The notes under the pieces are model-generated. The model was not told where the DNA came from and made no database searches. It saw only the letters and a list, made by a program, of their open reading frames with translations. The position numbers were made by a program, and so were the translations under genes. Below are positions 1 through 64,000 of a stretch of DNA of 64,000 bases, one piece after another (positions within the stretch are counted from its first letter, which is position 1; each line of letters begins with the position of its first letter). Origin of the DNA: Streptomyces sp. NBC_00442 (GTDB taxonomy: Bacteria > Actinomycetota > Actinomycetes > Streptomycetales > Streptomycetaceae); NCBI RefSeq assembly GCF_036014195.1, contig NZ_CP107918.1, forward strand, positions 3,224,001 to 3,288,000, given 5' to 3'.

Positions 1-155
1 CGGTCGCGGTAGCCGCCGAGGGCGAGGTCCTCCTCGGCGTTGGCGTCCTCGCGGAATCTGGCGGGACCCGCGCCCCAGGCGTTCAGGACGCCTCGCCGTA
101 GCCGCGCCGTTCCGAAGGGGTCGGCCCCTTCGGCCGCCATCGCCTTGACGATCAC
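1..155 (-). CDS. sacsin-like ATP-binding protein, N-terminal fragment (cut by window edge)
   Basis: Only the first 51 codons lie in the window; the gene continues off the left edge. It starts at GTG 155-153, with GGAG six bases upstream; an in-frame ATG at 140-138 is the alternative start. The peptide contains ADPFGTARLRRGVLNAWGA, then ARFREDANAEEDLALGGYRD. From memory this is the start of a large Streptomyces protein with a sacsin/Hsp90-like N-terminal ATPase fold, where the acidic EDANAEED stretch precedes the ATP-binding helices. The ATP-binding residues themselves are outside the window, so the assignment rests on N-terminal resemblance alone. It lies on the same strand as the DUF3027 gene downstream of the repeat array. 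Confidence 0.6.
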   Translation of the reverse strand, partial: MIVKAMAAEGADPFGTARLRRGVLNAWGAGPARFREDANAEEDLALGGYRD

Positions 156-800
156 GCCGTGCTCCGCTCTGTCCGGCCCCGCGTCCCGGGACTGCGGCCC
201 GAAGGTACCGCGCGGGCCTCGAAGGGTCGTCTTCAGGGTGCGGCCGCGGAGGGGTGCTCGCGCAGTTCCCCGCGCCCCTTGACCCCGCTTTCGTGTGCGG
301 ACCGTGCCCGCGTCCCGCGCAGTTCCCCGCGTCCCTCGAAGGTTCGTCTTCAGGGTGCGGGCCGTGGAGGGTTGCCCGCGCAGTTCCCCGCGCCCCTTGA
401 CCCCGCTTTCGTGTGCGGACCGTGCCCGCGTCCCGCGCAGTTCCCCGCGTCCCTCGAAGGTTCGTCTTCAGGGTGCGGGCCGTGGAGGGTTGCCCGCGCA
501 GTTCCCCGCGCCCCTAAACCCGCCTTCGTGTGCGGACCGTGCCCGCGTCCCGCGCCGTTCCCCGCGCCCCCCAAAAAAACCCCGGTTCGTGTGCGGACCG
601 TGCCCGCGTCTCGCGCAGTTCCCCGCGCCCCTAGTAGGGCACCCGGCGCCGACGGCTCGCGCCCACCGCGGCGGAGCCGCGCAATGTCACAGCCCCGCGC
701 CCCTAGTAGGGCACCCGGCGCCGACGGCTCGCGCCCACCGCGGCGGGGCCGCGCAATGTCACAGCCCCGCGCCCCTAGCTACTCGGTGCCGGGCAGCATG
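156..800. repeat. intergenic array of GC-rich repeats (family 1) plus a 72-bp tandem pair
   Basis: This stretch holds no convincing gene. The core motif CGCGCAGTTCCCCGCGCCCC, or close variants, recurs about seven times. It alternates with spacers such as TTCGTGTGCGGACCGTGCCC. A higher-order unit of about 120 bp is present almost twice between 311 and 549. From about 632 to 775 a different 72-bp unit (starting CTAGTAGGGCACCCGGCGCC) is repeated twice with one or two changes. The same core recurs near 7.5, 11.7, 17.4, 27.4 and 34.9 kb, so it is a dispersed intergenic family, probably REP-like; function unknown. Confidence 0.8.
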
Positions 801-819
801 GACACCCTCAGCCCGTCCG

Positions 820-985
820 GCAATTGAGGACGAGCGCCCTTCAGGCGCGAACGGGGGTCTGGGGGCGGAGCCCCCAGGGAGCCGCACCCCTCAAGTAGCC
901 GCACGGGATGGGGGTCCCCCCTGCTCATTAAGAGCTTGGGGGAGGGCGGGAAAACGCGTCGGGGTCCGGGGCGGAGCCCCAGGGG
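820..985. repeat. dispersed intergenic element (family 2), copy A
   Basis: This GC-rich element is built from short inverted repeats: GGGGGCGGAGCCCCC, GGGGGTCCCCCC, and a hairpin with arms CCCCCTGCTC and GAGCTTGGGGG. The whole stretch appears base-for-base identical to 17730-17892. Shorter relatives occur at about 11535-11630 and 27515-27620. The hairpins could stop transcription or be REP-like structures. It lies downstream of the DUF3027 gene. Confidence 0.75.
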
Positions 986-1023
986 GCTGGGGCGGGGCAA
1001 CCCCGGGCGACGAGTGGCCCCAG

Positions 1024-1941
1024 TTACGAGTGGCCCAGATCCTCCGTCGCGTCCGGCGCATCCGGCACGGACCCGCCCCGCACGGGCCGAAGGACCAGCG
1101 GATCCGGCACCACCGTGTCGAGCACCGTAGGAGCCGGCCGCGGCGGCTTCGGCATGACCGCCGCCTCGGAGTGCCCCCCACAGCCGTAGTCGAACGCCAC
1201 GACACGCCCGTCCGCAGGACCGAATTCGTTGGCGCAGATCCCGAACGCCTGGGACAGCGATCCCGCGATCGGGACGAGGAACGCGCAGGACACGCAGGAG
1301 GCCGGCGCCGCCTGAGCCATCGCGGTCTTGCCGCCGAAGGACTCCTCCCACCGGTCGGCCGCGGCGTGCAGCCCGTACCGCGAGAGGACCCGCGCCCGGC
1401 GCATGCCGAGCTCGTCGGCGACGGACGCGATGGAGCCGCGCGCGGTGCCGGCGGGCACGGCGTCGGACCGGTCGGCCAGCTCGGCGTCCTCCGCGTCGAC
1501 CCGCTCGGCCAGCTCCTCGGACACCACCGAGTTCGGCGGCGGCGCGTCCTCACCGGTGTAGCCGGGTTCGAGGCGCAGGTCGTCGGCCTCGGTGGGCAGC
1601 AGGTCGCCGGGGCCCATGTCACCGGGGCGCAGCCGCTCGCTCCAGGGCACCCACTCGGGGGCCTGGAGGGCGTCGGGTCCGGGCAGCAGCACCGTCTCGT
1701 CGAGGGTGACCAGCTTGGCGCGGGAGGCACGGGCGACGGTCACCGCCCAGCGCCAGCCGCGGTAGCCGAACTCCTTGCATTCGAAGAAGTGCGTGACGAC
1801 CCGGTCGCCCTCCGACACCAGGGCCACATGCTCGCCGACCACACCGGGCGCGGCGGCTTCCTCCGCCGCCCCGCGGGCTAGATCGACCGCCTCGGCGCAC
1901 AGGCGGTCAGGGGTACGGCTTCGCGTCGTCGCAGCACTCAC
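1024..1941 (-). CDS. DUF3027 domain-containing protein
   Basis: A 305-residue protein of an actinobacterial family of unknown function. The start at GTG 1941 follows AGGAGAG at a rather long spacing; a longer reading to 2034 is Arg/Pro-rich and looks non-coding. The N-terminal half carries the conserved ECKEFGYRGWRWAVTVARA and the acidic TLDETVLLPGPDAL. The C-terminal half has a Cys cluster (SCVSCAF, then GICANEF and DYGCGGHSEA) that may bind metal. It lies upstream of the repeat array and diverges from the MFS gene at 2281. Nothing in the neighbourhood assigns a role, and no signal peptide or membrane segment is visible. Confidence 0.85.
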   Translation of the reverse strand: MSAATTRSRTPDRLCAEAVDLARGAAEEAAAPGVVGEHVALVSEGDRVVTHFFECKEFGYRGWRWAVTVARASRAKLVTLDETVLLPGPDALQAPEWVPWSERLRPGDMGPGDLLPTEADDLRLEPGYTGEDAPPPNSVVSEELAERVDAEDAELADRSDAVPAGTARGSIASVADELGMRRARVLSRYGLHAAADRWEESFGGKTAMAQAAPASCVSCAFLVPIAGSLSQAFGICANEFGPADGRVVAFDYGCGGHSEAAVMPKPPRPAPTVLDTVVPDPLVLRPVRGGSVPDAPDATEDLGHS

Positions 1942-2280
1942 AGGTCTCGCTTCTCTCCTACGCCGTCTCACGGGTGCGCCGGGGAGCCGAATGCGTACGG
2001 GTGGCGGGCGGAGCGGACCAGGGGGCCGCGTCAACGTCCGCGCCCCGGGCTATCAACTGCCCAGCGGCTGTCCAGTTTCACTGACCAAGGGGGTCCCCCC
2101 TGCTCCGTATGAGCCTGGAGGCGCACCTTCTGCAACCCATTCTGCGGGATCACGGAGAGGCGCGCGGCCTTGGGCAGCCGCGGGCGGCGCGCCTGTCACG
2201 CTACCCCCTTCGGGGCCCCCGGCCCACCTGCACGTCCGAATCCTGGTTCGGGTCGGACGGGGTTGGGGCACTATGGCGGG

Positions 2281-3636
2281 GTGACAACCGCGAGGTCGTC
2301 GGGGTCTTGGGACGGGTCGGGCCGCCTCCGCAGGGCGGTGCGGGCGGTCGGTCACGCCCTGCGCCTCCCCTTTTCGGGCACGGCGCGTTCGATCAGAAAA
2401 GCCACCCATGCGCACGGCGCCGGTGAGTCGGGGCTCGGCAAACTGATCGAGCTGCACGCGGTGAACGGCGCCGGTGACGTCCTGATCACCGTGGCGCTCG
2501 CCTCGACCGTCTTCTTCTCCGTGCCGACCGATCAGGCCCGCGGCCGTGTCGCTCTCTATCTCGCGATCACGATGGCGCCGTTCACCCTTCTGGCGCCCGT
2601 GATCGGCCCGCTGCTCGACCGGATGCCGCACGGCCGGCGCGCCGCGATGGCCGGGGCGATGCTGGCCCGCGCCGTGCTGGCCCTCACGATGTCCGGCGCG
2701 GTCGCCACCGGCGGCCTTGAGCTCTACCCCGCCGCGCTGGGCGTGCTGGTCGCCTCCAAGGCGTACGGCGTGGTGCGCAGCGCCGTGGTGCCGCGGCTGC
2801 TGCCACCGCGCTTCTCCCTGGTGAAGGCGAATTCGCGGGTCACCCTCGCCGGTCTCCTCGCCACCGGCGCCGCCGCCCCGATCGGCGCGGGGCTCTCGCG
2901 CATCGGACCGGCGTGGCCGCTCTATGCGGCGTGCTGTGTCTTCGCCGGGGGCACGTTCCTCGCCTTCACGCTGCCCCACAAGGTCGACTCGGCGAAGGGC
3001 GAGACCAAGGCGCGGCTGCTGGACCGCGAAGGCCGCAGGCCCAGCCTGCGGACGGTCGGCGTGTCCGTGCAGAACGGTCTGTACGCCAACGCCGCGCTCC
3101 GCGCCCTGTCCGGGTTCCTCATCTTCTTCCTGGCGTTCCTGCTGCGCGAACACCCGCTGGCCGGGCAGAGCGCCGCGGTCTCGCTCGGCATCGTGGGCGT
3201 CTCGGCGGGCGTCGGCAACGCGCTGGGCACCGCGGTCGGCTCGCTGCTCAAGGCGCGCGGGCCCGAGGTCCTGATCGTGACGATGCTGGCCATCGCGCTG
3301 GGCGCCGCGGTCCTGGCCGCGGCCCTCTTCAGCGGGGTGATGGTGGCGGTGCTCGGCGCGACGGCCGGGTTCACGCAGGCGCTGGCCAAGCTGGGCCTGG
3401 ACGCGATGATCCAGCGCGACGTGCCGGAGGAGGTCCGTACGTCCGCGTTCGCCCGCTCGGAGACGCTGCTCCAAATGGCGTGGGTGCTCGGCGGGGCGAT
3501 CGGCATCGCGCTGCCGCTCAACGGAATCCTCGGCATGTCGGTGGCGGCGGCGCTGCTGGCGCTGGGCGCCGTCATTTCGGTGCGGGGCCTGCTGGGCGCC
3601 GCGCGCCGCGGCGCACCCCGCCCGCGGGTCGCCTGA
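2281..3636 (+). CDS. MFS transporter
   Basis: A 451-residue polytopic membrane protein of the major facilitator superfamily. About 12 hydrophobic segments begin near residue 60, after a basic cytoplasmic N-terminus. The loop PLLDRMPHGRRAAMAGAML matches the cytoplasmic 2-3 loop of MFS exporters. A long polar loop (DSAKGETKARLLDREGRR) separates the two halves. GTG 2281 is preferred because CACTAT at 2269-2274 lies six bases before it, a leaderless-promoter arrangement; the in-frame upstream extension is Pro/Arg-rich and unlike protein. The substrate cannot be read. It diverges from the DUF3027 gene. Confidence 0.85.
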   Translation: MTTARSSGSWDGSGRLRRAVRAVGHALRLPFSGTARSIRKATHAHGAGESGLGKLIELHAVNGAGDVLITVALASTVFFSVPTDQARGRVALYLAITMAPFTLLAPVIGPLLDRMPHGRRAAMAGAMLARAVLALTMSGAVATGGLELYPAALGVLVASKAYGVVRSAVVPRLLPPRFSLVKANSRVTLAGLLATGAAAPIGAGLSRIGPAWPLYAACCVFAGGTFLAFTLPHKVDSAKGETKARLLDREGRRPSLRTVGVSVQNGLYANAALRALSGFLIFFLAFLLREHPLAGQSAAVSLGIVGVSAGVGNALGTAVGSLLKARGPEVLIVTMLAIALGAAVLAAALFSGVMVAVLGATAGFTQALAKLGLDAMIQRDVPEEVRTSAFARSETLLQMAWVLGGAIGIALPLNGILGMSVAAALLALGAVISVRGLLGAARRGAPRPRVA

Positions 3637-3742
3637 CCCACCGGGCCCGGGTGCCCGGACGCCACGCGCTCCGGGTCGACACCGGCGCGGCACGCCACAC
3701 CCCCGCGCGGCGTGGCCGGGGGCGACCGATAGCCTTCGCTCC

Positions 3743-4261
3743 ATGACCGTTGCCCCGCGGCGGAGCCGCACCATGTCACTTCATTCCGGTAGGACCCGCC
3801 GGGCCGGCGTCGCATTCGCCGCCGCCTCCGCCGGACTCCTCGTCCTCTCCGCCTGCGACAAGCCGACGCCTCTCGCGACCGTGACGGTCGGTACGAACTC
3901 CGTCAGCACCGAGGCGTCCTGCCGCGGCGACGGCAAGCCGCTCGCCGACGACAAGCTCACGAGCTGCCTCAGCGGCGTCAAGGATGCCAAGACGATCGAC
4001 TACGCGCCCGGCTCGACCCTGCGCCTCGGCGTGGACCCGAAGGTCGTCGAGAACGGCAGCAAGTGGATCGCTCTGCTCGACGGCAGCCCGATCACCGAGG
4101 CCTCCGCGCAGACCTACCGGAGCTTCCCCAACGCCGACGTCTTCTCGACCGGCGGGCAGGGCGTCGCGCCGAAGGAGAAGAAGGTCAGCATCCTTCAGGT
4201 CAACAAGGACAACAAGCCCGAGTCGGTCTGGAGCTTCACGCTCAAGCGCACGGGCTCCTGA
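3743..4261 (+). CDS. DUF2771 family lipoprotein
   Basis: A 172-residue predicted lipoprotein. A basic N-terminus is followed by a hydrophobic stretch ending in the lipobox LLVLSAC, so the mature chain should begin at the Cys near residue 38 and be anchored outside the membrane. The mature part starts CDKPTPLATVTVGTNSV and has a second conserved Cys pair (ASCRGDG, LTSCLSG). TAGCCT at 3730-3735, seven bases before ATG 3743, supports a leaderless start. ATG 3773, behind GGAG, is an equally acceptable start and gives a shorter signal peptide. It is followed within 18 bases by mqnB on the same strand. Function unknown. Confidence 0.85.
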   Translation: MTVAPRRSRTMSLHSGRTRRAGVAFAAASAGLLVLSACDKPTPLATVTVGTNSVSTEASCRGDGKPLADDKLTSCLSGVKDAKTIDYAPGSTLRLGVDPKVVENGSKWIALLDGSPITEASAQTYRSFPNADVFSTGGQGVAPKEKKVSILQVNKDNKPESVWSFTLKRTGS

Positions 4262-4278
4262 CGCGTGGGTCCCGCCTG

Positions 4279-5025
4279 ATGCGCATCCTGGTCGTGACGG
4301 CGGTGGCGGCGGAGGCCGACTCCGTCGCCGCCGGTCTCGCGCTGGCCGGGTACGCGCGCCTCGGTGAGGAGCGCGTCCGGAGCACCCTGTTCCAAGGGCC
4401 CGGGGACGCTCCGGCGCCGCTGGCCCGGTACGGCCGCGCGGGGCACGAGATCCATGTCTATCCGGCGGGCGTCGGCCCCGCCGCGGCCGCCGCGGGCACC
4501 TCCCTCGCCCTGGGCCGCGGCCCCGGCTACGACCTGGTGGTCTCGGCCGGCATCGGCGGCGGCTTCCCCGGCGTCGCGCCGCTCGGCTCGCTCGTCGTGT
4601 CCTCGCTCATCGTCGCCGCCGACCTGGGCGCCGGTTCCCCCGAGGGCTTCATCCCCGTCACCGAGCTCGGCTTCGGCCGCGACGAGGTGCACGTGCTCGG
4701 CTCGCTCGGCCGCCATGCCGTGCGCGCCCTCGGCGCCGCGTGCGGGACCATCCTCACCGTCACCACCGCCACCGGCACCGCCGAGCGCGCCGCCGAACTC
4801 CTGGCCCGCCACCCGCGCGCCCTCGCCGAGGCGATGGAGGGTTTCGGCGTCGCCGAGGCCGCCGACCAGTACGGCCTTCCGGCCTTCGAAATCCGCGCGA
4901 TCTCCAATGAGGTCGGCCCGCGCGACCGTTCGGCCTGGCGGATCGGCGACGCGCTCGCCGCCCTCACCGAGGCCTTCGGGAAGCTGCCACCCCTATGGGA
5001 GAGTTGGACGACACGTGAGCACTGA
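4279..5025 (+). CDS. mqnB: futalosine hydrolase
   Basis: A 248-residue nucleosidase that releases hypoxanthine from futalosine to give dehypoxanthine futalosine in the futalosine route to menaquinone. The N-terminus RILVVTAVAAEADSV and the glycine-rich VSAGIGGGFPG belong to the purine nucleoside phosphorylase/MTA nucleosidase fold. The C-terminal EAMEGFGVAEAADQYG and FEIRAISNEVGPRDR give the substrate Glu and the Arg/Asp motif of this family. ATG 4279 has no strong ribosome-binding site and lies 18 bases after the lipoprotein gene. The 3' end overlaps mqnD by 11 bases, so the two are probably translationally coupled. The pairing with mqnD makes this call firm. Confidence 0.95.
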   Translation: MRILVVTAVAAEADSVAAGLALAGYARLGEERVRSTLFQGPGDAPAPLARYGRAGHEIHVYPAGVGPAAAAAGTSLALGRGPGYDLVVSAGIGGGFPGVAPLGSLVVSSLIVAADLGAGSPEGFIPVTELGFGRDEVHVLGSLGRHAVRALGAACGTILTVTTATGTAERAAELLARHPRALAEAMEGFGVAEAADQYGLPAFEIRAISNEVGPRDRSAWRIGDALAALTEAFGKLPPLWESWTTREH

Positions 5026-5866
5026 ACCGGCGCTGAAGATCGCCTTCTCCCCCTGCCCGAACGACACCTTCGTCTTCGACGCGTGGGCGCACGGCCGGGT
5101 GCCGGGCGCGCCCGCCCTCGACGTCACGTTCGCGGACATCGACATCACCAACGGCATGGCCGAGCGCGGCGAGTTCGACGTGCTCAAGGTGTCGTACGCG
5201 GTGCTGCCGTGGGTCCTCGACGAGTACGCGCTGCTGCCGTGCGGCGGCGCGCTCGGCCGGGGCTGCGGCCCGCTGGTCCTGACCCGGGACGCGGGAGCGG
5301 AACTCACCGGCAGGACGATCGCCGTGCCGAGCGAGAAGTCGACGGCCTATCTGCTGTTCCGGCTGTGGGCCGCGGACGTCGTGCCGGGCGGGGTCGGCGA
5401 CGTCGTCGTCATGCCGTTCCACGAGATCATGCCCGCGGTGCGCGACGGCAAGGTCGACGCCGGGCTCGTCATCCACGAGGCCCGCTTCACCTACCAGGAC
5501 TACGGCCTGCACTGCCTCGCCGACATGGGACAGCACTGGGAGGCGACGACCGGGCTTCCCATCCCGCTCGGCGCGATCATCGCCAAGCGCTCGCTGGGCG
5601 CGGACACACTGCGGCTGCTCGCCGACTCCGCCCGCGCCTCCGTACGGCTCGCCTGGGACGACCCCGAGGCGTCCCGGCCCTACGTGCGCGAGCACGCCCA
5701 GGAGATGGACCCGACCGTGGCCGACCGCCATATCGGGCTCTACGTCAACGAGTTCACCGCCGACCTCGGCGAGGACGGCTACGCCGCGGTGCGCGGGCTG
5801 CTGACCCGCGCCGCGGCCGAGGGACTCGTCCCCGCGCTGGGCCGCGACGCGCTGTCGTTCGACTGA
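5015..5866 (+). CDS. mqnD: 1,4-dihydroxy-6-naphthoate synthase
   Basis: A 283-residue enzyme that converts cyclic dehypoxanthine futalosine to 1,4-dihydroxy-6-naphthoate, the last committed ring-forming step of the futalosine pathway. The hallmark SPCPNDTFVFDAWAHG is at residues 11-26; DIDITNGMAERGEFDVLKVS and the later LVIHEARFTYQDYG fit the periplasmic-binding-protein-like MqnA/MqnD fold. GTG 5015 overlaps the end of mqnB, with GGGAGAG about ten bases upstream. It is convergent with the cold-shock gene at 5883, only 16 bases away. Other mqn genes are not in this window. Confidence 0.95.
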   Translation: MSTEPALKIAFSPCPNDTFVFDAWAHGRVPGAPALDVTFADIDITNGMAERGEFDVLKVSYAVLPWVLDEYALLPCGGALGRGCGPLVLTRDAGAELTGRTIAVPSEKSTAYLLFRLWAADVVPGGVGDVVVMPFHEIMPAVRDGKVDAGLVIHEARFTYQDYGLHCLADMGQHWEATTGLPIPLGAIIAKRSLGADTLRLLADSARASVRLAWDDPEASRPYVREHAQEMDPTVADRHIGLYVNEFTADLGEDGYAAVRGLLTRAAAEGLVPALGRDALSFD

Positions 5867-5882
5867 ACCGGGCCGTACGGGG

Positions 5883-6266
5883 TCAGACGTCCAACTGGTC
5901 GGCGACCGCGCGCAGCAGGCCGCCGATCTTCTTGCCGGCCGCCTTGTCGGGGTAGCGGCCCTTCTCCAGCATCGGCGTGATGTTTTCGAGCAGGGTGGTC
6001 AAGTCCTGGACGATGGAGGCCAGTTCGTCGGGCTTGCGGCGCTGGGCCGCGGCCACCGAGGGGGCCGGGTCGAGGACCGTGACGGAGAGGGCCTGGTCGC
6101 CGCGCTGCCCGGCGACGACGCCGAACTCGACGCGCTGTCCGGGCTTGAGCGCCTCGACCCCGGCGGGGAGCACGGAGGAGTGGACGAAGACGTCGCCGCC
6201 GTCGTCCCGGGAGAGAAAGCCGAAGCCCTTCTCGCTGTTGAACCACTTGACCTTGCCGGTAGGCAC
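5883..6266 (-). CDS. cold-shock domain protein with C-terminal extension
   Basis: A 127-residue protein. Residues 1-66 form a cold-shock OB fold with both RNP motifs (GKVKWFNSEKGFGFLSRD and DVFVHSSVL), so it should bind single-stranded RNA or DNA. Beyond it lies a charged helical tail of about 60 residues (DLTTLLENITPMLEKGRYPD) absent from the 67-residue Csp proteins at 36548 and 57516 in this window. Such long Csp proteins are common in actinobacteria; their role is not well defined. ATG 6266 is the natural start because the CSD begins at once. Confidence 0.93.
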   Translation of the reverse strand: MPTGKVKWFNSEKGFGFLSRDDGGDVFVHSSVLPAGVEALKPGQRVEFGVVAGQRGDQALSVTVLDPAPSVAAAQRRKPDELASIVQDLTTLLENITPMLEKGRYPDKAAGKKIGGLLRAVADQLDV

Positions 6267-6444
6267 GTCTGTCCTCGTCCTCGTACTCGTCGTTGGGTGC
6301 GGGGCGCCGAAAAACCGAAGAAACGGCTCTGGATAGCACAGCAGCGGGCCGTTGGCCGACCCGCCGACACCCAGGCTAATCGCCCGGGGGCTGCTGACAA
6401 GACGTCCCGGCCTGTCCTTACGTGCTGGGAACTACCCTGGCGGG

Positions 6445-6699
6445 GTGAGTACCGAAACCCAGGCCAAGACCGACCGCTCCGCCCTCACCACCGGTGATCG
6501 GCTGGTTCGCGTCGGCGCCGTCGTCTTCTTCGTCGGCGCGCTCGCCACGCTCGTCACGGTGGCCCCGCTGTTCCTGCACACCAGCCCGTTCCCGTCCATC
6601 GCCTACCTGATCTGCATGCTGATGGGCGTCGGCTTCCTGATCGCGGGGGCGGGCGTGCTCCTGACCATCGCGGAGCAGCGCCGCCGGGCCCGCGCCTGA
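6445..6699 (+). CDS. small two-TM membrane protein
   Basis: An 84-residue protein with two hydrophobic segments, about residues 25-45 (VRVGAVVFFVGALATLVTVA) and 55-75, and a basic C-terminus (EQRRRARA), so both ends are probably cytoplasmic. TACCCT at 6433-6438 followed by six bases and GTG 6445 is a textbook leaderless arrangement and fixes the start. It diverges from the cold-shock gene. I do not recognise a named family; conserved short membrane proteins of this shape are frequent in Streptomyces. Confidence 0.75.
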   Translation: MSTETQAKTDRSALTTGDRLVRVGAVVFFVGALATLVTVAPLFLHTSPFPSIAYLICMLMGVGFLIAGAGVLLTIAEQRRRARA

Positions 6700-6778
6700 A
6701 CGACGCGTTCCGCCTCCCCGGGGCGCCGATCCGCCCCCCACAGCGGCCAGGACCGTACGAAAGTGCGAGGCCGGGCTG

Positions 6779-7402
6779 TCAAGCACGTTCGGCGGCGTAA
6801 CCCTTCAACCAGGCCGGAAATGACGTCAGATCGTCGAGGACGACGTCCGCCCCGGCCGCGCGCAGCTCGTCCGCGCCGATCGGACCGGTCGGCACGGCCA
6901 CGGACAGGGCGCCCGCGGCGTGCGCGCCCAGCACATCGCCGAGGTGGTCGCCGACGTACACCGCCGCCCCGTGCTCGCGCAGCGCTATCGCCTTCGCCTC
7001 CGCCCACAGGCCGCCCACGACCTCGTCCGGCTCGATGCCCAGGTGGTCGAGGTGCAGCCCGGCCTGCGGCGCGTTCTTGGCGGTGACGACGACGGCCCGG
7101 CCGCCGAGCTCCTGGACCGCGCGCACCGCGTCGGCGGCGCCGGGCAGCGCGGGCGTCGGCAGGATGGCGCGTGTGGGGTAGATCTCACGGTAGGCGCGGA
7201 CCATCTCCGCGATGAGCTCCTCGGGGAACCAGTGCCGCAGCTCCCAGTCGAGCGGCGGCCCCAGCCGGCTCACGGCCTGGTCGGCGTCGATGTACGTCCC
7301 GGTCGCGGCGGAGAGCTCCTGGTAGACGGCGCGGATGCCGGGCCGGGAGTCGATGAGGGTCATGTCGAGGTCGAAGCCGACCGTGAGCGCGTCCTGGGGC
7401 AT
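6779..7402 (-). CDS. HAD-superfamily phosphatase (phosphoglycolate phosphatase-like)
   Basis: A 207-residue haloacid dehalogenase-type hydrolase. Motif I DLDMTLIDSR (nucleophile Asp near residue 11) lies at the N-terminus. Motif II is VVVTAKNA, the motif III Lys lies in AEAKAIALREHG, and motif IV is VGDHLGDVLGA. The helical cap between motifs I and II (residues about 20-90) makes it a C1-cap enzyme related to Gph/PGPase; the substrate cannot be deduced. ATG 7402 is preceded by CACAAT and six bases, suggesting a leaderless mRNA. Any upstream extension would run into intergenic repeats. Confidence 0.88.
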   Translation of the reverse strand: MPQDALTVGFDLDMTLIDSRPGIRAVYQELSAATGTYIDADQAVSRLGPPLDWELRHWFPEELIAEMVRAYREIYPTRAILPTPALPGAADAVRAVQELGGRAVVVTAKNAPQAGLHLDHLGIEPDEVVGGLWAEAKAIALREHGAAVYVGDHLGDVLGAHAAGALSVAVPTGPIGADELRAAGADVVLDDLTSFPAWLKGYAAERA

Positions 7403-7479
7403 GCGGCCATTGTGCCCAGACGGGCACGCCCCCCTTACCTCCGAGCAACCGTCCACCGGGCCCGCGGACGGAAGCGGGT

Positions 7480-7615
7480 TCCAGGGGCGCGGGGAACCGC
7501 GCGAGCGGCCACGCACGGTCCGCACCCGAAGACGAACCGGGGCCTGAGGGGCGCGAGGAACCGCGCGAGCGGCCACGCACGGTCCGCACCCGAAGCGCAG
7601 GCCCCCGGAGGGTTG
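7480..7615. repeat. intergenic family-1 repeat, two copies
   Basis: Two copies of the unit GGGGCGCGGGGAACCGCGCG followed by AGCGGCCACGCACGGTCCGC lie between the HAD gene and the membrane-protein gene. No gene is credible in this gap. Confidence 0.7.
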
Positions 7616-7646
7616 AGGGAAGGGGCGGGGTGGGGAAACCGCACCC

Positions 7647-8795
7647 TCAGCGACGACCCCGCTGGGACCGCCACACCACGAACCCCGCCGACCCCACCGC
7701 CGCCACCCGAATCACCCAGGGCCACACCCCCGACAGCGCATCTCCCATCTCCCCCTGCGCGATCGGATCGCCCCACCGCCCGTCCTGACGACCCCAGAGC
7801 CAGACAAGACCCCCGGCCACCGCCAGCCCCGGCACACCGAACACCGCCCACTTCGACTCCGCCGGGCTCAGCCTCCGCGACGCGTACGCGAGGAGCCAGC
7901 CCGCGCCCAGCGCCGCCCACAGGCCGAACAGGGCGCCCGCCACGAGCAGCGCGGCCGCCAGCAGGAGGAGCGGGTTCGACAGGCCGGGCCGGGCGGCGGC
8001 CCGCACCCCGGAGACACCCCGCCGCGGGCGGCGCAGACGCAACCCGCGCCGCACCGGCCCGGCCTCGACAAGGTCGGCGTCCTCCCCGAGCCCGCCGCCC
8101 CCGCCACCCCCTCCGGCCTCGCCGTCCTCCCCGGATTCCTCGCCGTCCTCCCCGTCCTCGCCCTGCTCCTCGTCGAGTTCCGCCTCGTCCCCCGGCGGCC
8201 GCAGTATCTCCGGGATCTCCACCCCGCCCACGAACCCGGGCACGACATCGCCCCCGAGCGAGCCGGACGGCCCGACCCGCCACCAGTCGGGTTCGTCGCC
8301 CTGCTTGCCGAGTTCGTCCATGCCCGCCAGATGCGGCGGCGCCGGCCACGAGGGCGCGGGCTGCCCCTCGTCGGCGGCCCGCTGACGTGACCGCGACCGT
8401 GGGCCCGGACGCGGGCGCGGCACGCGTTTGCCGCGCCCGGGGAACAGCCGGTCCCGCTGAGCCGGCACCGCACCGTCCGCCGACGCGCCGTCCGGCGCAG
8501 GCCCGTACGAACCGCCGGACCCCGAGGGCGACGCGGAACCGAAACCGAAACCGGAACCGGATCCCGCCCCGGCCGCGGCCCGCTCCACGACCTCCTCCGG
8601 CGACCCGAACCGCCCGAGCACGCGCCGCACCGTGGCCGGCGTCTCCGTCCCGTACTTCGCCCGCTGCTTGTCGATCTCGTCGCGCAGCGACGACACCAGG
8701 CGCATCCGGTCCCCGGAGGGCAGTTGCCGCTGCTGAGCCAGGTCGCCGACCCGGCTCAGGTAGTCGTAGACCAGCTGGTCGCTCTCGATCCCCAC
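7647..8795 (-). CDS. HAAS-domain membrane protein
   Basis: A 382-residue protein. Residues about 1-75 (DQLVYDYLSRVGDLAQQ through RFGSPEEVVERA) form a HAAS-type helical module found on bacterial membrane proteins and regulators. A long low-complexity linker follows (Gly/Ser/Pro, then an acidic EDGEDGEESGEDGEA stretch). The C-terminal third has about four hydrophobic helices (LLLLAAALLVAGALFGLWAA; VFGVPGLAVAGGLVWLW; a last one before the basic tail). GTG 8795 follows GGAGGGG, which decides the start; the longer reading is unsupported. It diverges from the helicase-associated gene at 8953. Function unknown. Confidence 0.8.
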   Translation of the reverse strand: MGIESDQLVYDYLSRVGDLAQQRQLPSGDRMRLVSSLRDEIDKQRAKYGTETPATVRRVLGRFGSPEEVVERAAAGAGSGSGFGFGSASPSGSGGSYGPAPDGASADGAVPAQRDRLFPGRGKRVPRPRPGPRSRSRQRAADEGQPAPSWPAPPHLAGMDELGKQGDEPDWWRVGPSGSLGGDVVPGFVGGVEIPEILRPPGDEAELDEEQGEDGEDGEESGEDGEAGGGGGGGGLGEDADLVEAGPVRRGLRLRRPRRGVSGVRAAARPGLSNPLLLLAAALLVAGALFGLWAALGAGWLLAYASRRLSPAESKWAVFGVPGLAVAGGLVWLWGRQDGRWGDPIAQGEMGDALSGVWPWVIRVAAVGSAGFVVWRSQRGRR

Positions 8796-8952
8796 GCGCG
8801 TTTCCCCTCCGCGAGCCCGCCCCGCGGCCACCCCGAGGGCCGCCGTCCGCCGGTCCGGTCGCGTTTCGGACACCGGCTACGGGTCCTGACGGTAGCGCGC
8901 ACGGGCTACCGTGGGGCGGATGGGGACCGGCGAGCGCAATCAGGAGGCGCAC

Positions 8953-11469
8953 GTGCCCGAAGGAACGACCGGCGCGACGAACAGAGCGGCCTCGGCGGCG
9001 GGCGCCGCCGCCTCGGCACCCCGTACCCCGGCACCGGCATCCGCCCCGGCCCCCCGCACCCTCGCCGAGTCCCTGCGCGCCCGCCCCGACGATTCCCTCG
9101 CCGCGCTGCTGCGGGCCCGCCCCGATCTGCTCTCGCCCGTGCCGGGCGACCTCACCCAGCTCGCGACCCGCGCCGGCACCCGGGCCTCCGTCGTACGCGC
9201 CCTGGAACGGCTCGACCGGTTCGCGCTCCAGACCGCCCAGGTCCTGGCCGTGGCGCCGGACCCGGCCCCGTACGACGCGGTGCTCGCCCTGCTCGCCGGC
9301 GACGACGGGGACCCGGACGTCGAGGCCGCGCTGCCCGGCGCGCTCGCGGCGCTGCGCGAGCAGGCCCTGGTGTGGGGCGGCGACGACCGGCTGCGCCTGG
9401 TGCGCACCGCCCGCGAACTGCTCGCCCCCTCGCCGAACCACCCTTCCCCCACCGGCCTCGGCCCGACCGTCGCCGAGGCGACGTCGGGGATGTCGCCGGG
9501 CCGCGTCCAGGAGATCCTGCGGGCCGCCCAGCTCCCGGCGACACACGACCCCGTGTCCGCGGTCGCCGCGCTGACCTCGCTGTTCACCGACCGCGCGAGG
9601 ATGACGGAGCTGCTCGACTCCGCTCCGTCCGACGCCCTGACCGTCCTGGACCGCCTGGTGTGGGGCCCGCCGTACGGCGAGGTGTCGGCCGATCCGCCGC
9701 CCCCGGTGCGCTGGCTGCGCGACCACGGTCTGCTGCTCCCCGCGTCCGCGCGCACTCTGGTGCTGCCGCGCGAGGTCGCCCTGCATCTGCGCGCCGGGCG
9801 CGCGCACCGCACCACCGAGCCGGTGGCACCCGCCGTCGCGCCGCTGCGCGAATACCGTCCACAGGCTGTGGACGCGGCCGCCGCGGGCCAGGCCTTCACC
9901 GCGCTGACCACCGTCGAGGACCTGCTCGCCGAGTGGAACGAGGGCGGCCCCGCAGTGCTGCGCTCCGGCGGCCTGTCCGTACGCGACCTCAAGCGCACCG
10001 CGACCGCCCTCGACCTGCCCGAGCCCACCACCGCGTTCTGGGTCGAACTCGCTTACGCGGCAGGCTTGTTGGCGTCCGACGGTGAGGCGGACGAGCGGTA
10101 CGCGCCGACGCCCGAGTACGACGACTGGCTCGACCTCGCGCCCGCCGAACGCTGGGCGCGGCTCGCGGTGGCCTGGCTGGCCGCCACCCGCACCGCCGGG
10201 CTCGTCGGCGAGCAGGACACCAAGGGCCGCACCCTCTCCGCGCTCGGCCCCGACCTCGACCGCTCCCCCGCGCCCGAGGTCCGCCACCGCGTCCTGACGC
10301 TGCTCACCACGCTGCCCGAGGCCACCTCGCCCGAGCCGGGCTCGCTGCTCGCCCGGCTGCGCTGGGAGCGCCCGGCCCGCAGCGGGCCCGACGACCTGCG
10401 CTCCCGTCTGGCCGAGTGGACGCTGTCCGAGGCGGAGTTGCTGGGCGTGACCGGCCGCGGCGCGCTCACCACCCACGGCCGTCTGCTCCTCGCCCCGGCA
10501 TCCGGCGCCGCCGAACGCGAGGCGCTCGGCCTGCTCGCCGCGCAGGCCCTGACGCCGCACCTGCCCGAACCCGTCGACCACGTACTGCTCCAGGCGGACC
10601 TCACCGCGGTCGCACCGGGACCGCTGCGGCGGCCGCTCGCCGCGATGCTCGGGGTGCTCGCCGACATCGAGTCCAAGGGCGGCGCCACCGTCTACCGCTT
10701 CACGGCGGGCTCCGTGCGCCGCGCCCTGGACGCCGGCCAGACCGCCTCCGACCTCCAGGCCTTCCTGACCGAGCACAGCCGTACGCCGGTGCCGCAGCCG
10801 CTCAGCTACCTCATCGACGACGTGGCCCGTCGCCACGGCCACCTCCGGGTGGGCGCGGCTTCCGCGTACGTACGCTGCGACGACGAGGCGATGCTGGGCG
10901 AGATCCTCGCCGACAAGCGCAGCCAGGCCCTGCGCCTGCGCCGCCTCGCCCCGACGGTCCTGGCCACCACGGCCGAGCCGGCCGCGCTGCTCGACGGGCT
11001 GCGCTCCATGGGGTACGCGCCGGCCGCGGAATCCGCCGAGGGCGACGTCCTGATCACCCGCGCCGACTCCCGCCGCACCCCGCGCCGCACGGCGCCCGTA
11101 CCGGTCCCCGACGGTCCTCCGCACCCCGACGAGACGCTGCTCGACGCGGCGGTCCGGGCGATCCGCGCGGGCGACACGGCGGCGACGGTCGTCCGCAAGG
11201 ACCAGCCCGCGTCCGCCCGCGCCGGCGGTTCCCTGCCGCGTACGTCGTCGGCGGAGACGCTGGCGACGGTGCAGGCCGCGGCGATGACGGGGTCGGCGGT
11301 GTGGATCGGTTACGTCAACGCGGAGGGGGCGGCGAGTCAGCGGGTCATCGCGCCGGTGCGGGTGGAAGGGGGGTTCGTCACGGCCTACGACCACACGGCG
11401 GACGAGGTCCGCACCTACCCCCTCCACCGCATCACGGGCGTCTCCGAACTGGCCGAAGACCCGGCCTGA
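8953..11469 (+). CDS. helicase-associated protein (Helicase_C_3 type), partner of XPB helicase
   Basis: An 838-residue protein. It has many short helical/winged-helix segments and a C-terminal domain (TVYRFTAGSVRRALDAGQTA; LIDDVARRHGHLRVGAASAY) of the type called helicase conserved C-terminal domain 3 (XPB/Ssl2-related), ending in an OB/WYL-like segment (VWIGYVNAEGAASQRVIAPV). It lacks a Walker A motif, so it is probably an accessory subunit to the XPB motor at 14236, with which it co-occurs in actinobacteria. GTG 8953 follows AGGAGG at six bases. ATG 8920, preceded by TACCGT and seven bases, is an alternative leaderless start 11 codons longer. The N-terminus is Ala/Pro-rich and disordered. 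Confidence 0.85.
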   Translation: MPEGTTGATNRAASAAGAAASAPRTPAPASAPAPRTLAESLRARPDDSLAALLRARPDLLSPVPGDLTQLATRAGTRASVVRALERLDRFALQTAQVLAVAPDPAPYDAVLALLAGDDGDPDVEAALPGALAALREQALVWGGDDRLRLVRTARELLAPSPNHPSPTGLGPTVAEATSGMSPGRVQEILRAAQLPATHDPVSAVAALTSLFTDRARMTELLDSAPSDALTVLDRLVWGPPYGEVSADPPPPVRWLRDHGLLLPASARTLVLPREVALHLRAGRAHRTTEPVAPAVAPLREYRPQAVDAAAAGQAFTALTTVEDLLAEWNEGGPAVLRSGGLSVRDLKRTATALDLPEPTTAFWVELAYAAGLLASDGEADERYAPTPEYDDWLDLAPAERWARLAVAWLAATRTAGLVGEQDTKGRTLSALGPDLDRSPAPEVRHRVLTLLTTLPEATSPEPGSLLARLRWERPARSGPDDLRSRLAEWTLSEAELLGVTGRGALTTHGRLLLAPASGAAEREALGLLAAQALTPHLPEPVDHVLLQADLTAVAPGPLRRPLAAMLGVLADIESKGGATVYRFTAGSVRRALDAGQTASDLQAFLTEHSRTPVPQPLSYLIDDVARRHGHLRVGAASAYVRCDDEAMLGEILADKRSQALRLRRLAPTVLATTAEPAALLDGLRSMGYAPAAESAEGDVLITRADSRRTPRRTAPVPVPDGPPHPDETLLDAAVRAIRAGDTAATVVRKDQPASARAGGSLPRTSSAETLATVQAAAMTGSAVWIGYVNAEGAASQRVIAPVRVEGGFVTAYDHTADEVRTYPLHRITGVSELAEDPA

Positions 11470-11529
11470 CCCCCGGGGCGCGTTTTCCCACCCACCCGCC
11501 CGTGCGGCAAGTCGAGAGGCTCGGCCCCC

Positions 11530-11640
11530 TGGGGCTCCGCCCCAGACCCCGTATCGCGCCTGAAGGGCGCTCGTCCTCAATCTCCCCCAAGGCCTCAAGG
11601 GCCAGGGGGGACCCCCATGACGGGCTGAGGATGCCCATGC
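11530..11640. repeat. intergenic family-2 element, copy B
   Basis: A relative of the element at 820, in opposite orientation: GGGGCTCCGCCCC, CCTGAAGGGCGCTCGTCCTC and the hairpin CCCCCAAGGCC/GGCCAGGGGGG. It lies just after the helicase-associated gene and may end its transcript. Confidence 0.7.
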
Positions 11641-11654
11641 GGGCCGGCACCGAG

Positions 11655-11980
11655 TAGCTAGGGGCGCGGGGAACTGCGCGAGCAACCACGCACGGCCCGC
11701 ACCCGACAACCGGCCGTTCAAGGGGCGCGGGGAACTGCGCGAGAAGCGGGCACGGTCCGCACACGAACCGGGGTTTTTAGGGGCGCGGGGAACTGCGCGA
11801 GAAGCGGGCACGGTCCGCACACGAACCGGGGTTTTTAGGGGCGCGGGGAACTGCGCGAGAAGCGGGCACGGTCCGCACACGAACCGGGGTTTTGGGGGCG
11901 CGGGGAACTGCGCGAGCAACCACGCACGGCCCGCACCCGACAACCGGCCGTTCAAGGGGCGCGGGGAACTGCGCGACAGC
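11655..11980. repeat. intergenic family-1 tandem array, 58-bp period
   Basis: Six copies of GGGGCGCGGGGAACTGCGCG are arranged head to tail. Three successive 58-bp units near 11720-11895 are identical or nearly so, each ending in GAACCGGGGTTTTT; the outer units carry a different spacer (CAACCACGCACGGCCCGCAC). The remainder up to 12034 is a simple CCCCGGTCGG-type repeat. No gene is visible. Confidence 0.85.
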
Positions 11981-12034
11981 TCCCGGCTCGCCCCGGTCGG
12001 CCCGGTCGCCCCGGCTCGCCCCGGTCGGCCCGGC

Positions 12035-13219
12035 CTAGTCGATGTTCACCGGCCCATCCCCCTTGCCCTCCGCCTTCCCCGACAACAGCCCCGGCAGGGA
12101 CAGTTGAGCCCCGCTCTTGGAGTCCATCGACCCCGCCCCCGACCCGCTCAGGTTCTGCCGAACCGAGTCGAGGATCGTCAACCCCTGCCCCACGAGCCCC
12201 GCCGCGATCTCGCCAAGCCCGTCCGCCCCGTTGAGGACATTGACGTTCGCCCCCGCAAGGCCCCCCGCCGCTTCCTTCACGATCTGCGGCAGCTGGTCGA
12301 TGAGCATCCGGTCGAGCGCGACCCGGTCGTACGACGCCGCGGCCTCCGCCTGGATCTTCATCCGCTCCGCCTCGGCGATCGCGAGCACCTTGATGCGTTC
12401 GGCCTCGGCCTGCGCCGGCTTGACGATCTCGGCGACCAGCTGCTGCTGGCGCAACTCCGCGGCCCGCTGGGCGAGTTCGGTCTGGGCCGCCAGCACTTCC
12501 TGCTGGGCGTGGGCCTGGGCGAGCGGCCCGGCCTGCGCGGCGTGCGCCTGGACACGGTCGACCTCCGCGGAGTACTCGGCCTTGACGACCGCCGTCTGCC
12601 GCGCGTACTCCGCCTGGTTGCGCGCCGCGACCTGCTCCGCCTCGACCGACGCCTGCGTCGCCTGCGCCTGCGCGATCTGCGCGGCCCGGTGGATGGCCGC
12701 CTTGTGCGGCGCGGACATCGCGTCGATGTAGCCGACGTCGCCGTCGTCGATCGACTGGATCTGGAGCGAGTCGACGATGAGCCCGATCTTCGCCATCTCC
12801 GTCTTGGAGGTCTCAAGGACCTCAGCGGCCAGCTTCTGCCGCTCGGTGACGATCTCCTCGACGGTCATCGAGCCGATGATGGACCGCAGGTGGCCCGCGA
12901 AGATCCGGCCGGTCAGGACGGACATCTGGTCCTGGTCGGACAGGAAGCGCTGCCCGGCGTTGACGATGGACTCGGTGTCGTTGCCGACCTTGAACGCGAT
13001 CACGGCGCGCACGTGCAGCGCGATGCCCTGCTTGGTCACGCAGGTCTCGGTGACCTCCGCCTCGCACATGGAGAGCGTGAGGAAACGGGTCTTGCGAAAG
13101 ACCGGCAGGACGAACTTGCCGTGGCCGGTCACGACACGGAACGGGGCACCCCCGAGACCGCGCCTGCCACCCGAGATCAGCATCGCCTCGTCGGGGGCGG
13201 GCACCCGGTAACCGAACAT
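12035..13219 (-). CDS. flotillin/SPFH-domain protein
   Basis: A 394-residue band-7/SPFH protein. The SPFH domain fills residues about 1-170 (FGYRVPAPDEAMLISGG at the start, FKVGNDTESIVNAGQRFLS and RSIIGSMTVEEIVTERQ later). A long Ala/Glu/Gln-rich coiled coil follows (about 175-300, with repeated AEAERIKV/AEAERMKI), and then a Gly/Ser-rich tail. Family knowledge: such proteins oligomerise on membranes and organise lipid domains. ATG 13219 has TAAGGAG upstream. The NfeD-like gene lies 27 bases upstream on the same strand, the usual NfeD-flotillin pairing, so both are likely one operon. Confidence 0.93.
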   Translation of the reverse strand: MFGYRVPAPDEAMLISGGRRGLGGAPFRVVTGHGKFVLPVFRKTRFLTLSMCEAEVTETCVTKQGIALHVRAVIAFKVGNDTESIVNAGQRFLSDQDQMSVLTGRIFAGHLRSIIGSMTVEEIVTERQKLAAEVLETSKTEMAKIGLIVDSLQIQSIDDGDVGYIDAMSAPHKAAIHRAAQIAQAQATQASVEAEQVAARNQAEYARQTAVVKAEYSAEVDRVQAHAAQAGPLAQAHAQQEVLAAQTELAQRAAELRQQQLVAEIVKPAQAEAERIKVLAIAEAERMKIQAEAAASYDRVALDRMLIDQLPQIVKEAAGGLAGANVNVLNGADGLGEIAAGLVGQGLTILDSVRQNLSGSGAGSMDSKSGAQLSLPGLLSGKAEGKGDGPVNID

Positions 13220-13246
13220 CCTTTGTCTCCTTAGAAACGAAAACGT

Positions 13247-13480
13247 CTAGCCGGCGGCGGCGGGACTGCCGCCCAACGCGTCCAACGGATCGGCCCACTC
13301 GATGACGTCCACTTGGCGGGTGCCACGGGATCCGATCACGAGCACGGTCGCCCCCTTCGGCAGGGGTTCATCCGACCAGGCGAGGAAGGCCTCCGTGCCG
13401 CCTCGGACGCTCACCACGACCTCGCCGGGAGCGGCGGGTCCGCGGGTGGCGACGAGCAGCACTCCGGGGCGGCCGATCAC
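13247..13480 (-). CDS. NfeD-like OB-fold protein
   Basis: A 77-residue protein whose core (GRPGVLLVATRGPAAPGEV through PLPKGATVLVIGSRGTRQV) resembles the soluble C-terminal OB fold of NfeD, the usual partner of flotillins. No membrane segment is visible in this short form. GTG 13480 is chosen because AGGAC lies about seven bases upstream; a TTG at 13558 would add 26 residues without a good ribosome-binding site. The gene sits directly upstream of the flotillin gene, which supports the assignment. Confidence 0.75.
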   Translation of the reverse strand: MIGRPGVLLVATRGPAAPGEVVVSVRGGTEAFLAWSDEPLPKGATVLVIGSRGTRQVDVIEWADPLDALGGSPAAAG

Positions 13481-13628
13481 GTCATCGTCCTGTTCCACGG
13501 CCTGGCGCCCCCCATCGTTCTGGTCCTGGATTTCAGACCTTAGACCCGCGGGGATCAACCGCCTATCCTCGGGCCCCCTTGTGTTGGAGCCCCGCGTCGA
13601 GAACCCGGGCCCGGGGCCCTGAGAAGCT

Positions 13629-14075
13629 CTAGTCGTGGAGGTTCGCGCCCCACATCAGTCCGAAGCACATGAGCAGCAGCAGAAGGGCCGCGAAGAGAAG
13701 CTTCGCGATCAGGAAACCCAGGGTGAAGCCCCCCGCTCCCAGCCAGATCCGCAGGGCCCGCAGCCTGCGCCGGTGCGGGATCAGCCAACTGCTGAGGACC
13801 AGCCCGGCCGGGACCACGTAGAGCATGCCGAGGAATCCCTCCCGCCCCATCCCCGGCAGGGTCACGGCGTCGATCCAGACCGACAGGACGAGACCGAGGG
13901 TGCACGCCGCCGGCGCGACCCACCACCGCTTGTCCGGCCCGTCCACCTTCCCCCACCGCCGGGCGGCAGTCCCCGCCCGCCACTGCCCCGGCCCCGGCCC
14001 CGGCCCCGGCCCCGGCCGCCACTGTCCCGGCCCCGGCCCCGGCCCCCGGTACGGATCCCACCGTGTCGTCGTCAT
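13629..14075 (-). CDS. membrane protein with Gly-Pro repeat N-terminus
   Basis: A 148-residue protein. Residues about 10-33 are a low-complexity GPGPGPGQW repeat encoded by tandem GGCCCC units at about 13990-14047. Three hydrophobic segments follow: about 55-75 (APAACTLGLVLSVWIDAV), 85-103 (MLYVVPAGLVLSSWLI) and 115-142 (LGFLIAKLLFAALLLLLMC). No family recognised. ATG 14075 is preferred over ATG 14084; both follow G-rich sequence. It diverges from the XPB helicase gene. The repeat length may vary between strains. Confidence 0.7.
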   Translation of the reverse strand: MTTTRWDPYRGPGPGPGQWRPGPGPGPGPGQWRAGTAARRWGKVDGPDKRWWVAPAACTLGLVLSVWIDAVTLPGMGREGFLGMLYVVPAGLVLSSWLIPHRRRLRALRIWLGAGGFTLGFLIAKLLFAALLLLLMCFGLMWGANLHD

Positions 14076-14235
14076 GCCCCCCATCCCACCGCCCGGCCCG
14101 CCCTCGCCGACACCGTCCGCGTACTCAGGGAGCTACTCATCTCGGGCCCCGCACTCACACCTGTGCCGAATGCGGCAGACTGGAAGTTTGCCCGCCCCTC
14201 CCGGGTGGCCATCCGTCGGAAGGGACATCCCCCAG

Positions 14236-15879
14236 GTGACCGGACCTCTCATCGTCCAGAGCGACAAGACCCTGCTCCTTGAGGTCGACCACGATCAGGC
14301 CGACGCCTGCCGTCGTGCGATCGCGCCCTTCGCCGAGCTGGAGCGGGCGCCCGAGCACATCCACACCTACCGTGTGACGCCGCTGGGCCTGTGGAACGCG
14401 CGGGCCGCGGGGCACGACGCCGAGCAGGTCGTCGACGCGCTGGTCGAGTACTCGCGCTACCCGGTCCCGCACGCCCTCCTCGTCGACATCGCCGAGACGA
14501 TGGCCCGCTACGGCCGCCTCACCCTCTCCAAGCACCCCGTCCACGGCCTGGTCCTGACCTCCACCGACCGGCCCGTGCTCGAAGAGATCCTGCGGTCGAA
14601 GAAGGTCGCCCCGCTGGTCGGCGCCCGCATCGACCCGGACACGGTCGCCGTGCACCCCTCCGAGCGCGGCCAGATCAAGCAGACCCTGCTGAAGCTGGGC
14701 TGGCCCGCGGAGGACCTCGCCGGGTACGTGGACGGCGAGGCGCACCCCATCGAGCTCGCCGAGGACGGCTGGAGCCTGCGCCCGTACCAGAAGCAGGCCG
14801 TCGAGGGGTTCTGGCACGGCGGCAGCGGCGTGGTCGTGCTGCCCTGCGGCGCCGGCAAGACCCTGGTCGGCGCCGGCGCGATGGCCGAGGCGAAGGCGAC
14901 CACGCTGATCCTGGTCACCAACACGGTCTCGGCGCGCCAGTGGAAGCACGAGCTGGTGAAGCGCACCAGCCTCACCGAGGACGAGATCGGCGAGTACAGC
15001 GGCACGAAGAAGGAGATCCGCCCGGTCACGATCGCCACGTACCAGGTGCTCACCACCCGCCGTAAGGGCGTCTACGCGCACCTGGAGCTGTTCGACTCGC
15101 GCGACTGGGGCCTGATCGTCTACGACGAGGTGCACCTGCTGCCGGCGCCGGTCTTCAAGTTCACCGCCGACCTCCAGGCCCGCCGCCGGCTCGGCCTGAC
15201 GGCGACGCTGGTGCGTGAGGACGGCCGCGAGTCGGACGTGTTCTCGCTGATCGGACCCAAGCGGTTCGACGCGCCGTGGAAGGAGATCGAGGCGCAGGGC
15301 TACATCGCGCCCGCCGACTGCGTCGAGGTCCGGGTCAATCTGACCGACGCCGAGCGCCTGGCGTACGCGACCGCCGAGACGGAGGAGAAGTACCGCTTCT
15401 GTGCGACGACCGCCACCAAGCGGAAGGTCACCGAGGCGCTGGTACGGAAGTTCGCGGGCCAGCAGATCCTCGTCATCGGCCAGTACATCGACCAACTCGA
15501 CGAGCTGGGCGAGCACTTGGACGCGCCGGTCATCAAGGGCGAGACGTCCAACGCGCAGCGCGAGAAGCTCTTCGGCGCGTTCCGCGAGGGCGAGATCAGC
15601 GTGCTTGTGGTGTCCAAGGTCGCCAACTTCTCGATCGACCTGCCGGAGGCGACGGTCGCCATCCAGGTGTCGGGCACGTTCGGTTCGCGCCAGGAGGAGG
15701 CCCAGCGGCTCGGCCGCGTGCTGCGCCCGAAGGCCGACGGCCACCAGGCGCACTTCTACTCGGTGGTCGCCCGCGACACCATCGACCAGGACTTCGCCGC
15801 CCACCGCCAGCGCTTCCTGGCCGAACAGGGCTACGCCTACCGGATCATGGACGCGGACGAACTCCTCGCGGGGAACTGA
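14236..15879 (+). CDS. XPB-type DNA helicase (SF2)
   Basis: A 547-residue superfamily 2 helicase of the XPB/Ssl2 class. The N-terminus (GPLIVQSDKTLLLEVDHDQA) is the XPB damage-recognition-like domain. Walker A is PCGAGKT near residue 203 and the Walker B box is DEVH near 296, the XPB signature. Motif III is LTATLVREDGRE, and motif VI QEEAQRLGRVLRPK is near the C-terminus. GTG 14236 is the start that keeps only conserved sequence; GGGAC lies upstream at a longish spacing. In actinobacteria XPB is proposed to act in DNA repair or unwinding; the helicase-associated protein at 8953 is its likely partner. The 3' end overlaps the convergent glycosyltransferase gene by 43 bases. Confidence 0.95.
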   Translation: MTGPLIVQSDKTLLLEVDHDQADACRRAIAPFAELERAPEHIHTYRVTPLGLWNARAAGHDAEQVVDALVEYSRYPVPHALLVDIAETMARYGRLTLSKHPVHGLVLTSTDRPVLEEILRSKKVAPLVGARIDPDTVAVHPSERGQIKQTLLKLGWPAEDLAGYVDGEAHPIELAEDGWSLRPYQKQAVEGFWHGGSGVVVLPCGAGKTLVGAGAMAEAKATTLILVTNTVSARQWKHELVKRTSLTEDEIGEYSGTKKEIRPVTIATYQVLTTRRKGVYAHLELFDSRDWGLIVYDEVHLLPAPVFKFTADLQARRRLGLTATLVREDGRESDVFSLIGPKRFDAPWKEIEAQGYIAPADCVEVRVNLTDAERLAYATAETEEKYRFCATTATKRKVTEALVRKFAGQQILVIGQYIDQLDELGEHLDAPVIKGETSNAQREKLFGAFREGEISVLVVSKVANFSIDLPEATVAIQVSGTFGSRQEEAQRLGRVLRPKADGHQAHFYSVVARDTIDQDFAAHRQRFLAEQGYAYRIMDADELLAGN

Positions 15880-17015
15880 CCGACGGCCCCCGGGCGGACC
15901 ACCCGGGGGCGACGGCGCGCCGCGGCGCCCGCCCACCCCACCACCGCGAGCCCGAGCAGTGGGTAGGGGGACGCCAACGGCTGTTGCCAAAGCGGCAGTC
16001 GGAGATCGAGGTCCCCGGCGTGCGGCACGAGCCAGAGGGTGCGGGCGGTGAAGACGGCGGCGAGCAGAGCGGCCGTACGCGGCCGCCCCTCGGCCGCCAT
16101 CAGCACGATCAGCGGGACGCACCACACCCAGTGGTGCGACCAGCTGATGGGGCAGATCAGCAGGGCGGTGAACGCGCTCGCCAGCAGCGCCCACCGTTCG
16201 TCGGCGCGGCGGGCGGCCCAGAGCCCGCCGGCGCCGACGGCCCCCGCGCACACGACCCACACCGTCCCGGGCGCGGGGGTGTGCAGGAGCCGCGCGAGCA
16301 GCCCCTGCAACGACTGGTTGTCGACGATCCACGCCTTGCCGACGCGGCCGGTCTCGAAGAGCCGCCGAGTGAAGAACTCGACGCTTGCGGCAGGCAGTAC
16401 GAGCGCCCCGAGCAGCACGGTCGACCCGAACCCGGCCAGCGCGACGGCGGCGTCGCGGCGCTGCCCGCGCACGAGCAGATGCAGCACGAAGAACAGCGGC
16501 GTGATCTTGATCCCGGCGGCGACGCCGACCCCGAACCCCTTGCCGAAGGCACCCGCCGGCCGGGAGAGGTCCCAGAGCACGAGGCAGGTGAGCGCCAGGT
16601 TGATCTGCCCGAAGAGCAGGGTCTGGAAGACGGGTTCGAGCCACAGGGCGAGCGCGGTGGCGGCGAGGACGTACGCGGCCCGTGGTCCGGTCCCCGCGAA
16701 CCGGCAGGAGAGCATCACGAGAACCCCGGCCAGCACGCTGTTGCCGGCGCCGAAGGCGAACCGGACCACATCCGGCGACGCGTGGGCCGCGGGCAGGAAC
16801 AGCAGGGCGGCGAACGGCGGATAGGTGGCGGGCAGCTGCCACGCGGTGACGGTGAACCCGTACAGGGAGGTGCCGCTCGCGACGGCCGCGCCTTCCGCCC
16901 GGTAGACCAGGGCGTCCGCCATGGGGATCCGCAGGGCGACGCAGAGCGCGGTGAGCGCGGCGAGCGAGAGCGCGAGGAGCACGCAGGCCGCGGCGCGCGG
17001 TGAACGGTCGGTCAC
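15837..17015 (-). CDS. GT87-family membrane glycosyltransferase
   Basis: A 392-residue integral membrane protein with about 9-10 hydrophobic helices of the GT87 (PimE-like, polyprenyl-phosphate mannose using) family. The early periplasmic loop YRAEGAAVASGTSLYGFTV and WQLPATYPPFAALLFLPAA matches the family. FGQINLALTCLVLWDLSRP and GVGVAAGIKITPLFFVLH are other hallmarks, as is the late ICPISWSHHWVWCVPLIVL. It probably transfers a sugar to a cell-envelope glycan on the outer face of the membrane. GTG 17015 is preceded by TAGGGT and eight bases, consistent with a near-leaderless mRNA. The last 14 codons overlap the 3' end of the XPB gene. Confidence 0.88.
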   Translation of the reverse strand: MTDRSPRAAACVLLALSLAALTALCVALRIPMADALVYRAEGAAVASGTSLYGFTVTAWQLPATYPPFAALLFLPAAHASPDVVRFAFGAGNSVLAGVLVMLSCRFAGTGPRAAYVLAATALALWLEPVFQTLLFGQINLALTCLVLWDLSRPAGAFGKGFGVGVAAGIKITPLFFVLHLLVRGQRRDAAVALAGFGSTVLLGALVLPAASVEFFTRRLFETGRVGKAWIVDNQSLQGLLARLLHTPAPGTVWVVCAGAVGAGGLWAARRADERWALLASAFTALLICPISWSHHWVWCVPLIVLMAAEGRPRTAALLAAVFTARTLWLVPHAGDLDLRLPLWQQPLASPYPLLGLAVVGWAGAAARRRPRVVRPGAVGQFPARSSSASMIR

Positions 17016-17026
17016 ATGACGTGACC

Positions 17027-17242
17027 CTAGCGGCGCGGCCGGTGAACTCCGGCCTCCTCCGCGAACTCTCCCATCACGACCACGCTGAACGCGGCACCGG
17101 CCAGGACCTTGGCGGCGCGGACGGCGTTGCCGAGCTTGTGGGTGCGGTGGGGGGCGGCGCCGGACGCGGTGGCACCGCGGGGCACTTTGACGCCGGGGCC
17201 GGGGCCGGAGGACGGGGCTGGGGTGAAGGTCGCTGTACTCAT
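17027..17242 (-). CDS. small hypothetical protein
   Basis: A 71-residue protein with a Thr/Pro/Gly-rich N-terminal half and a C-terminal half (HKLGNAVRAAKVLAGAAFSVVVMGEFAEEAG) containing one moderately hydrophobic helix. ATG 17242 has GGAGG directly against it, too close to act as a ribosome-binding site, but CATCAT lies six bases upstream, so a leaderless start is possible; ATG 17266 is an alternative. It ends 11 bases before the glycosyltransferase start and may be co-transcribed. No family recognised. Confidence 0.6.
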   Translation of the reverse strand: MSTATFTPAPSSGPGPGVKVPRGATASGAAPHRTHKLGNAVRAAKVLAGAAFSVVVMGEFAEEAGVHRPRR

Positions 17243-17354
17243 ACCTCCATGATGGATTCCGGACATCCCAGGCACATCGGTCCCTGGGCTGAACCCGCCG
17301 GCCCTCCACGTACTCCTCTGGTCCGACCCGGTCCCCTACGGGACGGACCAAAGT

Positions 17355-17640
17355 CCCGACATCCCCCCCGCCCCTCGACCCCGCTTTCGCCCGCGAGCCG
17401 TGCGTGGCTGGTCGCGCAGTTCCCCGCGCCCCTGAAAACCCCGGTTCGTGTGCGGACCGTGCCCGCTTACTCGCGCAGTTCCCCGCGCCCCTGAAAACCC
17501 CGCTTTCGCCCGCGGGCCGTGGACGGCTGATCGCGCAGTTCCCCGCGCCCCCAAAAACCCGCCTTCGTCTACGGACCGTGCCCGCTTCTCGCGCAGTTCC
17601 CCGCGCCCCTGTAGGGCACCCGGAGCCGCGCAATGGCACA
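17355..17640. repeat. intergenic family-1 array
   Basis: Four copies of CGCGCAGTTCCCCGCGCCCC with spacers such as GTTCGTGTGCGGACCGTGCC, in the same orientation as the array at the left end of the window. A partial copy of the 72-bp unit follows. No gene is credible. Confidence 0.8.
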
Positions 17641-17689
17641 GCCCCACCCCCCTCAACTACTCGATGCCGGCCAGCATGGACACCCTCAG

Positions 17690-17895
17690 CCCGTCATGGG
17701 GGTCCCCCCTGGCCCTTGAGGCCTTGGGGGAGTTTGAGGACGAGCGCCCTTCAGGCGCGAACGGGGGTCTGGGGGCGGAGCCCCCAGGGAGCCGCACCCC
17801 TCAAGTAGCCGCACGGGATGGGGGTCCCCCCTGCTCATTAAGAGCTTGGGGGAGGGCGGGAAAACGCGTCGGGGTCCGGGGCGGAGCCCCAGGGC
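17690..17895. repeat. intergenic family-2 element, copy C
   Basis: Its right part (17730-17892) repeats 820-981 without a visible difference. Its left part adds a second hairpin, CCCCCCTGGCC/GGCCTTGGGGG. Near-identity between copies 17 kb apart points to recent spread or gene conversion. Confidence 0.78.
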
Positions 17896-17968
17896 GTTGG
17901 GGACGGCCGGTACCGCCACCGCACCCCCCGCAGGGGGAAATCCATTCGCCCCGCCCCCACCACCTGGC

Positions 17969-17974
17969 TAGAAT
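17969..17974 (+). promoter_or_regulatory. -10 box of the helD promoter
   Basis: TAGAAT fits a HrdB-type -10 box. Transcription would start near 17981 and leave a leader of about 90 bases before GTG 18070. No 19-bp rifamycin-associated inverted repeat is visible here. Confidence 0.5.
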
Positions 17975-18069
17975 CCCCACCCCCCGCCTCCCCCGTGGAG
18001 CGCCGCCCCCCGTCCGGAAACCGGGAGGCAGCCCCGTACACCCGTGCCCAACCCCGCCGGAGGCAACCC

Positions 18070-20121
18070 GTGCCCGCGCACGCCAGCGACCCCAACCCCC
18101 TCCTCCACGAACGCACCCACCTGGCCGCGTCCCGCGCGGCCCTCCGCGCGATGCGCGAGGACGTCGAGGCCCTCGACATCAGGGACGTCACCGCGAACTG
18201 GGTGAACGCCGCCGTCCTGCAACGCCAGATGGACGACCGCATCAAGGCCCTGGCGGACCTCTCCCACACCCCCCTCTTCTTCGGCCGCCTGGACTACCTC
18301 CACGCCCCCGGCGTCGACCTCGCCGAAGGCGCCGAGGGGGAGCGGTTCTACATCGGCCGGCGCCACGTCCACGACACCGACGGCGACCCGATGGTGATCG
18401 ACTGGCGCGCCCCCGTCTCGCAGCCCTTCTACCGCGCGTCGAAGAAGGACCCGCTGGACGTCGCGCTGCGCCGCCGATTCGGTTACACGGGCGGCGAGTT
18501 GACGGCGTACGAGGACGAACACCTCACGGACCCGACGGAATCGGCGCAGACCAGCAAGCTGCTCCAGGCGGAGATCGAGCGCCCCCGCGTGGGCCCGATG
18601 CGCGACATCGTCGCGACGATCCAGCCCGAGCAGGACGAGATCGTACGATCGGGTCTGAGCGGCAGCGTCTGCGTGCAGGGCGGCCCCGGCACCGGCAAGA
18701 CCGCCGTCGGCCTGCACCGTGTCGCCTACCTCCTCTACGCGCACCGCGAGCGCCTGGCCCGCACCGGCACCCTCGTCATCGGGCCGAACAGGTCCTTCCT
18801 GCACTACATCGAGCAAGTGCTGCCCGCACTGGGCGAGTTGGAGGTGAAGCAGGCGACGGTGGACGACCTCGTGGCGAAGGACGTCGAGGTACGCGGCACC
18901 GATCCCGCCTCCGCCGCCGTGGTCAAGGGCGACGCCCGCATGGCCGAGGTGCTGCGCCGCGCGGTGTGGTCGCACGTGACGACGCCCACCGAGCCCCTGG
19001 TCGTGGTGCGGGGTTCGCGCCGCTGGCGGGTGCCGGCGTACGAACTGGCCGAGATCGTGGAGCAGTTGACGGACCGCGACATTCGCTACGGTGCGGCTCG
19101 CGAGGCGCTTCCGCAGCGGATCGCGCACACCGTCCTGGTACGGATGGAGCAGGCGGGCGAGGCCCCCGACGACCGGGTGCAGGACGCGGTGGCCCGCAAC
19201 ACCGCCGTGAAGGCGGCGGTCAAGGCGATCTGGCCCCCGGTGGACCCGGCGAAGCTGGTGCTGCGCCTGCTCAACGAACCGGGCTTCCTGGCCGCCCACG
19301 CCGAGGGCGTCCTCACCGCCGACGAGCAGGAGGCGATCCTCTCCCCCAAGCCGGCGCGCAGCGTGAAGTCGGCGAAGTGGACGGCGGCGGACGCCGTCCT
19401 CATCGACGAGGCGAACGACCTGGTCGCCCGCACCCACTCGCTCGGCCATGTCGTGCTCGACGAGGCGCAGGACCTCTCCCCCATGCAGTACCGCGCGGTC
19501 GGCCGGCGCTGCACGACGGGTTCGGCGACCGTCCTCGGCGACCTGGCGCAGGGCACCACGCCCTGGGCGACGGCGAGTTGGGCCGAGGCGCTGCGTCACC
19601 TCGGCAAGGCGGAGGCGGTCGTGGAGGAGCTGACGGCCGGTTTCCGCGTGCCGCGCGAGGTCATCGCGTACGCCTCGAAGCTGCTGCCCACGATCTCGCC
19701 CGGCCTCGCGGCGGTGGAGTCGGTGCGTGAGACGCCGGGCTCGCTCGACGTCCGCGAGTCGGCGGACCTGGACGCGGACGTGGTGGCCGCCTGTGTGGCG
19801 TCCCTGGCGCACGAGGGCTCGATCGGTCTGATCGCGGCCGATGCCCGCGTTCCCGTCCTGGCCAAGGCGCTGGAGACGGCCGGCCTGCCCTGCCTGGCAC
19901 CGGGCGAGGAGACCACGTCCGAGTCCCGCCTGACCCTGGTCCCGGCCTCGCTCGCCAAGGGCCTTGAGTACGACTACGTGGTCCTGGACGAGCCCGCCGC
20001 CGTGGTCGCGGGCGAGCCCGACGAGCGCACCGGACTGCGCCGCCTGTACGTGGCCCTGACCCGCGCGGTCTCGGGCCTGACCGTCCTGCACGCCTCCCCG
20101 CTGCCGCCCCAACTCGCCTAG
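18070..20121 (+). CDS. helD: HelD-type RNA polymerase recycling ATPase
   Basis: A 683-residue UvrD/Rep-like superfamily 1 ATPase of the HelD class, which removes stalled or inactive RNA polymerase from DNA and recycles it. The N-terminal coiled coil (SRAALRAMREDVEAL through MDDRIKALADL) would enter the secondary channel. The segment FYIGRRHVHDTDGDPMVIDW with WRAPVSQPFYRA is typical of the family. Walker A GGPGTGKTAVGLHR is near residue 204 and Walker B LDEAQDLSPMQYRA near 462; SLAKGLEYDYVVLDEP and RRLYVALTRA close the helicase core. GTG 18070 has GGAGG six bases upstream. The rifampicin-inducible HelR form is an alternative, but no rifamycin-associated element is seen upstream. Confidence 0.9.
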   Translation: MPAHASDPNPLLHERTHLAASRAALRAMREDVEALDIRDVTANWVNAAVLQRQMDDRIKALADLSHTPLFFGRLDYLHAPGVDLAEGAEGERFYIGRRHVHDTDGDPMVIDWRAPVSQPFYRASKKDPLDVALRRRFGYTGGELTAYEDEHLTDPTESAQTSKLLQAEIERPRVGPMRDIVATIQPEQDEIVRSGLSGSVCVQGGPGTGKTAVGLHRVAYLLYAHRERLARTGTLVIGPNRSFLHYIEQVLPALGELEVKQATVDDLVAKDVEVRGTDPASAAVVKGDARMAEVLRRAVWSHVTTPTEPLVVVRGSRRWRVPAYELAEIVEQLTDRDIRYGAAREALPQRIAHTVLVRMEQAGEAPDDRVQDAVARNTAVKAAVKAIWPPVDPAKLVLRLLNEPGFLAAHAEGVLTADEQEAILSPKPARSVKSAKWTAADAVLIDEANDLVARTHSLGHVVLDEAQDLSPMQYRAVGRRCTTGSATVLGDLAQGTTPWATASWAEALRHLGKAEAVVEELTAGFRVPREVIAYASKLLPTISPGLAAVESVRETPGSLDVRESADLDADVVAACVASLAHEGSIGLIAADARVPVLAKALETAGLPCLAPGEETTSESRLTLVPASLAKGLEYDYVVLDEPAAVVAGEPDERTGLRRLYVALTRAVSGLTVLHASPLPPQLA

Positions 20122-20232
20122 GGCCCACCGATGATTTCCCGCGCCCCGCGCCGGTCTTTTCTTCGAGCAGGCCTCGGCGTCCGGACCCGAACGACGGACG
20201 TCGAGGACAACGGACCTCGAAAGGGCGGACGC

Positions 20233-21405
20233 ATGAGCACCTTGCGAAAGATCCTGGACGCGCAGGTCGCCGACGGGACCGTGCCGGGCGCGGTCGCTCT
20301 GGTGGCCCGGGGCGACGACGTGGAGGTGGCGGTCGCGGGCTCCACGGCACTCGGCGGCGCCTCCCCGATGACCAGGGACTCGCTCTTCCGGCTCGCCTCG
20401 GTCAGCAAGCCCGTGACCGCGGCGGCGGTCATGATGCTGATCGACGACGGACGGCTGGCGCTCGCCGACCCCATCGCCACCTGGCTGCCGGAGCTGGCCG
20501 CGCCCCTGGTGGTCCGCACGCCGTCCTCCCCGGTCGACGACGTCGTCCCCGCCGAGCGCCCGATCACGGTGGCCGACGTGCTCGACTTCCGCGCCGGGTA
20601 CGGATTCCCCTGCGACTTCTCGCTGCCCGCCGTCCAGCCGCTCTTCGCCGAGCTGCACCAGGCGCCGCCCCAGCCTCAGGCGGTACCGGCGCAGGACGAG
20701 TGGCTCGCGCGGCTCAGCCGCGTCCCCCTGCTGCATCAGCCCGGCGCGGCCTGGCTGTACAACACCTGCTCCGACCTGCAGGGGCTTTTGATCTCCCGGG
20801 TGTCCGGGCGCACCCTGCCGGAGTTCCTGTCCGAGCGCCTCTTCGAACCGCTCGGCATGACCGATACCGGGTTCTCGGTGCCGGAGCGCCATCTGGAGCG
20901 GTTCACCACTTTCTACGGGACCCGTCCGCAGGGCGGCCTGGAGCTCCTCGACGGCCCCGAAGGACAGTGGAGCACGCCGCCCGCCTTCCCGTCCGGCGCG
21001 GGCGGGCTCGTCTCCACCGTCGACGACGTGCACGCCTTCGCCCGCTTCCTGCTCGCTGAGGGCACCGTCGCGGGGCGGCGCCTCCTGTCGGCCGAGGCGG
21101 TGCGGCGGATGACCACCGACCACCTCACGCCCGCCCAGCGCGCCGCCGCCACACTGTTCCTGCAGGGCCAGGGCTGGGGGTACGGCGGCGCGGTCGACAT
21201 CGAGCGCGTCGATCCGTGGAACGTGCCCGGCCGGTACGGCTGGGTGGGCGGCACCGGCACCTCCGCCCACATCGTCCCGTCCACCGGCGCCGTCACCATT
21301 CTGCTGACGCAGGTGAGCCTGACGGGTCCGACCCCGCCGACCCTGATGAACGCCTTCTGGCAGTACGGCGCCGACGCGACCCCGCACGCGGGCCGCCCCG
21401 CCTGA
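20233..21405 (+). CDS. serine hydrolase (beta-lactamase/class C-like)
   Basis: A 390-residue serine hydrolase of the class C beta-lactamase/DD-peptidase fold. The catalytic SxxK motif is SVSK within FRLASVSKPVTAAAVMML (near residue 58). The YxN motif is YNT in WLYNTCSDLQGLL. The late WVGGTGTSAHI corresponds to the KTG-like strand with Lys replaced, as in esterase-like members. There is no signal peptide, so it is probably a cytoplasmic esterase or hydrolase rather than a penicillin-binding protein. ATG 20233 follows GGGCGGA. It lies 111 bases after helD on the same strand. Confidence 0.88.
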   Translation: MSTLRKILDAQVADGTVPGAVALVARGDDVEVAVAGSTALGGASPMTRDSLFRLASVSKPVTAAAVMMLIDDGRLALADPIATWLPELAAPLVVRTPSSPVDDVVPAERPITVADVLDFRAGYGFPCDFSLPAVQPLFAELHQAPPQPQAVPAQDEWLARLSRVPLLHQPGAAWLYNTCSDLQGLLISRVSGRTLPEFLSERLFEPLGMTDTGFSVPERHLERFTTFYGTRPQGGLELLDGPEGQWSTPPAFPSGAGGLVSTVDDVHAFARFLLAEGTVAGRRLLSAEAVRRMTTDHLTPAQRAAATLFLQGQGWGYGGAVDIERVDPWNVPGRYGWVGGTGTSAHIVPSTGAVTILLTQVSLTGPTPPTLMNAFWQYGADATPHAGRPA

Positions 21406-21919
21406 GCCCGACCCGGCCCGACCCGGCTCTCGGGCAACTCGCCCAGTACGGGGGCGACTTGATCAACGCGCCGAGGAGCCCGGGAAGACGGGCGTCGAGG
21501 TCGTCGCGCCGCAGCCCCACATGGCGGTTGCGGCGGCGGGCAGCGCGGCCATCGCGGCCGTGGGCGACCGCTGGTCCCGCTCGCCTCAACCACCCTGCCT
21601 CTGGCGGTCGTTGGTGCGTCCCACCCGACGACCCGGGCCCCGCGCACCCGAGCGCTCCCCGCGGCCGGGCTGGACCTGAGGGCCGGCCGGACCTGATCCG
21701 GGCCGGACTGCGCGTCGGGCACCTGCTGGAGCGCCTCCCGAACCCGGGCTCGACCCGGCCCCGGGCCGGCCCTGAACCCGGGCCCGCGCGCCCCACCGGG
21801 TGGACCCGGAACCGGCCCGAGTGCGCCCCGGGGTGGAGCCCGGCCGGGGGCGCATCTCCACCCCGGCCTCCACCCATGGGTCCAGGCGCTTACGCCCTGC
21901 TGACAGCAGTCTTAGGGGC
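21406..21919. other. gene-free GC-rich intergenic region with an 11-bp inverted repeat
   Basis: No reading frame here looks like protein. Near the right end CCGGGGTGGAG (21828-21838) and CTCCACCCCGG (21856-21866) form a perfect inverted repeat with a 17-base loop. The Pro/Gly/Arg-type codon content of the rest suggests decayed or never-coding sequence. CAGTCT at 21907-21912, seven bases before ATG 21920, is the probable -10 of the next gene. Confidence 0.5.
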
Positions 21920-22471
21920 ATGACAACGACCGACTGGCTCACCGACATCGCACTCGTCCTCGTCGTCTTCCGGCAGCTGCGGGAAGGCCGTCTGGACCTC
22001 AAGACCTTCCTGATCCCCCTCGCGATCGTCGCCTTCGTGGCGCAGAGCTACCTCACCTCCATCCCGACCGCCGGCAACGACCTCGTCCTCGTCGGCGCCC
22101 TGGTGGCGGCCGGCGCCGTGCTCGGCGTCGCCGGCGGCATCTACACCCGGATCCGCGTCTCCGGGGAGCACCTCCTGATCAAGGCGGGCTTCGTCTCCGC
22201 CGCGCTGTGGGTGCTCGGCATGGGCGCCCGGATGGGCTTCCAGGTGTGGGTCGACCACGGCGGCGCGAGCACCGTGGCCCGGTTCAGCGCCACCCATGAC
22301 ATCACCACCGCGGACGCCTGGGTCGCCGCGTTCGTCCTGATGGCGGTCACCGAGGTGGTCACCCGGGTCGCCACGATCTTCATCCGGAGCCGCATGGTCG
22401 CCGCCCGGCGCCGGCAGGTCGCGGCCCCCGAGACGTACGCCGCCGTCCGCACCCTCGACCGTACGGTCTGA
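21920..22471 (+). CDS. CcdC/DUF1453-like membrane protein
   Basis: A 183-residue membrane protein with four to five hydrophobic segments (about 28-45, 50-72, 88-108, 130-150) and a basic C-terminus. FRQLREGRLDLKTFLIPLAI and GGIYTRIRVSGEHLLIKAG resemble the CcdC/DUF1453 family. It is immediately upstream of a two-component pair and probably shares its transcript; a role in sensing or envelope stress is an inference from position only. ATG 21920 follows CAGTCT and seven bases, a leaderless arrangement. Confidence 0.75.
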   Translation: MTTTDWLTDIALVLVVFRQLREGRLDLKTFLIPLAIVAFVAQSYLTSIPTAGNDLVLVGALVAAGAVLGVAGGIYTRIRVSGEHLLIKAGFVSAALWVLGMGARMGFQVWVDHGGASTVARFSATHDITTADAWVAAFVLMAVTEVVTRVATIFIRSRMVAARRRQVAAPETYAAVRTLDRTV

Positions 22472-22557
22472 CCGTGCGCCCTCTCCTCCACCCCGGCCGG
22501 GTCGCGGACCCCCGCGGCCCCCGCCGCCCGGCGCGGCCCGTCGGCTATGGTCGCGCC

Positions 22558-23799
22558 GTGCCCGAAGCCCAGCCCGAGCCTCGACCCGAAGCCCATCCGG
22601 AACCTCAGCCCGAAGCCCAGAGCGTCCCGCCCCACGGGCCGGCCCCGCACCAAGGGTCCGGCCCGCGGGTCGTGCCCGGTCAGGACCCGCGTACGCACTG
22701 GATCCCGACCCTGCTCGTCGTCGCGTCGGCGATCTGGACGATCCAGCCGCTCGGCCTCAGCGGCCGCGGCCTCGCGTGCGCCGTCCTGGTCCTGGTCAAC
22801 TCCCTGACGCTGGCGGTCCGTCACGTCCCCGAAGCCAGGATCTCCCCGCGTCTCACCCTCGCCTGGCTGACGTTCGGCGTCCTCGCCGCGGTCGCCCTGA
22901 TCGGCGTGAGCACCGCGGGCGCGAGCTACCTCTTCGCGTACTTCATCGTCGGGCACATCGGGTTCCGCCTGGAGCCCCGTGCGGCTCTCACGCTCGCCCT
23001 GGCGTGCGGCGTGCTCTGCATGGTGGTGCTGTACTTCCGCTTCGGTGTCGGCCAGGACCTGCTGCCCTGGACGCTCGGCTTCACCACCGCGGCGCCCGCC
23101 CTGATCGGCATGCTCAACCGCAGCCGCCACCGCGCGGTCGTGGCGGCACTCGACGCCGCCGAGTCAGCGGAGCGCGCCGCGCGCGCCGAGGCCCAGACCG
23201 CCATCCTGACCGAGCGCGGCCGGATAGCCCGCGATGTGCACGACGTCCTCGCCCACTCCCTCGCCGGCATCAACATGCAGCTGGAACTGGCCGACGCCCT
23301 GATCGAAACCGGCGACCTGGAGCGGGTCCGCGAGGCGAACCAGAAGGCGCACAGCATGGTCAAGGAGAGTCTGAAGCAGGCCCAGTGGACGGTGCACGCG
23401 CTGCGCGAGGACGCCCTGCCGCTGGTGCCGAGCCTGACCGCGATGCTCGACTCTTCGGGCCACCGCGACGCACTGACCGTCACCGGGACCGTGCGCGACG
23501 TCCCGTCCCAGGTCACCCAGAACCTCCTGCGCATCGCCCAGGAAGCCCTCACCAACGCGGCCCGGCACGCACCCGGTGGCCCGGTCGCGGTGGAGCTGAC
23601 GTACACGGCGACGTCCCTGACACTGGCCGTACGCAACGGCCCGGCGGCCCGTAGGGTGAACGCCGGCGTCGGCAGCGGCATGGGCCTCATCGGCATGCGG
23701 GAACGCGTCGCCCTGCTGAAGGGCACGATCACCGCGGGCCCGGTCGTCACCGGCCCGTACGAGGGCGGCTGGCAAGTGGAAGCGGTGATCCCCGGATGA
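22558..23799 (+). CDS. sensor histidine kinase (HisKA_3/NarL type)
   Basis: A 413-residue membrane sensor kinase. After a Glu/Pro-rich repetitive N-terminus (PEAQPEPRPEAHPEPQPEAQ) come about five or six hydrophobic helices (residues about 45-185), then a dimerisation/phosphoacceptor domain with His in RIARDVHDVLAHSLAGINMQ (near residue 226). The ATPase has the N box in LLRIAQEALTNAARHAPGG and the G box in GSGMGLIGMRERVALL. GTG 22558 is preferred; GTG 22474 directly after the previous stop is an alternative. The gene overlaps the response regulator by four bases, so they form one functional pair. Confidence 0.93.
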   Translation: MPEAQPEPRPEAHPEPQPEAQSVPPHGPAPHQGSGPRVVPGQDPRTHWIPTLLVVASAIWTIQPLGLSGRGLACAVLVLVNSLTLAVRHVPEARISPRLTLAWLTFGVLAAVALIGVSTAGASYLFAYFIVGHIGFRLEPRAALTLALACGVLCMVVLYFRFGVGQDLLPWTLGFTTAAPALIGMLNRSRHRAVVAALDAAESAERAARAEAQTAILTERGRIARDVHDVLAHSLAGINMQLELADALIETGDLERVREANQKAHSMVKESLKQAQWTVHALREDALPLVPSLTAMLDSSGHRDALTVTGTVRDVPSQVTQNLLRIAQEALTNAARHAPGGPVAVELTYTATSLTLAVRNGPAARRVNAGVGSGMGLIGMRERVALLKGTITAGPVVTGPYEGGWQVEAVIPG

Positions 23800-24512
23800 G
23801 CGACAAGTCGAAGGACGAGGTGGGCGGCGACGTGACCGAACCGACGCAGGGCGCAGCGCGGTTGAAGGTGGTCGTGGCCGACGACCAGGCGGCGGTGCGC
23901 GAGCCGCTCGCCGCGGTGCTCGGCCTGTCCGACGACATCGAGGTCGTCGCGGCGGCGGCGGACGGAACCGAAGTCCTCGCGGCGGTCGCGGCGGGCCCGG
24001 TCGACGTCGTCCTCATGGACCTGCGCATGCCGGTGATGGACGGTACGGAGGCGACGCGGCGGCTGACCGAGGAGCATCCGGAGGTGGCCGTGGTCGTCCT
24101 GACCACCTTCGCCGACGACGACTCGATCCTGGCCGCGCTGAGCGCGGGCGCGCGCGGCTACCTCACCAAGAACGCCGGGCGCCAGGACATCGCGCGGGCC
24201 ATCCGCGCGGCGGCGGCCGGCCAGTCGGTCCTGGACCGCGAAGTCCAGGCCCGCCTCCTGGCCACGGTCCGCACCGGCCCCGCAGCCGCCCCGGCCCCGG
24301 CCGCGTCGCAGCCGCTGCCCGGCGACATCACCCCGCGCGAACGCGAGGTGCTCGCCCTGATCGGCCAGGGCCTGCCGAACCGGGCGATCGCGCAGCAGCT
24401 GTTCATCAGCGAGGCGACGGTGAAGACCCACATCAACAACCTGTTCGCGAAGGCCGACATCCGCGACCGCGCGGACGCGGTACGCCGCGCGATCGCAGCG
24501 GGCCTGTCCTGA
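23796..24512 (+). CDS. response regulator, NarL/FixJ family
   Basis: A 238-residue response regulator. The receiver domain starts near residue 23 (KVVVADDQAAVREPLAAVLG), with the phosphoacceptor Asp in VDVVLMDLRMPVMDG and the Lys in GARGYLTKNAG. A Pro/Ala linker leads to a LuxR-type helix-turn-helix (TPREREVLALIGQGLPNRAI and FISEATVKTHINNLFAKADI). It overlaps the sensor kinase gene by ATGA, giving translational coupling. Its target genes are unknown; the membrane protein at 21920 is a natural candidate. It ends only 10 bases from the convergent DUF397 gene. Confidence 0.94.
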   Translation: MSDKSKDEVGGDVTEPTQGAARLKVVVADDQAAVREPLAAVLGLSDDIEVVAAAADGTEVLAAVAAGPVDVVLMDLRMPVMDGTEATRRLTEEHPEVAVVVLTTFADDDSILAALSAGARGYLTKNAGRQDIARAIRAAAAGQSVLDREVQARLLATVRTGPAAAPAPAASQPLPGDITPREREVLALIGQGLPNRAIAQQLFISEATVKTHINNLFAKADIRDRADAVRRAIAAGLS

Positions 24513-24522
24513 CGGACCCCGC

Positions 24523-24714
24523 TCAGTCCCGCCGCGCCGTGGCGTACGCGACGAACGCCCCCCACGCGGAGGGCGCGAGCGCGAGCCGGGGCCCGGCCCT
24601 GTCCTTGGAATCCCGGATGTGGATGGCGGCGGGGCAGGCGGCCACTTCGACGCAGTCGTCGCCGGAGCTTCCGCTGTAGCTGCTTTTGAACCAGTCGAGT
24701 GCCGTGCTGCTCAT
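24523..24714 (-). CDS. DUF397 protein (WhiJ-associated)
   Basis: A 63-residue protein with the full DUF397 pattern: W(F)KSSYSGSSGDDCVEVA at residues 8-25, then IHIRDSKDRAGPRL and WGAFVAYA. These small proteins almost always accompany WhiJ/Scr1-type HTH regulators in Streptomyces and are thought to modulate them. ATG 24714 overlaps the stop of the upstream regulator gene by four bases, so the two are coupled. Compare the fused and expanded DUF397 at 41623. Confidence 0.93.
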   Translation of the reverse strand: MSSTALDWFKSSYSGSSGDDCVEVAACPAAIHIRDSKDRAGPRLALAPSAWGAFVAYATARRD

Positions 24715-25562
24715 AGCGCTCCTCGCAGTCGCTTCAACAGCCCCACGGAGTCCTCATAGGTGAGGGCCTGTGAGCGCAGTTTCGCATACCGCATATGGAG
24801 CGTGCTGATCACTTTCGGATCGTAGACGAACTGTCCGCTCTCCTGCCCTTCGCAGTAGCCGAACCATCGGTTACCAGGCGTCTCCAGCAGGCGGATTGGC
24901 CCGTCCATCGCAGCGTGGACGTCCCGCTGCATCGGAACGATCTGAAGCTGCACGTTGCGGGGCTCAACGCACGCCAGCACATAGTCGATCAGCTCGCCCG
25001 TCACCCCCGCCCCGCCCGTGCGCCGCAGGAAGACGTGCTCCTCGACGATGAAACTGTACGAAGTGTTCGGCCGCGACCTCAGCAACCGCTGTCGCTCCGC
25101 TCGGGCCGCCACCTGCGACTCCAGCTGTCTGTCCGTGAGGGGCGGGACGCGCTCGCCGAACAGAACGCGGGCGTATGCCTCCGTCTGGAGCAGCCCTGGG
25201 ACCAGCCGGGACTCGTACGTGTACAGACCGATGGCCGACTTCTCCAGGCGAGCCCACTTGCGGAACCAGGTCGCGAGCCCCTGCTGGCGGTTGAGGTATT
25301 GAGCAGAGTTGCGCAACGCCCCCGTGTTACCGAGCGCGAGCTCGGCGCGCTCGACGAAATCGGGATCGGCAAGGCGGCGCCCCAACTCCACCGACGCGAC
25401 GGTGTGTTTGGAGTAGCCAACCAGGATGGCGAACTCGGCGCGGCTGAAGCCGGCGTGTTCGCGCAGGGCCTGGACGACCGCACCGAACGTCTTCAGACTG
25501 TCGGAGGGGTCGGGCTCCCCATCACGCCCCTGCCCCTCACGCTTCTCGCCATCCTGTGCCAT
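24711..25562 (-). CDS. WhiJ-like helix-turn-helix regulator (Scr1-type)
   Basis: A 283-residue regulator. Residues about 20-80 form a XRE-type HTH (VVQALREHAGFSRAEFAILV, YSKHTVASVELGRRLADPDF). The large C-terminal part is the DUF5753/Scr1 domain (GLYTYESRLVPGLLQTEAYA, NVQLQIVPMQRDVHAAMDGP, DPKVISTLHMRYAKLRSQAL). Family knowledge: WhiJ-like proteins control development and antibiotic production together with a DUF397 partner and an RsbW-like kinase, which is the set seen here (24523 and 25721). ATG 25562 follows GGAGG at nine bases. Palindromes in the divergent promoter at 25600-25672 are likely its operators. Confidence 0.92.
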   Translation of the reverse strand: MAQDGEKREGQGRDGEPDPSDSLKTFGAVVQALREHAGFSRAEFAILVGYSKHTVASVELGRRLADPDFVERAELALGNTGALRNSAQYLNRQQGLATWFRKWARLEKSAIGLYTYESRLVPGLLQTEAYARVLFGERVPPLTDRQLESQVAARAERQRLLRSRPNTSYSFIVEEHVFLRRTGGAGVTGELIDYVLACVEPRNVQLQIVPMQRDVHAAMDGPIRLLETPGNRWFGYCEGQESGQFVYDPKVISTLHMRYAKLRSQALTYEDSVGLLKRLRGAL

Positions 25563-25597
25563 CGGCGGCCACCTCCCGGTGAACGAGTCGCCCCGCG

Positions 25598-25672
25598 TAC
25601 GCAACTCACCCAGAGTTACGGTACGGAACGCGTACCGTCTACAGCGCGTGCGCGTACGCTCGCGGAGCGTAC
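25598..25672. promoter_or_regulatory. cluster of three palindromes, probable WhiJ-like operator
   Basis: Between the divergent regulator and kinase genes lie AACTC-ACCCA-GAGTT (about 25602-25616), ACGGTACG-GAACG-CGTACCGT (25618-25638, perfect 8-bp arms) and GTACGCTC-GCG-GAGCGTAC (25654-25672, perfect 8-bp arms). Such density in a divergent regulator promoter suggests operators. The regulator responsible is inferred. Confidence 0.6.
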
Positions 25673-25720
25673 ACAGTGCAGGGCTGGCGGCAGGGGTTCC
25701 ACCCCGGCCAGGCTGGCCGT

Positions 25721-26170
25721 ATGCACCTCGAAACAGAACCCGGAGTAGCCCAACTCCCGCAGGCCGTAAGCGTGTTCAGGAAGCGGTTCGCGTCGACGCG
25801 GCGGGCGGCGAGCTTGGCGCGGAGACTGGCGCAGGGCCAGTTGGACGCATGGGGCGTCGCGCACGGGAGCGAGGCCTCGGACACGGCGGGGCTGCTGGTG
25901 GCGGAGCTGGCGGCGAACGCGGTGCTGCACGGGTATGTGGCGGGCCGGGGTTTCGAGGTGGGGCTTCTGCTGTGCGAGGACGGCGTCCTGCGGATCGAGG
26001 TGACGGACACGCGGGCGGACAGGACGCTGCCGGTGGTGGCGCCGGTGGCAGCCGAGGACGCGGAGTCGGGGCGCGGCCTGCTCCTGGTGCAGGCGCTCGC
26101 CGATCACTGGGGGACGGTGGACGGCTTGCCGCCCCAGAAGACGGTGTGGGCTCAACTGGCCGTCTTCTAG
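25721..26170 (+). CDS. RsbW-like anti-sigma/ATP-binding protein (AbaA/WhiJ-cluster type)
   Basis: A 149-residue protein with a GHKL ATPase fold. The N box is LLVAELAANAVLHG (near residue 60), the G1 box is RIEVTDTRADRTLPVV, and the G2 region is AESGRGLLLVQALADHWG. In Streptomyces such single-domain HATPase proteins sit next to WhiJ-type regulators and DUF397 proteins, as here; a role as serine kinase or anti-sigma factor is inferred from the fold. ATG 25721 (HLETEPGVAQLPQAVSVFRK) gives the usual N-terminus, though no strong ribosome-binding site is visible. Confidence 0.88.
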   Translation: MHLETEPGVAQLPQAVSVFRKRFASTRRAASLARRLAQGQLDAWGVAHGSEASDTAGLLVAELAANAVLHGYVAGRGFEVGLLLCEDGVLRIEVTDTRADRTLPVVAPVAAEDAESGRGLLLVQALADHWGTVDGLPPQKTVWAQLAVF

Positions 26171-26199
26171 GGGGGGGTCGTGCCTGCCGCGGTGCCCCG

Positions 26200-26778
26200 T
26201 CAGACCATGGCGAGCCGGTCCACCAGGAGCCACACCCGGGGCTCGGCCTCCTCCGGCGGCAGCCGTCGCGCCCGGGTCAGGGTCGCGAGGCCGTGCAGGG
26301 ACGCCCAGAACGTTTCGGTGAACAGCCCCGGGTGGACGCCGTCCCCGGCGACGCCGCCGAGGGTCTCCAGGAGCGCGGCGAAGGCGTCCTTCAGCGGCTC
26401 GGGGGTGTCCTCCTGCGCGTACGCGAGGCCGCCGTCGAGCTGGAAGATGGCGTCGTAGACGGCCGGGTTGCGCTCGGCGAAGTCGAGGTAGGCACGGGCG
26501 AGGGCGGCGACGCGCTCGCGCGGGCCGTCCGCGGAGGAGGTCGCGGCGCGCACGGCCGCGGCCAGCTCGGTGGCGCCCTCCAGGGCGACGGCGCCGATGA
26601 TCTCCCGCTTGCCGCGGAAGTGGCTGTAGAGAACGGGCTGGCTGTACTCGATGCGCTCGGCGAGCCGGCGGGTGGTGACCGCGTCCCAGCCCTGCTGCTC
26701 GGCGAGTTCGCGGGCCGTGGCCACGATGAGGCGCTCGCGGTCCGCCCGTTCGCGCTCCTTGCGTTCCTGTAGCGACAT
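26200..26778 (-). CDS. TetR/AcrR family regulator
   Basis: A 192-residue regulator. The N-terminal HTH spans residues about 12-58 (RLIVATARELAEQQGWDAVT, RRLAERIEYSQPVLYSHFRG, KREIIGAVALEG), and the rest is an all-helical ligand domain. ATG 26778 is preceded by TAGGAT and six bases, so the mRNA is probably leaderless. A 13-bp palindrome at 26788-26800 overlaps that -10 box, and a twin at 26839-26851 overlaps the -10 of the divergent DUF1772 gene. This suggests autorepression and repression of its neighbour. The ligand is unknown. Confidence 0.93.
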   Translation of the reverse strand: MSLQERKERERADRERLIVATARELAEQQGWDAVTTRRLAERIEYSQPVLYSHFRGKREIIGAVALEGATELAAAVRAATSSADGPRERVAALARAYLDFAERNPAVYDAIFQLDGGLAYAQEDTPEPLKDAFAALLETLGGVAGDGVHPGLFTETFWASLHGLATLTRARRLPPEEAEPRVWLLVDRLAMV

Positions 26779-26784
26779 GATGCG

Positions 26785-26854
26785 ATCCTAGCACCGCTAG
26801 ACAACAGAGCGGCAGCAGGACTAGCGTTGCCTCATCACCTAGCGACGCTAGATT
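26785..26854. promoter_or_regulatory. divergent tetR/DUF1772 promoters with two TetR operator candidates
   Basis: CTAGCACCGCTAG (26788-26800) and CTAGCGACGCTAG (26839-26851) are related 13-bp palindromes, 51 bp centre to centre. The first overlaps TAGGAT (minus strand, 26790-26785), the -10 of the TetR gene; the second overlaps TAGATT (26849-26854), the -10 of the DUF1772 gene. A half site CTAGCG lies at 26821. Confidence 0.7.
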
Positions 26855-26886
26855 CGATCCCCGAACCCGGTCCCTGGAGGGGCATC

Positions 26887-27333
26887 ATGCTGAACGCACT
26901 TGAGGTCGTCACCACCGTGATCGTCGGCTTGATGGTGGGGGTGGAGTTCTCCGTCGCCTTCGTCGTGGGCCCGATCCTCAACGCACTCCCCGAGGACAGC
27001 CGCCAGCTCGGTCATGCGCACGGGGGTCGGATGCTCGGGGCGGTGATGCCGTTCTGGTACATCGGCTCGCTCGCCCTCGTCGTGGTGTGGGCCGTCGCCG
27101 CACGGCACCACCACGGCACCGGTCTCGTCGTCACCGCAGGCGGGTTGCTGATGCTCAGCGTGGTCATGTCGGTGCTGCTGCTCGTCCCGATCAACAACCT
27201 GAACAAGACGTGGACCCCGGAGAACCGGCCCGCCGACTGGAAGCGGCAGCTGCACCGCTGGGAACGCTTCCACTACGTCCGCGTCGCCGTCATCGTCGCC
27301 GCGTTCGCCCTGCTCGTCGCGGCCCTCGTCTGA
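26887..27333 (+). CDS. DUF1772 (anthrone oxygenase-like) membrane protein
   Basis: A 148-residue protein with four hydrophobic helices: about 5-30 (VVTTVIVGLMVGVEFSVAFV), 52-70, 78-102 and 125-147. The loop NNLNKTWTPENRPADWKRQL and WERFHYVRVAVIV is the usual DUF1772/anthrone oxygenase-like signature. Members are small membrane proteins, some linked to quinone or polyketide oxidation; a specific substrate cannot be read. ATG 26887 follows GGAGG at six bases. Divergent from, and apparently controlled by, the TetR gene. Confidence 0.88.
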   Translation: MLNALEVVTTVIVGLMVGVEFSVAFVVGPILNALPEDSRQLGHAHGGRMLGAVMPFWYIGSLALVVVWAVAARHHHGTGLVVTAGGLLMLSVVMSVLLLVPINNLNKTWTPENRPADWKRQLHRWERFHYVRVAVIVAAFALLVAALV

Positions 27334-27349
27334 GCCCGCGCGGTACGAG

Positions 27350-27415
27350 GCCCGAGGGTGTCGGGTGCGGGCCGTGCGCGGCTGGTCGCGCAGTTCCCCG
27401 CGCCCCTGGGCGGGC
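27350..27415. repeat. intergenic family-1 repeat, single copy
   Basis: One copy of CGCGCAGTTCCCCGCGCCCC preceded by GGGTGCGGGCCGTGCGCGGC, directly after the DUF1772 gene. The 100 bases that follow show no feature. Confidence 0.65.
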
Positions 27416-27514
27416 GGACCTCGGCAGGGCGCCCAGGGGTGGCCACCCCGTGCCCGCTCCCCTCGCGCCCCCCGGTGGGCGGAACTGGCAGCAGGCCCAG
27501 TGGAGGCCACCTCA

Positions 27515-27720
27515 GCCCGCCATGGGGGTCCCCCCTGGCCCTCAAGGCCTTGGGGGAGATCGAGGACGAGCGCCCTCGAGGCGCGAACGGGGTCTGGGGC
27601 GGAGCCCCAGGGAGCCGGGGCCAACCAACCCCGCCGTACGGGTGGGTGGGTGGGGAAACGCGCTGAGGGGAGCCGAGGCGGAGCCGAACCGCCTGACCCC
27701 GGGTCGGAGAGGAGCCCCGA
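27515..27720. repeat. intergenic family-2 element, copy D
   Basis: A relative of the elements at 820 and 17690: the hairpin CCCCCCTGGCC/GGCCTTGGGGG, then GAGGACGAGCGCCCTCGAGG and GGGGCGGAGCCCC. It is more diverged than the other two copies. It separates the DUF1772 gene from convergent cutC. Confidence 0.7.
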
Positions 27721-27726
27721 ACCCCG

Positions 27727-28416
27727 CTACGCGTCAAGCACCGCCCGCCACTCGGCGACGGCCGCCGAGGAGACCGGGGCGGACCATCCGCCAGGCCGAG
27801 CCGCCCCGCCGATGTGCACCGCGTCAATGCCCGCACCCCGCAGCACCGGCAGGTGAGCGAGCGTGAGCCCGCCCCCGACGAGGATCCGCGGCTCGTACCC
27901 CGGCTCGTCCCGCCGCCCGGCCTCCGCGAGGAGAACGGGCAGCCCGTCCTCGACCCCGAGGGGCGACCCCGCGGTGAGGTAGGTGTCGAGGCCCGACAGC
28001 CCGGAGAGCTCCTTGCGCAGGGCGTCGCGGGAGGCGGCCCGGTCGATGGCCCGGTGGAAGGTCCAGCGGCACCCGGCGAGCGCGGAGGCGAGCGCACGTA
28101 CCGCCACCAGGTCGGGACCCCCGGTCTCGTCGAGGAAGCCCAGCACGAACTCCTCCGCCCCCTCGCCGCGCAGCGCCTCCGCATCGCGTACGAGCGCATC
28201 GACGTCCCCCGCCGCGAACCCGTCCGCCGACCGCAGCATCACGCGCAGCGGGATGTCGACGGCGGCACGGATCGCCGCGAAGGTCCTCAGGGGCGGGGTC
28301 AGCCCGTCCGCGGCCATGTCGGTGACCAGCTCCAGGCGGTCCGCCCCGCCGGCCTGGGCCGCGACGGCGTCCTGCGCGTCGAGCGCGATCACCTCAAGCA
28401 GTGCGCGGTTGCTCAT
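27727..28416 (-). CDS. cutC: CutC family protein
   Basis: A 229-residue TIM-barrel protein of the CutC family (LLEVIALDAQDAVAAQAGGA, ADRLELVTDMAADGLTPPLR, WTFHRAIDRA, RILVGGGLTLAHLPVLRGAG, VHIGGAAR). CutC was first linked to copper homeostasis, but that role has been questioned and its reaction is not settled. It lies back to back with the copper ATPase gene at 28742, which keeps the copper link open. ATG 28416 has GGAGG about 11 bases upstream. A DasR-like palindrome at 28458-28473 overlaps the probable -10 box TAGACC on this strand. Confidence 0.92.
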   Translation of the reverse strand: MSNRALLEVIALDAQDAVAAQAGGADRLELVTDMAADGLTPPLRTFAAIRAAVDIPLRVMLRSADGFAAGDVDALVRDAEALRGEGAEEFVLGFLDETGGPDLVAVRALASALAGCRWTFHRAIDRAASRDALRKELSGLSGLDTYLTAGSPLGVEDGLPVLLAEAGRRDEPGYEPRILVGGGLTLAHLPVLRGAGIDAVHIGGAARPGGWSAPVSSAAVAEWRAVLDA

Positions 28417-28457
28417 CTGGCCCCATTCCTCCGTAACCCGGGCCCGGCTCGGCCCCA

Positions 28458-28473
28458 ATAGGTCTAGTCCATT
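28458..28473. promoter_or_regulatory. dre-like palindrome upstream of cutC (possible DasR site)
   Basis: ATAGGTCTAGTCCATT matches the DasR-responsive-element consensus AYTGGTCTAGACCAST at 13 of 16 positions, counted by eye. It overlaps the candidate -10 box of cutC. DasR controls amino-sugar use; amino-sugar genes (murQ, EIIB) lie 10 kb away. Binding is a prediction. Confidence 0.4.
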
Positions 28474-28565
28474 GACCAGCCTACGCCGCGAGATGCCCGC
28501 CCGTGCGGACGGTAAAACACGCGGCGGCCGGAACGACGGATGCCCCATCGCTCCCCCTTGCGCTA

Positions 28566-28620
28566 TATACGCCCGGGGGGTATACCTGTGACCGCACGAG
28601 GCAATACCCCCAAGGGGTAT
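28566..28620. promoter_or_regulatory. two CsoR-type copper operators upstream of copA
   Basis: ATACCCC-CAA-GGGGTAT (28604-28620) is a perfect 7-bp inverted repeat of the CsoR type. TATACGCCC-G-GGGGGTATA (28566-28584) is a second site with one mismatch between arms. Both lie 120-180 bases upstream of the copper ATPase start. No csoR gene is in the window. Confidence 0.75.
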
Positions 28621-28741
28621 ACTCGTCCTCATCACCACCGAGCCCACGGCCCGCACCGCGCCCACACACCACCTCCCACCCCTACACCCCCCAGCCGCCC
28701 CGCCTCCGCACTCCGCACTCCGCCCGAGGAGACCGCAGCCC

Positions 28742-31063
28742 ATGACCACCACCGGCACCACCGGCACCAGCTCCCGCACCGGCACCCCCGGAGCCGACCC
28801 CGCCCCCACCGCCGTAGAACTCGCCATCGGCGGCATGACCTGCGCCTCCTGCGCGGCGCGGATCGAGAAGAAGCTGAACCGCATGGACGGCGTGGAGGCC
28901 ACCGTCAACTACGCCACCGAGAAGGCGAAGGTCACCTTCGGTGGAGCCGTGTCCGTGGCCGAGCTGATCGCCACCGTCGAGGCCACCGGGTACACCGCCG
29001 AGGAGCCCGCCCCCGTACGGACCGGGCCCGGCCCCGCCGGTGACGGCGAGGGCGGTGAGGGCGGCGACGCGGAGCCGGCCGGCGCACTGCGCCCGCTGCG
29101 CCGGCGCCTGCTCGTCGCGGTCGTCCTCGCCGTCCCGGTCATCGCGATGTCGATGACCCCGGCCCTCCAGTTCGCGTACTGGCAGTGGCTTTCGCTGGCC
29201 CTGACCGTGCCGGTCGTCACGTACGCGGCCTGGCCCTTCCACCGGGCCGCCTGGACCAACGCCCGGCACGGCGCGGCCACCATGGACACGCTGATCTCGG
29301 TCGGCACATCGGCGGCGTTCCTGTGGTCCGTGTGGGCCCTGGTCTTCGGCACGGCCGGAATGATCGGCATGACCCACCCCTTCGAGCTGACCATCGGCCG
29401 CTCGGACGGCGCCGGCAACATCTACCTGGAGGCCGCCGCCGGGGTCACCGCGTTCATCCTGGCCGGCCGCTACTTCGAGGCCCGCTCCAAGCGCAAGGCG
29501 GGCGCGGCCCTGAGGGCGCTGCTCGAACTCGGCGCCAAGAACGTCACCGTCCTGCGTCCCGACGGCAGCGAACACACCGTCCCCACCGTCGAGTTGAAGG
29601 GCGGTGACCGCTTCCTGGTCCGGCCCGGCGAGAAGATCGCCACCGACGGCACGGTCGTCGAGGGCTCGTCCGCCGTCGACGTCTCGATGCTCACCGGCGA
29701 GTCCGTACCCGTGGAAGTCACCCCCGGGGACAGCGTCACCGGCGCCACTCTCAACGCGGGCGGCCGGCTCGTCGTCGAGGCCTCGCGGGTCGGCGCGGAC
29801 ACCCAGCTCGCCCGGATGGCCAAGCTCGTCGAGGACGCCCAGAACGGCAAGGCCGCGGCGCAGCGCCTCGCCGACCGCATCTCCGCCGTCTTCGTACCGG
29901 TCGTCATGGCCCTCGCCCTCGCCACGCTCGGCGTCTGGCTCGCCACCGGCTCCGGCCTGACCGCCGCTTTCACGGCCGCCGTCGCCGTGCTGATCATCGC
30001 CTGCCCCTGCGCCCTGGGCCTTGCCACCCCGACCGCCCTCATGGTCGGCACCGGGCGCGGCGCCCAGCTCGGCATCCTGATCAAGGGCCCCGAGGTCCTG
30101 GAGACCACCCGCCGCATCGACACGATCGTCCTCGACAAGACCGGCACGATCACCACCGGCCGCATGACCCTGCTCGCCGTCCACACCACCGACACCACCG
30201 ACCGGGCCGAAGTCCTGCGCCTGGCGGGTGCGTTGGAGCACGCGTCCGAGCACCCCATCGCCCGCGCGGTCGCCGACGGCGCCACGGCCGAGGTCGGCGC
30301 CCTGCCCGCCCCCGAGGACTTCGCCAACGTCGCGGGCCTCGGCGTGCAGGGCATCGTCGACGGGCACGCGGTCCTGGTGGGACGCGAGAAACTGCTCGCG
30401 CAGTGGGCGATGGAGCTCACCCCGGTGCTGCGGAAGGCCAGGGAGGACGCCGAGGCCGCCGGACGCACCGCGATCGCCGTCGCCTGGGACGGCGAGGCCC
30501 GCGCGGTCCTCGAAGTCGCCGACGCGATCAAGGAGACCAGCCCCGAGGCCGTCGGACGACTGCGCGCCCTCGGCCTCACCCCGATCCTGCTGACCGGCGA
30601 CAACAAGGCCGTCGCCGAGGCCGTCGCGGCCGAGGTCGGCATCGAGAAGGTGTACGCGGAGGTCATGCCGCAGGACAAGGTCGACGTGATCAAGTCCCTT
30701 CAGGGCGAGGGACGTTCGGTCGCCATGGTCGGCGACGGCGTCAACGACGCGGCCGCCCTCGCCCAGGCCGATCTCGGCCTCGCGATGGGCACGGGCACCG
30801 ACGCCGCCATCGAGGCCGGCGACCTGACCCTGGTCCGCGGCGACCTGCGGGCGGCCGCCGACGCGATCCGCCTCTCCCGCAAGACGCTCGGCACCATCAA
30901 GTCCAACCTGTTCTGGGCCTTCGCCTACAACGTGGCCGCGCTGCCGCTGGCCGCGTCCGGCCTGCTCAACCCGATGATCGCGGGCGCCGCGATGGCCTTC
31001 TCGTCGGTCTTCGTGGTCGGCAACTCCCTGCGCCTGCGCCGCTTCAAGGCCGCCGACCACTGA
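28742..31063 (+). CDS. copA: copper-translocating P1B-type ATPase
   Basis: A 773-residue copper exporter. One N-terminal heavy-metal domain carries GMTCASC at residues 31-37. Eight membrane helices follow; helix 6 has CPC within [13 protein letters not shown] near residue 420, the Cu(I) site. The phosphorylation motif is [11 protein letters not shown] near 466; [12 protein letters not shown] holds the HP motif, and [20 protein letters not shown] the hinge. It should pump Cu(I) out of the cytosol. ATG 28742 is taken as the start (weak GAGGAGACC upstream). Two CsoR-type operators sit 120-180 bases upstream, so derepression by copper is expected. No copZ is present. A strong hairpin follows at 31073. 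Confidence 0.96.
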
Positions 31064-31072
31064 CCGCACCGG

Positions 31073-31109
31073 CCGGCCCGGCCGCCCCACGCCGTCCCGG
31101 CCGGGCCGG
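31073..31109. terminator. bidirectional hairpin between copA and the ECF41 gene
   Basis: CCGGCCCGGCCG (31073-31084) pairs perfectly with CGGCCGGGCCGG (31098-31109) over a 13-base loop. It can serve both convergent transcripts; no U tract is present, as is common in Streptomyces. Confidence 0.7.
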
Positions 31110-31136
31110 GGCCGGCCCACCTGCCGCCCCTACGGC

Positions 31137-32150
31137 TCAGGCCAGTTCGCGGCGGGTGCCGTCGGCGACCGCGTGAAGCTTGTCGGGGTTGGCCACGTTG
31201 TGGATCGTCGAGATGCGGCCCTCGGAGTCGAAGTCGAACGTCATCGTGGCGATCACCCGGTCCGGACCGCGGAAGACCACACCCGGACCGCCGTTGATCG
31301 ATGTGAGCTCCGCCCGCATCTGTCCGGGCTCGATGCCCTGGTAGGTGACGGTGCCGAGCGAGGCGAACCAGCGCGCCACGGTCTCCAGGCCGACGACCGG
31401 CTTGAGTGCCTGACGGACCTTGCCGCCACCGTCCGTCCACAGCGTCACGTCGGGGGCGAGCAGCTCCATGAGGGCGTTGAGGTCGCCGCCCGTCGCCGCC
31501 GCCAGGAACCGTTCGGTGACGTCGCGCCTGCGGGCGCCGTCCGCGGCGAACCGGGGCCGGCGGGCCCGTACGTGCTCGCGGGCCCGGTGCGCGGCCTGCC
31601 GGACCGCCGGCTCCGAACGGTCCACCGCCCGCGCCACCTCCCCGTAACTGAAGGCGAAGACCTCCTTCAGGACGAAGACCGCGCGCTCCAACGGGCTCAG
31701 CGTCTCCAGGACGACCAGCAGGGCCGTGGAGACCGAGTCCGCCACGGCGACGCCCTCCGCGGCGTCCGGGCCGGTGAGGATCGGTTCGGGCAGCCAGGGT
31801 CCCACGTACGTCTCGCGCTGCCGACGGGTCGAACGGAGCTGCTCCATCGCCAGGTTGGAGACGATCCGGGCCAAATAGGCCTTGGGGTCGGCGACTTGGG
31901 ACCGGTCGGCCGCGGACCATTTCAGCCAGGCGTCCTGGACCACGTCCTCGGCATCGGCGGCGGAGCCGAGGATCCGGTAGGAGACGGAGAACAGCAGGGT
32001 GCGGTACTGCTGGAAGACGAGCTGGTCGGTACCGGTCTGCCGGGGCGGGCTCTCCTGCTGCGGCCGGCTGTCCTGCTGCGGCTGGCTGTCCTGCTGCGGC
32101 TGGCACTCCTGCTGGGGCTGGCTCTCCTGCTGGGGCTGCGGCTGGGTCAC
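31137..32150 (-). CDS. ECF41-type RNA polymerase sigma factor
   Basis: A 337-residue extracytoplasmic-function sigma factor. After a 40-residue N-terminus of five QPQQ(D/E)S-like hexapeptides comes sigma region 2 (FQQYRTLLFSVSYRILGSAA, DAEDVVQDAWLKW) and region 4 (LSPLERAVFVLKEVFAFSYG, VARAVDRSEPAVRQAAHRA). A C-terminal SnoaL-like domain of about 130 residues follows (ERFLAAATGGDLNALMELLA, DVTLWTDGGGKVRQALKPVV), the hallmark of ECF41. That domain, rather than an anti-sigma factor, controls activity. ATG 32150 overlaps the stop of the upstream flavoprotein gene by four bases. A promoter fitting the ECF41 consensus lies ahead of the operon. Confidence 0.94.
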   Translation of the reverse strand: MTQPQPQQESQPQQECQPQQDSQPQQDSRPQQESPPRQTGTDQLVFQQYRTLLFSVSYRILGSAADAEDVVQDAWLKWSAADRSQVADPKAYLARIVSNLAMEQLRSTRRQRETYVGPWLPEPILTGPDAAEGVAVADSVSTALLVVLETLSPLERAVFVLKEVFAFSYGEVARAVDRSEPAVRQAAHRAREHVRARRPRFAADGARRRDVTERFLAAATGGDLNALMELLAPDVTLWTDGGGKVRQALKPVVGLETVARWFASLGTVTYQGIEPGQMRAELTSINGGPGVVFRGPDRVIATMTFDFDSEGRISTIHNVANPDKLHAVADGTRRELA

Positions 32151-33340
32151 TTGGTGCTCCTGTTACGGGTGTAGCGGCCGCCGTGCGGCCAGAACGCGCC
32201 CGAGGTGGGCATCTTCTTCATCCGGGCGAAGGTCGGCCACGGCGAAGCGGTCACCGTCTCCTTGTACCTGGCGGCACGCCTTCCGGTCAGCACGATCCGG
32301 CGCGGACTGCCGTCGGGGCGGGTGAACTGCACGACGGCGTCGCCTCGGCCCAGGCTGACGGGCGTGTGGTAGTAGCCGAAACGGAACGGCTTGGGCTCCT
32401 TGCCCGCCAGCACCCGCAGGATCGAGAGGGCCGCGTGCACCCCGGTCGGCATCCCGCTCTGGCAGGTGCCGTGCATCATGCCGTAGCCCTGCCGGACGGC
32501 CGCCGCGTCACCCACGGCGTAGACGTCGGGATGGGAGACCGAGCGCAGCGTGCCGTCGGTGACGACGCGGCCGCGCTCGTCGACGGTCAGGCCCGCGGCG
32601 GCCGCCAGCGGTGAGACGCGCGTCCCGCCGGTCCACAGCACCGCGGCCGCCGGGACGCCGGAGCCGTCCTTCAGCGCGACGCCGTCCGGCAGCACCTTGG
32701 CGACCTCGACGCCGCAGCGCACCAGGACGCCGAGCCGGGCGAGCGACGCGTCCAGGTGGGCCCTGGCCTTCGGGTGCAGCCCCGCGCCGGGCTCCCGCCG
32801 TCCCAGGAGCACGACCTGGTACTCCGGATGCCGCTCGGCGATCTCCGCGGCGGCTTCGACCCCGGTGAGGCCGCTGCCGACGACCGCCACCGTGCCACCG
32901 CCCTGCCGGGCCAGCCGGCGGGCCAGGGCGGCGGCGCCCTGCGGGTCGTCGAGCAGGTGGGCGTGGTCCGCCACGCCGGGGACGCTCGCGGTGTCCGCGA
33001 TGCTGCCCAGGCCGTAGACCAGGGTGTCGTAACGCAGGACCCGGTCGTCATCGACGCGTACGGTCTTCGCCCCCGCGTCCACGGCGGTGACCCAGCCGCG
33101 GACGAAGTGGGCCCCGGTGCCCGCCAGCAGCTCCGGAATGCTCAGCTCCGCCGTGTCCTGACCGGTGGCGGTCATGTGCAGCCGGAGCCGCTCGGTGAAG
33201 GTGTCGTGGGCGCCGACCACCGTCACCCGCAGGTTCCCGCGCTTCCTGGTGCGCGCCGCGAGCTGGATCGCCGCCGAGAGCCCGGCATAGCCGGCGCCCA
33301 GGACCAGGACCTCGTGCTGCTGCGCTGCTGTCGCGTTCAT
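32147..33340 (-). CDS. NAD(P)/FAD-dependent oxidoreductase (NDH-2-like)
   Basis: A 397-residue pyridine-nucleotide-disulfide-type flavoprotein. FAD-binding VLVLGAGYAGLSAAIQLA is at residues 10-28 and NAD-binding VAVVGSGLTGVEAAAEIAE near 150. The second FAD motif is PDVYAVGDAAAVRQGYG, and the C-terminal tail resembles type II NADH dehydrogenases (LGRGDAVVQFTRPDGSPRRI). It probably oxidises NAD(P)H with a quinone or other acceptor; no redox Cys pair is visible. ATG 33340 has GGCGGAG just upstream. It is the first gene of a two-gene operon with the ECF41 sigma factor, a known type of ECF41 partner. Confidence 0.9.
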   Translation of the reverse strand: MNATAAQQHEVLVLGAGYAGLSAAIQLAARTRKRGNLRVTVVGAHDTFTERLRLHMTATGQDTAELSIPELLAGTGAHFVRGWVTAVDAGAKTVRVDDDRVLRYDTLVYGLGSIADTASVPGVADHAHLLDDPQGAAALARRLARQGGGTVAVVGSGLTGVEAAAEIAERHPEYQVVLLGRREPGAGLHPKARAHLDASLARLGVLVRCGVEVAKVLPDGVALKDGSGVPAAAVLWTGGTRVSPLAAAAGLTVDERGRVVTDGTLRSVSHPDVYAVGDAAAVRQGYGMMHGTCQSGMPTGVHAALSILRVLAGKEPKPFRFGYYHTPVSLGRGDAVVQFTRPDGSPRRIVLTGRRAARYKETVTASPWPTFARMKKMPTSGAFWPHGGRYTRNRSTK

Positions 33341-33404
33341 CGCTCCGCCGCCTCTTCCGTGTCGGTCGATACCGCCGCCGTTCCCGCCGTGCGGACGACC
33401 ACCA

Positions 33405-33432
33405 GACGCGTGCGGCCCTTCCGTTCGTGACA
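33405..33432 (-). promoter_or_regulatory. candidate ECF41 promoter
   Basis: On the minus strand TGTCACG (33432-33426) and CGTC (33408-33405) are 17 bases apart. The published ECF41 consensus, as I recall it, is TGTCACA and CGTC at similar spacing. It lies 65-92 bases upstream of the flavoprotein start, suggesting the sigma factor drives its own operon. Confidence 0.6.
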
Positions 33433-33578
33433 CGACCCCGGTGTGCCCCGCATCACACTCCGCGTCGCACCCCGCGTCACACCCAGCGAGGGAGGCGGCT
33501 GCGGGAGCGGGCCGAGGTCTCGGCGGGCGGACGAGGACCCGGCCGGCGGCGGAACCCGCCCCCGCTACCCTCGGCCGC

Positions 33579-34229
33579 ATGCCCGACACCCCCTCCCTGC
33601 GCACCCGCTGGCACACCACCCTCCTCGCGGCCCGCCCCGCCGGCCACGGCCCCGCCCCGGACCCCGCGCCGTACGGCGAGAACCTCCTCGCCCGCTGGGC
33701 GGAACCGCAGCGCCGTTACCACACCACCACCCACCTCACCGCGGTCCTCGACCACATCGACGTACTGGAGCGGTACGCGCACGACCCCGACCTCGTACGC
33801 CTCGCCGCCTGGTTCCACGACGCCGTGTACCTCCCGGACCGTTCGGAGAACGAGGAGCGCTCGGCCCGCCTCGCCGAACGCGCCCTGCCCGAGGCCGGGT
33901 TGACCCCGGAAGCGACCGCGGAGGTCGCCCGCCTGGTGCGCCTGACCGTCACCCACGCGCCCGACGAGGGCGACACGAACGGCGCGGTCCTGTGCGACGC
34001 CGACCTCGCGATCCTGGCCGCCTCCCCGCAGGCGTACGCCGCGTACGCCGCCTCCGTACGCGAGGAGTACGCCTTCGTGCCGGACGAGGCGTTCCGCTCC
34101 GGCCGGGCCGCCGTCCTGCGCCAACTGCTCGACCTGCCACGGCTGTTCCGCACCCCGCACGGCGAACGCGAGTGGCAGGGGCCGGCTCAAGGGAATCTGC
34201 GAGCGGAACTGGCCCGGCTCACCGCATAA
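33579..34229 (+). CDS. HD-domain phosphohydrolase-like protein
   Basis: A 216-residue protein with a metal-dependent HD fold: YHTTTHLTAVLDHIDVLERY, then LAAWFHDAVYLPDRSENEER (the HD pair), ARLVRLTVTHAPDEGDTNGA and VLCDADLAILAASPQAYAAY. The pattern matches predicted metal-dependent HD phosphohydrolases; the substrate is unknown. ATG 33579 is fixed by TACCCT seven bases upstream, a leaderless promoter. It is divergent from the ECF41 operon and followed 60 bases later by a GNAT gene on the same strand. Confidence 0.88.
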   Translation: MPDTPSLRTRWHTTLLAARPAGHGPAPDPAPYGENLLARWAEPQRRYHTTTHLTAVLDHIDVLERYAHDPDLVRLAAWFHDAVYLPDRSENEERSARLAERALPEAGLTPEATAEVARLVRLTVTHAPDEGDTNGAVLCDADLAILAASPQAYAAYAASVREEYAFVPDEAFRSGRAAVLRQLLDLPRLFRTPHGEREWQGPAQGNLRAELARLTA

Positions 34230-34289
34230 TCGGCCCGAGCCACCACCGCTCCCCTTCTCCCCGCCCGCCGACGGAAAGCAGGTACCCGC

Positions 34290-34805
34290 GTGCTCCCCGT
34301 GACAGTCAAGGCCGACCGTGTCACCCTCCACGAGCTGACCCGGGCGTCGGCGGCGGATCTCCAGGACGGCGGGAGCGGAGGCTGGCGGTGGGCGCCCGGC
34401 GGCCCCGACGAGGGCAGCCGCTTCGCCGCGGCGAAGATGCTCTCCGGCATGGACGCCGGCCGGCACCGCGCGGGCTGGGGCGCGTACGTCATGGTGCGCA
34501 CCGAGGACGGCCGGGCCATCGGCGGGATCGGCTTCCACGGGCCGCCCGAGGACGGCCGCGTCGAGGTCGGCTACGACCTGGCCGAGTCCGTACGGGGCCG
34601 GGGGTACGCGACGGAGGCGCTGCGCGCGCTGAGCGCGTGGGCGCTGGCGCAGCCCGACGTCCAGACCGTGTACGCCACGACGGACGAGGACAACACCGCG
34701 TCCCAGCGCGTCCTGACCCGCGCGGGCTACCACCGCATCGGGGACACCCCCCGCCCCATCGGCGGCCGAGAATCCCAACACCTGTACGAACTCTCCACCC
34801 CCTAG
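34290..34805 (+). CDS. GNAT family N-acetyltransferase
   Basis: A 171-residue acetyltransferase. Motif A, which binds acetyl-CoA pyrophosphate, is VEVGYDLAESVRGRGYATEA. The RimJ/RimL-like C-terminus VYATTDEDNTASQRVLTRAG follows. GTG 34290 lies after AGCAGGT. The acceptor, protein or small molecule, cannot be told. An intergenic repeat array begins directly after the stop codon. Confidence 0.9.
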   Translation: MLPVTVKADRVTLHELTRASAADLQDGGSGGWRWAPGGPDEGSRFAAAKMLSGMDAGRHRAGWGAYVMVRTEDGRAIGGIGFHGPPEDGRVEVGYDLAESVRGRGYATEALRALSAWALAQPDVQTVYATTDEDNTASQRVLTRAGYHRIGDTPRPIGGRESQHLYELSTP

Positions 34806-34814
34806 CCCCACCCC

Positions 34815-35035
34815 GCCAGGGGCGCGGGGAACTGCGCGGCCAGCCGTCCACCGGCCCGCAGACGAAAGCGGGTTTTAGGGGCGCGGGGAACTGCGCGAGA
34901 AGCGGGCACGGTCCGCAGACGACAGCAGGTTTTAGGGGCGCGGGGAACTGCGCGAGAAGCGGGCACGGTCCGCAGACGACAGCAGGTTTTAGGGGCGCGG
35001 GGAACTGCGCGAACGGCGCTCACCGGCCCGCAGCC
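34815..35035. repeat. intergenic family-1 tandem array, 57-bp period
   Basis: Four copies of GGGGCGCGGGGAACTGCGCG. Successive units are 57 bases apart with the spacer AGCGGGCACGGTCCGCAGAC, and two are identical over their full length. The bases from 35036 to the MFS start hold no other feature. Confidence 0.85.
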
Positions 35036-35106
35036 GATGTCCCGCCCCGGGAGGGGCCCGGCCGGCCCGGGGAATACCGGTCCGCCCCAACCCGTTGGCA
35101 CCCGAT

Positions 35107-36387
35107 ATGCCCGCCGAGCCCATACCCAAGCCCGTGCCCGCACCCACAACCCCCGCCCAGCCCCCCGCGCAAGGGGGCCGGATGCCCCTGGCCGTCTACA
35201 TCCTCGGCCTCTCCGTCTTCGCACTCGGCACGAGCGAGTTCATGCTCACCGGCCTGCTCCCCGCCATCGCCGACGACATGAGCGTGTCGATCCCCCAGGC
35301 GGGCCTGCTGATCTCGGCCTTCGCCATCGGCATGGTCGTGGGCGCCCCGCTCCTCGCCGTAGCCACCCTGCGCCTGCCCCGCCGCACCACCCTCATCGCA
35401 CTGATCACGGTGTTCGGCCTGGGCCAGGTCGCGGGCGCGCTGGCCCCGAACTACGCCCTGCTCTTCGCCTCGCGGATCGTGTCCGCGCTGGCCTGCGCCG
35501 GGTTCTGGGCGGTCGGCGCGGCCGTCGCCATCGCGATGGTGCCGATGAACGCGCGGGCCCGCGCGATGGCCGTCATGATCGGCGGCCTGTCGATCGCGAA
35601 CGTCCTCGGTGTGCCGCTGGGCGCGCTGCTCGGCGACGGCCTCGGCTGGCGCGCCGCGTTCTGGGCCGTCGGCGCGGCCTCCGCGATCGCCCTGGCCGGC
35701 ATCCTGACCCGGATCCCGCGCATCCCGCTCCCCGCCGAGAAGCCCCGCCTCAAGCGGGAACTGGGGATCTACCGCGACCCGCAGGTGCTGCTCTCGGTTG
35801 CGATCACCGCTCTCGCCGCGGGCGGCGTGTTCTGCGCGTTCAGCTACCTCAAGCCCCTGCTCACGGATGTCGCGCACGTGGACGCGGGCTGGGTCCCGGC
35901 CGTGCTCGGCCTGTTCGGCGTGGGCGCGCTCATCGGCACGACGATCGGCGGCCGGGTCGCCGACGCGCACCTCTTCGGCGTGCTGCTCGGCGGCGTCACG
36001 GCCTCGACCGTGTTCCTGGTCGCGCTCGCGCTGTTCGCCTCGACGCCGGCCGCCGCGATCACCCTGTCGTTCCTGATCGGCCTCTCGGCGTTCTTCACCG
36101 CCCCCGCGCTCAACGCCCGCATGTTCAACGTCGGCGGCGCCGCCCCGACGCTGGCCGGCGCGACGACGACGTCCTCGTTCAACCTGGGAAACACCGCGGG
36201 CCCCTGGCTCGGCGGCATCGTGATCAGCGCGAACCTCGGATACGCCGCCACCGCCTGGGCGGGCGCCGCGATGACGGTCCTCGCCCTCGCCCTGGTCACG
36301 GCCTCCCTGCGACTGCACCGCTCGCAGTCCCGCGTGGTGGCCCGCTCGCCGGAGCGGACCCCCTCGGCGGCGTGCGTGGAGGTCTGA
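35107..36387 (+). CDS. Cmx/CmrA-like MFS drug exporter
   Basis: A 426-residue MFS transporter with 12 predicted helices. YILGLSVFALGTSEFMLTGL in helix 1 and IADDMSVSIPQAGLLISAFA match the Cmx/CmrA (chloramphenicol) and arabinose-efflux-type exporters. The antiporter motif C is FWAVGAAVAIAMVPMNARAR through GLSIANVLGVPLGALLGD. The N-terminal 25 residues are Pro-rich. ATG 35107 lacks a clear ribosome-binding site; TTG 35095 and ATG 35182, which begins at the first helix, are alternatives. Drug specificity cannot be read; related proteins confer chloramphenicol resistance. A strong terminator follows at 36464. Confidence 0.88.
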   Translation: MPAEPIPKPVPAPTTPAQPPAQGGRMPLAVYILGLSVFALGTSEFMLTGLLPAIADDMSVSIPQAGLLISAFAIGMVVGAPLLAVATLRLPRRTTLIALITVFGLGQVAGALAPNYALLFASRIVSALACAGFWAVGAAVAIAMVPMNARARAMAVMIGGLSIANVLGVPLGALLGDGLGWRAAFWAVGAASAIALAGILTRIPRIPLPAEKPRLKRELGIYRDPQVLLSVAITALAAGGVFCAFSYLKPLLTDVAHVDAGWVPAVLGLFGVGALIGTTIGGRVADAHLFGVLLGGVTASTVFLVALALFASTPAAAITLSFLIGLSAFFTAPALNARMFNVGGAAPTLAGATTTSSFNLGNTAGPWLGGIVISANLGYAATAWAGAAMTVLALALVTASLRLHRSQSRVVARSPERTPSAACVEV

Positions 36388-36396
36388 CCCGGGCCC

Positions 36397-36448
36397 GTAC
36401 ACCTCCGCCGCACACCTGCGGCGTACACCTACGGCGTACATCTGCGCC
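36397..36448. repeat. four 13-bp imperfect tandem repeats
   Basis: The 13-bp units GTACACCTCCGCC, GCACACCTGCGGC, GTACACCTACGGC and GTACATCTGCGCC follow one another directly after the MFS stop codon. Each differs from the next at two to four positions. They precede the terminator hairpin. Confidence 0.8.
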
Positions 36449-36463
36449 GTACCCGTACACGAC

Positions 36464-36503
36464 GGAGCGCCCCGCACCCGATTCCTCGGGTGCGAGGCGC
36501 TCC
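36464..36503. terminator. bidirectional terminator, MFS gene / cold-shock gene
   Basis: GGAGCGCC...GGCGCTCC encloses GCACCCGA/TCGGGTGC around a TTCC loop, giving an 18-bp stem with a small internal bulge. It serves both convergent transcripts. Confidence 0.85.
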
Positions 36504-36547
36504 GGTGTTTCCCGGCCGGAGCCGGGGTCACGGTGTCACGCGGTCAC

Positions 36548-36751
36548 TCAGACGGTGGTGACGTTCTCCGCCTGCGGACCCTTCGGGCCCTGGGTGACGT
36601 CGAAGTTGACCTGCTGGTTCTCCTGCAGCTCGCGGAAGCCGGTGGAGTTGATGGCCGAGTAGTGGACGAAAACGTCCGGGCCGCCGCCGTCCTGCGCGAT
36701 GAAGCCGAAGCCCTTTTCGGCGTTGAACCACTTCACGGTGCCGGTTGCCAT
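36548..36751 (-). CDS. cold-shock protein, CspA family
   Basis: A 67-residue single-domain cold-shock protein. RNP1 is KGFGFIAQD and RNP2 DVFVHYSAI, with the usual start [13 protein letters not shown]. It binds single-stranded nucleic acid and acts as an RNA chaperone. ATG 36751 follows AGGGGAA. A leader of up to about 150 bases upstream contains a perfect hairpin (36843-36870), as expected for cold-regulated csp mRNAs. The product is close to that of 57516 but differs at many positions. Confidence 0.95.
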
Positions 36752-36842
36752 GTGTTTCCCCTGTCGAGGATCGTGGGGCACTGGCTTGTCAGTACCCCTG
36801 GGTGAGGTGATCGCCCTGGTCCTCGGACATTGCTGCACAGCA

Positions 36843-36870
36843 AACGCCCACGGCGTAAACCGCGGGCGTT
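36843..36870 (-). promoter_or_regulatory. hairpin in the csp leader region
   Basis: AACGCCCACGG (36843-36853) and CCGCGGGCGTT (36860-36870) pair over a 6-base loop with one mismatch. It lies about 90-120 bases upstream of the csp start and may be part of a cold-responsive 5' leader or the end of the opposite transcript. Confidence 0.5.
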
Positions 36871-37108
36871 GAGACTTCGGAACCACGACTACTGGCAAGG
36901 AAGTTAGCCGATCCGCGATCGTCTGGCTACGGGCCGCAGCCGAACCGGGTACAACTTCCGGCCAAGCAGGTGCTTCGAAGGGGGTCCGGCGGCGCGTCGG
37001 GCAGCCCGATCCGGCCCCGTCCAGCGGCGCCCCGCCCGGCCTCACCCGGCCCGGTCGGCGCGCCCGGCCCGGTCAGGCCGACCGCCCCTCAGGCAGGCCG
37101 ACCGCCCC

Positions 37109-37375
37109 TCAGGCAGGCCGTCCCTTGGGCCGCCGCAGCCCCGCCCCCGTCAGACGGCGTACGAGCTCCTTGGAGCCGATCTCCACCGCGCCCGCGCGCA
37201 CCGCGTCCTCGTACCGATGGGACGGCACGTCGTAGTGATCGCGTTCGAAGGCGCGGGGCGGGCAGCCGATGGACGCCGCGAAGGCGTGCAGTTCCTCGTA
37301 CGAGACGTCGCTGACCAGATGCGACCACATGCGGCCGTGTCCCGGCCAGGTCGGCGGGTCGATGTAGAGCGTCAT
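37109..37375 (-). CDS. DUF4031 protein
   Basis: An 88-residue protein of the DUF4031 family: MTLYIDPPTWPGHGRMWSHL at the N-terminus, then SDVSYEELHAFAASIGCP and RDHYDVPSHRYEDAVRAGA. The conserved His/Asp pattern suggests a small metal-binding or nuclease-like fold, but no activity is established. ATG 37375 overlaps the stop of the upstream gene by four bases (ATGA), so the pair is translationally coupled. A 20-bp tandem repeat (CAGGCCGACCGCCCCTCAGG) lies at its 3' end. Confidence 0.85.
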   Translation of the reverse strand: MTLYIDPPTWPGHGRMWSHLVSDVSYEELHAFAASIGCPPRAFERDHYDVPSHRYEDAVRAGAVEIGSKELVRRLTGAGLRRPKGRPA

Positions 37376-37782
37376 CCGCCGAGCCCGCCCGCCGCTCCCC
37401 CGCCCGGCCCGCCGGCTCCCCCGGGCCCGCCGAGCGCGCCGACCGGCGCCACCACGACGCCCGCCTTGCCGCAGACCCAGTGCGGGTCGGGCCCGAGCTC
37501 CGGCTCCACGTCGAGCGCGTGCGGGTCGCCGACGTCGCACACCGGGCACAGGGGCCAGCGGCCGTACCGCTCCAGGAGGGCGTCCTGGACGTCCTGGGCG
37601 ACGAGCCCCGCGACGTACTCCGTGCCCTCGGGCCACTGCTCCACCCACCAGCGCCGGTGGGTCACCGCGTCCTCGACCAGGGAGACGACGTCGGCGTGCG
37701 CCACGTCGCGCGCCGCGAGGTCCGCCAGGACCAGGGCGCGGGCGGCGTGCAGGGCTTGCTCCAGAGGTTGTACGTCGTCCAT
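37372..37782 (-). CDS. hypothetical protein with Cys cluster, paired with DUF4031
   Basis: A 136-residue protein. The N-terminal two-thirds are helical (LEQALHAARALVLADLAARD; WWVEQWPEGTEYVAGLVAQD). A CPVCDVGDPH motif and a later Cys near HWVCGKAG could bind zinc. The last 25 residues are Gly-rich. ATG 37782 is preceded by GACAAT and seven bases, a leaderless pattern. The stop overlaps the DUF4031 start. No family name recognised; the coupling suggests a joint function. Confidence 0.78.
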   Translation of the reverse strand: MDDVQPLEQALHAARALVLADLAARDVAHADVVSLVEDAVTHRRWWVEQWPEGTEYVAGLVAQDVQDALLERYGRWPLCPVCDVGDPHALDVEPELGPDPHWVCGKAGVVVAPVGALGGPGGAGGPGGGAAGGLGG

Positions 37783-37806
37783 GCCCCCCATTGTCACCCG
37801 AGGGGG

Positions 37807-37842
37807 TTGACCGGCGAACGTGCTGAAAATATCTTTCAAGAG
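37807..37842 (+). promoter_or_regulatory. promoter and palindromic operator of the murR-like gene
   Basis: TTGACC (37807-37812) and TATCTT (37830-37835) are 17 bases apart and place the transcription start at or next to GTG 37842, so the mRNA is leaderless. TGAAA-ATATC-TTTCA (37824-37838) overlaps the -10 box and is a likely autoregulatory operator. Confidence 0.7.
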
Positions 37843-38759
37843 TGACCAATGACGTGAAGGAAAGTTCCAACGAGGGTGCCCCGCCCGCACCCGCGGCCCT
37901 CGCCGCGAAGGTGCGCACGCTCGCGCCGTCCATGACCCGCTCGATGCAGCGGGTCGCCGAGGCCGTCGCCGGCGACCCGGCCGGCTGCGCGGCCCTCACG
38001 GTCACCGGCCTCGCCGGTCTCACCGGCACCAGCGAGGCCACCGTGGTGCGCACCGCCCGCCTCCTCGGCTACCCCGGCTACCGGGACCTGCGCCTGGCGC
38101 TCGCGGGCCTCGCCGCCCAGCAGCAGTCGGGCCGGGCCCCCGCGGTCACCGCCGACATAGCCGTCGACGACCCGATCGCGGACGTCGTCGCGAAGCTGGC
38201 CTACGACGAGCAGCAGACCCTCGCCGACACCGCGGCCGCCCTCGACACAGTCCAACTGGGCGCCGCCGTCGCCGCGTTGGCGGGAGCACGGCGCATCGAC
38301 GTCTACGGTGTCGGAGCCTCCTCCCTCGTCGGCCAGGACCTCGCGCAGAAGCTGCTGCGCATCGGGCTCATCGCGCACGCCCACACCGACCCGCACCTGG
38401 CCGTCACCAACGCCGTGCAGCTGCGCTCCGGCGACGCGGCGGTCGCGATCACCCACTCCGGCTCGACGAGCGACGTCATGGAGCCGCTGCGGGTCGCCTT
38501 CGACCACGGCGCGACCACGATCGCGATCACCGGTCGCCCCGACGGCCCGGTCTCGCAGTACGCGGACCACGTCCTGACCACCTCCACGGCCCGCGAGAGC
38601 GAGCTGCGCCCGGCCGCCATGTCGTCCCGTACGAGTCAACTCCTCGTCGTGGATTGCCTGTTCATCGGCATCGCCCAGCGCACGTACGAGACGGCGGCGC
38701 CGGCCCTCGCCGCGTCGTACGAGGCCCTCGCCCACCGCCACAACCCCCGCACGCGCTGA
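37842..38759 (+). CDS. MurR/RpiR family regulator
   Basis: A 305-residue regulator. An N-terminal RpiR-type HTH (RSMQRVAEAVAGDPAGCAAL, GLTGTSEATVVRTARLLGYP) is followed by a SIS sugar-phosphate domain (RRIDVYGVGASSLVGQDLAQ, AVAITHSGSTSDVMEPLRVA). It very likely senses N-acetylmuramic acid 6-phosphate or a related sugar phosphate and controls murQ, 68 bases downstream. GTG 37842 coincides with the predicted transcription start. It is divergent from the DUF4031 pair. Confidence 0.92.
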   Translation: MTNDVKESSNEGAPPAPAALAAKVRTLAPSMTRSMQRVAEAVAGDPAGCAALTVTGLAGLTGTSEATVVRTARLLGYPGYRDLRLALAGLAAQQQSGRAPAVTADIAVDDPIADVVAKLAYDEQQTLADTAAALDTVQLGAAVAALAGARRIDVYGVGASSLVGQDLAQKLLRIGLIAHAHTDPHLAVTNAVQLRSGDAAVAITHSGSTSDVMEPLRVAFDHGATTIAITGRPDGPVSQYADHVLTTSTARESELRPAAMSSRTSQLLVVDCLFIGIAQRTYETAAPALAASYEALAHRHNPRTR

Positions 38760-38827
38760 CACCCCCCGCCCCCTCCGCCCCCCATCCCCCTTTCCCGTCG
38801 GTACGCAGAGAAAGAGCCACCGCCACC

Positions 38828-39847
38828 ATGACCACCCAGGATGAGCGCCAGGACGAGGGCCGGCTGCACGGCCGGGACCAGCGGCACGACGAGCCCCAGG
38901 CCCACGATGAACCCCGCGGCCACGGCCAGGACTACGCCGAGCTGCGCGCCCAGCTGGCCACCCTCACCACCGAGGCGTTCCGGCCGGAACTCGCGGACAT
39001 CGACCGGCTGCCGACCGCCGAGATCGCACGGATCATGAACGGCGAGGACGCCACCGTCCCGGCCGCCGTGGCCGAGCGGCTCCCGGCCATCGCGGCCGCG
39101 ATCGACGCCACGGCCGAGCGGATGGCGCGCGGCGGGCGCCTGGTCTACGCGGGCGCCGGCACGGCGGGGCGGCTCGGCGTCCTGGACGCGAGCGAGTGCC
39201 CGCCCACGTTCAACACCGACCCCTCGCAGGTCGTCGGCCTGATCGCGGGCGGCCCCTCCGCCATGGTCAAGGCGGTGGAGGGCGCCGAGGACTCCCGCCT
39301 GCTGGCGGCCGAGGACCTGGACGCGCTGCACCTCACCGCCCTCGACACGGTCGTCGGCGTCTCGGCCTCGGGCCGCACCCCGTACGCGATCGGCGCGGTC
39401 GAGCACGCGCGCCGCCTGGGCGCCCTCACGATCGGCCTGTCCTGCAACGCGGACAGCGAGCTCGCGGCGGCGGCCGAGCACGGCATCGAGATCGTGGTGG
39501 GCCCGGAGCTCTTGACCGGCTCCACCCGCCTGAAGTCGGGCACGGCCCAGAAACTGGTCCTCAACATGATCTCGACGATCACGATGATCCGGCTCGGCAA
39601 GACCTACGGGAACCTGATGGTCGACGTACGGGCCTCCAACGAGAAGCTCCGCGCCCGCTCGCGCCGCATCGTGGCCCTGGCGACGGGCGCGGACGACGCG
39701 GAGATCGAGGCGGCGCTCGCCGCGACGGAAGGCGAGGTGAAGAACGCGATTCTGGTCATTCTGGGCGGCGTGGAGGGCGGCACGGCGGCCGAACTCCTGA
39801 CAGAATCCCGCGGCCACCTGCGCGCAGCACTGCAGGCGGCACCCTGA
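38828..39847 (+). CDS. murQ: N-acetylmuramic acid 6-phosphate etherase
   Basis: A 339-residue SIS-domain lyase that cleaves the lactyl ether of MurNAc-6-P to GlcNAc-6-P and D-lactate in cell-wall recycling. The signature YAGAGTAGRLGVLDASECPP is near residues 105-124. AMVKAVEGAEDS carries the conserved catalytic Glu region, and KSGTAQKLVLNMISTITMIR is also typical. The first 35 residues are a charged, low-complexity extension (Asp/Glu/His/Arg/Gln) not needed for the fold; ATG 38828 is taken because no better start lies inside it. It lies between the MurR-like regulator and a PTS EIIB gene. Confidence 0.95.
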   Translation: MTTQDERQDEGRLHGRDQRHDEPQAHDEPRGHGQDYAELRAQLATLTTEAFRPELADIDRLPTAEIARIMNGEDATVPAAVAERLPAIAAAIDATAERMARGGRLVYAGAGTAGRLGVLDASECPPTFNTDPSQVVGLIAGGPSAMVKAVEGAEDSRLLAAEDLDALHLTALDTVVGVSASGRTPYAIGAVEHARRLGALTIGLSCNADSELAAAAEHGIEIVVGPELLTGSTRLKSGTAQKLVLNMISTITMIRLGKTYGNLMVDVRASNEKLRARSRRIVALATGADDAEIEAALAATEGEVKNAILVILGGVEGGTAAELLTESRGHLRAALQAAP

Positions 39848-39877
39848 CCCGAGCCCCCCACAGCAAGGCGCACCACC

Positions 39878-40366
39878 GTGACGCAACCGCCTCCGGAGTC
39901 CAAGCACCGCGCCGTCGCGGCGGCGATCCTCCCGCTCGTCGGCGGCGCCGGGAACATCGACTCGATCGCCCACTGCATGACCAGGCTCAGGCTCGGCCTG
40001 AAAAACCGCGCACGGGTCGACGACGAGGCCCTGAAGGCGCTGCCCGCGGTGCTCGGCGTGGTCGAGGACGACACGTACCAGATCGTGCTGGGCCCGGGAA
40101 CGGTGGCGAGGGTGGCCCCAGAGTTCGAGACGCTGGCGACGGCGGAGGGAAGACCCCAAACCCCCCTCGCCGCAGGGGAGTTGGCAGCCCACGGAGCCGC
40201 CCTGAAGGAATCCCGCTCAGCAAGAACTGACGCGGTCCCTCACACATCGGCCCCCCGGCCCCGCGCCCACTCCTCGAACCCCTCCACCACCTCCCGCAAC
40301 CGCCACGGCTCCCCCTTCAGGAACACGCCACACATTTCGGCGACCGGCACCGACGCCGGGCGGTAG
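39878..40366 (+). CDS. PTS EIIB domain protein, apparently lacking its EIIC part
   Basis: A 162-residue protein. Residues 10-90 form a glucose-family EIIB domain with the phospho-cysteine in SIAHCMTRLRLGL (Cys 33) and VVEDDTYQIVLGPGTVARV. In MurP-type permeases, AAHGAALKE-like sequence leads into a membrane EIIC domain. Here it is followed by SRSARTDAVPHTSAPRPRAH, and the last 42 codons overlap the convergent gene at 40240. It therefore looks like a MurP-type gene that has lost its EIIC domain, though stand-alone EIIB proteins exist. GTG 39878 follows murQ by 30 bases. Whether it still works with another EIIC is unknown. Confidence 0.72.
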   Translation: MTQPPPESKHRAVAAAILPLVGGAGNIDSIAHCMTRLRLGLKNRARVDDEALKALPAVLGVVEDDTYQIVLGPGTVARVAPEFETLATAEGRPQTPLAAGELAAHGAALKESRSARTDAVPHTSAPRPRAHSSNPSTTSRNRHGSPFRNTPHISATGTDAGR

Positions 40367-40749
40367 TCGTCGTCCTCGTACAGGTCCTCGTGATCCGGGT
40401 CCTCCATGGGGTCGTCCGGCGTGCCGACGAACGGCCCCTCCCACCCGTCGCCGAAGTCCGACGCCGGGTTCACCTTCCACACCGCCCCCGCCGCCCGCAC
40501 GCACACCTCCCCGAAGTACCACGCCGGTGCCGTCACCCGGGGCGTGTGCTGGAGCGCGCGCACCTCTTCCCACTCCGCACCCGCGAAGTCCGCCCGCACC
40601 GCCGATTCCAGCGCGTCGACCGAAGCCGGCGAGAAGTCCCACTCCCCCGGGTGCGACGCCGCCCACTCCCCGAACGCCGCCTCCTGCTCCGCCAGCCACG
40701 CGCGGAGTCGGGGGTGGTCGGTCCAGTCGGGGTGACGTTGCTCGCTCAT
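40240..40749 (-). CDS. hypothetical protein
   Basis: A 169-residue soluble, acidic protein: MSEQRHPDWTDHPRLRAWLA at the N-terminus, a Trp-rich centre (PAWYFGEVCVRAAGAVWKVN), then an acidic run (DPDHEDLYEDDDYRPAS) and VPVAEMCGVFLKGEPWRLRE. No family recognised, although its layout resembles small immunity-like or DUF proteins. ATG 40749 is preceded by TACGCT and seven bases, a leaderless pattern. Its 3' end overlaps the EIIB gene by 127 bases. Confidence 0.75.
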   Translation of the reverse strand: MSEQRHPDWTDHPRLRAWLAEQEAAFGEWAASHPGEWDFSPASVDALESAVRADFAGAEWEEVRALQHTPRVTAPAWYFGEVCVRAAGAVWKVNPASDFGDGWEGPFVGTPDDPMEDPDHEDLYEDDDYRPASVPVAEMCGVFLKGEPWRLREVVEGFEEWARGRGADV

Positions 40750-40907
40750 GACGCCGAGCGTACGGCAGGGCGGCAAAAGCCTTGCGGGGAACGGCAGTTG
40801 GCGGGTTCGGCCGTCGACGCCACCCGGGCCATTGGCCCTCGCGCACGCCGCGCACGCCGCGTACGGTCGACGAGGACGTGAGCGGTGAGCATGGGGGGCG
40901 ACGCCAA

Positions 40908-41216
40908 GTGAGTACGCGGGTCGGAGAGTGGGTGGGCACCGGCGCCAGTGCCCTCGTCCTCACGCTGGGTGCCGTAGTGACGGCGTACGCCGTGTTCTGC
41001 GCCTACGCGATCGAACCCGCCGGCCCGTGGGACCACCACGCCGTCACCAACGCCACCATGTCCGCCGGTCTCGGCCTGCTCTTCGCGGCGCTCCTGACCC
41101 TCCTGACATGGGTGGCCACCACGGCGGAATGGCTACGGACGTGGTGGTACGCCATACCCCTCACCCTGGCGGCAGCCGCCGTAGTGCGGCTGACCCTCGC
41201 GGCCCCCACACCCTGA
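40908..41216 (+). CDS. small membrane protein
   Basis: A 102-residue protein with three hydrophobic segments: about 8-30 (GTGASALVLTLGAVVTAYAV), 50-70 (MSAGLGLLFAALLTLLTWVA) and 78-97. GTG 40908 gives a start close to the first helix; GTG 40878, after GAGG, is an alternative ten codons longer. No family recognised. Its last 28 codons overlap the convergent gene at 41133. Confidence 0.68.
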   Translation: MSTRVGEWVGTGASALVLTLGAVVTAYAVFCAYAIEPAGPWDHHAVTNATMSAGLGLLFAALLTLLTWVATTAEWLRTWWYAIPLTLAAAAVVRLTLAAPTP

Positions 41217-41501
41217 AGCGAACTCATGTGGGGTGGTGACCGGGACGAGTGCCGCCCCCGGCACCACCCCCGGCACCGCTCCCTCCGGGCTGTACGCGCC
41301 GGCGAGTACGGCCACGAGCCTCAGCGCCATGTCCATGTTGCAGCGCCCGAGGTCCACGAGCGAATACAGCACGTGCCCCCCGCAGGTCAGCGGGTCGATC
41401 CTGAGCGACGGCAGCACCACCCCGACCCGCGCGAGCCCGTCCCGCAACTGCTCGACGGCATCCTCCGCCGCCCGCACCCTCTCCTCCGCCGTCAGTGCCA
41501 T
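41133..41501 (-). CDS. hypothetical protein of the WhiJ-like cluster
   Basis: A 122-residue protein: MALTAEERVRAAEDAVEQLR, then LPSLRIDPLTCGGHVLYSLV and DLGRCNMDMALRLVAVLAG. Similar short proteins with a conserved DLGRCN motif are, from memory, often found next to Scr1/WhiJ-type regulators, as here with 41623 (divergent). The C-terminal 40 residues (Gly/Pro-rich) overlap the convergent membrane gene and may be read-through past a lost stop codon. Confidence 0.65.
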   Translation of the reverse strand: MALTAEERVRAAEDAVEQLRDGLARVGVVLPSLRIDPLTCGGHVLYSLVDLGRCNMDMALRLVAVLAGAYSPEGAVPGVVPGAALVPVTTPHEFASGCGGREGQPHYGGCRQGEGYGVPPRP

Positions 41502-41565
41502 GTCCTCGTACCTCTTCCCTACAACCGAGTGTGCCGCTTACCTCACCCAGCGTGGCCGTTCGGGG

Positions 41566-41571
41566 CTAGCC
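41566..41571 (+). promoter_or_regulatory. -10 box of the WhiJ-DUF397 gene
   Basis: TAGCCT within GGGCTAGCCTGACTACTG fits a -10 box and predicts a leader of about 45 bases before ATG 41623. Confidence 0.4.
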
Positions 41572-41622
41572 TGACTACTGTCGGCGATCCAACAACCCCG
41601 CGTGTATCCGCAGGAGTTGCGC

Positions 41623-42783
41623 ATGCCAGGACCGAAGGACCTCGACCCCTCCGCCTCCCCGCGCGCCCTCCTCGGCGCCGAACTCCGCCACGCCCGCGAG
41701 AAGGCCGGCCTCGGCCAGGAGGCCCTGGGCAGCCCCCTGTTCGTCTCCTCGTCCTTCATCGGCCAGCTCGAAGCGGGCATCCGCCGCATGCACCTGGAGT
41801 ACGCCCGGCAGTTCGACCAGATCCTCGGCACGGGCGGCTTCTTCACCCGCAAGTGCATAGCGGCGGCCAAGTCCAAGTACCCGGACCACTTCGCCGAGGC
41901 GGCGGAGGCAGAGGCCGTCGCGACCACCATCCGCGAGTACGCGCCGCTCCTCATCCCGGGCTTGTTGCAGACGGAGGGGTACGCGCGGGCGGTGTGCCGG
42001 GCGTACCAGCCAACGGCCCCGGAACCGGTCATCGACGACTTGGTCGCCGCGCGTCTCGCTCGCGCCCACCTCCTCGACAGTCCAACAACACCGATGTTGT
42101 GGGCGGTACTTGACGAGGCCGTACTGCGCAGGGAGGTGGGCGACCGGTCGGTGATGGCCGAAGCACTGACGCACGTCTCGGCACTTGGAGTTCGGCACCG
42201 GATCATCGTGCAGGTGCTGCCCTTCACGGTGGGCGGGCATGCGGCACTCAATGGCTCCCTCAAGCTGATGAGCTTTGAGGACGCTCCACCTCTCGCCTAT
42301 CTCCAGGGGCTGGGAACCGGGCAGCTTCAAGACGATCCCGCCACGGTCGCCCGTCATGAACCGACCTACGATCTACTCGGGGCCAGCGCACTCCCACCCC
42401 AACAATCCCTGGCCTGCTCAAGTCAGTGGCGGAGGATTACGCCCATGAGGATCAGCCCTGAGCATGACCTGAGCAAGGCCACGTGGCACAAGTCCAGTTA
42501 CAGCGGTGGGGACGGCGGCGACTGCCTGGAAATCGCGCGCTGGCAGAAGTCCAGCTACAGCGGCGCGAGCGGCGGCGACTGCCTAGAAGTCGCCCGCTGG
42601 CGTAAGTCCAGCCATAGCGATGGCAGCGGAGGCAACTGCCTCGAAGTGGCGAACGACTTCCCGCACATCGTCCCCGTCCGGGACTCGAAGGCCGCCCCCG
42701 GCGGCCCGACGCTCGTGTTCCGAACCGCGACGTGGTCGGCTTTCATCGCCGACGTGAAGAAGGGGTCCAACACGGCGAGCTGA
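41623..42783 (+). CDS. WhiJ-like regulator fused in frame to an expanded DUF397 protein
   Basis: A 386-residue reading frame. Residues about 15-70 are a XRE-type HTH (LGAELRHAREKAGLGQEALG, SSFIGQLEAGIRRMHLEYAR), followed by a DUF5753/Scr1 domain to about residue 265. The normal end of such proteins is visible in another frame: LLKSVAEDYAHEDQP and a stop at 42459-42461. Loss of one base near 42411-42416 (GGCCTG) would explain the shift. The continuing frame runs into the usual DUF397 start, ATG 42445, behind its own GGAGG at 42431. The DUF397 part has three copies of WxKSSxS...GGxCLEVA before one C-terminal half (IVPVRDSKAAPGGPTLVF). ATG 41623 follows AGGAG at six bases. It could be a fusion, a frameshift mutant with DUF397 still made separately, or a base-calling error. 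Confidence 0.85.
   Translation: MPGPKDLDPSASPRALLGAELRHAREKAGLGQEALGSPLFVSSSFIGQLEAGIRRMHLEYARQFDQILGTGGFFTRKCIAAAKSKYPDHFAEAAEAEAVATTIREYAPLLIPGLLQTEGYARAVCRAYQPTAPEPVIDDLVAARLARAHLLDSPTTPMLWAVLDEAVLRREVGDRSVMAEALTHVSALGVRHRIIVQVLPFTVGGHAALNGSLKLMSFEDAPPLAYLQGLGTGQLQDDPATVARHEPTYDLLGASALPPQQSLACSSQWRRITPMRISPEHDLSKATWHKSSYSGGDGGDCLEIARWQKSSYSGASGGDCLEVARWRKSSHSDGSGGNCLEVANDFPHIVPVRDSKAAPGGPTLVFRTATWSAFIADVKKGSNTAS
42483..42653 (+). repeat. three 57-bp tandem repeats coding the DUF397 N-terminal half
   Basis: Three in-frame 57-base units start TGGCACAAGTCCAG, TGGCAGAAGTCCAG and TGGCGTAAGTCCAG and each code for 19 residues. Divergence between units is mostly at third codon positions and at the variable Gly/Ser/Asp loop, which suggests selection on the protein. 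Confidence 0.85.
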
Positions 42784-42801
42784 GGACCCGCAACCCCCGC
42801 A

Positions 42802-42835
42802 CGAGCCGGTCACCGTCGCCGACGGGGCCGGCTCG
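42802..42835 (+). terminator. terminator after the WhiJ-DUF397 gene
   Basis: CGAGCCGG (42802-42809) pairs with CCGGCTCG (42828-42835), with an inner CGTCGCCGACG stem. It lies 19 bases after the stop codon. Confidence 0.7.
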
Positions 42836-42967
42836 TCGCATGTGCGGCGAAGCTCACGCGTCGAGCTTCGAGCGGTGCTTGAAATCGAATGGTTAGTGGG
42901 CCTCAACCCACCCTCCCACCCCGCCAGTTGGGCAAACACGCCTCGGCGAACACTTTCCGCGTTCGAC

Positions 42968-43063
42968 TTGCCACGGAGGGTGACAACCCTCTAGCGTCCA
43001 GAAGAACAGCAAGACCCAAGACAGCATTCAGCCCCCGCCAGGTGCGGCAACACCTCCGGGGGC
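42968..43063 (+). promoter_or_regulatory. promoter and structured leader of the HTH/zinc-ribbon gene
   Basis: TTGCCA (42968-42973) and TAGCGT (42992-42997) are 18 bases apart. The predicted leader of about 100 bases holds a nested hairpin at 43031-43063: outer GCCCCCG/CGGGGGC, inner AGGTG/CACCT, loop CGGCAA. The ribosome-binding site AAAGGA is at 43088. The hairpin may control translation; I recall similar leaders in other Streptomyces. Confidence 0.5.
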
Positions 43064-43103
43064 CTGACCACCAAGATCATCTCTCTCAAAGGAACCTGAT
43101 CCG

Positions 43104-44006
43104 ATGGCTGACAGCCACTTTAGTGCCGCACCCGCCCCCTCGCACCCCGACCGCCACCCGATGGCCAATCCGGGCTACGGGAAGCGCTCGACGCCGGGCC
43201 AACTCAAGCCGACAAAGCGCGACTTCGCGCACCTCCCGCCCCGCGAGGCGGCCGTGGCGGGGTACCTGGACCGGCTCCCGGACGGCGCGGACATCTCCGT
43301 GAAAACGCTGGCGAAGGTGCTCCCGTACGGGCAGTGCGCCCTGCGTACCGCGCTCCAACGCCTCGTCATTGAAGGCCACTTGCGGCGTGGACGCGAGCAC
43401 CTGCGCGGCTCGGACAGCGCACGGTGGGTGACCCGGACGTGGTTCTCGCGTACGGCGCGGGACGACGCGTGGTGGGCGGAATTCACCCGAGGGGGTGTCA
43501 AAGACACGTCCCCCGCCCCGCCCCCGGAACCCGAGCCGCGCGCACACCCTCAACAGGCCACGCACAGCAAGGCGTTCATGCTGCTGGCCGCGCTGGGGCG
43601 TACCGCGCCGGCGCTCTCCCTCTCGGCGCGGGACTGTTCGGACCTGGAACCGCTGGCAGCGGCGTGGTTCGAGCGCGGCGCGACGGAGTACGACGTCCTG
43701 CGCGCCCTGACCGCAGGCCTGCCGACCCCGGTCTACAGCGCGGCCGCCCTGACCCGTACCCGCCTCACCACCAAACTCCCCCCGGAGCCGCCCCCACCTC
43801 CCGCACGACCGGCCCTGCGTGTCCTGGAGTGCGCGAAGTGCGGTGCGCCGGGCCGCCCAGAAGCCCTGCCCGGCGGCGAGTGCGGCCCGTGCCGGGGCGA
43901 GCGCCCGCCCCGGCCCCCCGCCCTCCCCCCGGCGACGGTCCAGGCCCGTGCCGCCGAGGCAAGGGCGGCAGCGGCGGGCCGACGCCGGGAGGACAGTCCC
44001 GTATGA
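43104..44006 (+). CDS. winged-helix/zinc-ribbon protein, function unknown
   Basis: A 300-residue protein. Residues about 38-105 look like a winged helix (REAAVAGYLDRLPDGADISV, TLAKVLPYGQCALRTALQRL, EGHLRRGREHLRGSDSARWV). A Pro-rich linker, a helical region (LGRTAPALSLSARDCSDLEP) and a C-terminal zinc-ribbon-like CAKCGAPGRP...CGPCRG follow. From memory, similar proteins are common in Streptomyces and were often annotated as MarR-like or plasmid-type regulators; no function is established. ATG 43104 follows AAAGGAA. It converges on the eCIS-core gene 16 bases away. Confidence 0.75.
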   Translation: MADSHFSAAPAPSHPDRHPMANPGYGKRSTPGQLKPTKRDFAHLPPREAAVAGYLDRLPDGADISVKTLAKVLPYGQCALRTALQRLVIEGHLRRGREHLRGSDSARWVTRTWFSRTARDDAWWAEFTRGGVKDTSPAPPPEPEPRAHPQQATHSKAFMLLAALGRTAPALSLSARDCSDLEPLAAAWFERGATEYDVLRALTAGLPTPVYSAAALTRTRLTTKLPPEPPPPPARPALRVLECAKCGAPGRPEALPGGECGPCRGERPPRPPALPPATVQARAAEARAAAAGRRREDSPV

Positions 44007-44022
44007 GCGAGAGCGGCTTCGC

Positions 44023-45786
44023 TCAGGCCAGTTCCATCGCCTCTGTCCTGCGGCGGAGGTTGCCCTCGGTGTCGCTGTCGGAGTCCGAGCCGTAGTCGGT
44101 CGTCACCTTCGGCGACCCGTTGGTCGTGGCGATGGTGATCTCGTGCTCGGCGTCGCACTCCCATTGCAGGGTCGCGTAGGTGTTCCCGATCGCCTCGTCC
44201 ACTCGGCTGACGAACCGCGAGGCATTCTTCGCCGAGTAGCCGGCCATTTCGATGTTGGCGGCGCCAGAGATCCAGAGCGGCCCGGGGCGCGTGTCGGTAC
44301 CGATGAACAGATTCGCGTAGCACGAAACGCAGGGACGCTTCGTTCCCGCCAGACTGTCCGGGATGACCTGCTCGGGCCCGTCGCCGCTGAGATGGGAGAC
44401 GATCCGGCGTTCGGCGTGATAACCGTCGTCACCACCAGAAGCGACCGTCACGGGCTTGCTGAGTGCGGTGATGACATTCTTGTACTTGTCCGCGGCTGCC
44501 GCGTCGACGTTGTCACCGACGATGCGCTTGTCGGTCTTGTCGGTGTGCCGGGCCAGCCTGCCGTCAGCGTTTCCGCTGTTGAGGTGGGCTGCCTCGGCCG
44601 GGTACTCCTCAAGAACCTTCTTCAGGAAGGCGCTGCCGCTGAGCCCTTCGAGGTGGTCCGCGAGCAGGCTGTTCGATGCCGTGGTGTTTCCGGCTATGTA
44701 CAGGGCGCCTTCGTGGACCGCCGCCTGGATTTCGACGGGATTCGCCCCGTAGTCCGTCAGATAGTTCTTCACTACCGTGGCTACCCAGCGCATCGCCTGC
44801 TTGTCGGGCTCTCCCCGGTAGGAGCGGGGAGCCATGGTGTTTTCGTCATGTGCCTTGTAGGCCGCCGTGCTGGATTTGTAACCGGCCGCCTGCTTCGCGT
44901 CCATCCCCCCGATCTTGTGGAGGGTCATCCGGGACCAGACTTCCGGACTGCCGTCGGCTATCCAGCCCTTTGCCTCGAACTGCGACTTGACGGCGCGAGC
45001 GAATTCCTTGTTCGCTCTGGCCTCCGGGGACTGCTTGGCCTTGGGCATGCGCTGGATGGCGGGGGCCGCCGACGAGCTGGCCATGGCCCGCTGGGCGGTC
45101 ACCGGGCCGTCCGCGACGGACCGCTGCGCCGCGACCTGCCCTTCCGGTGCGGGGCTCGACATGACGCGGGTGGCGTTGGCTTCGGCTTCGCGTTCGAAGC
45201 GGTCGGAGGGGTCGGAGACCTTGAGCCCGCTGCCGTTGTCGGTGCCGGCCACGGGGCCCTGACGCTGCTGAATGACGTGGGTCAACTCGTGCGCGAGGGT
45301 GTGCTTGTCGGCTCCGCCGTCGCCGATGACGACGTGGCTGCCCGAGGTGTAGGCGCGGGCGCCGACCTCCGCGGCCGATGCCTTGGCCGCGCTGTCGTTG
45401 TGGACGCGTACGTCGGAGAAGTCCGCGCCGAGCCGCGACTCCATGTCGCTGCGGGTGGTGCTGTCGAGCGGGCGTCCGCCGGTGCGCAGCACGTCGTGCA
45501 CGGCGGAACGCTGCACCTGCGGGCCGGCCGCGCGCTGGACCGAGGGCCGCTCGGCCTGCTGGTGTCCGCATCCCGCGCCGTGCTGGTGCCGCTCCTGTTC
45601 GGCGGCCCGGTCCTGCGCGCCGGGGTGGCCGGCGCGGCGCAGCATCTGCACGACGGCGGCGTTGCCCGCACTGCCCTGGAGGGAGAGCAGGCTGTGCGGA
45701 ATGCCGCCGCCCGACGCGGAGTTCTTAGCGGTGGTGCCGGCCGGCTTCTTGCCTTCGGAAGTCTGGGCCTGGTCGTTGGCGTGCAC
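44023..45786 (-). CDS. eCIS-core (DUF4157) protein with C-terminal deaminase-like domain
   Basis: A 587-residue protein. After a disordered N-terminus, residues about 95-180 form the eCIS-core/DUF4157 domain: LDSTTRSDMESRLGADFSDV, VRVHNDSAAKASAAEVGARA and the metalloprotease-like HELTH at 166-170. This domain marks proteins linked to extracellular contractile injection systems. Residues about 350-545 show a deaminase pattern: strand EGALYIAGN, then HAE at 457-459 and PCVSC at 485-489, the zinc ligands and catalytic Glu of cytidine-deaminase-like toxins. The tail is Asp/Ser-rich. GTG 45786 follows GAGAGG. No other eCIS gene or immunity gene is adjacent. A role as an injected or secreted nucleotide- or nucleic-acid-modifying toxin is inference. 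Confidence 0.82.
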   Translation of the reverse strand: MHANDQAQTSEGKKPAGTTAKNSASGGGIPHSLLSLQGSAGNAAVVQMLRRAGHPGAQDRAAEQERHQHGAGCGHQQAERPSVQRAAGPQVQRSAVHDVLRTGGRPLDSTTRSDMESRLGADFSDVRVHNDSAAKASAAEVGARAYTSGSHVVIGDGGADKHTLAHELTHVIQQRQGPVAGTDNGSGLKVSDPSDRFEREAEANATRVMSSPAPEGQVAAQRSVADGPVTAQRAMASSSAAPAIQRMPKAKQSPEARANKEFARAVKSQFEAKGWIADGSPEVWSRMTLHKIGGMDAKQAAGYKSSTAAYKAHDENTMAPRSYRGEPDKQAMRWVATVVKNYLTDYGANPVEIQAAVHEGALYIAGNTTASNSLLADHLEGLSGSAFLKKVLEEYPAEAAHLNSGNADGRLARHTDKTDKRIVGDNVDAAAADKYKNVITALSKPVTVASGGDDGYHAERRIVSHLSGDGPEQVIPDSLAGTKRPCVSCYANLFIGTDTRPGPLWISGAANIEMAGYSAKNASRFVSRVDEAIGNTYATLQWECDAEHEITIATTNGSPKVTTDYGSDSDSDTEGNLRRRTEAMELA

Positions 45787-46030
45787 GGGGTCCTCTCTGC
45801 GTGGCACTGCTCGCGCTACGGTCTCGGGAAGCGTGACCGACGCGATCACTCCTCCCACTCCATACTGCACTGCCCGCTCCGCACTGTGGCCACGAGACCG
45901 GACCGCTGAGGAGGGCGCCGCGCTTACGGGCAACGGCGGCGGCCATCGGCTCTGCTGCGCTTGGGGGCACGTCAAGCACCCGATAGGGCATGCAAGTTGT
46001 GCGTTGATCCTGACGCTGGCCCTGACCCTT

Positions 46031-46150
46031 GCCGATGCCGATGCCGATGCCGATGCCGCTGCCGCTGCCCTTGCCGCTGCCCTTGCCGATGCGCTGCCGG
46101 GGCCGGCGGCCTTGCCGGGGCCGGCGGCCTTGCCGGGGCCGGCGGCAGTC
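46031..46150. repeat. simple-sequence repeats: GCCGAT hexamers and 18-bp tandem units
   Basis: GCCGAT/GCCGCT-type hexamers run from about 46031 to 46090. Three copies of CCGGGGCCGGCGGCCTTG then follow to about 46145. They lie in the gap between the lipoprotein gene and the eCIS-core gene. Open frames across them encode only repeats, so I do not call a gene in 45787-46243. Confidence 0.75.
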
Positions 46151-46243
46151 GTCCAGGCCCAGGCCGGTGGCCGCGATGCACCGTCGACTAGGTCAGGGCG
46201 GTACCGGATTCCCCTTGATCCGACGTATCACGGCGCCCCTGGG

Positions 46244-46762
46244 CTACTTGGTGCAGCCGTACTTCTTCGCCTCGCGAGGCACCAGGTCCTCAATGAAAGG
46301 CTGGATCTTCTTGTAGCCATCCGGGGTGTCTTCCACTCGGCTGCCCGCAAGCTTGACGACCACACTGAGATAGCTGTTCGGGTCATCACATGTTGCTGCG
46401 ACGACGCTGCCGTCGCTGCCGATAAAGGCTTCACCACGGAAGGAGACCTGGCGCTTTTTCCCGTTCCTGTAATTCAGGTCCAGCTTCGGGTCCAAGGGCT
46501 CCGGTGCGTGGCTGTACTGCTGAACGCTGGTGTAGAGGATTCGAGTTCCGTCGATGCTGATGCTGCACGCCATACCAGGGACAGCCTGAAGATCCGCATG
46601 CCAGTTTTTCAGGCTCTCGCCATCCGGCAGAAGCCGGGCCAAACTCTCCTTCTGCACCGGTACGCCACAAAACTCGCCAGGGACAGCAGCCTTGCCCCCG
46701 CACCCGGAAATGGCGGACGCCAAAACGAGCACCACTGCCACTGCTCCCGCTATCCGCGGCAC
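46244..46762 (-). CDS. lipoprotein, last gene of the ESX-like operon
   Basis: A 172-residue predicted lipoprotein. The signal sequence IAGAVAVVLVLASAISGCGG gives the lipid-anchor Cys near residue 21. The mature part begins CGGKAAVPGEFCGVPVQ and contains four further Cys (FCGVPVQ, MACSISIDG, ATCDDPNSY and KKYGCTK near the end), perhaps two disulfides. GTG 46762 overlaps the stop of the preceding gene (TAGTG), so it is translationally coupled. No named family recognised; its position suggests a surface partner of the ESX-like proteins. Confidence 0.8.
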   Translation of the reverse strand: MPRIAGAVAVVLVLASAISGCGGKAAVPGEFCGVPVQKESLARLLPDGESLKNWHADLQAVPGMACSISIDGTRILYTSVQQYSHAPEPLDPKLDLNYRNGKKRQVSFRGEAFIGSDGSVVAATCDDPNSYLSVVVKLAGSRVEDTPDGYKKIQPFIEDLVPREAKKYGCTK

Positions 46763-49023
46763 TATTGTGCACCTGCCACGCCGCGACCTTGCTGGTTCCC
46801 GTCGTTGGCCGACGCGGCTATCTGCTTGTACACCCCGTCACCCGCGCCTGCGGAATAGCCCGGATGAGAGTCCGCCCAATCGGAGTTGACCGCGTGCCAC
46901 TGGTCCGCGAGGGCATCAAGCTCTCCCCGGCGCTGGTTGTACGTCGTCTGATTGTCACCGGTGAGCTTCTCCGCTTGGCGGTGCTGCTCATCCATGATCC
47001 AAGCAGTGGTGACCGCATCCACTCCTCGCTGAGCCGCGTCCCCGACGCCGGGAATAAGAGTGATCGGCGTGCCCAGTGCGTGGTAACTCCATGTCTTGTC
47101 CCAGGTAAAATCGTGCTGGTCACCTTTGAGCGCTAGGTATCGGGCCTGCTCCATGGCTCCGACGGTGTATCCAGCAGAACTAAGGGTGTCCTCCGGCTTG
47201 CGAGTAGTGTCGTAGAAGGAGTCGACTATGGACTTGTGCATTCCCTCAGTGAACATCCCGTAGGAGTGCTCGCTCCGAGAAATCTGCTTGACGACCTCGA
47301 GGACCTTTTGCTGGTCCAACGGGACGTGCTCATTGTTGACTCTGCCAAGGGTCTCATGGATGTCATGTCCGTGATTACTCATCATCGTAGCCATGCTGTC
47401 TCGCAGGGAAGCCGGCACATCATCACCTTGCTTGGAAAAAACGTCCAGGGAATGCTTGAACACACGGTCATTGACATCCGTGTGAGAGGTGGGTGCGAGG
47501 TGCGGACCCGTCGAGGGGTCTGTTCCGGTCGCCGCTGCGGTCAACGCATCCCCCAGCCCCGCGCGGGTATCGGCATCAGCGATATCCGGGCCGTGCGTTT
47601 CGACCTTCGCCGCCGGGCCATCCCATTGGGTGGTGTTGATGACGTCCCAATTACGGCTGCCATCGCCGTGCCCGAGCAGATAGTCGAAGCGCTTTTTCCC
47701 GTCTTCCGTACCTGGGTCGAAGTACCCGGCGGCACCCTCCGGATCATGGGACATGACGCCGAGGGCTGCATCGACGGGATCATTCGCGAACCAGCCGTCT
47801 CCATCCTTCTTGTCGAACTTCCCATAGAGGTCCCAGATGTTGGGGTCCCTCTTTTCCATGGCAATCATGTCGTCGGTGACGTCTGCGACGAACTGCGGGG
47901 AGTACCCGTGCCCTTGTTGCATCAACGTGGCCAGGCTCTGGTACCCACGTACCTGCTGCCCCTGCCCCGGCCCGACCTTGACCTGGCCCTCGGCTACTTC
48001 GACGGAGTATTCGTCATCACCATGCTGCCGCAGGGCATCGCGCCAACGGCTGTAGAACTGCCCTTCTTTACGGTTCTCCCAGAAGCTGAGCTGAAGCTTG
48101 TATTCCGGCGTTCCGAGCTGCAACTTTGCACCGTTGGCGTCCGTGAAATCCGGTACGTGCATCGCGGTCGCCAGCGAGTCCGAAAGCCCACCGGCGAGCT
48201 TCAGGTAGGTGTCCTTGCGCTTGGTGTCGTCGAAGTACGCCAGGTCGTCGATCTTGTTGGACAACTTCAAGGTGTTGTCCGGGCCCAACGAGTCGAGAAG
48301 GGTCTGGCTGAAGACCCGGTCGCCCGAGTTGTCCCGCATGAGGCGTGCCCACTCATCCAGGTCGTCCGGCTTCTGGCCCGCAAGGACCTGGTCTGCGTAC
48401 TTCTTCGCCTCTCGGGCCTCGTAGAGCTCGATGTCGCCGAGCGCGTCACCGTTGAAGGCGTGGTCGAGTCCCAGGACCTGATCCGGTATGCGCTGGAAGA
48501 TGTCCTTTATGCCTGCGGCCTCATGCAGCGCCAGCTGCGCGCCCTGGTCCGCGTCGTCGACCGCTCTTACCGCATCCGCGATGCTCTTCGTCCACTCCGC
48601 GGCAGCGGCGTTCCCCTTCTTGACGGTCTCGTCGTAGTCCGTCCTGTACGGACTCAACTTGGCCGTGTCGTAGGCCGCCTGCCCTTGACCATTGACGTGC
48701 ATTCCGTTCCGCTGCGCCTGGTCGACGAGATCCTTGACCCGACCCACCAGCCGGACGAACTGGCCGTGAGCGTCCTGAAGAATCGAAGCGATGGCCCGCG
48801 CCTCGACCTGAGCGTCAGCAAACTGCTTGCGCGTCATGGCAAACCGAGAGGAGGCTGCCCCGGCACTGACTCCGGCCCACACACCGTTGTCCGCAACGGC
48901 CTGCACCTGGGTCTCGTACCAGTTCTGAGGGTTCATGAACATGTCGGCCATGTCGTCCCAGACCTGTGCGGCATCCACCAAAGCGCCGATCGGCGCGGTG
49001 ACCACGTCTTGATACGTGAGCAT
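46762..49023 (-). CDS. DUF6571-like large protein of the ESX-like operon
   Basis: A 753-residue soluble protein. The N-terminal 190 residues are helical (TYQDVVTAPIGALVDAAQVW, DDMADMFMNPQNWYETQVQA, QDAHGQFVRLVGRVKDLVDQ) and resemble a WXG/LXG-type secretion region. The rest contains the DUF6571-like segments MRDNSGDRVFSQTLLDSLGP, DLYGKFDKKDGDGWFANDPV and DVINTTQWDGPAAKVETHGP. Related actinobacterial proteins lie next to ESX genes; biochemical function is unknown. No obvious toxin motif was found in the C-terminus. ATG 49023 follows GGGGGGAAG. Coupled to the lipoprotein gene; 16 bases after the 139-aa gene. Confidence 0.8.
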   Translation of the reverse strand: MLTYQDVVTAPIGALVDAAQVWDDMADMFMNPQNWYETQVQAVADNGVWAGVSAGAASSRFAMTRKQFADAQVEARAIASILQDAHGQFVRLVGRVKDLVDQAQRNGMHVNGQGQAAYDTAKLSPYRTDYDETVKKGNAAAAEWTKSIADAVRAVDDADQGAQLALHEAAGIKDIFQRIPDQVLGLDHAFNGDALGDIELYEAREAKKYADQVLAGQKPDDLDEWARLMRDNSGDRVFSQTLLDSLGPDNTLKLSNKIDDLAYFDDTKRKDTYLKLAGGLSDSLATAMHVPDFTDANGAKLQLGTPEYKLQLSFWENRKEGQFYSRWRDALRQHGDDEYSVEVAEGQVKVGPGQGQQVRGYQSLATLMQQGHGYSPQFVADVTDDMIAMEKRDPNIWDLYGKFDKKDGDGWFANDPVDAALGVMSHDPEGAAGYFDPGTEDGKKRFDYLLGHGDGSRNWDVINTTQWDGPAAKVETHGPDIADADTRAGLGDALTAAATGTDPSTGPHLAPTSHTDVNDRVFKHSLDVFSKQGDDVPASLRDSMATMMSNHGHDIHETLGRVNNEHVPLDQQKVLEVVKQISRSEHSYGMFTEGMHKSIVDSFYDTTRKPEDTLSSAGYTVGAMEQARYLALKGDQHDFTWDKTWSYHALGTPITLIPGVGDAAQRGVDAVTTAWIMDEQHRQAEKLTGDNQTTYNQRRGELDALADQWHAVNSDWADSHPGYSAGAGDGVYKQIAASANDGNQQGRGVAGAQ

Positions 49024-49039
49024 TCTTCCCCCCTGCTCC

Positions 49040-49459
49040 CTAGACGTCGCGCTCGGGACCGTGCCCGACGACGATGCGCGCCGCGTGGTCCCGCACCGCG
49101 TAGTCGACGTCTTGGAAGTCCTGCTTCGTCTGCTCCAGGGCTGTCTGTTCATACGCGAGGCGGCCCATCAAGCCGGCAACCTGCGCGTCCCATTCGTCCT
49201 GAGCGTCTCCGAGCGCGGAGCCGAAGGCCCAGGCCGAGAACGACCGGGCCATCGACGCGGAGCAATCACCGCTGTGGTGCCCGGCCTTGTCTGTTTCGGG
49301 CTGTATAAGGTCGCGTAACGCCTTCACCGCGGCGGTCTTTCCCGAGCGGTCAGTCTTCAAGTCCTTCCCCCCGGCACCGGGTGTGCTGTCGAGACCAAGA
49401 CGGTCTTGACGCCGGAGCAGTGCGTCCGTCTTCAGCTGTTCCCATTCGTCCCACGCCAT
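49040..49459 (-). CDS. 139-aa helical protein with YxxxD motif, ESX-like operon
   Basis: A 139-residue charged protein, mostly helical: MAWDEWEQLKTDALLRRQDR, then RSFSAWAFGSALGDAQDEWD, QVAGLMGRLAYEQTALEQTK and DVDYAVRDHAARIVVGHGPE. YAVRD fits the YxxxD/E type VII secretion motif. ATG 49459 is one base after the mycosin stop codon, with GGAGGAG inside the mycosin 3' end, so translation is coupled. No family name recognised. Probably a substrate or chaperone of the large protein that follows. Confidence 0.75.
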   Translation of the reverse strand: MAWDEWEQLKTDALLRRQDRLGLDSTPGAGGKDLKTDRSGKTAAVKALRDLIQPETDKAGHHSGDCSASMARSFSAWAFGSALGDAQDEWDAQVAGLMGRLAYEQTALEQTKQDFQDVDYAVRDHAARIVVGHGPERDV

Positions 49460-49460
49460 G

Positions 49461-50813
49461 TCAGTAACTCCTCCTGTGATCGCGGCTCTGGTTCTCCGGC
49501 CATCCCGCCCCATGGCCCCAACTCGGCTGCTGCGCCTGGGCCGCGGCCTCTTGCAGGCGATGCTTGCGCAAGAGCCAGAGACCCAGGAGCACGACGATGA
49601 CCCCCAGGGCGCCAAAGCCCATTGGGAGCAAGGCCGTTGCCCTGGAGTCGGCCAGCTTCTCCGCCTGAGGCGCGCCGGCCTTGCCCGGGGTGGCGGCCGG
49701 GCTCGGTGTGCCGGCCGGGCTCGGTGTCGCGGGCGCGGCCGATGCCCCTGACGTCGGGGGGTCCGGCAGCGGGTACACATCAGCCGGGCCGGGATCCCCG
49801 GGGTTCACCAAAGCGATCCGGGGACGCACGATCCCGAAGCCGATGGAGTCATTGCGCTTGGCCCCGTCGGTCGGCCCACCGATCGTGTTCAGCATGACCC
49901 GCAGCACCTGATTGTTCGTCCAGGTGGGGTGCTTGGACCAAATCAGGGCGGCGGACGCGGAGGCCAGGGCGGTGGCGTCGCTGGTGCCGTGTGATTCGCA
50001 CAGGCCAGTCCCGCCGTCGCAGGCGTGCACGATTTCATCGCCGGGCGCGGACATGTCCACCTGGGGACCGAATTCGGATTCAGGGGTCCCATGAAGATTC
50101 CTCCCCACCGCCGAGACACCCACCACCCCTGGCGTGGCTCCTGGATACTCGACTTCATTGGTCACATTGCCACTGTTGCCTACTGCAGCAAACACCAACG
50201 AGCCCTTGTCTAGGGCGTACTTCACCGCTGCGGTCAGCTCGGGTGAGCCCGCATTTGTTCCCATCGAGATGTTGATGATCTTCGCGTTCTGGTCGGCTGC
50301 GTAGCGGATCGCCTGATGAGCAGCCCTATTGAATTTTTCACTTGCGTCAGCTTGATTGTTCGCTGATTCTGCCTTCGGCATGCGGATAGGAAGAATCTTG
50401 GCGCCTGGAGCAAGACCGGAGGGCGCCTTCCCGTCATCCGCACCTCCTTTGCCGGCGATCAGGGTTGCCATGCTCGTTCCATGGCCCTCGTAGTCGACGT
50501 ATGCGTCTCCCGGCTCACCCAGAGCAAAATCCTTGCCGGCCAGAACCTGCCCGGCGAGATTCGGATTCTTCGGGTTAACGCCAGTGTCGATGACAGCGAC
50601 CGTCATGCCCGCGCCTGTGCTGGTTCTCCACATCTCATCGGCCTTCATGGCATCGAGGAACCACTGCTGCTCTCGGGGCGTATCCGCCCAAGCTGGTTCG
50701 GCTGGGACGCTCAGCAGCAGCACGCTGCACAGCACCAGCGCCGCGGCAGCCCCGCTCGGACGTCGAAAACGGCTCGATGGCATGAGCTTCTTTTGCGCCT
50801 TCCTCGAACTCAT
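49461..50813 (-). CDS. mycosin-like subtilisin (copy 2)
   Basis: A 450-residue type VII secretion-associated serine protease. Signal peptide residues about 17-43 (AAAALVLCSVLLLSVPAEPA). The catalytic triad is Asp 76 (AVIDTGV), His 111 (YEGHGTSMATLIAG) and Ser 278 (SHGTSDATALASASAALIW). A Pro/Ala-rich stalk (about 345-390) leads to a C-terminal membrane helix (LLPMGFGALGVIVVLLGLWL) and a basic tail. It should be anchored with the protease outside. It is a tandem paralogue of the gene at 50926: the 3' half is almost identical in DNA, the 5' half diverged. The same GTCATCGACTGATG context precedes both starts. Confidence 0.93.
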   Translation of the reverse strand: MSSRKAQKKLMPSSRFRRPSGAAAALVLCSVLLLSVPAEPAWADTPREQQWFLDAMKADEMWRTSTGAGMTVAVIDTGVNPKNPNLAGQVLAGKDFALGEPGDAYVDYEGHGTSMATLIAGKGGADDGKAPSGLAPGAKILPIRMPKAESANNQADASEKFNRAAHQAIRYAADQNAKIINISMGTNAGSPELTAAVKYALDKGSLVFAAVGNSGNVTNEVEYPGATPGVVGVSAVGRNLHGTPESEFGPQVDMSAPGDEIVHACDGGTGLCESHGTSDATALASASAALIWSKHPTWTNNQVLRVMLNTIGGPTDGAKRNDSIGFGIVRPRIALVNPGDPGPADVYPLPDPPTSGASAAPATPSPAGTPSPAATPGKAGAPQAEKLADSRATALLPMGFGALGVIVVLLGLWLLRKHRLQEAAAQAQQPSWGHGAGWPENQSRDHRRSY

Positions 50814-50925
50814 CAGTCGATGACCCGGCTAGCTGAGTCCGGCTCCGCCGCTTGGATCACCGGCATCCCACCTGTGGCGCACCTGAGGCAGCGCCTACGT
50901 GCTCACTGCCCCCAGCCCGTCTCCA

Positions 50926-52260
50926 TCAGTAGCTTCCCGTGTGATCCCGGTTCTGATGCTCCGGCCATCCCGTACCCGGGCCCCAACTCGGCTGCTGGGC
51001 GCGCTCAGCTGCCGCGTGCCGGCGACGCTTGCGCCAGACCCAGAGGCCAAGGAGCACGCCCACAAGTCCCCCCGCCCCAATGCCCAGGAAGATGAGGAGA
51101 GTTGTGTCGGAGCTGCTGTCCTTGCCGGCCTTGGGCGCCTCGGCCTTGGCCGGGGTCGCGGCCGGGCTCGGTGTCGCGGGCGCGGCCGATGCCCCTGACG
51201 TCGGAGGGTCCGGCAGCGGGTACACGTCCGCCGGGCCGGGATCCCCGGGGTTCACCAAAGCGATCCGGGGACGGACGATCCCGAAGCCGATGTCGTCGTT
51301 GCGCTTGGCCCCGTCGGTCGGCCCACCGATCGTGTTCAGCATGACCCGCAGCACCTGGTTGTTCGTCCAGGTGGGGTGCTTGGACCAAATCAGGGCGGCG
51401 GACGCGGACGCTAGGGCGGTGGCGTCGCTGGTGCCGTGTGTTGTGCACAGCCCTGTCCCGCCCCCACAGGCGGCCACCATCTCGTCGCCTGGCGCGGCCA
51501 TGTCCACTTGGGGCCCGTATTGAGACTCGGCGGTTTTGTGCAGGTTCTTGCCTACGGCCGCAACGCCAACGACACCGGGCGTGGCGGCCGGGTACTCCAC
51601 CTCGTTGCCGATGTTGCCGCTGTTCCCCACGGCCGCGAAGACCAACGAGCCCTTTCCCAGAGCGTATTTAACCGCAGCCGTCAGCTGTGGTGAACCCTCG
51701 GGTACCCCCAGAGAGATATTGATGACTTTCGCGTTCTGATCGGCTGCGTAACGGATTGCCTGAGGGGCAATCGCGTTGAACTCCTTGTCGCCCTCGGCCT
51801 GGGTGACGGTGTCAGTTGCCTTCGGCATGCGGATTGGCAGGATCTTCGCACCTGGGGCAAGGCCGAAGGCTCCATTGCCACCGCCGCGTGCCCCTGTCCC
51901 AGCAATCAACCCGGCCATGCCGGTGCCGTGGCCCTTGTAGTCGTCGTGTTCGTCTCCGGGCTGGTCCTGTGCAAAGTCTCTGCCTGGCAGTACTTGCCCG
52001 AGTAGATCGGGGTTTTTCGGGTCGACGCCGCTGTCGATCACCGCGACAGTGACGCCCTTCCCCGTGCTGGTCTGCCACATCGTGTCGGCCTTCATGACGT
52101 CGAGAAACCACTGCTTCTCGCGCGTCGAATCCGCCCAAGCCGGTGTACCCCCGGCACTCACAATCAGCACACCGCACAACATCGCTACCGCAACAGACCC
52201 GCGCCCTCGCCGAACACTGCACCTTGGCATGAGCTTCCCTCGCGCCTTTCTCAAACGCAT
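50926..52260 (-). CDS. mycosin-like subtilisin (copy 1)
   Basis: A 444-residue mycosin. Signal peptide at about 21-43 (GSVAVAMLCGVLIVSAGGTP). The triad Asp 76 (AVIDSGV), His 111 (YKGHGTGMAGLIAG) and Ser 278 (THGTSDATALASASAALIW) aligns position for position with copy 2. The C-terminal stalk and membrane helix (LLIFLGIGAGGLVGVLLGLW) end in a basic, Gln-rich tail. Family role: processing of ESX substrates and stabilisation of the ESX complex. ATG 52260 overlaps the stop of the upstream gene (TGATG), which decides the start and implies coupling. Confidence 0.93.
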   Translation of the reverse strand: MRLRKARGKLMPRCSVRRGRGSVAVAMLCGVLIVSAGGTPAWADSTREKQWFLDVMKADTMWQTSTGKGVTVAVIDSGVDPKNPDLLGQVLPGRDFAQDQPGDEHDDYKGHGTGMAGLIAGTGARGGGNGAFGLAPGAKILPIRMPKATDTVTQAEGDKEFNAIAPQAIRYAADQNAKVINISLGVPEGSPQLTAAVKYALGKGSLVFAAVGNSGNIGNEVEYPAATPGVVGVAAVGKNLHKTAESQYGPQVDMAAPGDEMVAACGGGTGLCTTHGTSDATALASASAALIWSKHPTWTNNQVLRVMLNTIGGPTDGAKRNDDIGFGIVRPRIALVNPGDPGPADVYPLPDPPTSGASAAPATPSPAATPAKAEAPKAGKDSSSDTTLLIFLGIGAGGLVGVLLGLWVWRKRRRHAAAERAQQPSWGPGTGWPEHQNRDHTGSY

Positions 52261-53750
52261 CAGTCGATGACCGGCGGCACAACGCGAGGATCGTCCCGCA
52301 GCCACGTCTCATCGTCTTCGACGAGATAGCTGGGGCCTCCGCCGCCCGCCTCACGTCGCGAACGCCCCTTTTGGGAGCCGCTAGGTGTACGCCCACCATG
52401 GGCTCCGCCGCCCGCGTTCCCGGCAATGGGCCTCCCGCCAGAGACACCCCCTCGCTCCGGGGCTGCACCAGTCGATACAGAACGTGAGCCGGCAGCTCGT
52501 CCAGACTGCTGTGCACTTCCGCCGCTTACCCCGCTGCGGGGAGCCATCGAGCCTCGGCCAGGCATCGCTCCCGACCGACCCGCTGCGTGGCCCATTGGAC
52601 CAGTTCCCGTGACAGGCCGCGCTGCACCGCGACCGCCCGATTCCTCCGCCCCGACGACGGTTCCCTTGGGAACACTGCCATTTGGCCGGTCCGGCCCTGC
52701 GGGAACGGGCCGACCGCCCACGATCCCGGGGCCGCCATCCGGCATGCGCACGGTGCTGCGTCCGGATGCGGTTTGCCCATTCCGCGCCAGGGGGCCCTCT
52801 CCGGCGGCAGCCCTCCCTGTGCCGGAAGGGCCCGGAGGAACACTCCGCCCTCCGCCGAAGAGGGGCGGTGGGACTCGCACTGCCGACGTCTCACCACCAT
52901 GCCCCGGACCCCCGCCCTGCCCGCTTCCCGCGGGGCTCGGTGGCGGCGCTGTCTGCGGCAGCGTGGCCACCGAGTCGGTGTCTAGCCGCGCGGGTTGGTG
53001 TGCGTCCCCTAGCGTCGGGCTCACAGACGAGGTGGAGTTCGAGTGCGGCGAGGGGTCCACGCCGCTATGAGCGGAAGCGAAGGTATGTCCCTGGCTTCCG
53101 GGATTGGCGCGGTGGGACGAGGAGGCGCGTTCTGCCGTACCGCCGGAACTTGGGTTATAGAAGCCGCTGTGCAACGACTCGTCTGTTCTCGGCGCGATCG
53201 ACTGCGGCGGCGGAGGAAACTTCGGCCGCTGCAGCCCGTTCATCTGCGTCGCAGACTGCTGGTACGCCTGACCCAGCTTGCGCATCTGCGCCACGGCCTC
53301 CTGCCGCACCTTCTCCTTGTCGGCCTCCAGGGCCGCCAGTTCGCCCGCGGACTTTCTGCTGATCGCTGCCGCGTCCGGGTCGTTGTGGGCTGACCGTGCC
53401 GCGTCCAGGTTGGCCTGGGCGCCGGGCTTGTCGCGGGGGATGGCGGCCTGGGCCGAGGCGATGGCGTCGCTGGCGTGGCCCAGCCAGGTGGAGGAGCCCT
53501 CGCTGAAGTCGCCCAGCCTCAGGGTCTCGTTGGCCAGGTCCGCGCTCCACGTGCGGAACGCGTCCGCGCCCGTGCCCTTCCACTCCACCCACTGGGGGCG
53601 GACCTTCAGGTCTTCCGCGATCTTTCGGATCTCCTTGGCCGCGGCCGCGAGCCGGTCGGCTGCCCCCTGCACCGTGCCGCTGTTCGCCTGGTCGAGCCAG
53701 GCCAGCATGGCTTCGTGGCTCATGCCCTCGAAGGGTGTGCTGCCGCCCAT
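52260..53750 (-). CDS. WXG-like/PPE-like protein with long Pro/Gly/Ser tail
   Basis: A 496-residue protein. The N-terminal 180 residues are helical and carry a W-x-G turn in VEWKGTGADAFRTWSADLA, flanked by EGMSHEAMLAWLDQANSGTV and DFSEGSSTWLGHASDAIASA, so it looks like a long WXG100/PPE-type ESX protein. The remaining 300 residues are low-complexity Gly/Ser/Pro/Arg, ending in SYLVEDDETWLRDDPRVVPP; YLVED also fits YxxxD. ATG 53750 overlaps the upstream stop (TGATG), with GGAGG upstream. Probably secreted or surface-exposed with the help of the mycosins. Confidence 0.82.
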   Translation of the reverse strand: MGGSTPFEGMSHEAMLAWLDQANSGTVQGAADRLAAAAKEIRKIAEDLKVRPQWVEWKGTGADAFRTWSADLANETLRLGDFSEGSSTWLGHASDAIASAQAAIPRDKPGAQANLDAARSAHNDPDAAAISRKSAGELAALEADKEKVRQEAVAQMRKLGQAYQQSATQMNGLQRPKFPPPPQSIAPRTDESLHSGFYNPSSGGTAERASSSHRANPGSQGHTFASAHSGVDPSPHSNSTSSVSPTLGDAHQPARLDTDSVATLPQTAPPPSPAGSGQGGGPGHGGETSAVRVPPPLFGGGRSVPPGPSGTGRAAAGEGPLARNGQTASGRSTVRMPDGGPGIVGGRPVPAGPDRPNGSVPKGTVVGAEESGGRGAARPVTGTGPMGHAAGRSGAMPGRGSMAPRSGVSGGSAQQSGRAAGSRSVSTGAAPERGGVSGGRPIAGNAGGGAHGGRTPSGSQKGRSRREAGGGGPSYLVEDDETWLRDDPRVVPPVID

Positions 53751-54262
53751 CAGGCCGTTCCTCCGGTGCTGCCGCTCGTCGGCTTCGGGTCGCTCTTCGA
53801 GTGCGTCTGCCCGGGTTCGTAGGCGCCCCCGTAGTGCTTCGTCGTCTCCACGCTGATCGCCGCCATCCGCTGGCGGAGGTCCGCGTCGATGTTCTGGTAG
53901 CCCTTGTGCGAGGCCAGCACCGCGATCCCCATGCCCTCGATCGAGTCCGACAGCAGCCGGGACAGGTTTTCCAGTTCGGTGATCACCGTCTCGTACGAGG
54001 TGAACAGACCCGACGCCTCGGTGAACGCGCCGGCCCCACCGCCGAACTGGTCGCGTGCCAGGCGTTCCTGGCCCAGTTCGCCCGGGGCGGCCGGGGAGCC
54101 CTTGAGGTTGCGGATCAACTCGTCCACTCGCTTCTGGAAGCTCGTGAACGACGACAGTTCCGTGACCACGTCGGTCGCGGCCTTCTCCGCCACCTCCACG
54201 ACGTTGAACGGCCAAGGCAGCGCCTGTGGCTGCGATCCCGCTCCGCTCTCGCTCGGTATCAA
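53750..54262 (-). CDS. ESX-like helical protein, first gene of the operon
   Basis: A 170-residue helical protein without signal peptide: FNVVEVAEKAATDVVTELSS, FQKRVDELIRNLKGSPAAPG, ASGLFTSYETVITELENLSR, IAVLASHKGYQNIDADLRQR. YQNID fits the YxxxD/E motif of type VII substrates. The start is TTG 54262, directly behind GGAGG, with no ATG or GTG available in frame. It overlaps the next gene by TGATG, so the first three genes are coupled. Likely a partner of the WXG-like protein. The family name is not recognised. Confidence 0.78.
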   Translation of the reverse strand: MIPSESGAGSQPQALPWPFNVVEVAEKAATDVVTELSSFTSFQKRVDELIRNLKGSPAAPGELGQERLARDQFGGGAGAFTEASGLFTSYETVITELENLSRLLSDSIEGMGIAVLASHKGYQNIDADLRQRMAAISVETTKHYGGAYEPGQTHSKSDPKPTSGSTGGTA

Positions 54263-54295
54263 AACACCCTCCCCCGTACAGCCCTGATCTCAACC

Positions 54296-54319
54296 GCAAC
54301 TCTAACTATCCGTAGTTGC
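54296..54319 (-). promoter_or_regulatory. nested palindrome upstream of the ESX-like operon
   Basis: AACTA-TCCG-TAGTT (54304-54317) is a perfect inverted repeat lying in a larger GCAACT/AGTTGC pair (54296-54319). It is 34-57 bases upstream of the TTG start and overlaps a TAGTTA -10-like box on the minus strand. Candidate operator. Confidence 0.45.
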
Positions 54320-54410
54320 AGTTCACAGTCGTCCCCTCGCAAAGAACGGCTGAAACAGGCCAACGTGGGTCACAGGCATGCGGTGGCTTGCCCTCCGCAA
54401 CGCCTGGTTC

Positions 54411-55163
54411 TCAGCTCGCGGACTTCAGGGTGATGCCGCCGTTGTCCGTCGTCAGGTTCACGCGGTGCGGGGCGGACGGGTCGTCGGGTATGCCGAGTTT
54501 CCTGCTGCCGTTCTGGGTCTGGGCCGATACGCGGTACTTGGCGGGCGGCGCGGTCACGGTGATGCTGCCGTTGGAGGTCTGGGCCGTGATGTCCTGGGCG
54601 GTGGCAGGGGTCAGGGAGACCGAGCCGTTGGAGGCTCGTGCCGTGACGCCGGTGCCGTGCAGGGCCTTCGCCTCGATCGAGCCGTTGGTGGTGCGGACGT
54701 CGACCGGGCCCGTCGCGCCGTTCACCACGATGCGGCCGTCGTCGGCCGATACCTTCACCGAGCCCACCGTGGACAGGTTCATGCTGCCCGCCGCGGTGGA
54801 GCCGGTCACCGGGAGGCCGGCGGGGACGTCGACCGTGTAATCGACGGAGCAGTGGCCCGGACAGCCGCCGAGGATCAGCACGCCGTTCTCCACGCGGTAC
54901 GTCGGGCCGTCCGGCTTCGCCTTGCCCCGGTAGGTGACCTCGCGGTGGACCGTTGTCCTGGTCAGGTTCTGTTTGCCGCGGACCCGGAAGCCGTCCGACT
55001 TTCCATCGATGCGGACCGCGGTGATCGTGTCCTTGACGGTGGCGTCGTCCTTGAACGTGCTGTCGTCCAGCGGGCCGCAGGCGCTGAGCGTCGTCACCGT
55101 GAGCACGGCCAGGGCGGCGGCGGCCGCGCCGGTGCGGATGCGTCGGTGGATGGTGCTGGTCAT
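54411..55163 (-). CDS. DUF4097 family lipoprotein
   Basis: A 250-residue predicted lipoprotein: signal with lipobox TLSAC near residue 29, then a right-handed beta-helix-like DUF4097 domain built of repeats such as DVRTTNGSIEAKALHGTGVT, ASNGSVSLTPATAQDI and QTSNGSITVTAP. One Cys pair is in LGGCPGHCSVDY. DUF4097 proteins are bacterial adhesin-like surface proteins of unknown role. ATG 55163 follows GGGGGAA. It lies on the same strand as the ESX-like operon, 148 bases upstream of its first gene, but probably as a separate unit. Confidence 0.88.
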   Translation of the reverse strand: MTSTIHRRIRTGAAAAALAVLTVTTLSACGPLDDSTFKDDATVKDTITAVRIDGKSDGFRVRGKQNLTRTTVHREVTYRGKAKPDGPTYRVENGVLILGGCPGHCSVDYTVDVPAGLPVTGSTAAGSMNLSTVGSVKVSADDGRIVVNGATGPVDVRTTNGSIEAKALHGTGVTARASNGSVSLTPATAQDITAQTSNGSITVTAPPAKYRVSAQTQNGSRKLGIPDDPSAPHRVNLTTDNGGITLKSAS

Positions 55164-55340
55164 GAAGTTCCCCCGCGTGTACGTCAGTTGTACGTCAGGT
55201 GGGGCGGCCCCCGTGTCCGCCCCCTCTGATCACCAACGTAACCCGGGGTGAGGGGACCGCACCATGGAGCCAGCACCACCCTCCGGGTTCGGGTTTCCGT
55301 ACCCCCAGGGGCCACAGGGCCTCAGATATGCGGGAACGGA

Positions 55341-55387
55341 AACGGCCGAGGGCGGCACCCCCTGGTGGGAGTGCCGCCCTCGGCGTT
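55341..55387 (-). terminator. groEL2 terminator
   Basis: AACG + CCGAGGGCGGCAC on the left and GTGCCGCCCTCGG + CGTT on the right form a stem of about 17 bp over a short loop, 26 bases after the groEL stop codon. Confidence 0.85.
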
Positions 55388-55413
55388 CAGCCAGAGCTAC
55401 CGATCCGTGAGGA

Positions 55414-57195
<1,782 letters not shown>

Positions 57196-57204
57196 GCCCA
57201 ATGA

Positions 57205-57231
57205 TTAGCACTCGGCCCCTGCGAGTGCAAG
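57205..57231. promoter_or_regulatory. CIRCE element 2 (HrcA operator)
   Basis: TTAGCACTC-N9-GAGTGCAAG: the left arm is the exact consensus and the right arm has two changes. On the minus strand a TTGCAC-17-TAATCA promoter overlaps it, so HrcA binding would block groEL2 transcription. Confidence 0.8.
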
Positions 57232-57284
57232 CGAGTCTCTTGAACCGGGACCCTCTACCGACCGGTGTTGTCCGGTTCCCCGGT

Positions 57285-57445
57285 ACCGGCGGGGGCTCCG
57301 CCCCCATGCCCCCGGTTCCCTCGCCCCTGCCGCGGCGGCTCACTCGTCCCCGCGGGCCGTGCGTGGCTGTTCGCGCAGGCCCCCGCGCCCCTGACGGGGT
57401 CGGTGGAGAACGGGGGCCGGGGCGGAGCCGCAAGGGGTGGGGACG
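57285..57445. repeat. degenerate family-1/family-2 repeat fragments
   Basis: GGCGGGGGCTCCGCCCCC at about 57288, a family-1-like TCGCGCAGGCCCCCGCGCCC at about 57370 and GGGGCGGAGCCGCAAGGGG at about 57420. No gene is visible between the groEL2 promoter and the csp terminator. Confidence 0.5.
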
Positions 57446-57448
57446 CGT

Positions 57449-57480
57449 GAAGGGGGCCACCCTTTTGGGTGGTCCCCTTC
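57449..57480 (-). terminator. csp terminator
   Basis: GAAGGGGGCCACCC and GGGTGGTCCCCTTC pair over a TTTT loop, with one mismatch, 36 bases after the csp stop codon. Confidence 0.85.
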
Positions 57481-57515
57481 ATGCGTGAGTGCGTCGGTGG
57501 CCGATCGCGCCGAGA

Positions 57516-57719
57516 TCAGACGGCGAGCTTGACCATGTCCGCCTGTGGACCCTTCTGGCCCTGCGAGATCTCGAACTCGACTCGCTGACCTTCTTCAAGG
57601 GTGCGGTAACCGTCCATCTGGATCGCACTGTAGTGGACGAAAACATCCGCACCACCGTCGACCGCGATGAAGCCGTACCCCTTCTCCGCGTTGAACCACT
57701 TGACGGTGCCCTGAGCCAT
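57516..57719 (-). CDS. cold-shock protein, CspA family
   Basis: A 67-residue cold-shock protein: [20 protein letters not shown] (RNP1) and [20 protein letters not shown] (RNP2). It should act as an RNA chaperone. ATG 57719 follows GGGGAG. The predicted promoter TTGCAG-16-TACATT (minus strand, 57859 to 57832) would leave a leader of about 105 bases, typical for csp mRNAs. It is one of three csp genes in the window. Confidence 0.95.
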
Positions 57720-57831
57720 GCCTAACTCCCCTATTACTGGCCCTTGCACGGAACCGCACTTCGCGGAACCGGGTCAGACCTGCACCCTCCGACAGGAGAG
57801 GGTGTGCGCCGGAACGCGTCGACCGCGGCTG

Positions 57832-57859
57832 AATGTATCTGCCCAACTGCCCTCTGCAA
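57832..57859 (-). promoter_or_regulatory. csp promoter
   Basis: On the minus strand TTGCAG (57859-57854) and TACATT (57837-57832) are 16 bases apart. No other feature is visible in 57865-58060. Confidence 0.55.
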
Positions 57860-58060
57860 CAGGTCAATCGGACGAGAATTCCGGGCGCACTCGGGGAGCG
57901 GAATGCCATCAATTCAACATTCCGGGGCAAGTCGGGCCGGGCAAAGCGCACTTAAGGCGCAAAGGGCTCCCACACTTTGACCCCATGTTGTCGCGTTCTC
58001 ATATGCGCTCGGCGCCGGAAGCGAAGGGGCTTCCCCAACTGTACCCCGCTCAACCATGTT

Positions 58061-58099
58061 GAATTGCCCCCTCCGCTTCTTAAGTGGAGGGGGCAATTC
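58061..58099 (-). terminator. terminator of the thrC-moaD transcript
   Basis: GAATTGCCCCCTCC (58061-58074) pairs perfectly with GGAGGGGGCAATTC (58086-58099) over an 11-base loop. It lies 20 bases after the MoaD/ThiS stop codon. Confidence 0.9.
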
Positions 58100-58119
58100 C
58101 GAAACGAATACGGGTCCGC

Positions 58120-58395
58120 TCAGCCGCCCGCGACCGCGGGAATGATCGAGACGCCGGCGCCGTCGGGCGTCGCCGTCTCCAGGCCCTGCTCGAAGCGGAC
58201 GTCGTCGTCGTTGACGTAGACGTTGACGAAACGGCGCAGCTTGCCCTGGTCGTCCAGGACGCGCGCGGCGATCCCCGTGTGGTTCTTCTCCAGGTCGGCG
58301 ATCACGTCGGCCAGGGTCGAACCCTCGGCCGTGACCTCGGCCTTGCCACCGGTGTAGGTGCGCAGGATGGTGGGGATGCGGACGTTCACGCTCAT
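58120..58395 (-). CDS. MoaD/ThiS family sulfur carrier (CysO-like)
   Basis: A 91-residue ubiquitin-like sulfur carrier ending in the Gly-Gly needed for thiocarboxylation (IIPAVAGG). NVRIPTILRTYTGGKAEVTA and RFVNVYVNDDDVRFEQGLET fit the MoaD/ThiS fold. Its place directly after thrC resembles actinobacterial CysO, which carries sulfide for cysteine synthesis. The partner protease and synthase genes (mec, cysM) are not here, so MoaD remains possible. ATG 58395 follows AGGAG at nine bases. Probably co-transcribed with thrC. Confidence 0.88.
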   Translation of the reverse strand: MSVNVRIPTILRTYTGGKAEVTAEGSTLADVIADLEKNHTGIAARVLDDQGKLRRFVNVYVNDDDVRFEQGLETATPDGAGVSIIPAVAGG

Positions 58396-58426
58396 GGTTC
58401 GGTGCTCCTCGTCGTTCAGGATCAGC

Positions 58427-58468
58427 GGTGGCTCAGTGGGCCAGGCCGGTGGCTCAGTGGGCCAGGCC
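58427..58468 (-). repeat. 21-bp tandem duplication spanning the thrC stop codon
   Basis: GGTGGCTCAGTGGGCCAGGC plus one base is present twice in a row. Each copy carries the end of thrC (GLAH and TGA), so the second stop codon lies 21 bases beyond the first. Confidence 0.85.
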
Positions 58469-59764
58469 CGCGTCGCGGAAGGCGTCCAGGCTCGGGCGGA
58501 TGGTCGCGGTCGCCTGGGACGTGGCGGCCACCGCGTCCAGGGTCTTGAGCCCGTCACCGGTGTTGAGCACGACCGTGGTGAGCGACGGGTCGAGGAGCCC
58601 GGCCTCGATGAGCTTCTTCGTGACACCGACCGTCACGCCGCCCGCGGTCTCCGCGAAGATGCCCTCGGTGCGGGCCAGCAGCTTGATGGCGTCGACGATC
58701 TGCTCGTCGTTGACGTCCTCCACCGCACCGCCGGTACGGCGCGCGATGTCCAGGACGTACGGGCCGTCCGCCGGGTTGCCGATGGCGAGCGACTTGGCGA
58801 TGGTGTCGGGCTTCTGCGGGCGTACGACGTCGTGCCCGGCCTTGAAGGCGGTCGACACCGGGGAGCAGCCCTCGGCCTGGGCACCGAAGATCTTGTACGG
58901 CTTGTCCTCGACGAGCCCGAGCTTGATCAGCTCCTGGAGGCCCTTGTCGATCTTGGTGAGCTGGGAGCCCGAGGCGATCGGGATGACCAGCTGGTCGGGC
59001 AGCTGCCAGCCGAGCTGCTCGCAGATCTCGTACGCCAGCGTCTTGGAACCCTCGCCGTAGTACGGACGCAGGTTGACGTTGACGAAGCCCCAGCCCTCGC
59101 CCAGCGGGTCACCGATCAGCTCGGAGCAGAAGCGGTTCACGTCGTCGTAGTTGCCCTCGATGCCGACGAGCTCGCCGCCGTACACCGCGGCCATGACGAC
59201 CTTGCCCTGCTCCAGGTCGTGCGGGATGAACACGCAGGAGCGGAAGCCGGCCCGTGCGGCGGCGGCGCCGACCGCGCCCGCGAGGTTTCCGGTGGAGGAG
59301 CAGGAGAGCGTGGTGAAGCCGAAGGCGCGGGCGGCCTCCAGGGCCTGCGCGACGACGCGGTCCTTGAAGGAGTGCGTCGGGTTGCCCGAGTCGTCCTTGA
59401 CGAACAGCTTGCCGGGCTCGACACCCAGCTCGCGCGCCAGGTTCTCGGCCTTGACGAGCTTGGTGAAGCCGGGGTTCAGGTTCGGCTTGTCGGCGACGTC
59501 GGCCGGGACGGGCAGCAGCGGGGCGTAACGCCAGATGTTCTCGGGACCCGCCTCGATCTGCTTGCGCAGCGCCTCGGGGTCGCCGAGCGGCAGGTCATAA
59601 GCCACTTCGAGCGGTCCGAAACACAGTTCACAGGCGAAGATCGGGCCAAGTTCGAAACGCTGGCCGCATTCGCGGCAGGAGAGCCCGGACGCCGGACCGA
59701 GATCAACAGGAGCGCCGGAAGCGGTCTCGGCGGCGGTGCGGCTTTCAGCAGTCTGTGCAGACAT
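58454..59764 (-). CDS. thrC: threonine synthase
   Basis: A 436-residue PLP enzyme that converts O-phosphohomoserine to threonine. An N-terminal zinc-ribbon-like CRECGQRFELG...CELCFGPLEV is followed by the fold-II PLP site NPTHSFKDRVVAQALE (Lys near residue 125), the phosphate loop SCSSTGNLAGAVGAAAARAG, and GNPADGPYVLDIARRTGGAV. Start at ATG 59764; ATG 59812 is an in-frame alternative that would begin right at the riboswitch end. A SAM riboswitch in the leader means the gene is turned down when S-adenosylmethionine is high, balancing threonine against methionine. The MoaD/CysO-like gene follows. Confidence 0.95.
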   Translation of the reverse strand: MSAQTAESRTAAETASGAPVDLGPASGLSCRECGQRFELGPIFACELCFGPLEVAYDLPLGDPEALRKQIEAGPENIWRYAPLLPVPADVADKPNLNPGFTKLVKAENLARELGVEPGKLFVKDDSGNPTHSFKDRVVAQALEAARAFGFTTLSCSSTGNLAGAVGAAAARAGFRSCVFIPHDLEQGKVVMAAVYGGELVGIEGNYDDVNRFCSELIGDPLGEGWGFVNVNLRPYYGEGSKTLAYEICEQLGWQLPDQLVIPIASGSQLTKIDKGLQELIKLGLVEDKPYKIFGAQAEGCSPVSTAFKAGHDVVRPQKPDTIAKSLAIGNPADGPYVLDIARRTGGAVEDVNDEQIVDAIKLLARTEGIFAETAGGVTVGVTKKLIEAGLLDPSLTTVVLNTGDGLKTLDAVAATSQATATIRPSLDAFRDAGLAH

Positions 59765-59811
59765 GGAGGGGAGGCCCTTTCTCCTCATCTTCCTCAGGGC
59801 GAACTTCGCCA

Positions 59812-59950
59812 TGAGACGGATTTGGCACCTTCCCTAGCCGGTGGCCCCGTGTCTTGACCGACGTGTGTACGCGATCGACGAGAACCGACTGGAGGGTTGC
59901 CGGGGCTTCAACGGGCCGTTTCCCTCTGCCCCTCTGGATGAGCGGTATTC
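59812..59950 (-). ncRNA. SAM (S-box) riboswitch in the thrC leader
   Basis: Read on the minus strand from about 59950, the conserved SAM-I aptamer blocks occur in order: CATCCAGAGGGGCAGAGGGA, then ACGGCCC, TGAAGCCCCGGCAACC and, after a variable arm, GGTGCCAAATCC at about 59828-59817. Downstream GGAG (near 59785) and CTCCCCTCC just before ATG 59764 could form the switching helix that hides the ribosome-binding site. The boundaries are approximate. Confidence 0.88.
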
Positions 59951-60077
59951 GATTGTCGGCAGGAGGACCCCCGGCATGCGGCGGTCCCGTGCGTTGTTCA
60001 AGACTGTAACCGAAGCCCCGGACGGTTGAGATAGTCGTCCGAACCGCGAGATGGATCACACAAGGAGGCCGACGACC

Positions 60078-61025
60078 GTGCTGGAAGAGGTGGAACGCTG
60101 GCTGAGCAGGCGTTCCTGGTCGGCGGCCGAGCGGCCGCTGGAGCGGATGCTGGCCGCGAAACACCGTACGGGAACGACCGTCAGCGTGGTGTTGCCGGCG
60201 CTGGACGAGGAGGCCACGGTCGGCGAGATCGTGACCACGATCCGGCGTGAGCTGATGACCGCTTCCGCGCCGCTCGTCGACGAGCTCGTGGTGATCGACT
60301 CCGGCTCCCGCGACCGTACCGCCGAGGTCGCGGCCGCCGCCGGCGCCCGGGTCGTCCACCGCGACACGATCCTGCCGCGGCTGTCCGCGCTGCCCGGCAA
60401 GGGCGAGGTGCTGTGGCGCTCACTCCTCGTGACAAGCGGCGACGTGGTCTGCTTCGTCGACGCCGACCTGAAGGACTTCGACGCCCGGTTCGTCTCCGGG
60501 ATCGTCGGACCGCTCCTGACCGAACCGGACGTGGACTTCGTCAAGGCCATGTACGACCGGCCGCTCGGCGGGGCGGCGGGCCAGGGCGGGCGGGTCACCG
60601 AGCTGGTGGCGCGCCCGCTGCTCAATCTCCACTGGCCCCAACTGGCCGGAATGGTCCAGCCGTTGGGCGGCGAGTACGCGGCCAGGCGTTCACTCCTCGA
60701 ACGGCTCCCGTTCCCGGTCGGGTACGGGGTCGAGCTCGCCCTCCTCGTCGACGCGCTGCACACGGTGGGGCTCGACGCACTGGCCCAGGTCGACGTGGGC
60801 GTGCGCAAGCACCGCCACCAGGACGGCCAGGCGCTCGGCCGGATGGCCGCCGCGATCTACCGCACCGCCCAGCTGCGCCTGTCCCGCGGCCATCTCGTAC
60901 GCCCCGAGCTGACCCAGTTCGAGCGCGGCGAGCACGGCTTCGTACCGCGTACGTACCCGGTGGACACCGAGGAGCGGCCGCCGATGCGGGAGATCGAGGA
61001 GTACCAGGTGCACCGGGCGGCGTAG
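60078..61025 (+). CDS. gpgS: glucosyl-3-phosphoglycerate synthase
   Basis: A 315-residue GT81-type glycosyltransferase. It joins glucose from a nucleotide sugar to 3-phosphoglycerate, the first step to glucosylglycerate and to methylglucose lipopolysaccharide in actinobacteria. TVSVVLPALDEEATVGEIVT, VVIDSGSRDRTAEVAAAAGA, the metal-binding VCFVDADLKDF and MVQPLGGEYAARRSLLERLP are the family hallmarks. GTG 60078 has AAGGAGG nine bases upstream and is preferred over ATG 60051. It lies upstream of otsA; both act in compatible-solute and polysaccharide metabolism. It diverges from thrC. Confidence 0.93.
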   Translation: MLEEVERWLSRRSWSAAERPLERMLAAKHRTGTTVSVVLPALDEEATVGEIVTTIRRELMTASAPLVDELVVIDSGSRDRTAEVAAAAGARVVHRDTILPRLSALPGKGEVLWRSLLVTSGDVVCFVDADLKDFDARFVSGIVGPLLTEPDVDFVKAMYDRPLGGAAGQGGRVTELVARPLLNLHWPQLAGMVQPLGGEYAARRSLLERLPFPVGYGVELALLVDALHTVGLDALAQVDVGVRKHRHQDGQALGRMAAAIYRTAQLRLSRGHLVRPELTQFERGEHGFVPRTYPVDTEERPPMREIEEYQVHRAA

Positions 61026-61189
61026 CGAACCGTCCCGGTGGCGCGCGGCGGCAGCCGGACCTTCTCCGGGGGGACGCGGCGCCGGCGGCCGGATCCCGTG
61101 GGTGGAGCGCGGCGTCGGCGGCCGGATCCGGTCGGTGGGGCGGGCGTACGCGTGTTTGAGGCATTGCGGGGCGGGCTAGGTTCCGCAAC

Positions 61190-62653
61190 ATGGTCACCGC
61201 GCACACATCCCCCCGGGCTCAGGTCCTCGTCGCGTCCAACCGCGGCCCCGTCTCGTACGTCTTCCAGGAGGACGGCTCGCTGGAGCCACGGCGGGGCGGC
61301 GGCGGCCTCGTCTCCGGGCTCAGCGCGATCGGTTCCGACGTGGAGTCGGTGTGGGTGTGCGCGGCCCTCGGCGACGGCGACCGCGAGGCGGTGCGGCGGG
61401 GCATGGGCGAGCAGGGCGTCCGGATGCTGGACATCGACGCGGACGTCTTCGCCGACGCGTACAACGGCATCGCCAACTCGGTGCTGTGGTTCGTCCAGCA
61501 CATGCTGTACCAGACTCCCCTCGAACCGGTCTTCGACGCCGAGTTCCGGCGGCAGTGGGCCTCGTACGAGACGTACAACCGGGCCTTCGCCGAGGCGCTG
61601 GCGGCGGAGGCGGCGGACGGGGCGCGCGTCCTGGTGCAGGACTACCACCTGGCGCTGGTGCCGGGCATGCTCCGCGAGCTCCGCCCCGACCTGCGCATCG
61701 GCCACTTCTCGCACACACCGTGGGCGCCGGTGGACTACTTCCGGATGCTCCCGGACGACATCGCGCGCCAGCTGCTGCGCGGGATGCTCGGGGCGGACCG
61801 GCTCGGGTTCCTCACCTGGCGGTGGGCGTCGGCGTTCACGGACGCCGTCGTGATCACGCTGGAGGGCGAGGCCGACCTCGTCAGTCCGGCCGGCGACGGG
61901 CGGCGCCGGTTCCGGCACGGCGGGCCGGGGCAGCCGGCACGCGAGACGGACATCGCGGTGTACTCGCTGGGCGCGGACGGCGACTTCCTGCGCCGGCGCG
62001 CGCACGAGACCGACGTCGAGGAGCGGATCGTCGCGCTGCGCGAGCAGATCGGGGCCGGCCGCAAGACGATCGTGCGGGTCGACCGCACCGAGCTGTCCAA
62101 GAACATCGTGCGCGGCCTGCACGCGTACCGGCATCTCCTGGAGACCCGCCCCGAGTGGCGCGAGCGGGTCGTGCACGTGGCCTTCGCCTACCCCTCGCGG
62201 CAGGACCTCACGGTGTACCGGGAGTACACGGCCGAGGTCGCCCGGGTGGCCGAGGAAATCAACTCGACGTTCGGCACGGCCAGTTGGACCCCGGTCGTGC
62301 TGCACGTCCAGGACGACTTCGCCCGCTCGCTCGCGGCGTACCGGATCGCGGACGTGGCCCTGGTCAACCCCGTACGCGACGGCATGAACCTCGTCGCCAA
62401 GGAGGTACCGGTGGTCTCGGACGCGGGGTGCGTGCTGGTGCTCTCGCGCGAGGCGGGGGCGTACGAGGAGCTCGGCGCCGACGCGCTCGTCGTGAACCCG
62501 TACGACGTGACGGGCACGGCGGAAGCGCTGCACGCGGGGCTGACCATGGGAGACGAGGAGCGGGCCGAGCGGACGAAGCGGCTGGCTGTCGCGGGGACGG
62601 CGTTGGTGCCTCGGCGGTGGTTCTTGGCGCAGTTGGAGGGGTTGGGGGAGTAG
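61190..62653 (+). CDS. otsA: trehalose-6-phosphate synthase
   Basis: A 487-residue GT20 enzyme that makes trehalose 6-phosphate from a nucleotide glucose and glucose 6-phosphate. [20 protein letters not shown] at the start, [60 protein letters not shown] and [15 protein letters not shown] give the donor and acceptor sites. ATG 61190 is preceded by TAGGTT and seven bases, a leaderless promoter. It is convergent with otsB 82 bases away rather than in an operon with it. Confidence 0.95.
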
Positions 62654-62735
62654 GGGGCGGGTTTTCCCACCCTCCCACCCGTGCGGCTGCTTGAGGGCCT
62701 CGGCTCCCTGGGGGGGGGCTGGTCGGATGTTGGGG

Positions 62736-63575
62736 CTACATGTGTGTGGCCAGTGCCTTCAGGAAGGCGGTTACCGCTGCGGGGCCGTTCAGGGCGAGGT
62801 CGGCTCGTTCGGCCAGTTCGTCGATGACCGTGTCCGCCGCGATCAGCAGGCCGGGCATGCCGTCCGAGCGGAGCTTTTCGACGGCGGCGAACGCGGGCAG
62901 GTCGCCCAGATCGTCGCCCGCGTACACGATGGCCTCGGCTCCGACCTCGCGCACGTACGCCGCGAGCGCCACGCCCTTGTCCATGCCCGGCGGCCTCAAC
63001 TCCAGGACCATGCGGCCGGGTTCGAGGACCAGGCCGTGCTGGGTCGCGAGGTCGGCGAGGGGTTCGCGCAGGGCATCGAAGGCGGCTTGGGGATCGCTGG
63101 CCCGGCGGGTGTGGACCGCGACGGCCTGCCCCTTCTCCTCGATCCAGGTGCCGCGCCAGGCGCCGTGCGTGTCGAGAACTCCGGGGAGTTCCGCGCGGGC
63201 GGCGGCGACGCCGGGGTGGGGCGCGGGGGTTCGGACGGTGCCGGTGACCGCGTCCCAGCGTTCGGCACCGTAGTGGCCGAGGACCACGAGGTGTTCGAGG
63301 CCGGGCACGCCCGCGAAGCCGCCGTAGCGGACCGCGACGCCGGCCGGGCGCCCGGTGACCACGGCGACGGACGCCACGTGCGGGGCGAGCGCCGCGAGGG
63401 CGGGTACGGCGTCGGGGTGGGCCCTGGCCTGCTCGGGGTCGGCCACGATCGGGGCGAGCGTACCGTCGAAATCGAGCGCGACGACGACCCGCTCGGGCCG
63501 CGCGAGGACCGCGGCGAGCCCGTCGCGGCCGGCCTGGGTGGCGGGGGTCGGCAGAGGTTGCTGGTCACGTCCCAT
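62736..63575 (-). CDS. otsB: trehalose-6-phosphate phosphatase
   Basis: A 279-residue HAD-type phosphatase that turns trehalose 6-phosphate into trehalose. The nucleophile motif is [20 protein letters not shown] near residue 35. [40 protein letters not shown] (motif III Lys) and [16 protein letters not shown] (motif IV) follow. ATG 63575 is preceded by TAGGGT and seven bases, so the mRNA is probably leaderless. Convergent with otsA, giving the complete OtsAB pathway under two separate promoters. Confidence 0.95.
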
Positions 63576-63694
63576 GCGGTTGACCCTATCGGGGTGGTGC
63601 GGGGTGGGGTGGGTCGCACGTGTGGCGCAAGGGGGCGCGGGTCTGTGGGCGATCCGCTGCGCGTCGGGCCGGCGGCCGGTGGGCGGCGCGCGGG

Positions 63695-64000
63695 TCAGCG
63701 GCGGTCGCGCTGTTCCTCGCGGAGGCGGCGCAGGCGGTTGACCGTGACGGGGTCGTGGGCGAGGGCGCGGGTGTCGTCGAGGAGGGTGTTGAGCAACTGG
63801 TAGTAGCGCGTGGGGGACATCGCGAGTTCCTCGCGGATGGCTCGTTCCTTGGCACCGGGGGTGGGCCAGGGGTGGCGTTCCATACGGAGCACTGCGCGGG
63901 CGCGGGCGTCCAAGTCGCTGTTCTGAGCGGCGTCGAGGTCGCGGGCCTGAGCGGCGTCGAGGTCACGGGCCTGGGCGTCGTCGAGGTCGCGGGCCTGGGT
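63695..64000 (-). CDS. DUF3263 protein with octapeptide repeats (5' end beyond window)
   Basis: The C-terminal 101 codons lie in the window and the start is off the right edge. Residues LDARARAVLRMERHPW, PGAKERAIREELAMSPTRYY and QLLNTLLDDTRALAHDP are the DUF3263 domain, a short actinobacterial HTH-like domain of unknown function, with a basic end (RRLREEQRDRR). Before it lie at least three octapeptides QARDLDAA/QARDLDDA encoded by 24-bp direct repeats (about 63923-63997). Most DUF3263 proteins I recall begin close to the domain, so the repeat extension is unusual. Confidence 0.82.
   Translation of the reverse strand, partial: TQARDLDDAQARDLDAAQARDLDAAQNSDLDARARAVLRMERHPWPTPGAKERAIREELAMSPTRYYQLLNTLLDDTRALAHDPVTVNRLRRLREEQRDRR

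Follow-up and report, generated by a model that had tools for sequence, protein, structure and literature searches.

A candidate injection-system cargo protein of Streptomyces sp. NBC_00442 with a deaminase-like C-terminal domain

In the 64,000 nucleotides of the Streptomyces sp. NBC_00442 chromosome analyzed here (the window), a gene on the minus strand joins an N-terminal eCIS-core module to a C-terminal domain with a conserved zinc motif and profile kinship to deaminases, and relatives of the gene are linked to eCIS genes. We propose, with moderate confidence, that it encodes a modular cargo of the strain's own contractile injection system, and that the C-terminal domain is a nucleic-acid-damaging enzyme from an undescribed clade of the deaminase superfamily. 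Membership in the superfamily as such is likely on the basis of sequence comparisons, the fold being unproven.

Reading frame and N-terminal module

The frame of 587 amino acids starts with GTG and ends with TGA. The sequence AGAGAGGA is found immediately 5' of the start, which is also the aligned start in close relatives (for example, P0002 and P0003). A preliminary description of this DNA, made from the letters alone, had given the frame, the residue positions of HELTH, HAE and PCVSC, and the strand EGALYIAGN (here residues 359-367), and all of these proved exact. The features are the following:

44023..45786, minus strand: coding sequence, 587 amino acids, GTG start (sequence)
45791..45798, minus strand: purine-rich, ribosome-binding-like sequence AGAGAGGA (sequence)
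45172..45786, minus strand: N-terminal module, residues 1-205, also present in three further eCIS-core proteins encoded by this genome (55-79% identity)
45256..45471, minus strand: eCIS_core / DUF4157 domain, residues 106-177 (Pfam PF13699, E 1.5e-26)
45277..45291, minus strand: HELTH metallopeptidase-like motif, residues 166-170 (sequence)
44686..44733, minus strand: predicted beta hairpin, residues 352-367, EIQAAVHEGALYIAGN (AlphaFold2 secondary structure; invariant Glu and Gln)
44152..44733, minus strand: deaminase-like domain, residues ~352-545, limits approximate (alignment, profile matches, model)
within 44152..44733, minus strand: mostly helical insert of ~85 residues (368-455) ahead of the HAE helix (AlphaFold2)
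44410..44418, minus strand: HAE motif, residues 457-459 (alignment, sequence)
44320..44334, minus strand: PCVSC motif, residues 485-489 (alignment, sequence)
44026..44097, minus strand: acidic Ser/Asp tail (DYGSDSDSD...), residues 564-587 (family comparison)

The assignment of a DUF4157/eCIS-core domain to the N-terminal part, also made in the preliminary description, was borne out. The Pfam profile PF13699 (eCIS_core) matched residues 106-177 with 92.8 bits against a cut-off of 22 (E 1.5e-26), and the HExxH motif of eCIS_core/DUF4157 proteins is present as HELTH. NCBIfam gave no match for the 587-residue protein, and PADLOC gave a single match (E 0.018), over the eCIS-core part.

The genome, a single contig of 7.73 Mb, contains four eCIS_core matches. 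The N-terminal module is identical to those of the other three proteins at 150/205, 153/194 and 119/216 aligned positions, and its C-terminal part shows no convincing similarity to theirs (local scores of 42 to 49). Judged in this way, the four proteins would look like a modular cargo set with one loading part. The three sister genes (L029:5658-7028, L030:5557-6936 and L031:6410-8659) are far from the eCIS. A profile of the full-length alignment had a match in 55 of 394 genomes of the class, 25 of them from the same genus (own genome included). Among the matches listed, only the gene described here and that of G502 extend through the C-terminal part, and the others are N-terminal only.

The C-terminal domain and its kinship to deaminases

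The C-terminal part has no Pfam family above cut-off and no NCBIfam family. It contains H-x-E followed by PC-x(2-4)-C, the zinc-motif order of the deaminase superfamily, as HAE and PCVSC. The pattern HAE...PCxxC was found in only one of the 335 open segments of at least 100 amino acids in the window, namely the 587-residue frame, and in none of 20,000 shuffles of residues 241-587. When the protein was aligned with 19 relatives found by similarity, HAERR and GxKRPCxxC were invariant in all 20, as were the Glu and Gln of the predicted hairpin. Later alignments were partly gathered by HAE/KRPCxxC patterns, and motif invariance in these locus rows was not counted because the rows had been chosen by the patterns. 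A distant branch (P0021 to P0025, L066, L067, L068, L069 and L073) keeps HAEQ...RPCxxC.

The C-terminal family is rare. Of 295 genomes searched in the genus, 4 have it, the strain's own among them. Of 391 genomes searched in the order, a wider profile matched 16 at E 0.01 (13 of these at E 0.001), and among the 35 genomes searched from the family of G502, only G502 itself matched. Successive similarity searches returned 12, then at least 20, then at least 16 proteins, and all those with organism names were actinobacterial. Scanning named genomes yielded 14 loci, of which 13 are actinobacterial and one comes from an Acidobacteriaceae MAG (L022:7605-8804). The record of this last genome is without a tube gene, and the MAG may be incomplete or contaminated.

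Profile searches of the PDB point to a known deaminase. With a profile of 19 domain segments, 3g8q was the single structure below E 0.01 (5.6e-4), and its alignment to the C-terminal domain runs through HAE, RPCxxC and the subsequent Gly-Pro. A core-only profile recovered the same structure at E 9.1e-4, and an eight-row profile reached it at E 0.11 only. The structure is that of CDAT8, described as a tRNA C8-to-U deaminase (PMC9957541). Among the weaker matches (E 0.15 to 1) are a YD-repeat protein as well as entries for BaDTF3, which is the Pput_2613-like family, with one representative reported to mutate DNA cytosines (PMC7901873). The PDB profile searches also listed unrelated proteins (E 0.33 to 6.9), and phmmer with the whole protein found nothing in the PDB.

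In a Pfam scan of 22 core segments, 11 families were matched, 8 of them deaminases, and deaminases accounted for 22 of the 25 family-member matches (the best being OTT_1508 at 8.8e-5). Since the segments had been picked by motif, ten shuffled core segments with the motif residues kept were scanned as a control, and these matched no Pfam family at E 1. The weak pulls go to OTT_1508, Pput_2613, XOO_2897 and AID/APOBEC-like families. When ten distant relatives were scanned over their full length, six matched deaminase families below threshold, and no deaminase cut-off was attained by any of the ten. The domain of the window protein alone matched OTT_1508 (PF14441) at E 0.21, with 12.0 bits and below the cut-off of 27. 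Pput_2613-like (BaDTF3) was matched by 2 of the 22 core segments (best E 0.0045), the domain of the window protein itself being unmatched. The preliminary description had named YwqJ, SCP1.201/DddA and APOBEC-like families for comparison. For YwqJ and SCP1.201/DddA, neither the window protein nor its core had a Pfam match listed at E 1 or better; AID/APOBEC-like families are among the weak pulls. By Pfam cut-offs, the C-terminal domain is outside YwqJ, SCP1.201/DddA, OTT_1508 and Pput_2613.

Comparisons with hhalign gave a probability of 27.8 to an OTT_1508 protein (L075) and 46.9 to an XOO_2897-type protein (L092). Reversed profiles remained below 0.4, and none of 300 unrelated segments reached 27.8, segments with an HxE...CxxC pattern having been left out of this set. 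With columns shuffled and motif columns kept, 1 of 60 profiles passed 27.8 (L075) and 0 of 60 passed 46.9 (L092). As such motif-keeping profiles came close, the motif explains part of the hhalign result, which we therefore set aside as proof of kinship, relying on the PDB and Pfam profile results instead. Membership in XOO_2897 was rejected, with an hhalign probability of 0.35 to eleven Streptomyces XOO_2897 proteins, and L076, which has a weak OTT_1508 match, gave 2.15. The earlier reading of HAE and PCVSC as a deaminase-type zinc motif is upheld in that the motif sits in a real conserved domain, given the 20-protein alignment and a similarity to 3g8q and Pfam profiles that is absent in motif-keeping shuffles.

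Two AlphaFold2 models contain, in order, the hairpin, the helical insert, the HAE helix, a short strand, the PCxxC helix, a helix and a strand, although confidence in the second model drops past its residue 170. This predicted order would be compatible with a deaminase plus an insert. No deaminase was among the Foldseek and VIA-align matches listed for the predicted structures. The deaminase fold anticipated in the preliminary description is in this respect matched by the order of secondary-structure elements and not by the structure matches listed.

The protein ends in an acidic Ser/Asp tail that is disordered in the AlphaFold2 model. Using a pattern derived from the family itself (P0020, whose end departs from the family, was excluded beforehand), we found such a tail in 25 of 25 family proteins examined versus 0 of 21 other eCIS-core proteins, at least two of which (L040, L046) are themselves truncated by stop codons. 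Shuffled tails match the pattern in 1.16 of 25 cases on average. Self-inhibition and docking are our guesses for its role.

Injection system and gene neighborhood

An eCIS cluster is present on the same chromosome, about 600 kb away, with genes for sheath, two tubes, hub/spike, gp25, baseplate J, Tail_P2_I and an AAA ATPase (Pfam). It contains none of the genome's four eCIS_core genes, and the gene described here is neither in the cluster nor at its end. The absence of adjacent tube, sheath or baseplate genes, stated in the preliminary description, was confirmed, as a tblastn search of the 64-kb window with nine proteins from the strain's eCIS found nothing. The genome-wide search for an eCIS locus that had been recommended there led to the distant cluster. 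Because this cluster has the core genes and is on the same chromosome, delivery in trans, as suggested earlier, is plausible, with loading and ejection as presumed steps. The genome's own eCIS cluster also contains a frame of 1222 amino acids (L027:12383-16051) with no Pfam match at E 0.001.

The word orphan, used for the gene in the preliminary description, is true of its locality and does not extend to the relatives, which in three groups adjoin eCIS sheath or sheath-like genes. In the first group (L013, L014, L016 and L017, mutually close relatives), sheath and AAA genes adjoin the deaminase gene, as detected by tblastn with the own eCIS proteins; the other 10 of the 14 loci had no match to these proteins within the fetched flanks. 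In the second (L093, from the genome of L062), the deaminase gene is head to head with a sheath gene. In the third (L094, from the distant HAEQ branch), it is directly 5' of a short sheath-like frame and an AAA gene. Identity between the groups is 21-40%. The L094 region (9044-16580) comprises the short sheath-like frame, the AAA ATPase gene and a second, different sheath gene, apparently from two adjoining tail-like systems.

Of 27 distinct genomes that match the family (E 0.001 or better), 24 encode tube genes (PF06841), versus 75 of 121 genomes of the genus. These counts ignore kinship between genomes, and the genus baseline takes in three of the family-bearing genomes and may also pick up tubes that belong to other tail-like systems. 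The family-bearing genomes without a tube gene among the 27 are the Acidobacteriaceae MAG, G825 and G685. Adding three weaker family matches gives 26 of 30 (24/25 in a first set, with two genomes reached twice, and 6/9 in a second set, with two repeats).

In the 14 loci and the window, frames up to about 3.5 kb from the gene were compared by BLAST. Since neighbor frames not overlapping the gene recur only among close relatives (L009/window, L013/L014/L016/L017 and L018/L019), one regulator type excepted, we saw no conserved immunity gene; no candidate is common to unrelated loci. This agrees with the preliminary description, which had noted no obvious immunity gene next to the gene. The exception is a helix-turn-helix regulator type that recurs in L009, L020 and the window (25-28% identity between L020 and the others). 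It is of the DUF5753 type in the window (41602-42783; Pfam), with similar proteins at L009:10658-11515 and L020:10620-11792 (BLAST) and a similar-looking one, by eye, at L033:4287-5156. DUF5753-type regulators are common in Streptomyces, so the recurrence may be due to chance.

The stretch upstream of the gene (46244-54262) contains two subtilase genes and a frame of 796 amino acids without a Pfam match. These subtilases are absent from the corresponding place in L009, the nearest relative (domain 91% identical), which suggests either an insertion in the window or a loss in L009.

Proposed function and comparison with known systems

The mechanism that we favor is the following. The N-terminal eCIS-core module, common to three other dispersed cargo-like genes, would be the loading part, and the cargo would be ejected on firing. 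By analogy with the superfamily, His457 together with Cys486 and Cys489 would hold zinc, and Glu459 would shuttle a proton. After firing, the enzyme would act on DNA or RNA by deaminating bases, with cytosines as the likeliest substrate. We lean towards damage to nucleic acids within the hyphae of the producer itself or of its sisters, because the Streptomyces particles reported, those of S. coelicolor, are cytoplasmic and mediate cell death (PMC10066040), and because no immunity gene accompanies the gene. Self or kin damage is also attractive since the S. coelicolor and S. venezuelae clusters are described as having no conventional tail-fibre gene (PMC10066040).

The same cargo might instead be turned on other organisms (bacteria, fungi, other eukaryotes) after particle release, a possibility that we regard as tentative and somewhat unlikely. 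Antagonism has to be considered because expression of EAT11, a DUF4157-deaminase, is reported to have killed E. coli as well as yeast (PMC8213781). In addition, Zhang et al. (2012; PMC3482391) took the lack of immunity genes to point to distant targets, and Streptomyces phage-tail-like particles have been reported to affect fungal interactions (PMC8505568). The cytoplasmic location of the S. coelicolor particles and the clusters without a conventional tail-fibre gene speak against this alternative, as do nuclear-localisation-like motifs, which are not enriched (K[KR]x[KR] was observed 11 times, with 10.7 expected in shuffles). On the basis of these counts, an attack on eukaryotic nuclei via nuclear localisation was rejected.

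Damage to nucleic acids also has a rival at the level of the enzyme. The C-terminal domain could be a deaminase-fold or zinc enzyme whose substrates are free nucleotides or some other small molecule, or it could bind zinc without being active, in line with the unusual insert of ~85 residues ahead of the HAE helix and with the fold matches listed, which include no deaminase. We consider this improbable, given that the best-characterized profile relatives act on nucleic acid (CDAT8 on tRNA, the Pput_2613-like toxin on DNA cytosines), and that the predicted catalytic residues are invariant in 20/20 proteins. Export of the protein, or action by a different route such as one involving the subtilases (49461-52305) encoded 3.7-6.5 kb upstream, with the eCIS-core domain incidental, is very improbable, since relatives adjoin eCIS genes; the subtilase route itself was rejected because the L009 gene is flanked by counterparts, by eye, of the window genes at 54411-55163 and 43104-44006, and those subtilases are absent there.

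Returning to the preferred reading of an injected nucleic-acid deaminase, one may speculate, at long odds, that an unnamed clade of such eCIS-delivered enzymes controls itself without an immunity protein. The acidic tail would mimic nucleic acid and keep the active site blocked until the protein is ejected or is cut by the HELTH domain. Streptomyces could thus keep such genes scattered over its chromosome and use them during development as 'genome-killing' cargo within its own hyphae.

DUF4157-deaminase effectors are already known. The metallopeptidase domain of PVC systems goes by the name DUF4157 in a later source (PMC8213781), and nucleic-acid deaminases are among the C-termini joined to PVC metallopeptidases, often with immunity genes missing (PMC3482391). 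These toxins, compared here as a group only, share the N-terminal domain, the deaminase C-termini and the frequent lack of immunity genes, whereas the domain described here is below every Pfam deaminase cut-off. EAT11 (AmyniDRAFT_7433) of Amycolatopsis nigrescens is the same combination of a DUF4157 N-terminus and a predicted deaminase in an actinobacterium (PMC8213781). As presented in that source, it was picked among eCIS-associated candidates, whereas the window gene is ~600 kb from the eCIS; the two deaminases are compared by description only. CDAT8 of Methanopyrus kandleri is the best profile match of solved structure, with HAE..RPC..C in register. It is, however, an archaeal enzyme of tRNA editing that has ferredoxin-like and THUMP domains, and no delivery module is described with it. 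The Pput_2613-like/BaDTF3 toxins resemble the domain in the weak Pfam and PDB pull and in their role as toxins. The T. equigenitalis toxin differs in having a named immunity gene, and no eCIS-core module is seen in its description (PMC7901873). RS14790 of Micromonospora eburnea, an actinobacterial CIS effector of the Sle1 type, also has a deaminase-like (cytidine-deaminase-like) C-terminus. This effector, likened to the window protein by description, has an immunity protein (RS14785), and Sle1-type effectors are described as being without DUF4157; a deaminase-like Micromonospora CIS effector has been assayed in E. coli and also joined to an effector from Streptomyces (PMC13277306).

We found no paper on the HAE...KRPCxxC family in the open-licence literature searched. 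As far as these searches show, two aspects are new, namely a deaminase clade whose 587-residue member here stays under all Pfam cut-offs, with a long insert and an acidic tail, and a strain with all four eCIS-core genes away from its eCIS. If the proposal is correct, an undescribed and rare deaminase clade would join the injected effectors, and CIS cargo genes could scatter far from the machine yet share one loading module. The gene would also offer a concrete test of the means by which eCIS producers withstand cargo that has no immunity gene, and of whether CIS-mediated cell death in Streptomyces includes direct nucleic-acid damage. New deaminase clades are of practical interest for base editing as well.

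In the eCIS cluster of L014, a second, shorter protein of 416 amino acids with a similar start is encoded directly 3' of the deaminase gene (9045-10295), and L016 and L017 have frames of equal length, also with a similar start. The L014 gene pair is reminiscent of a two-protein effector arrangement described in S. lividans (PMC13277306).
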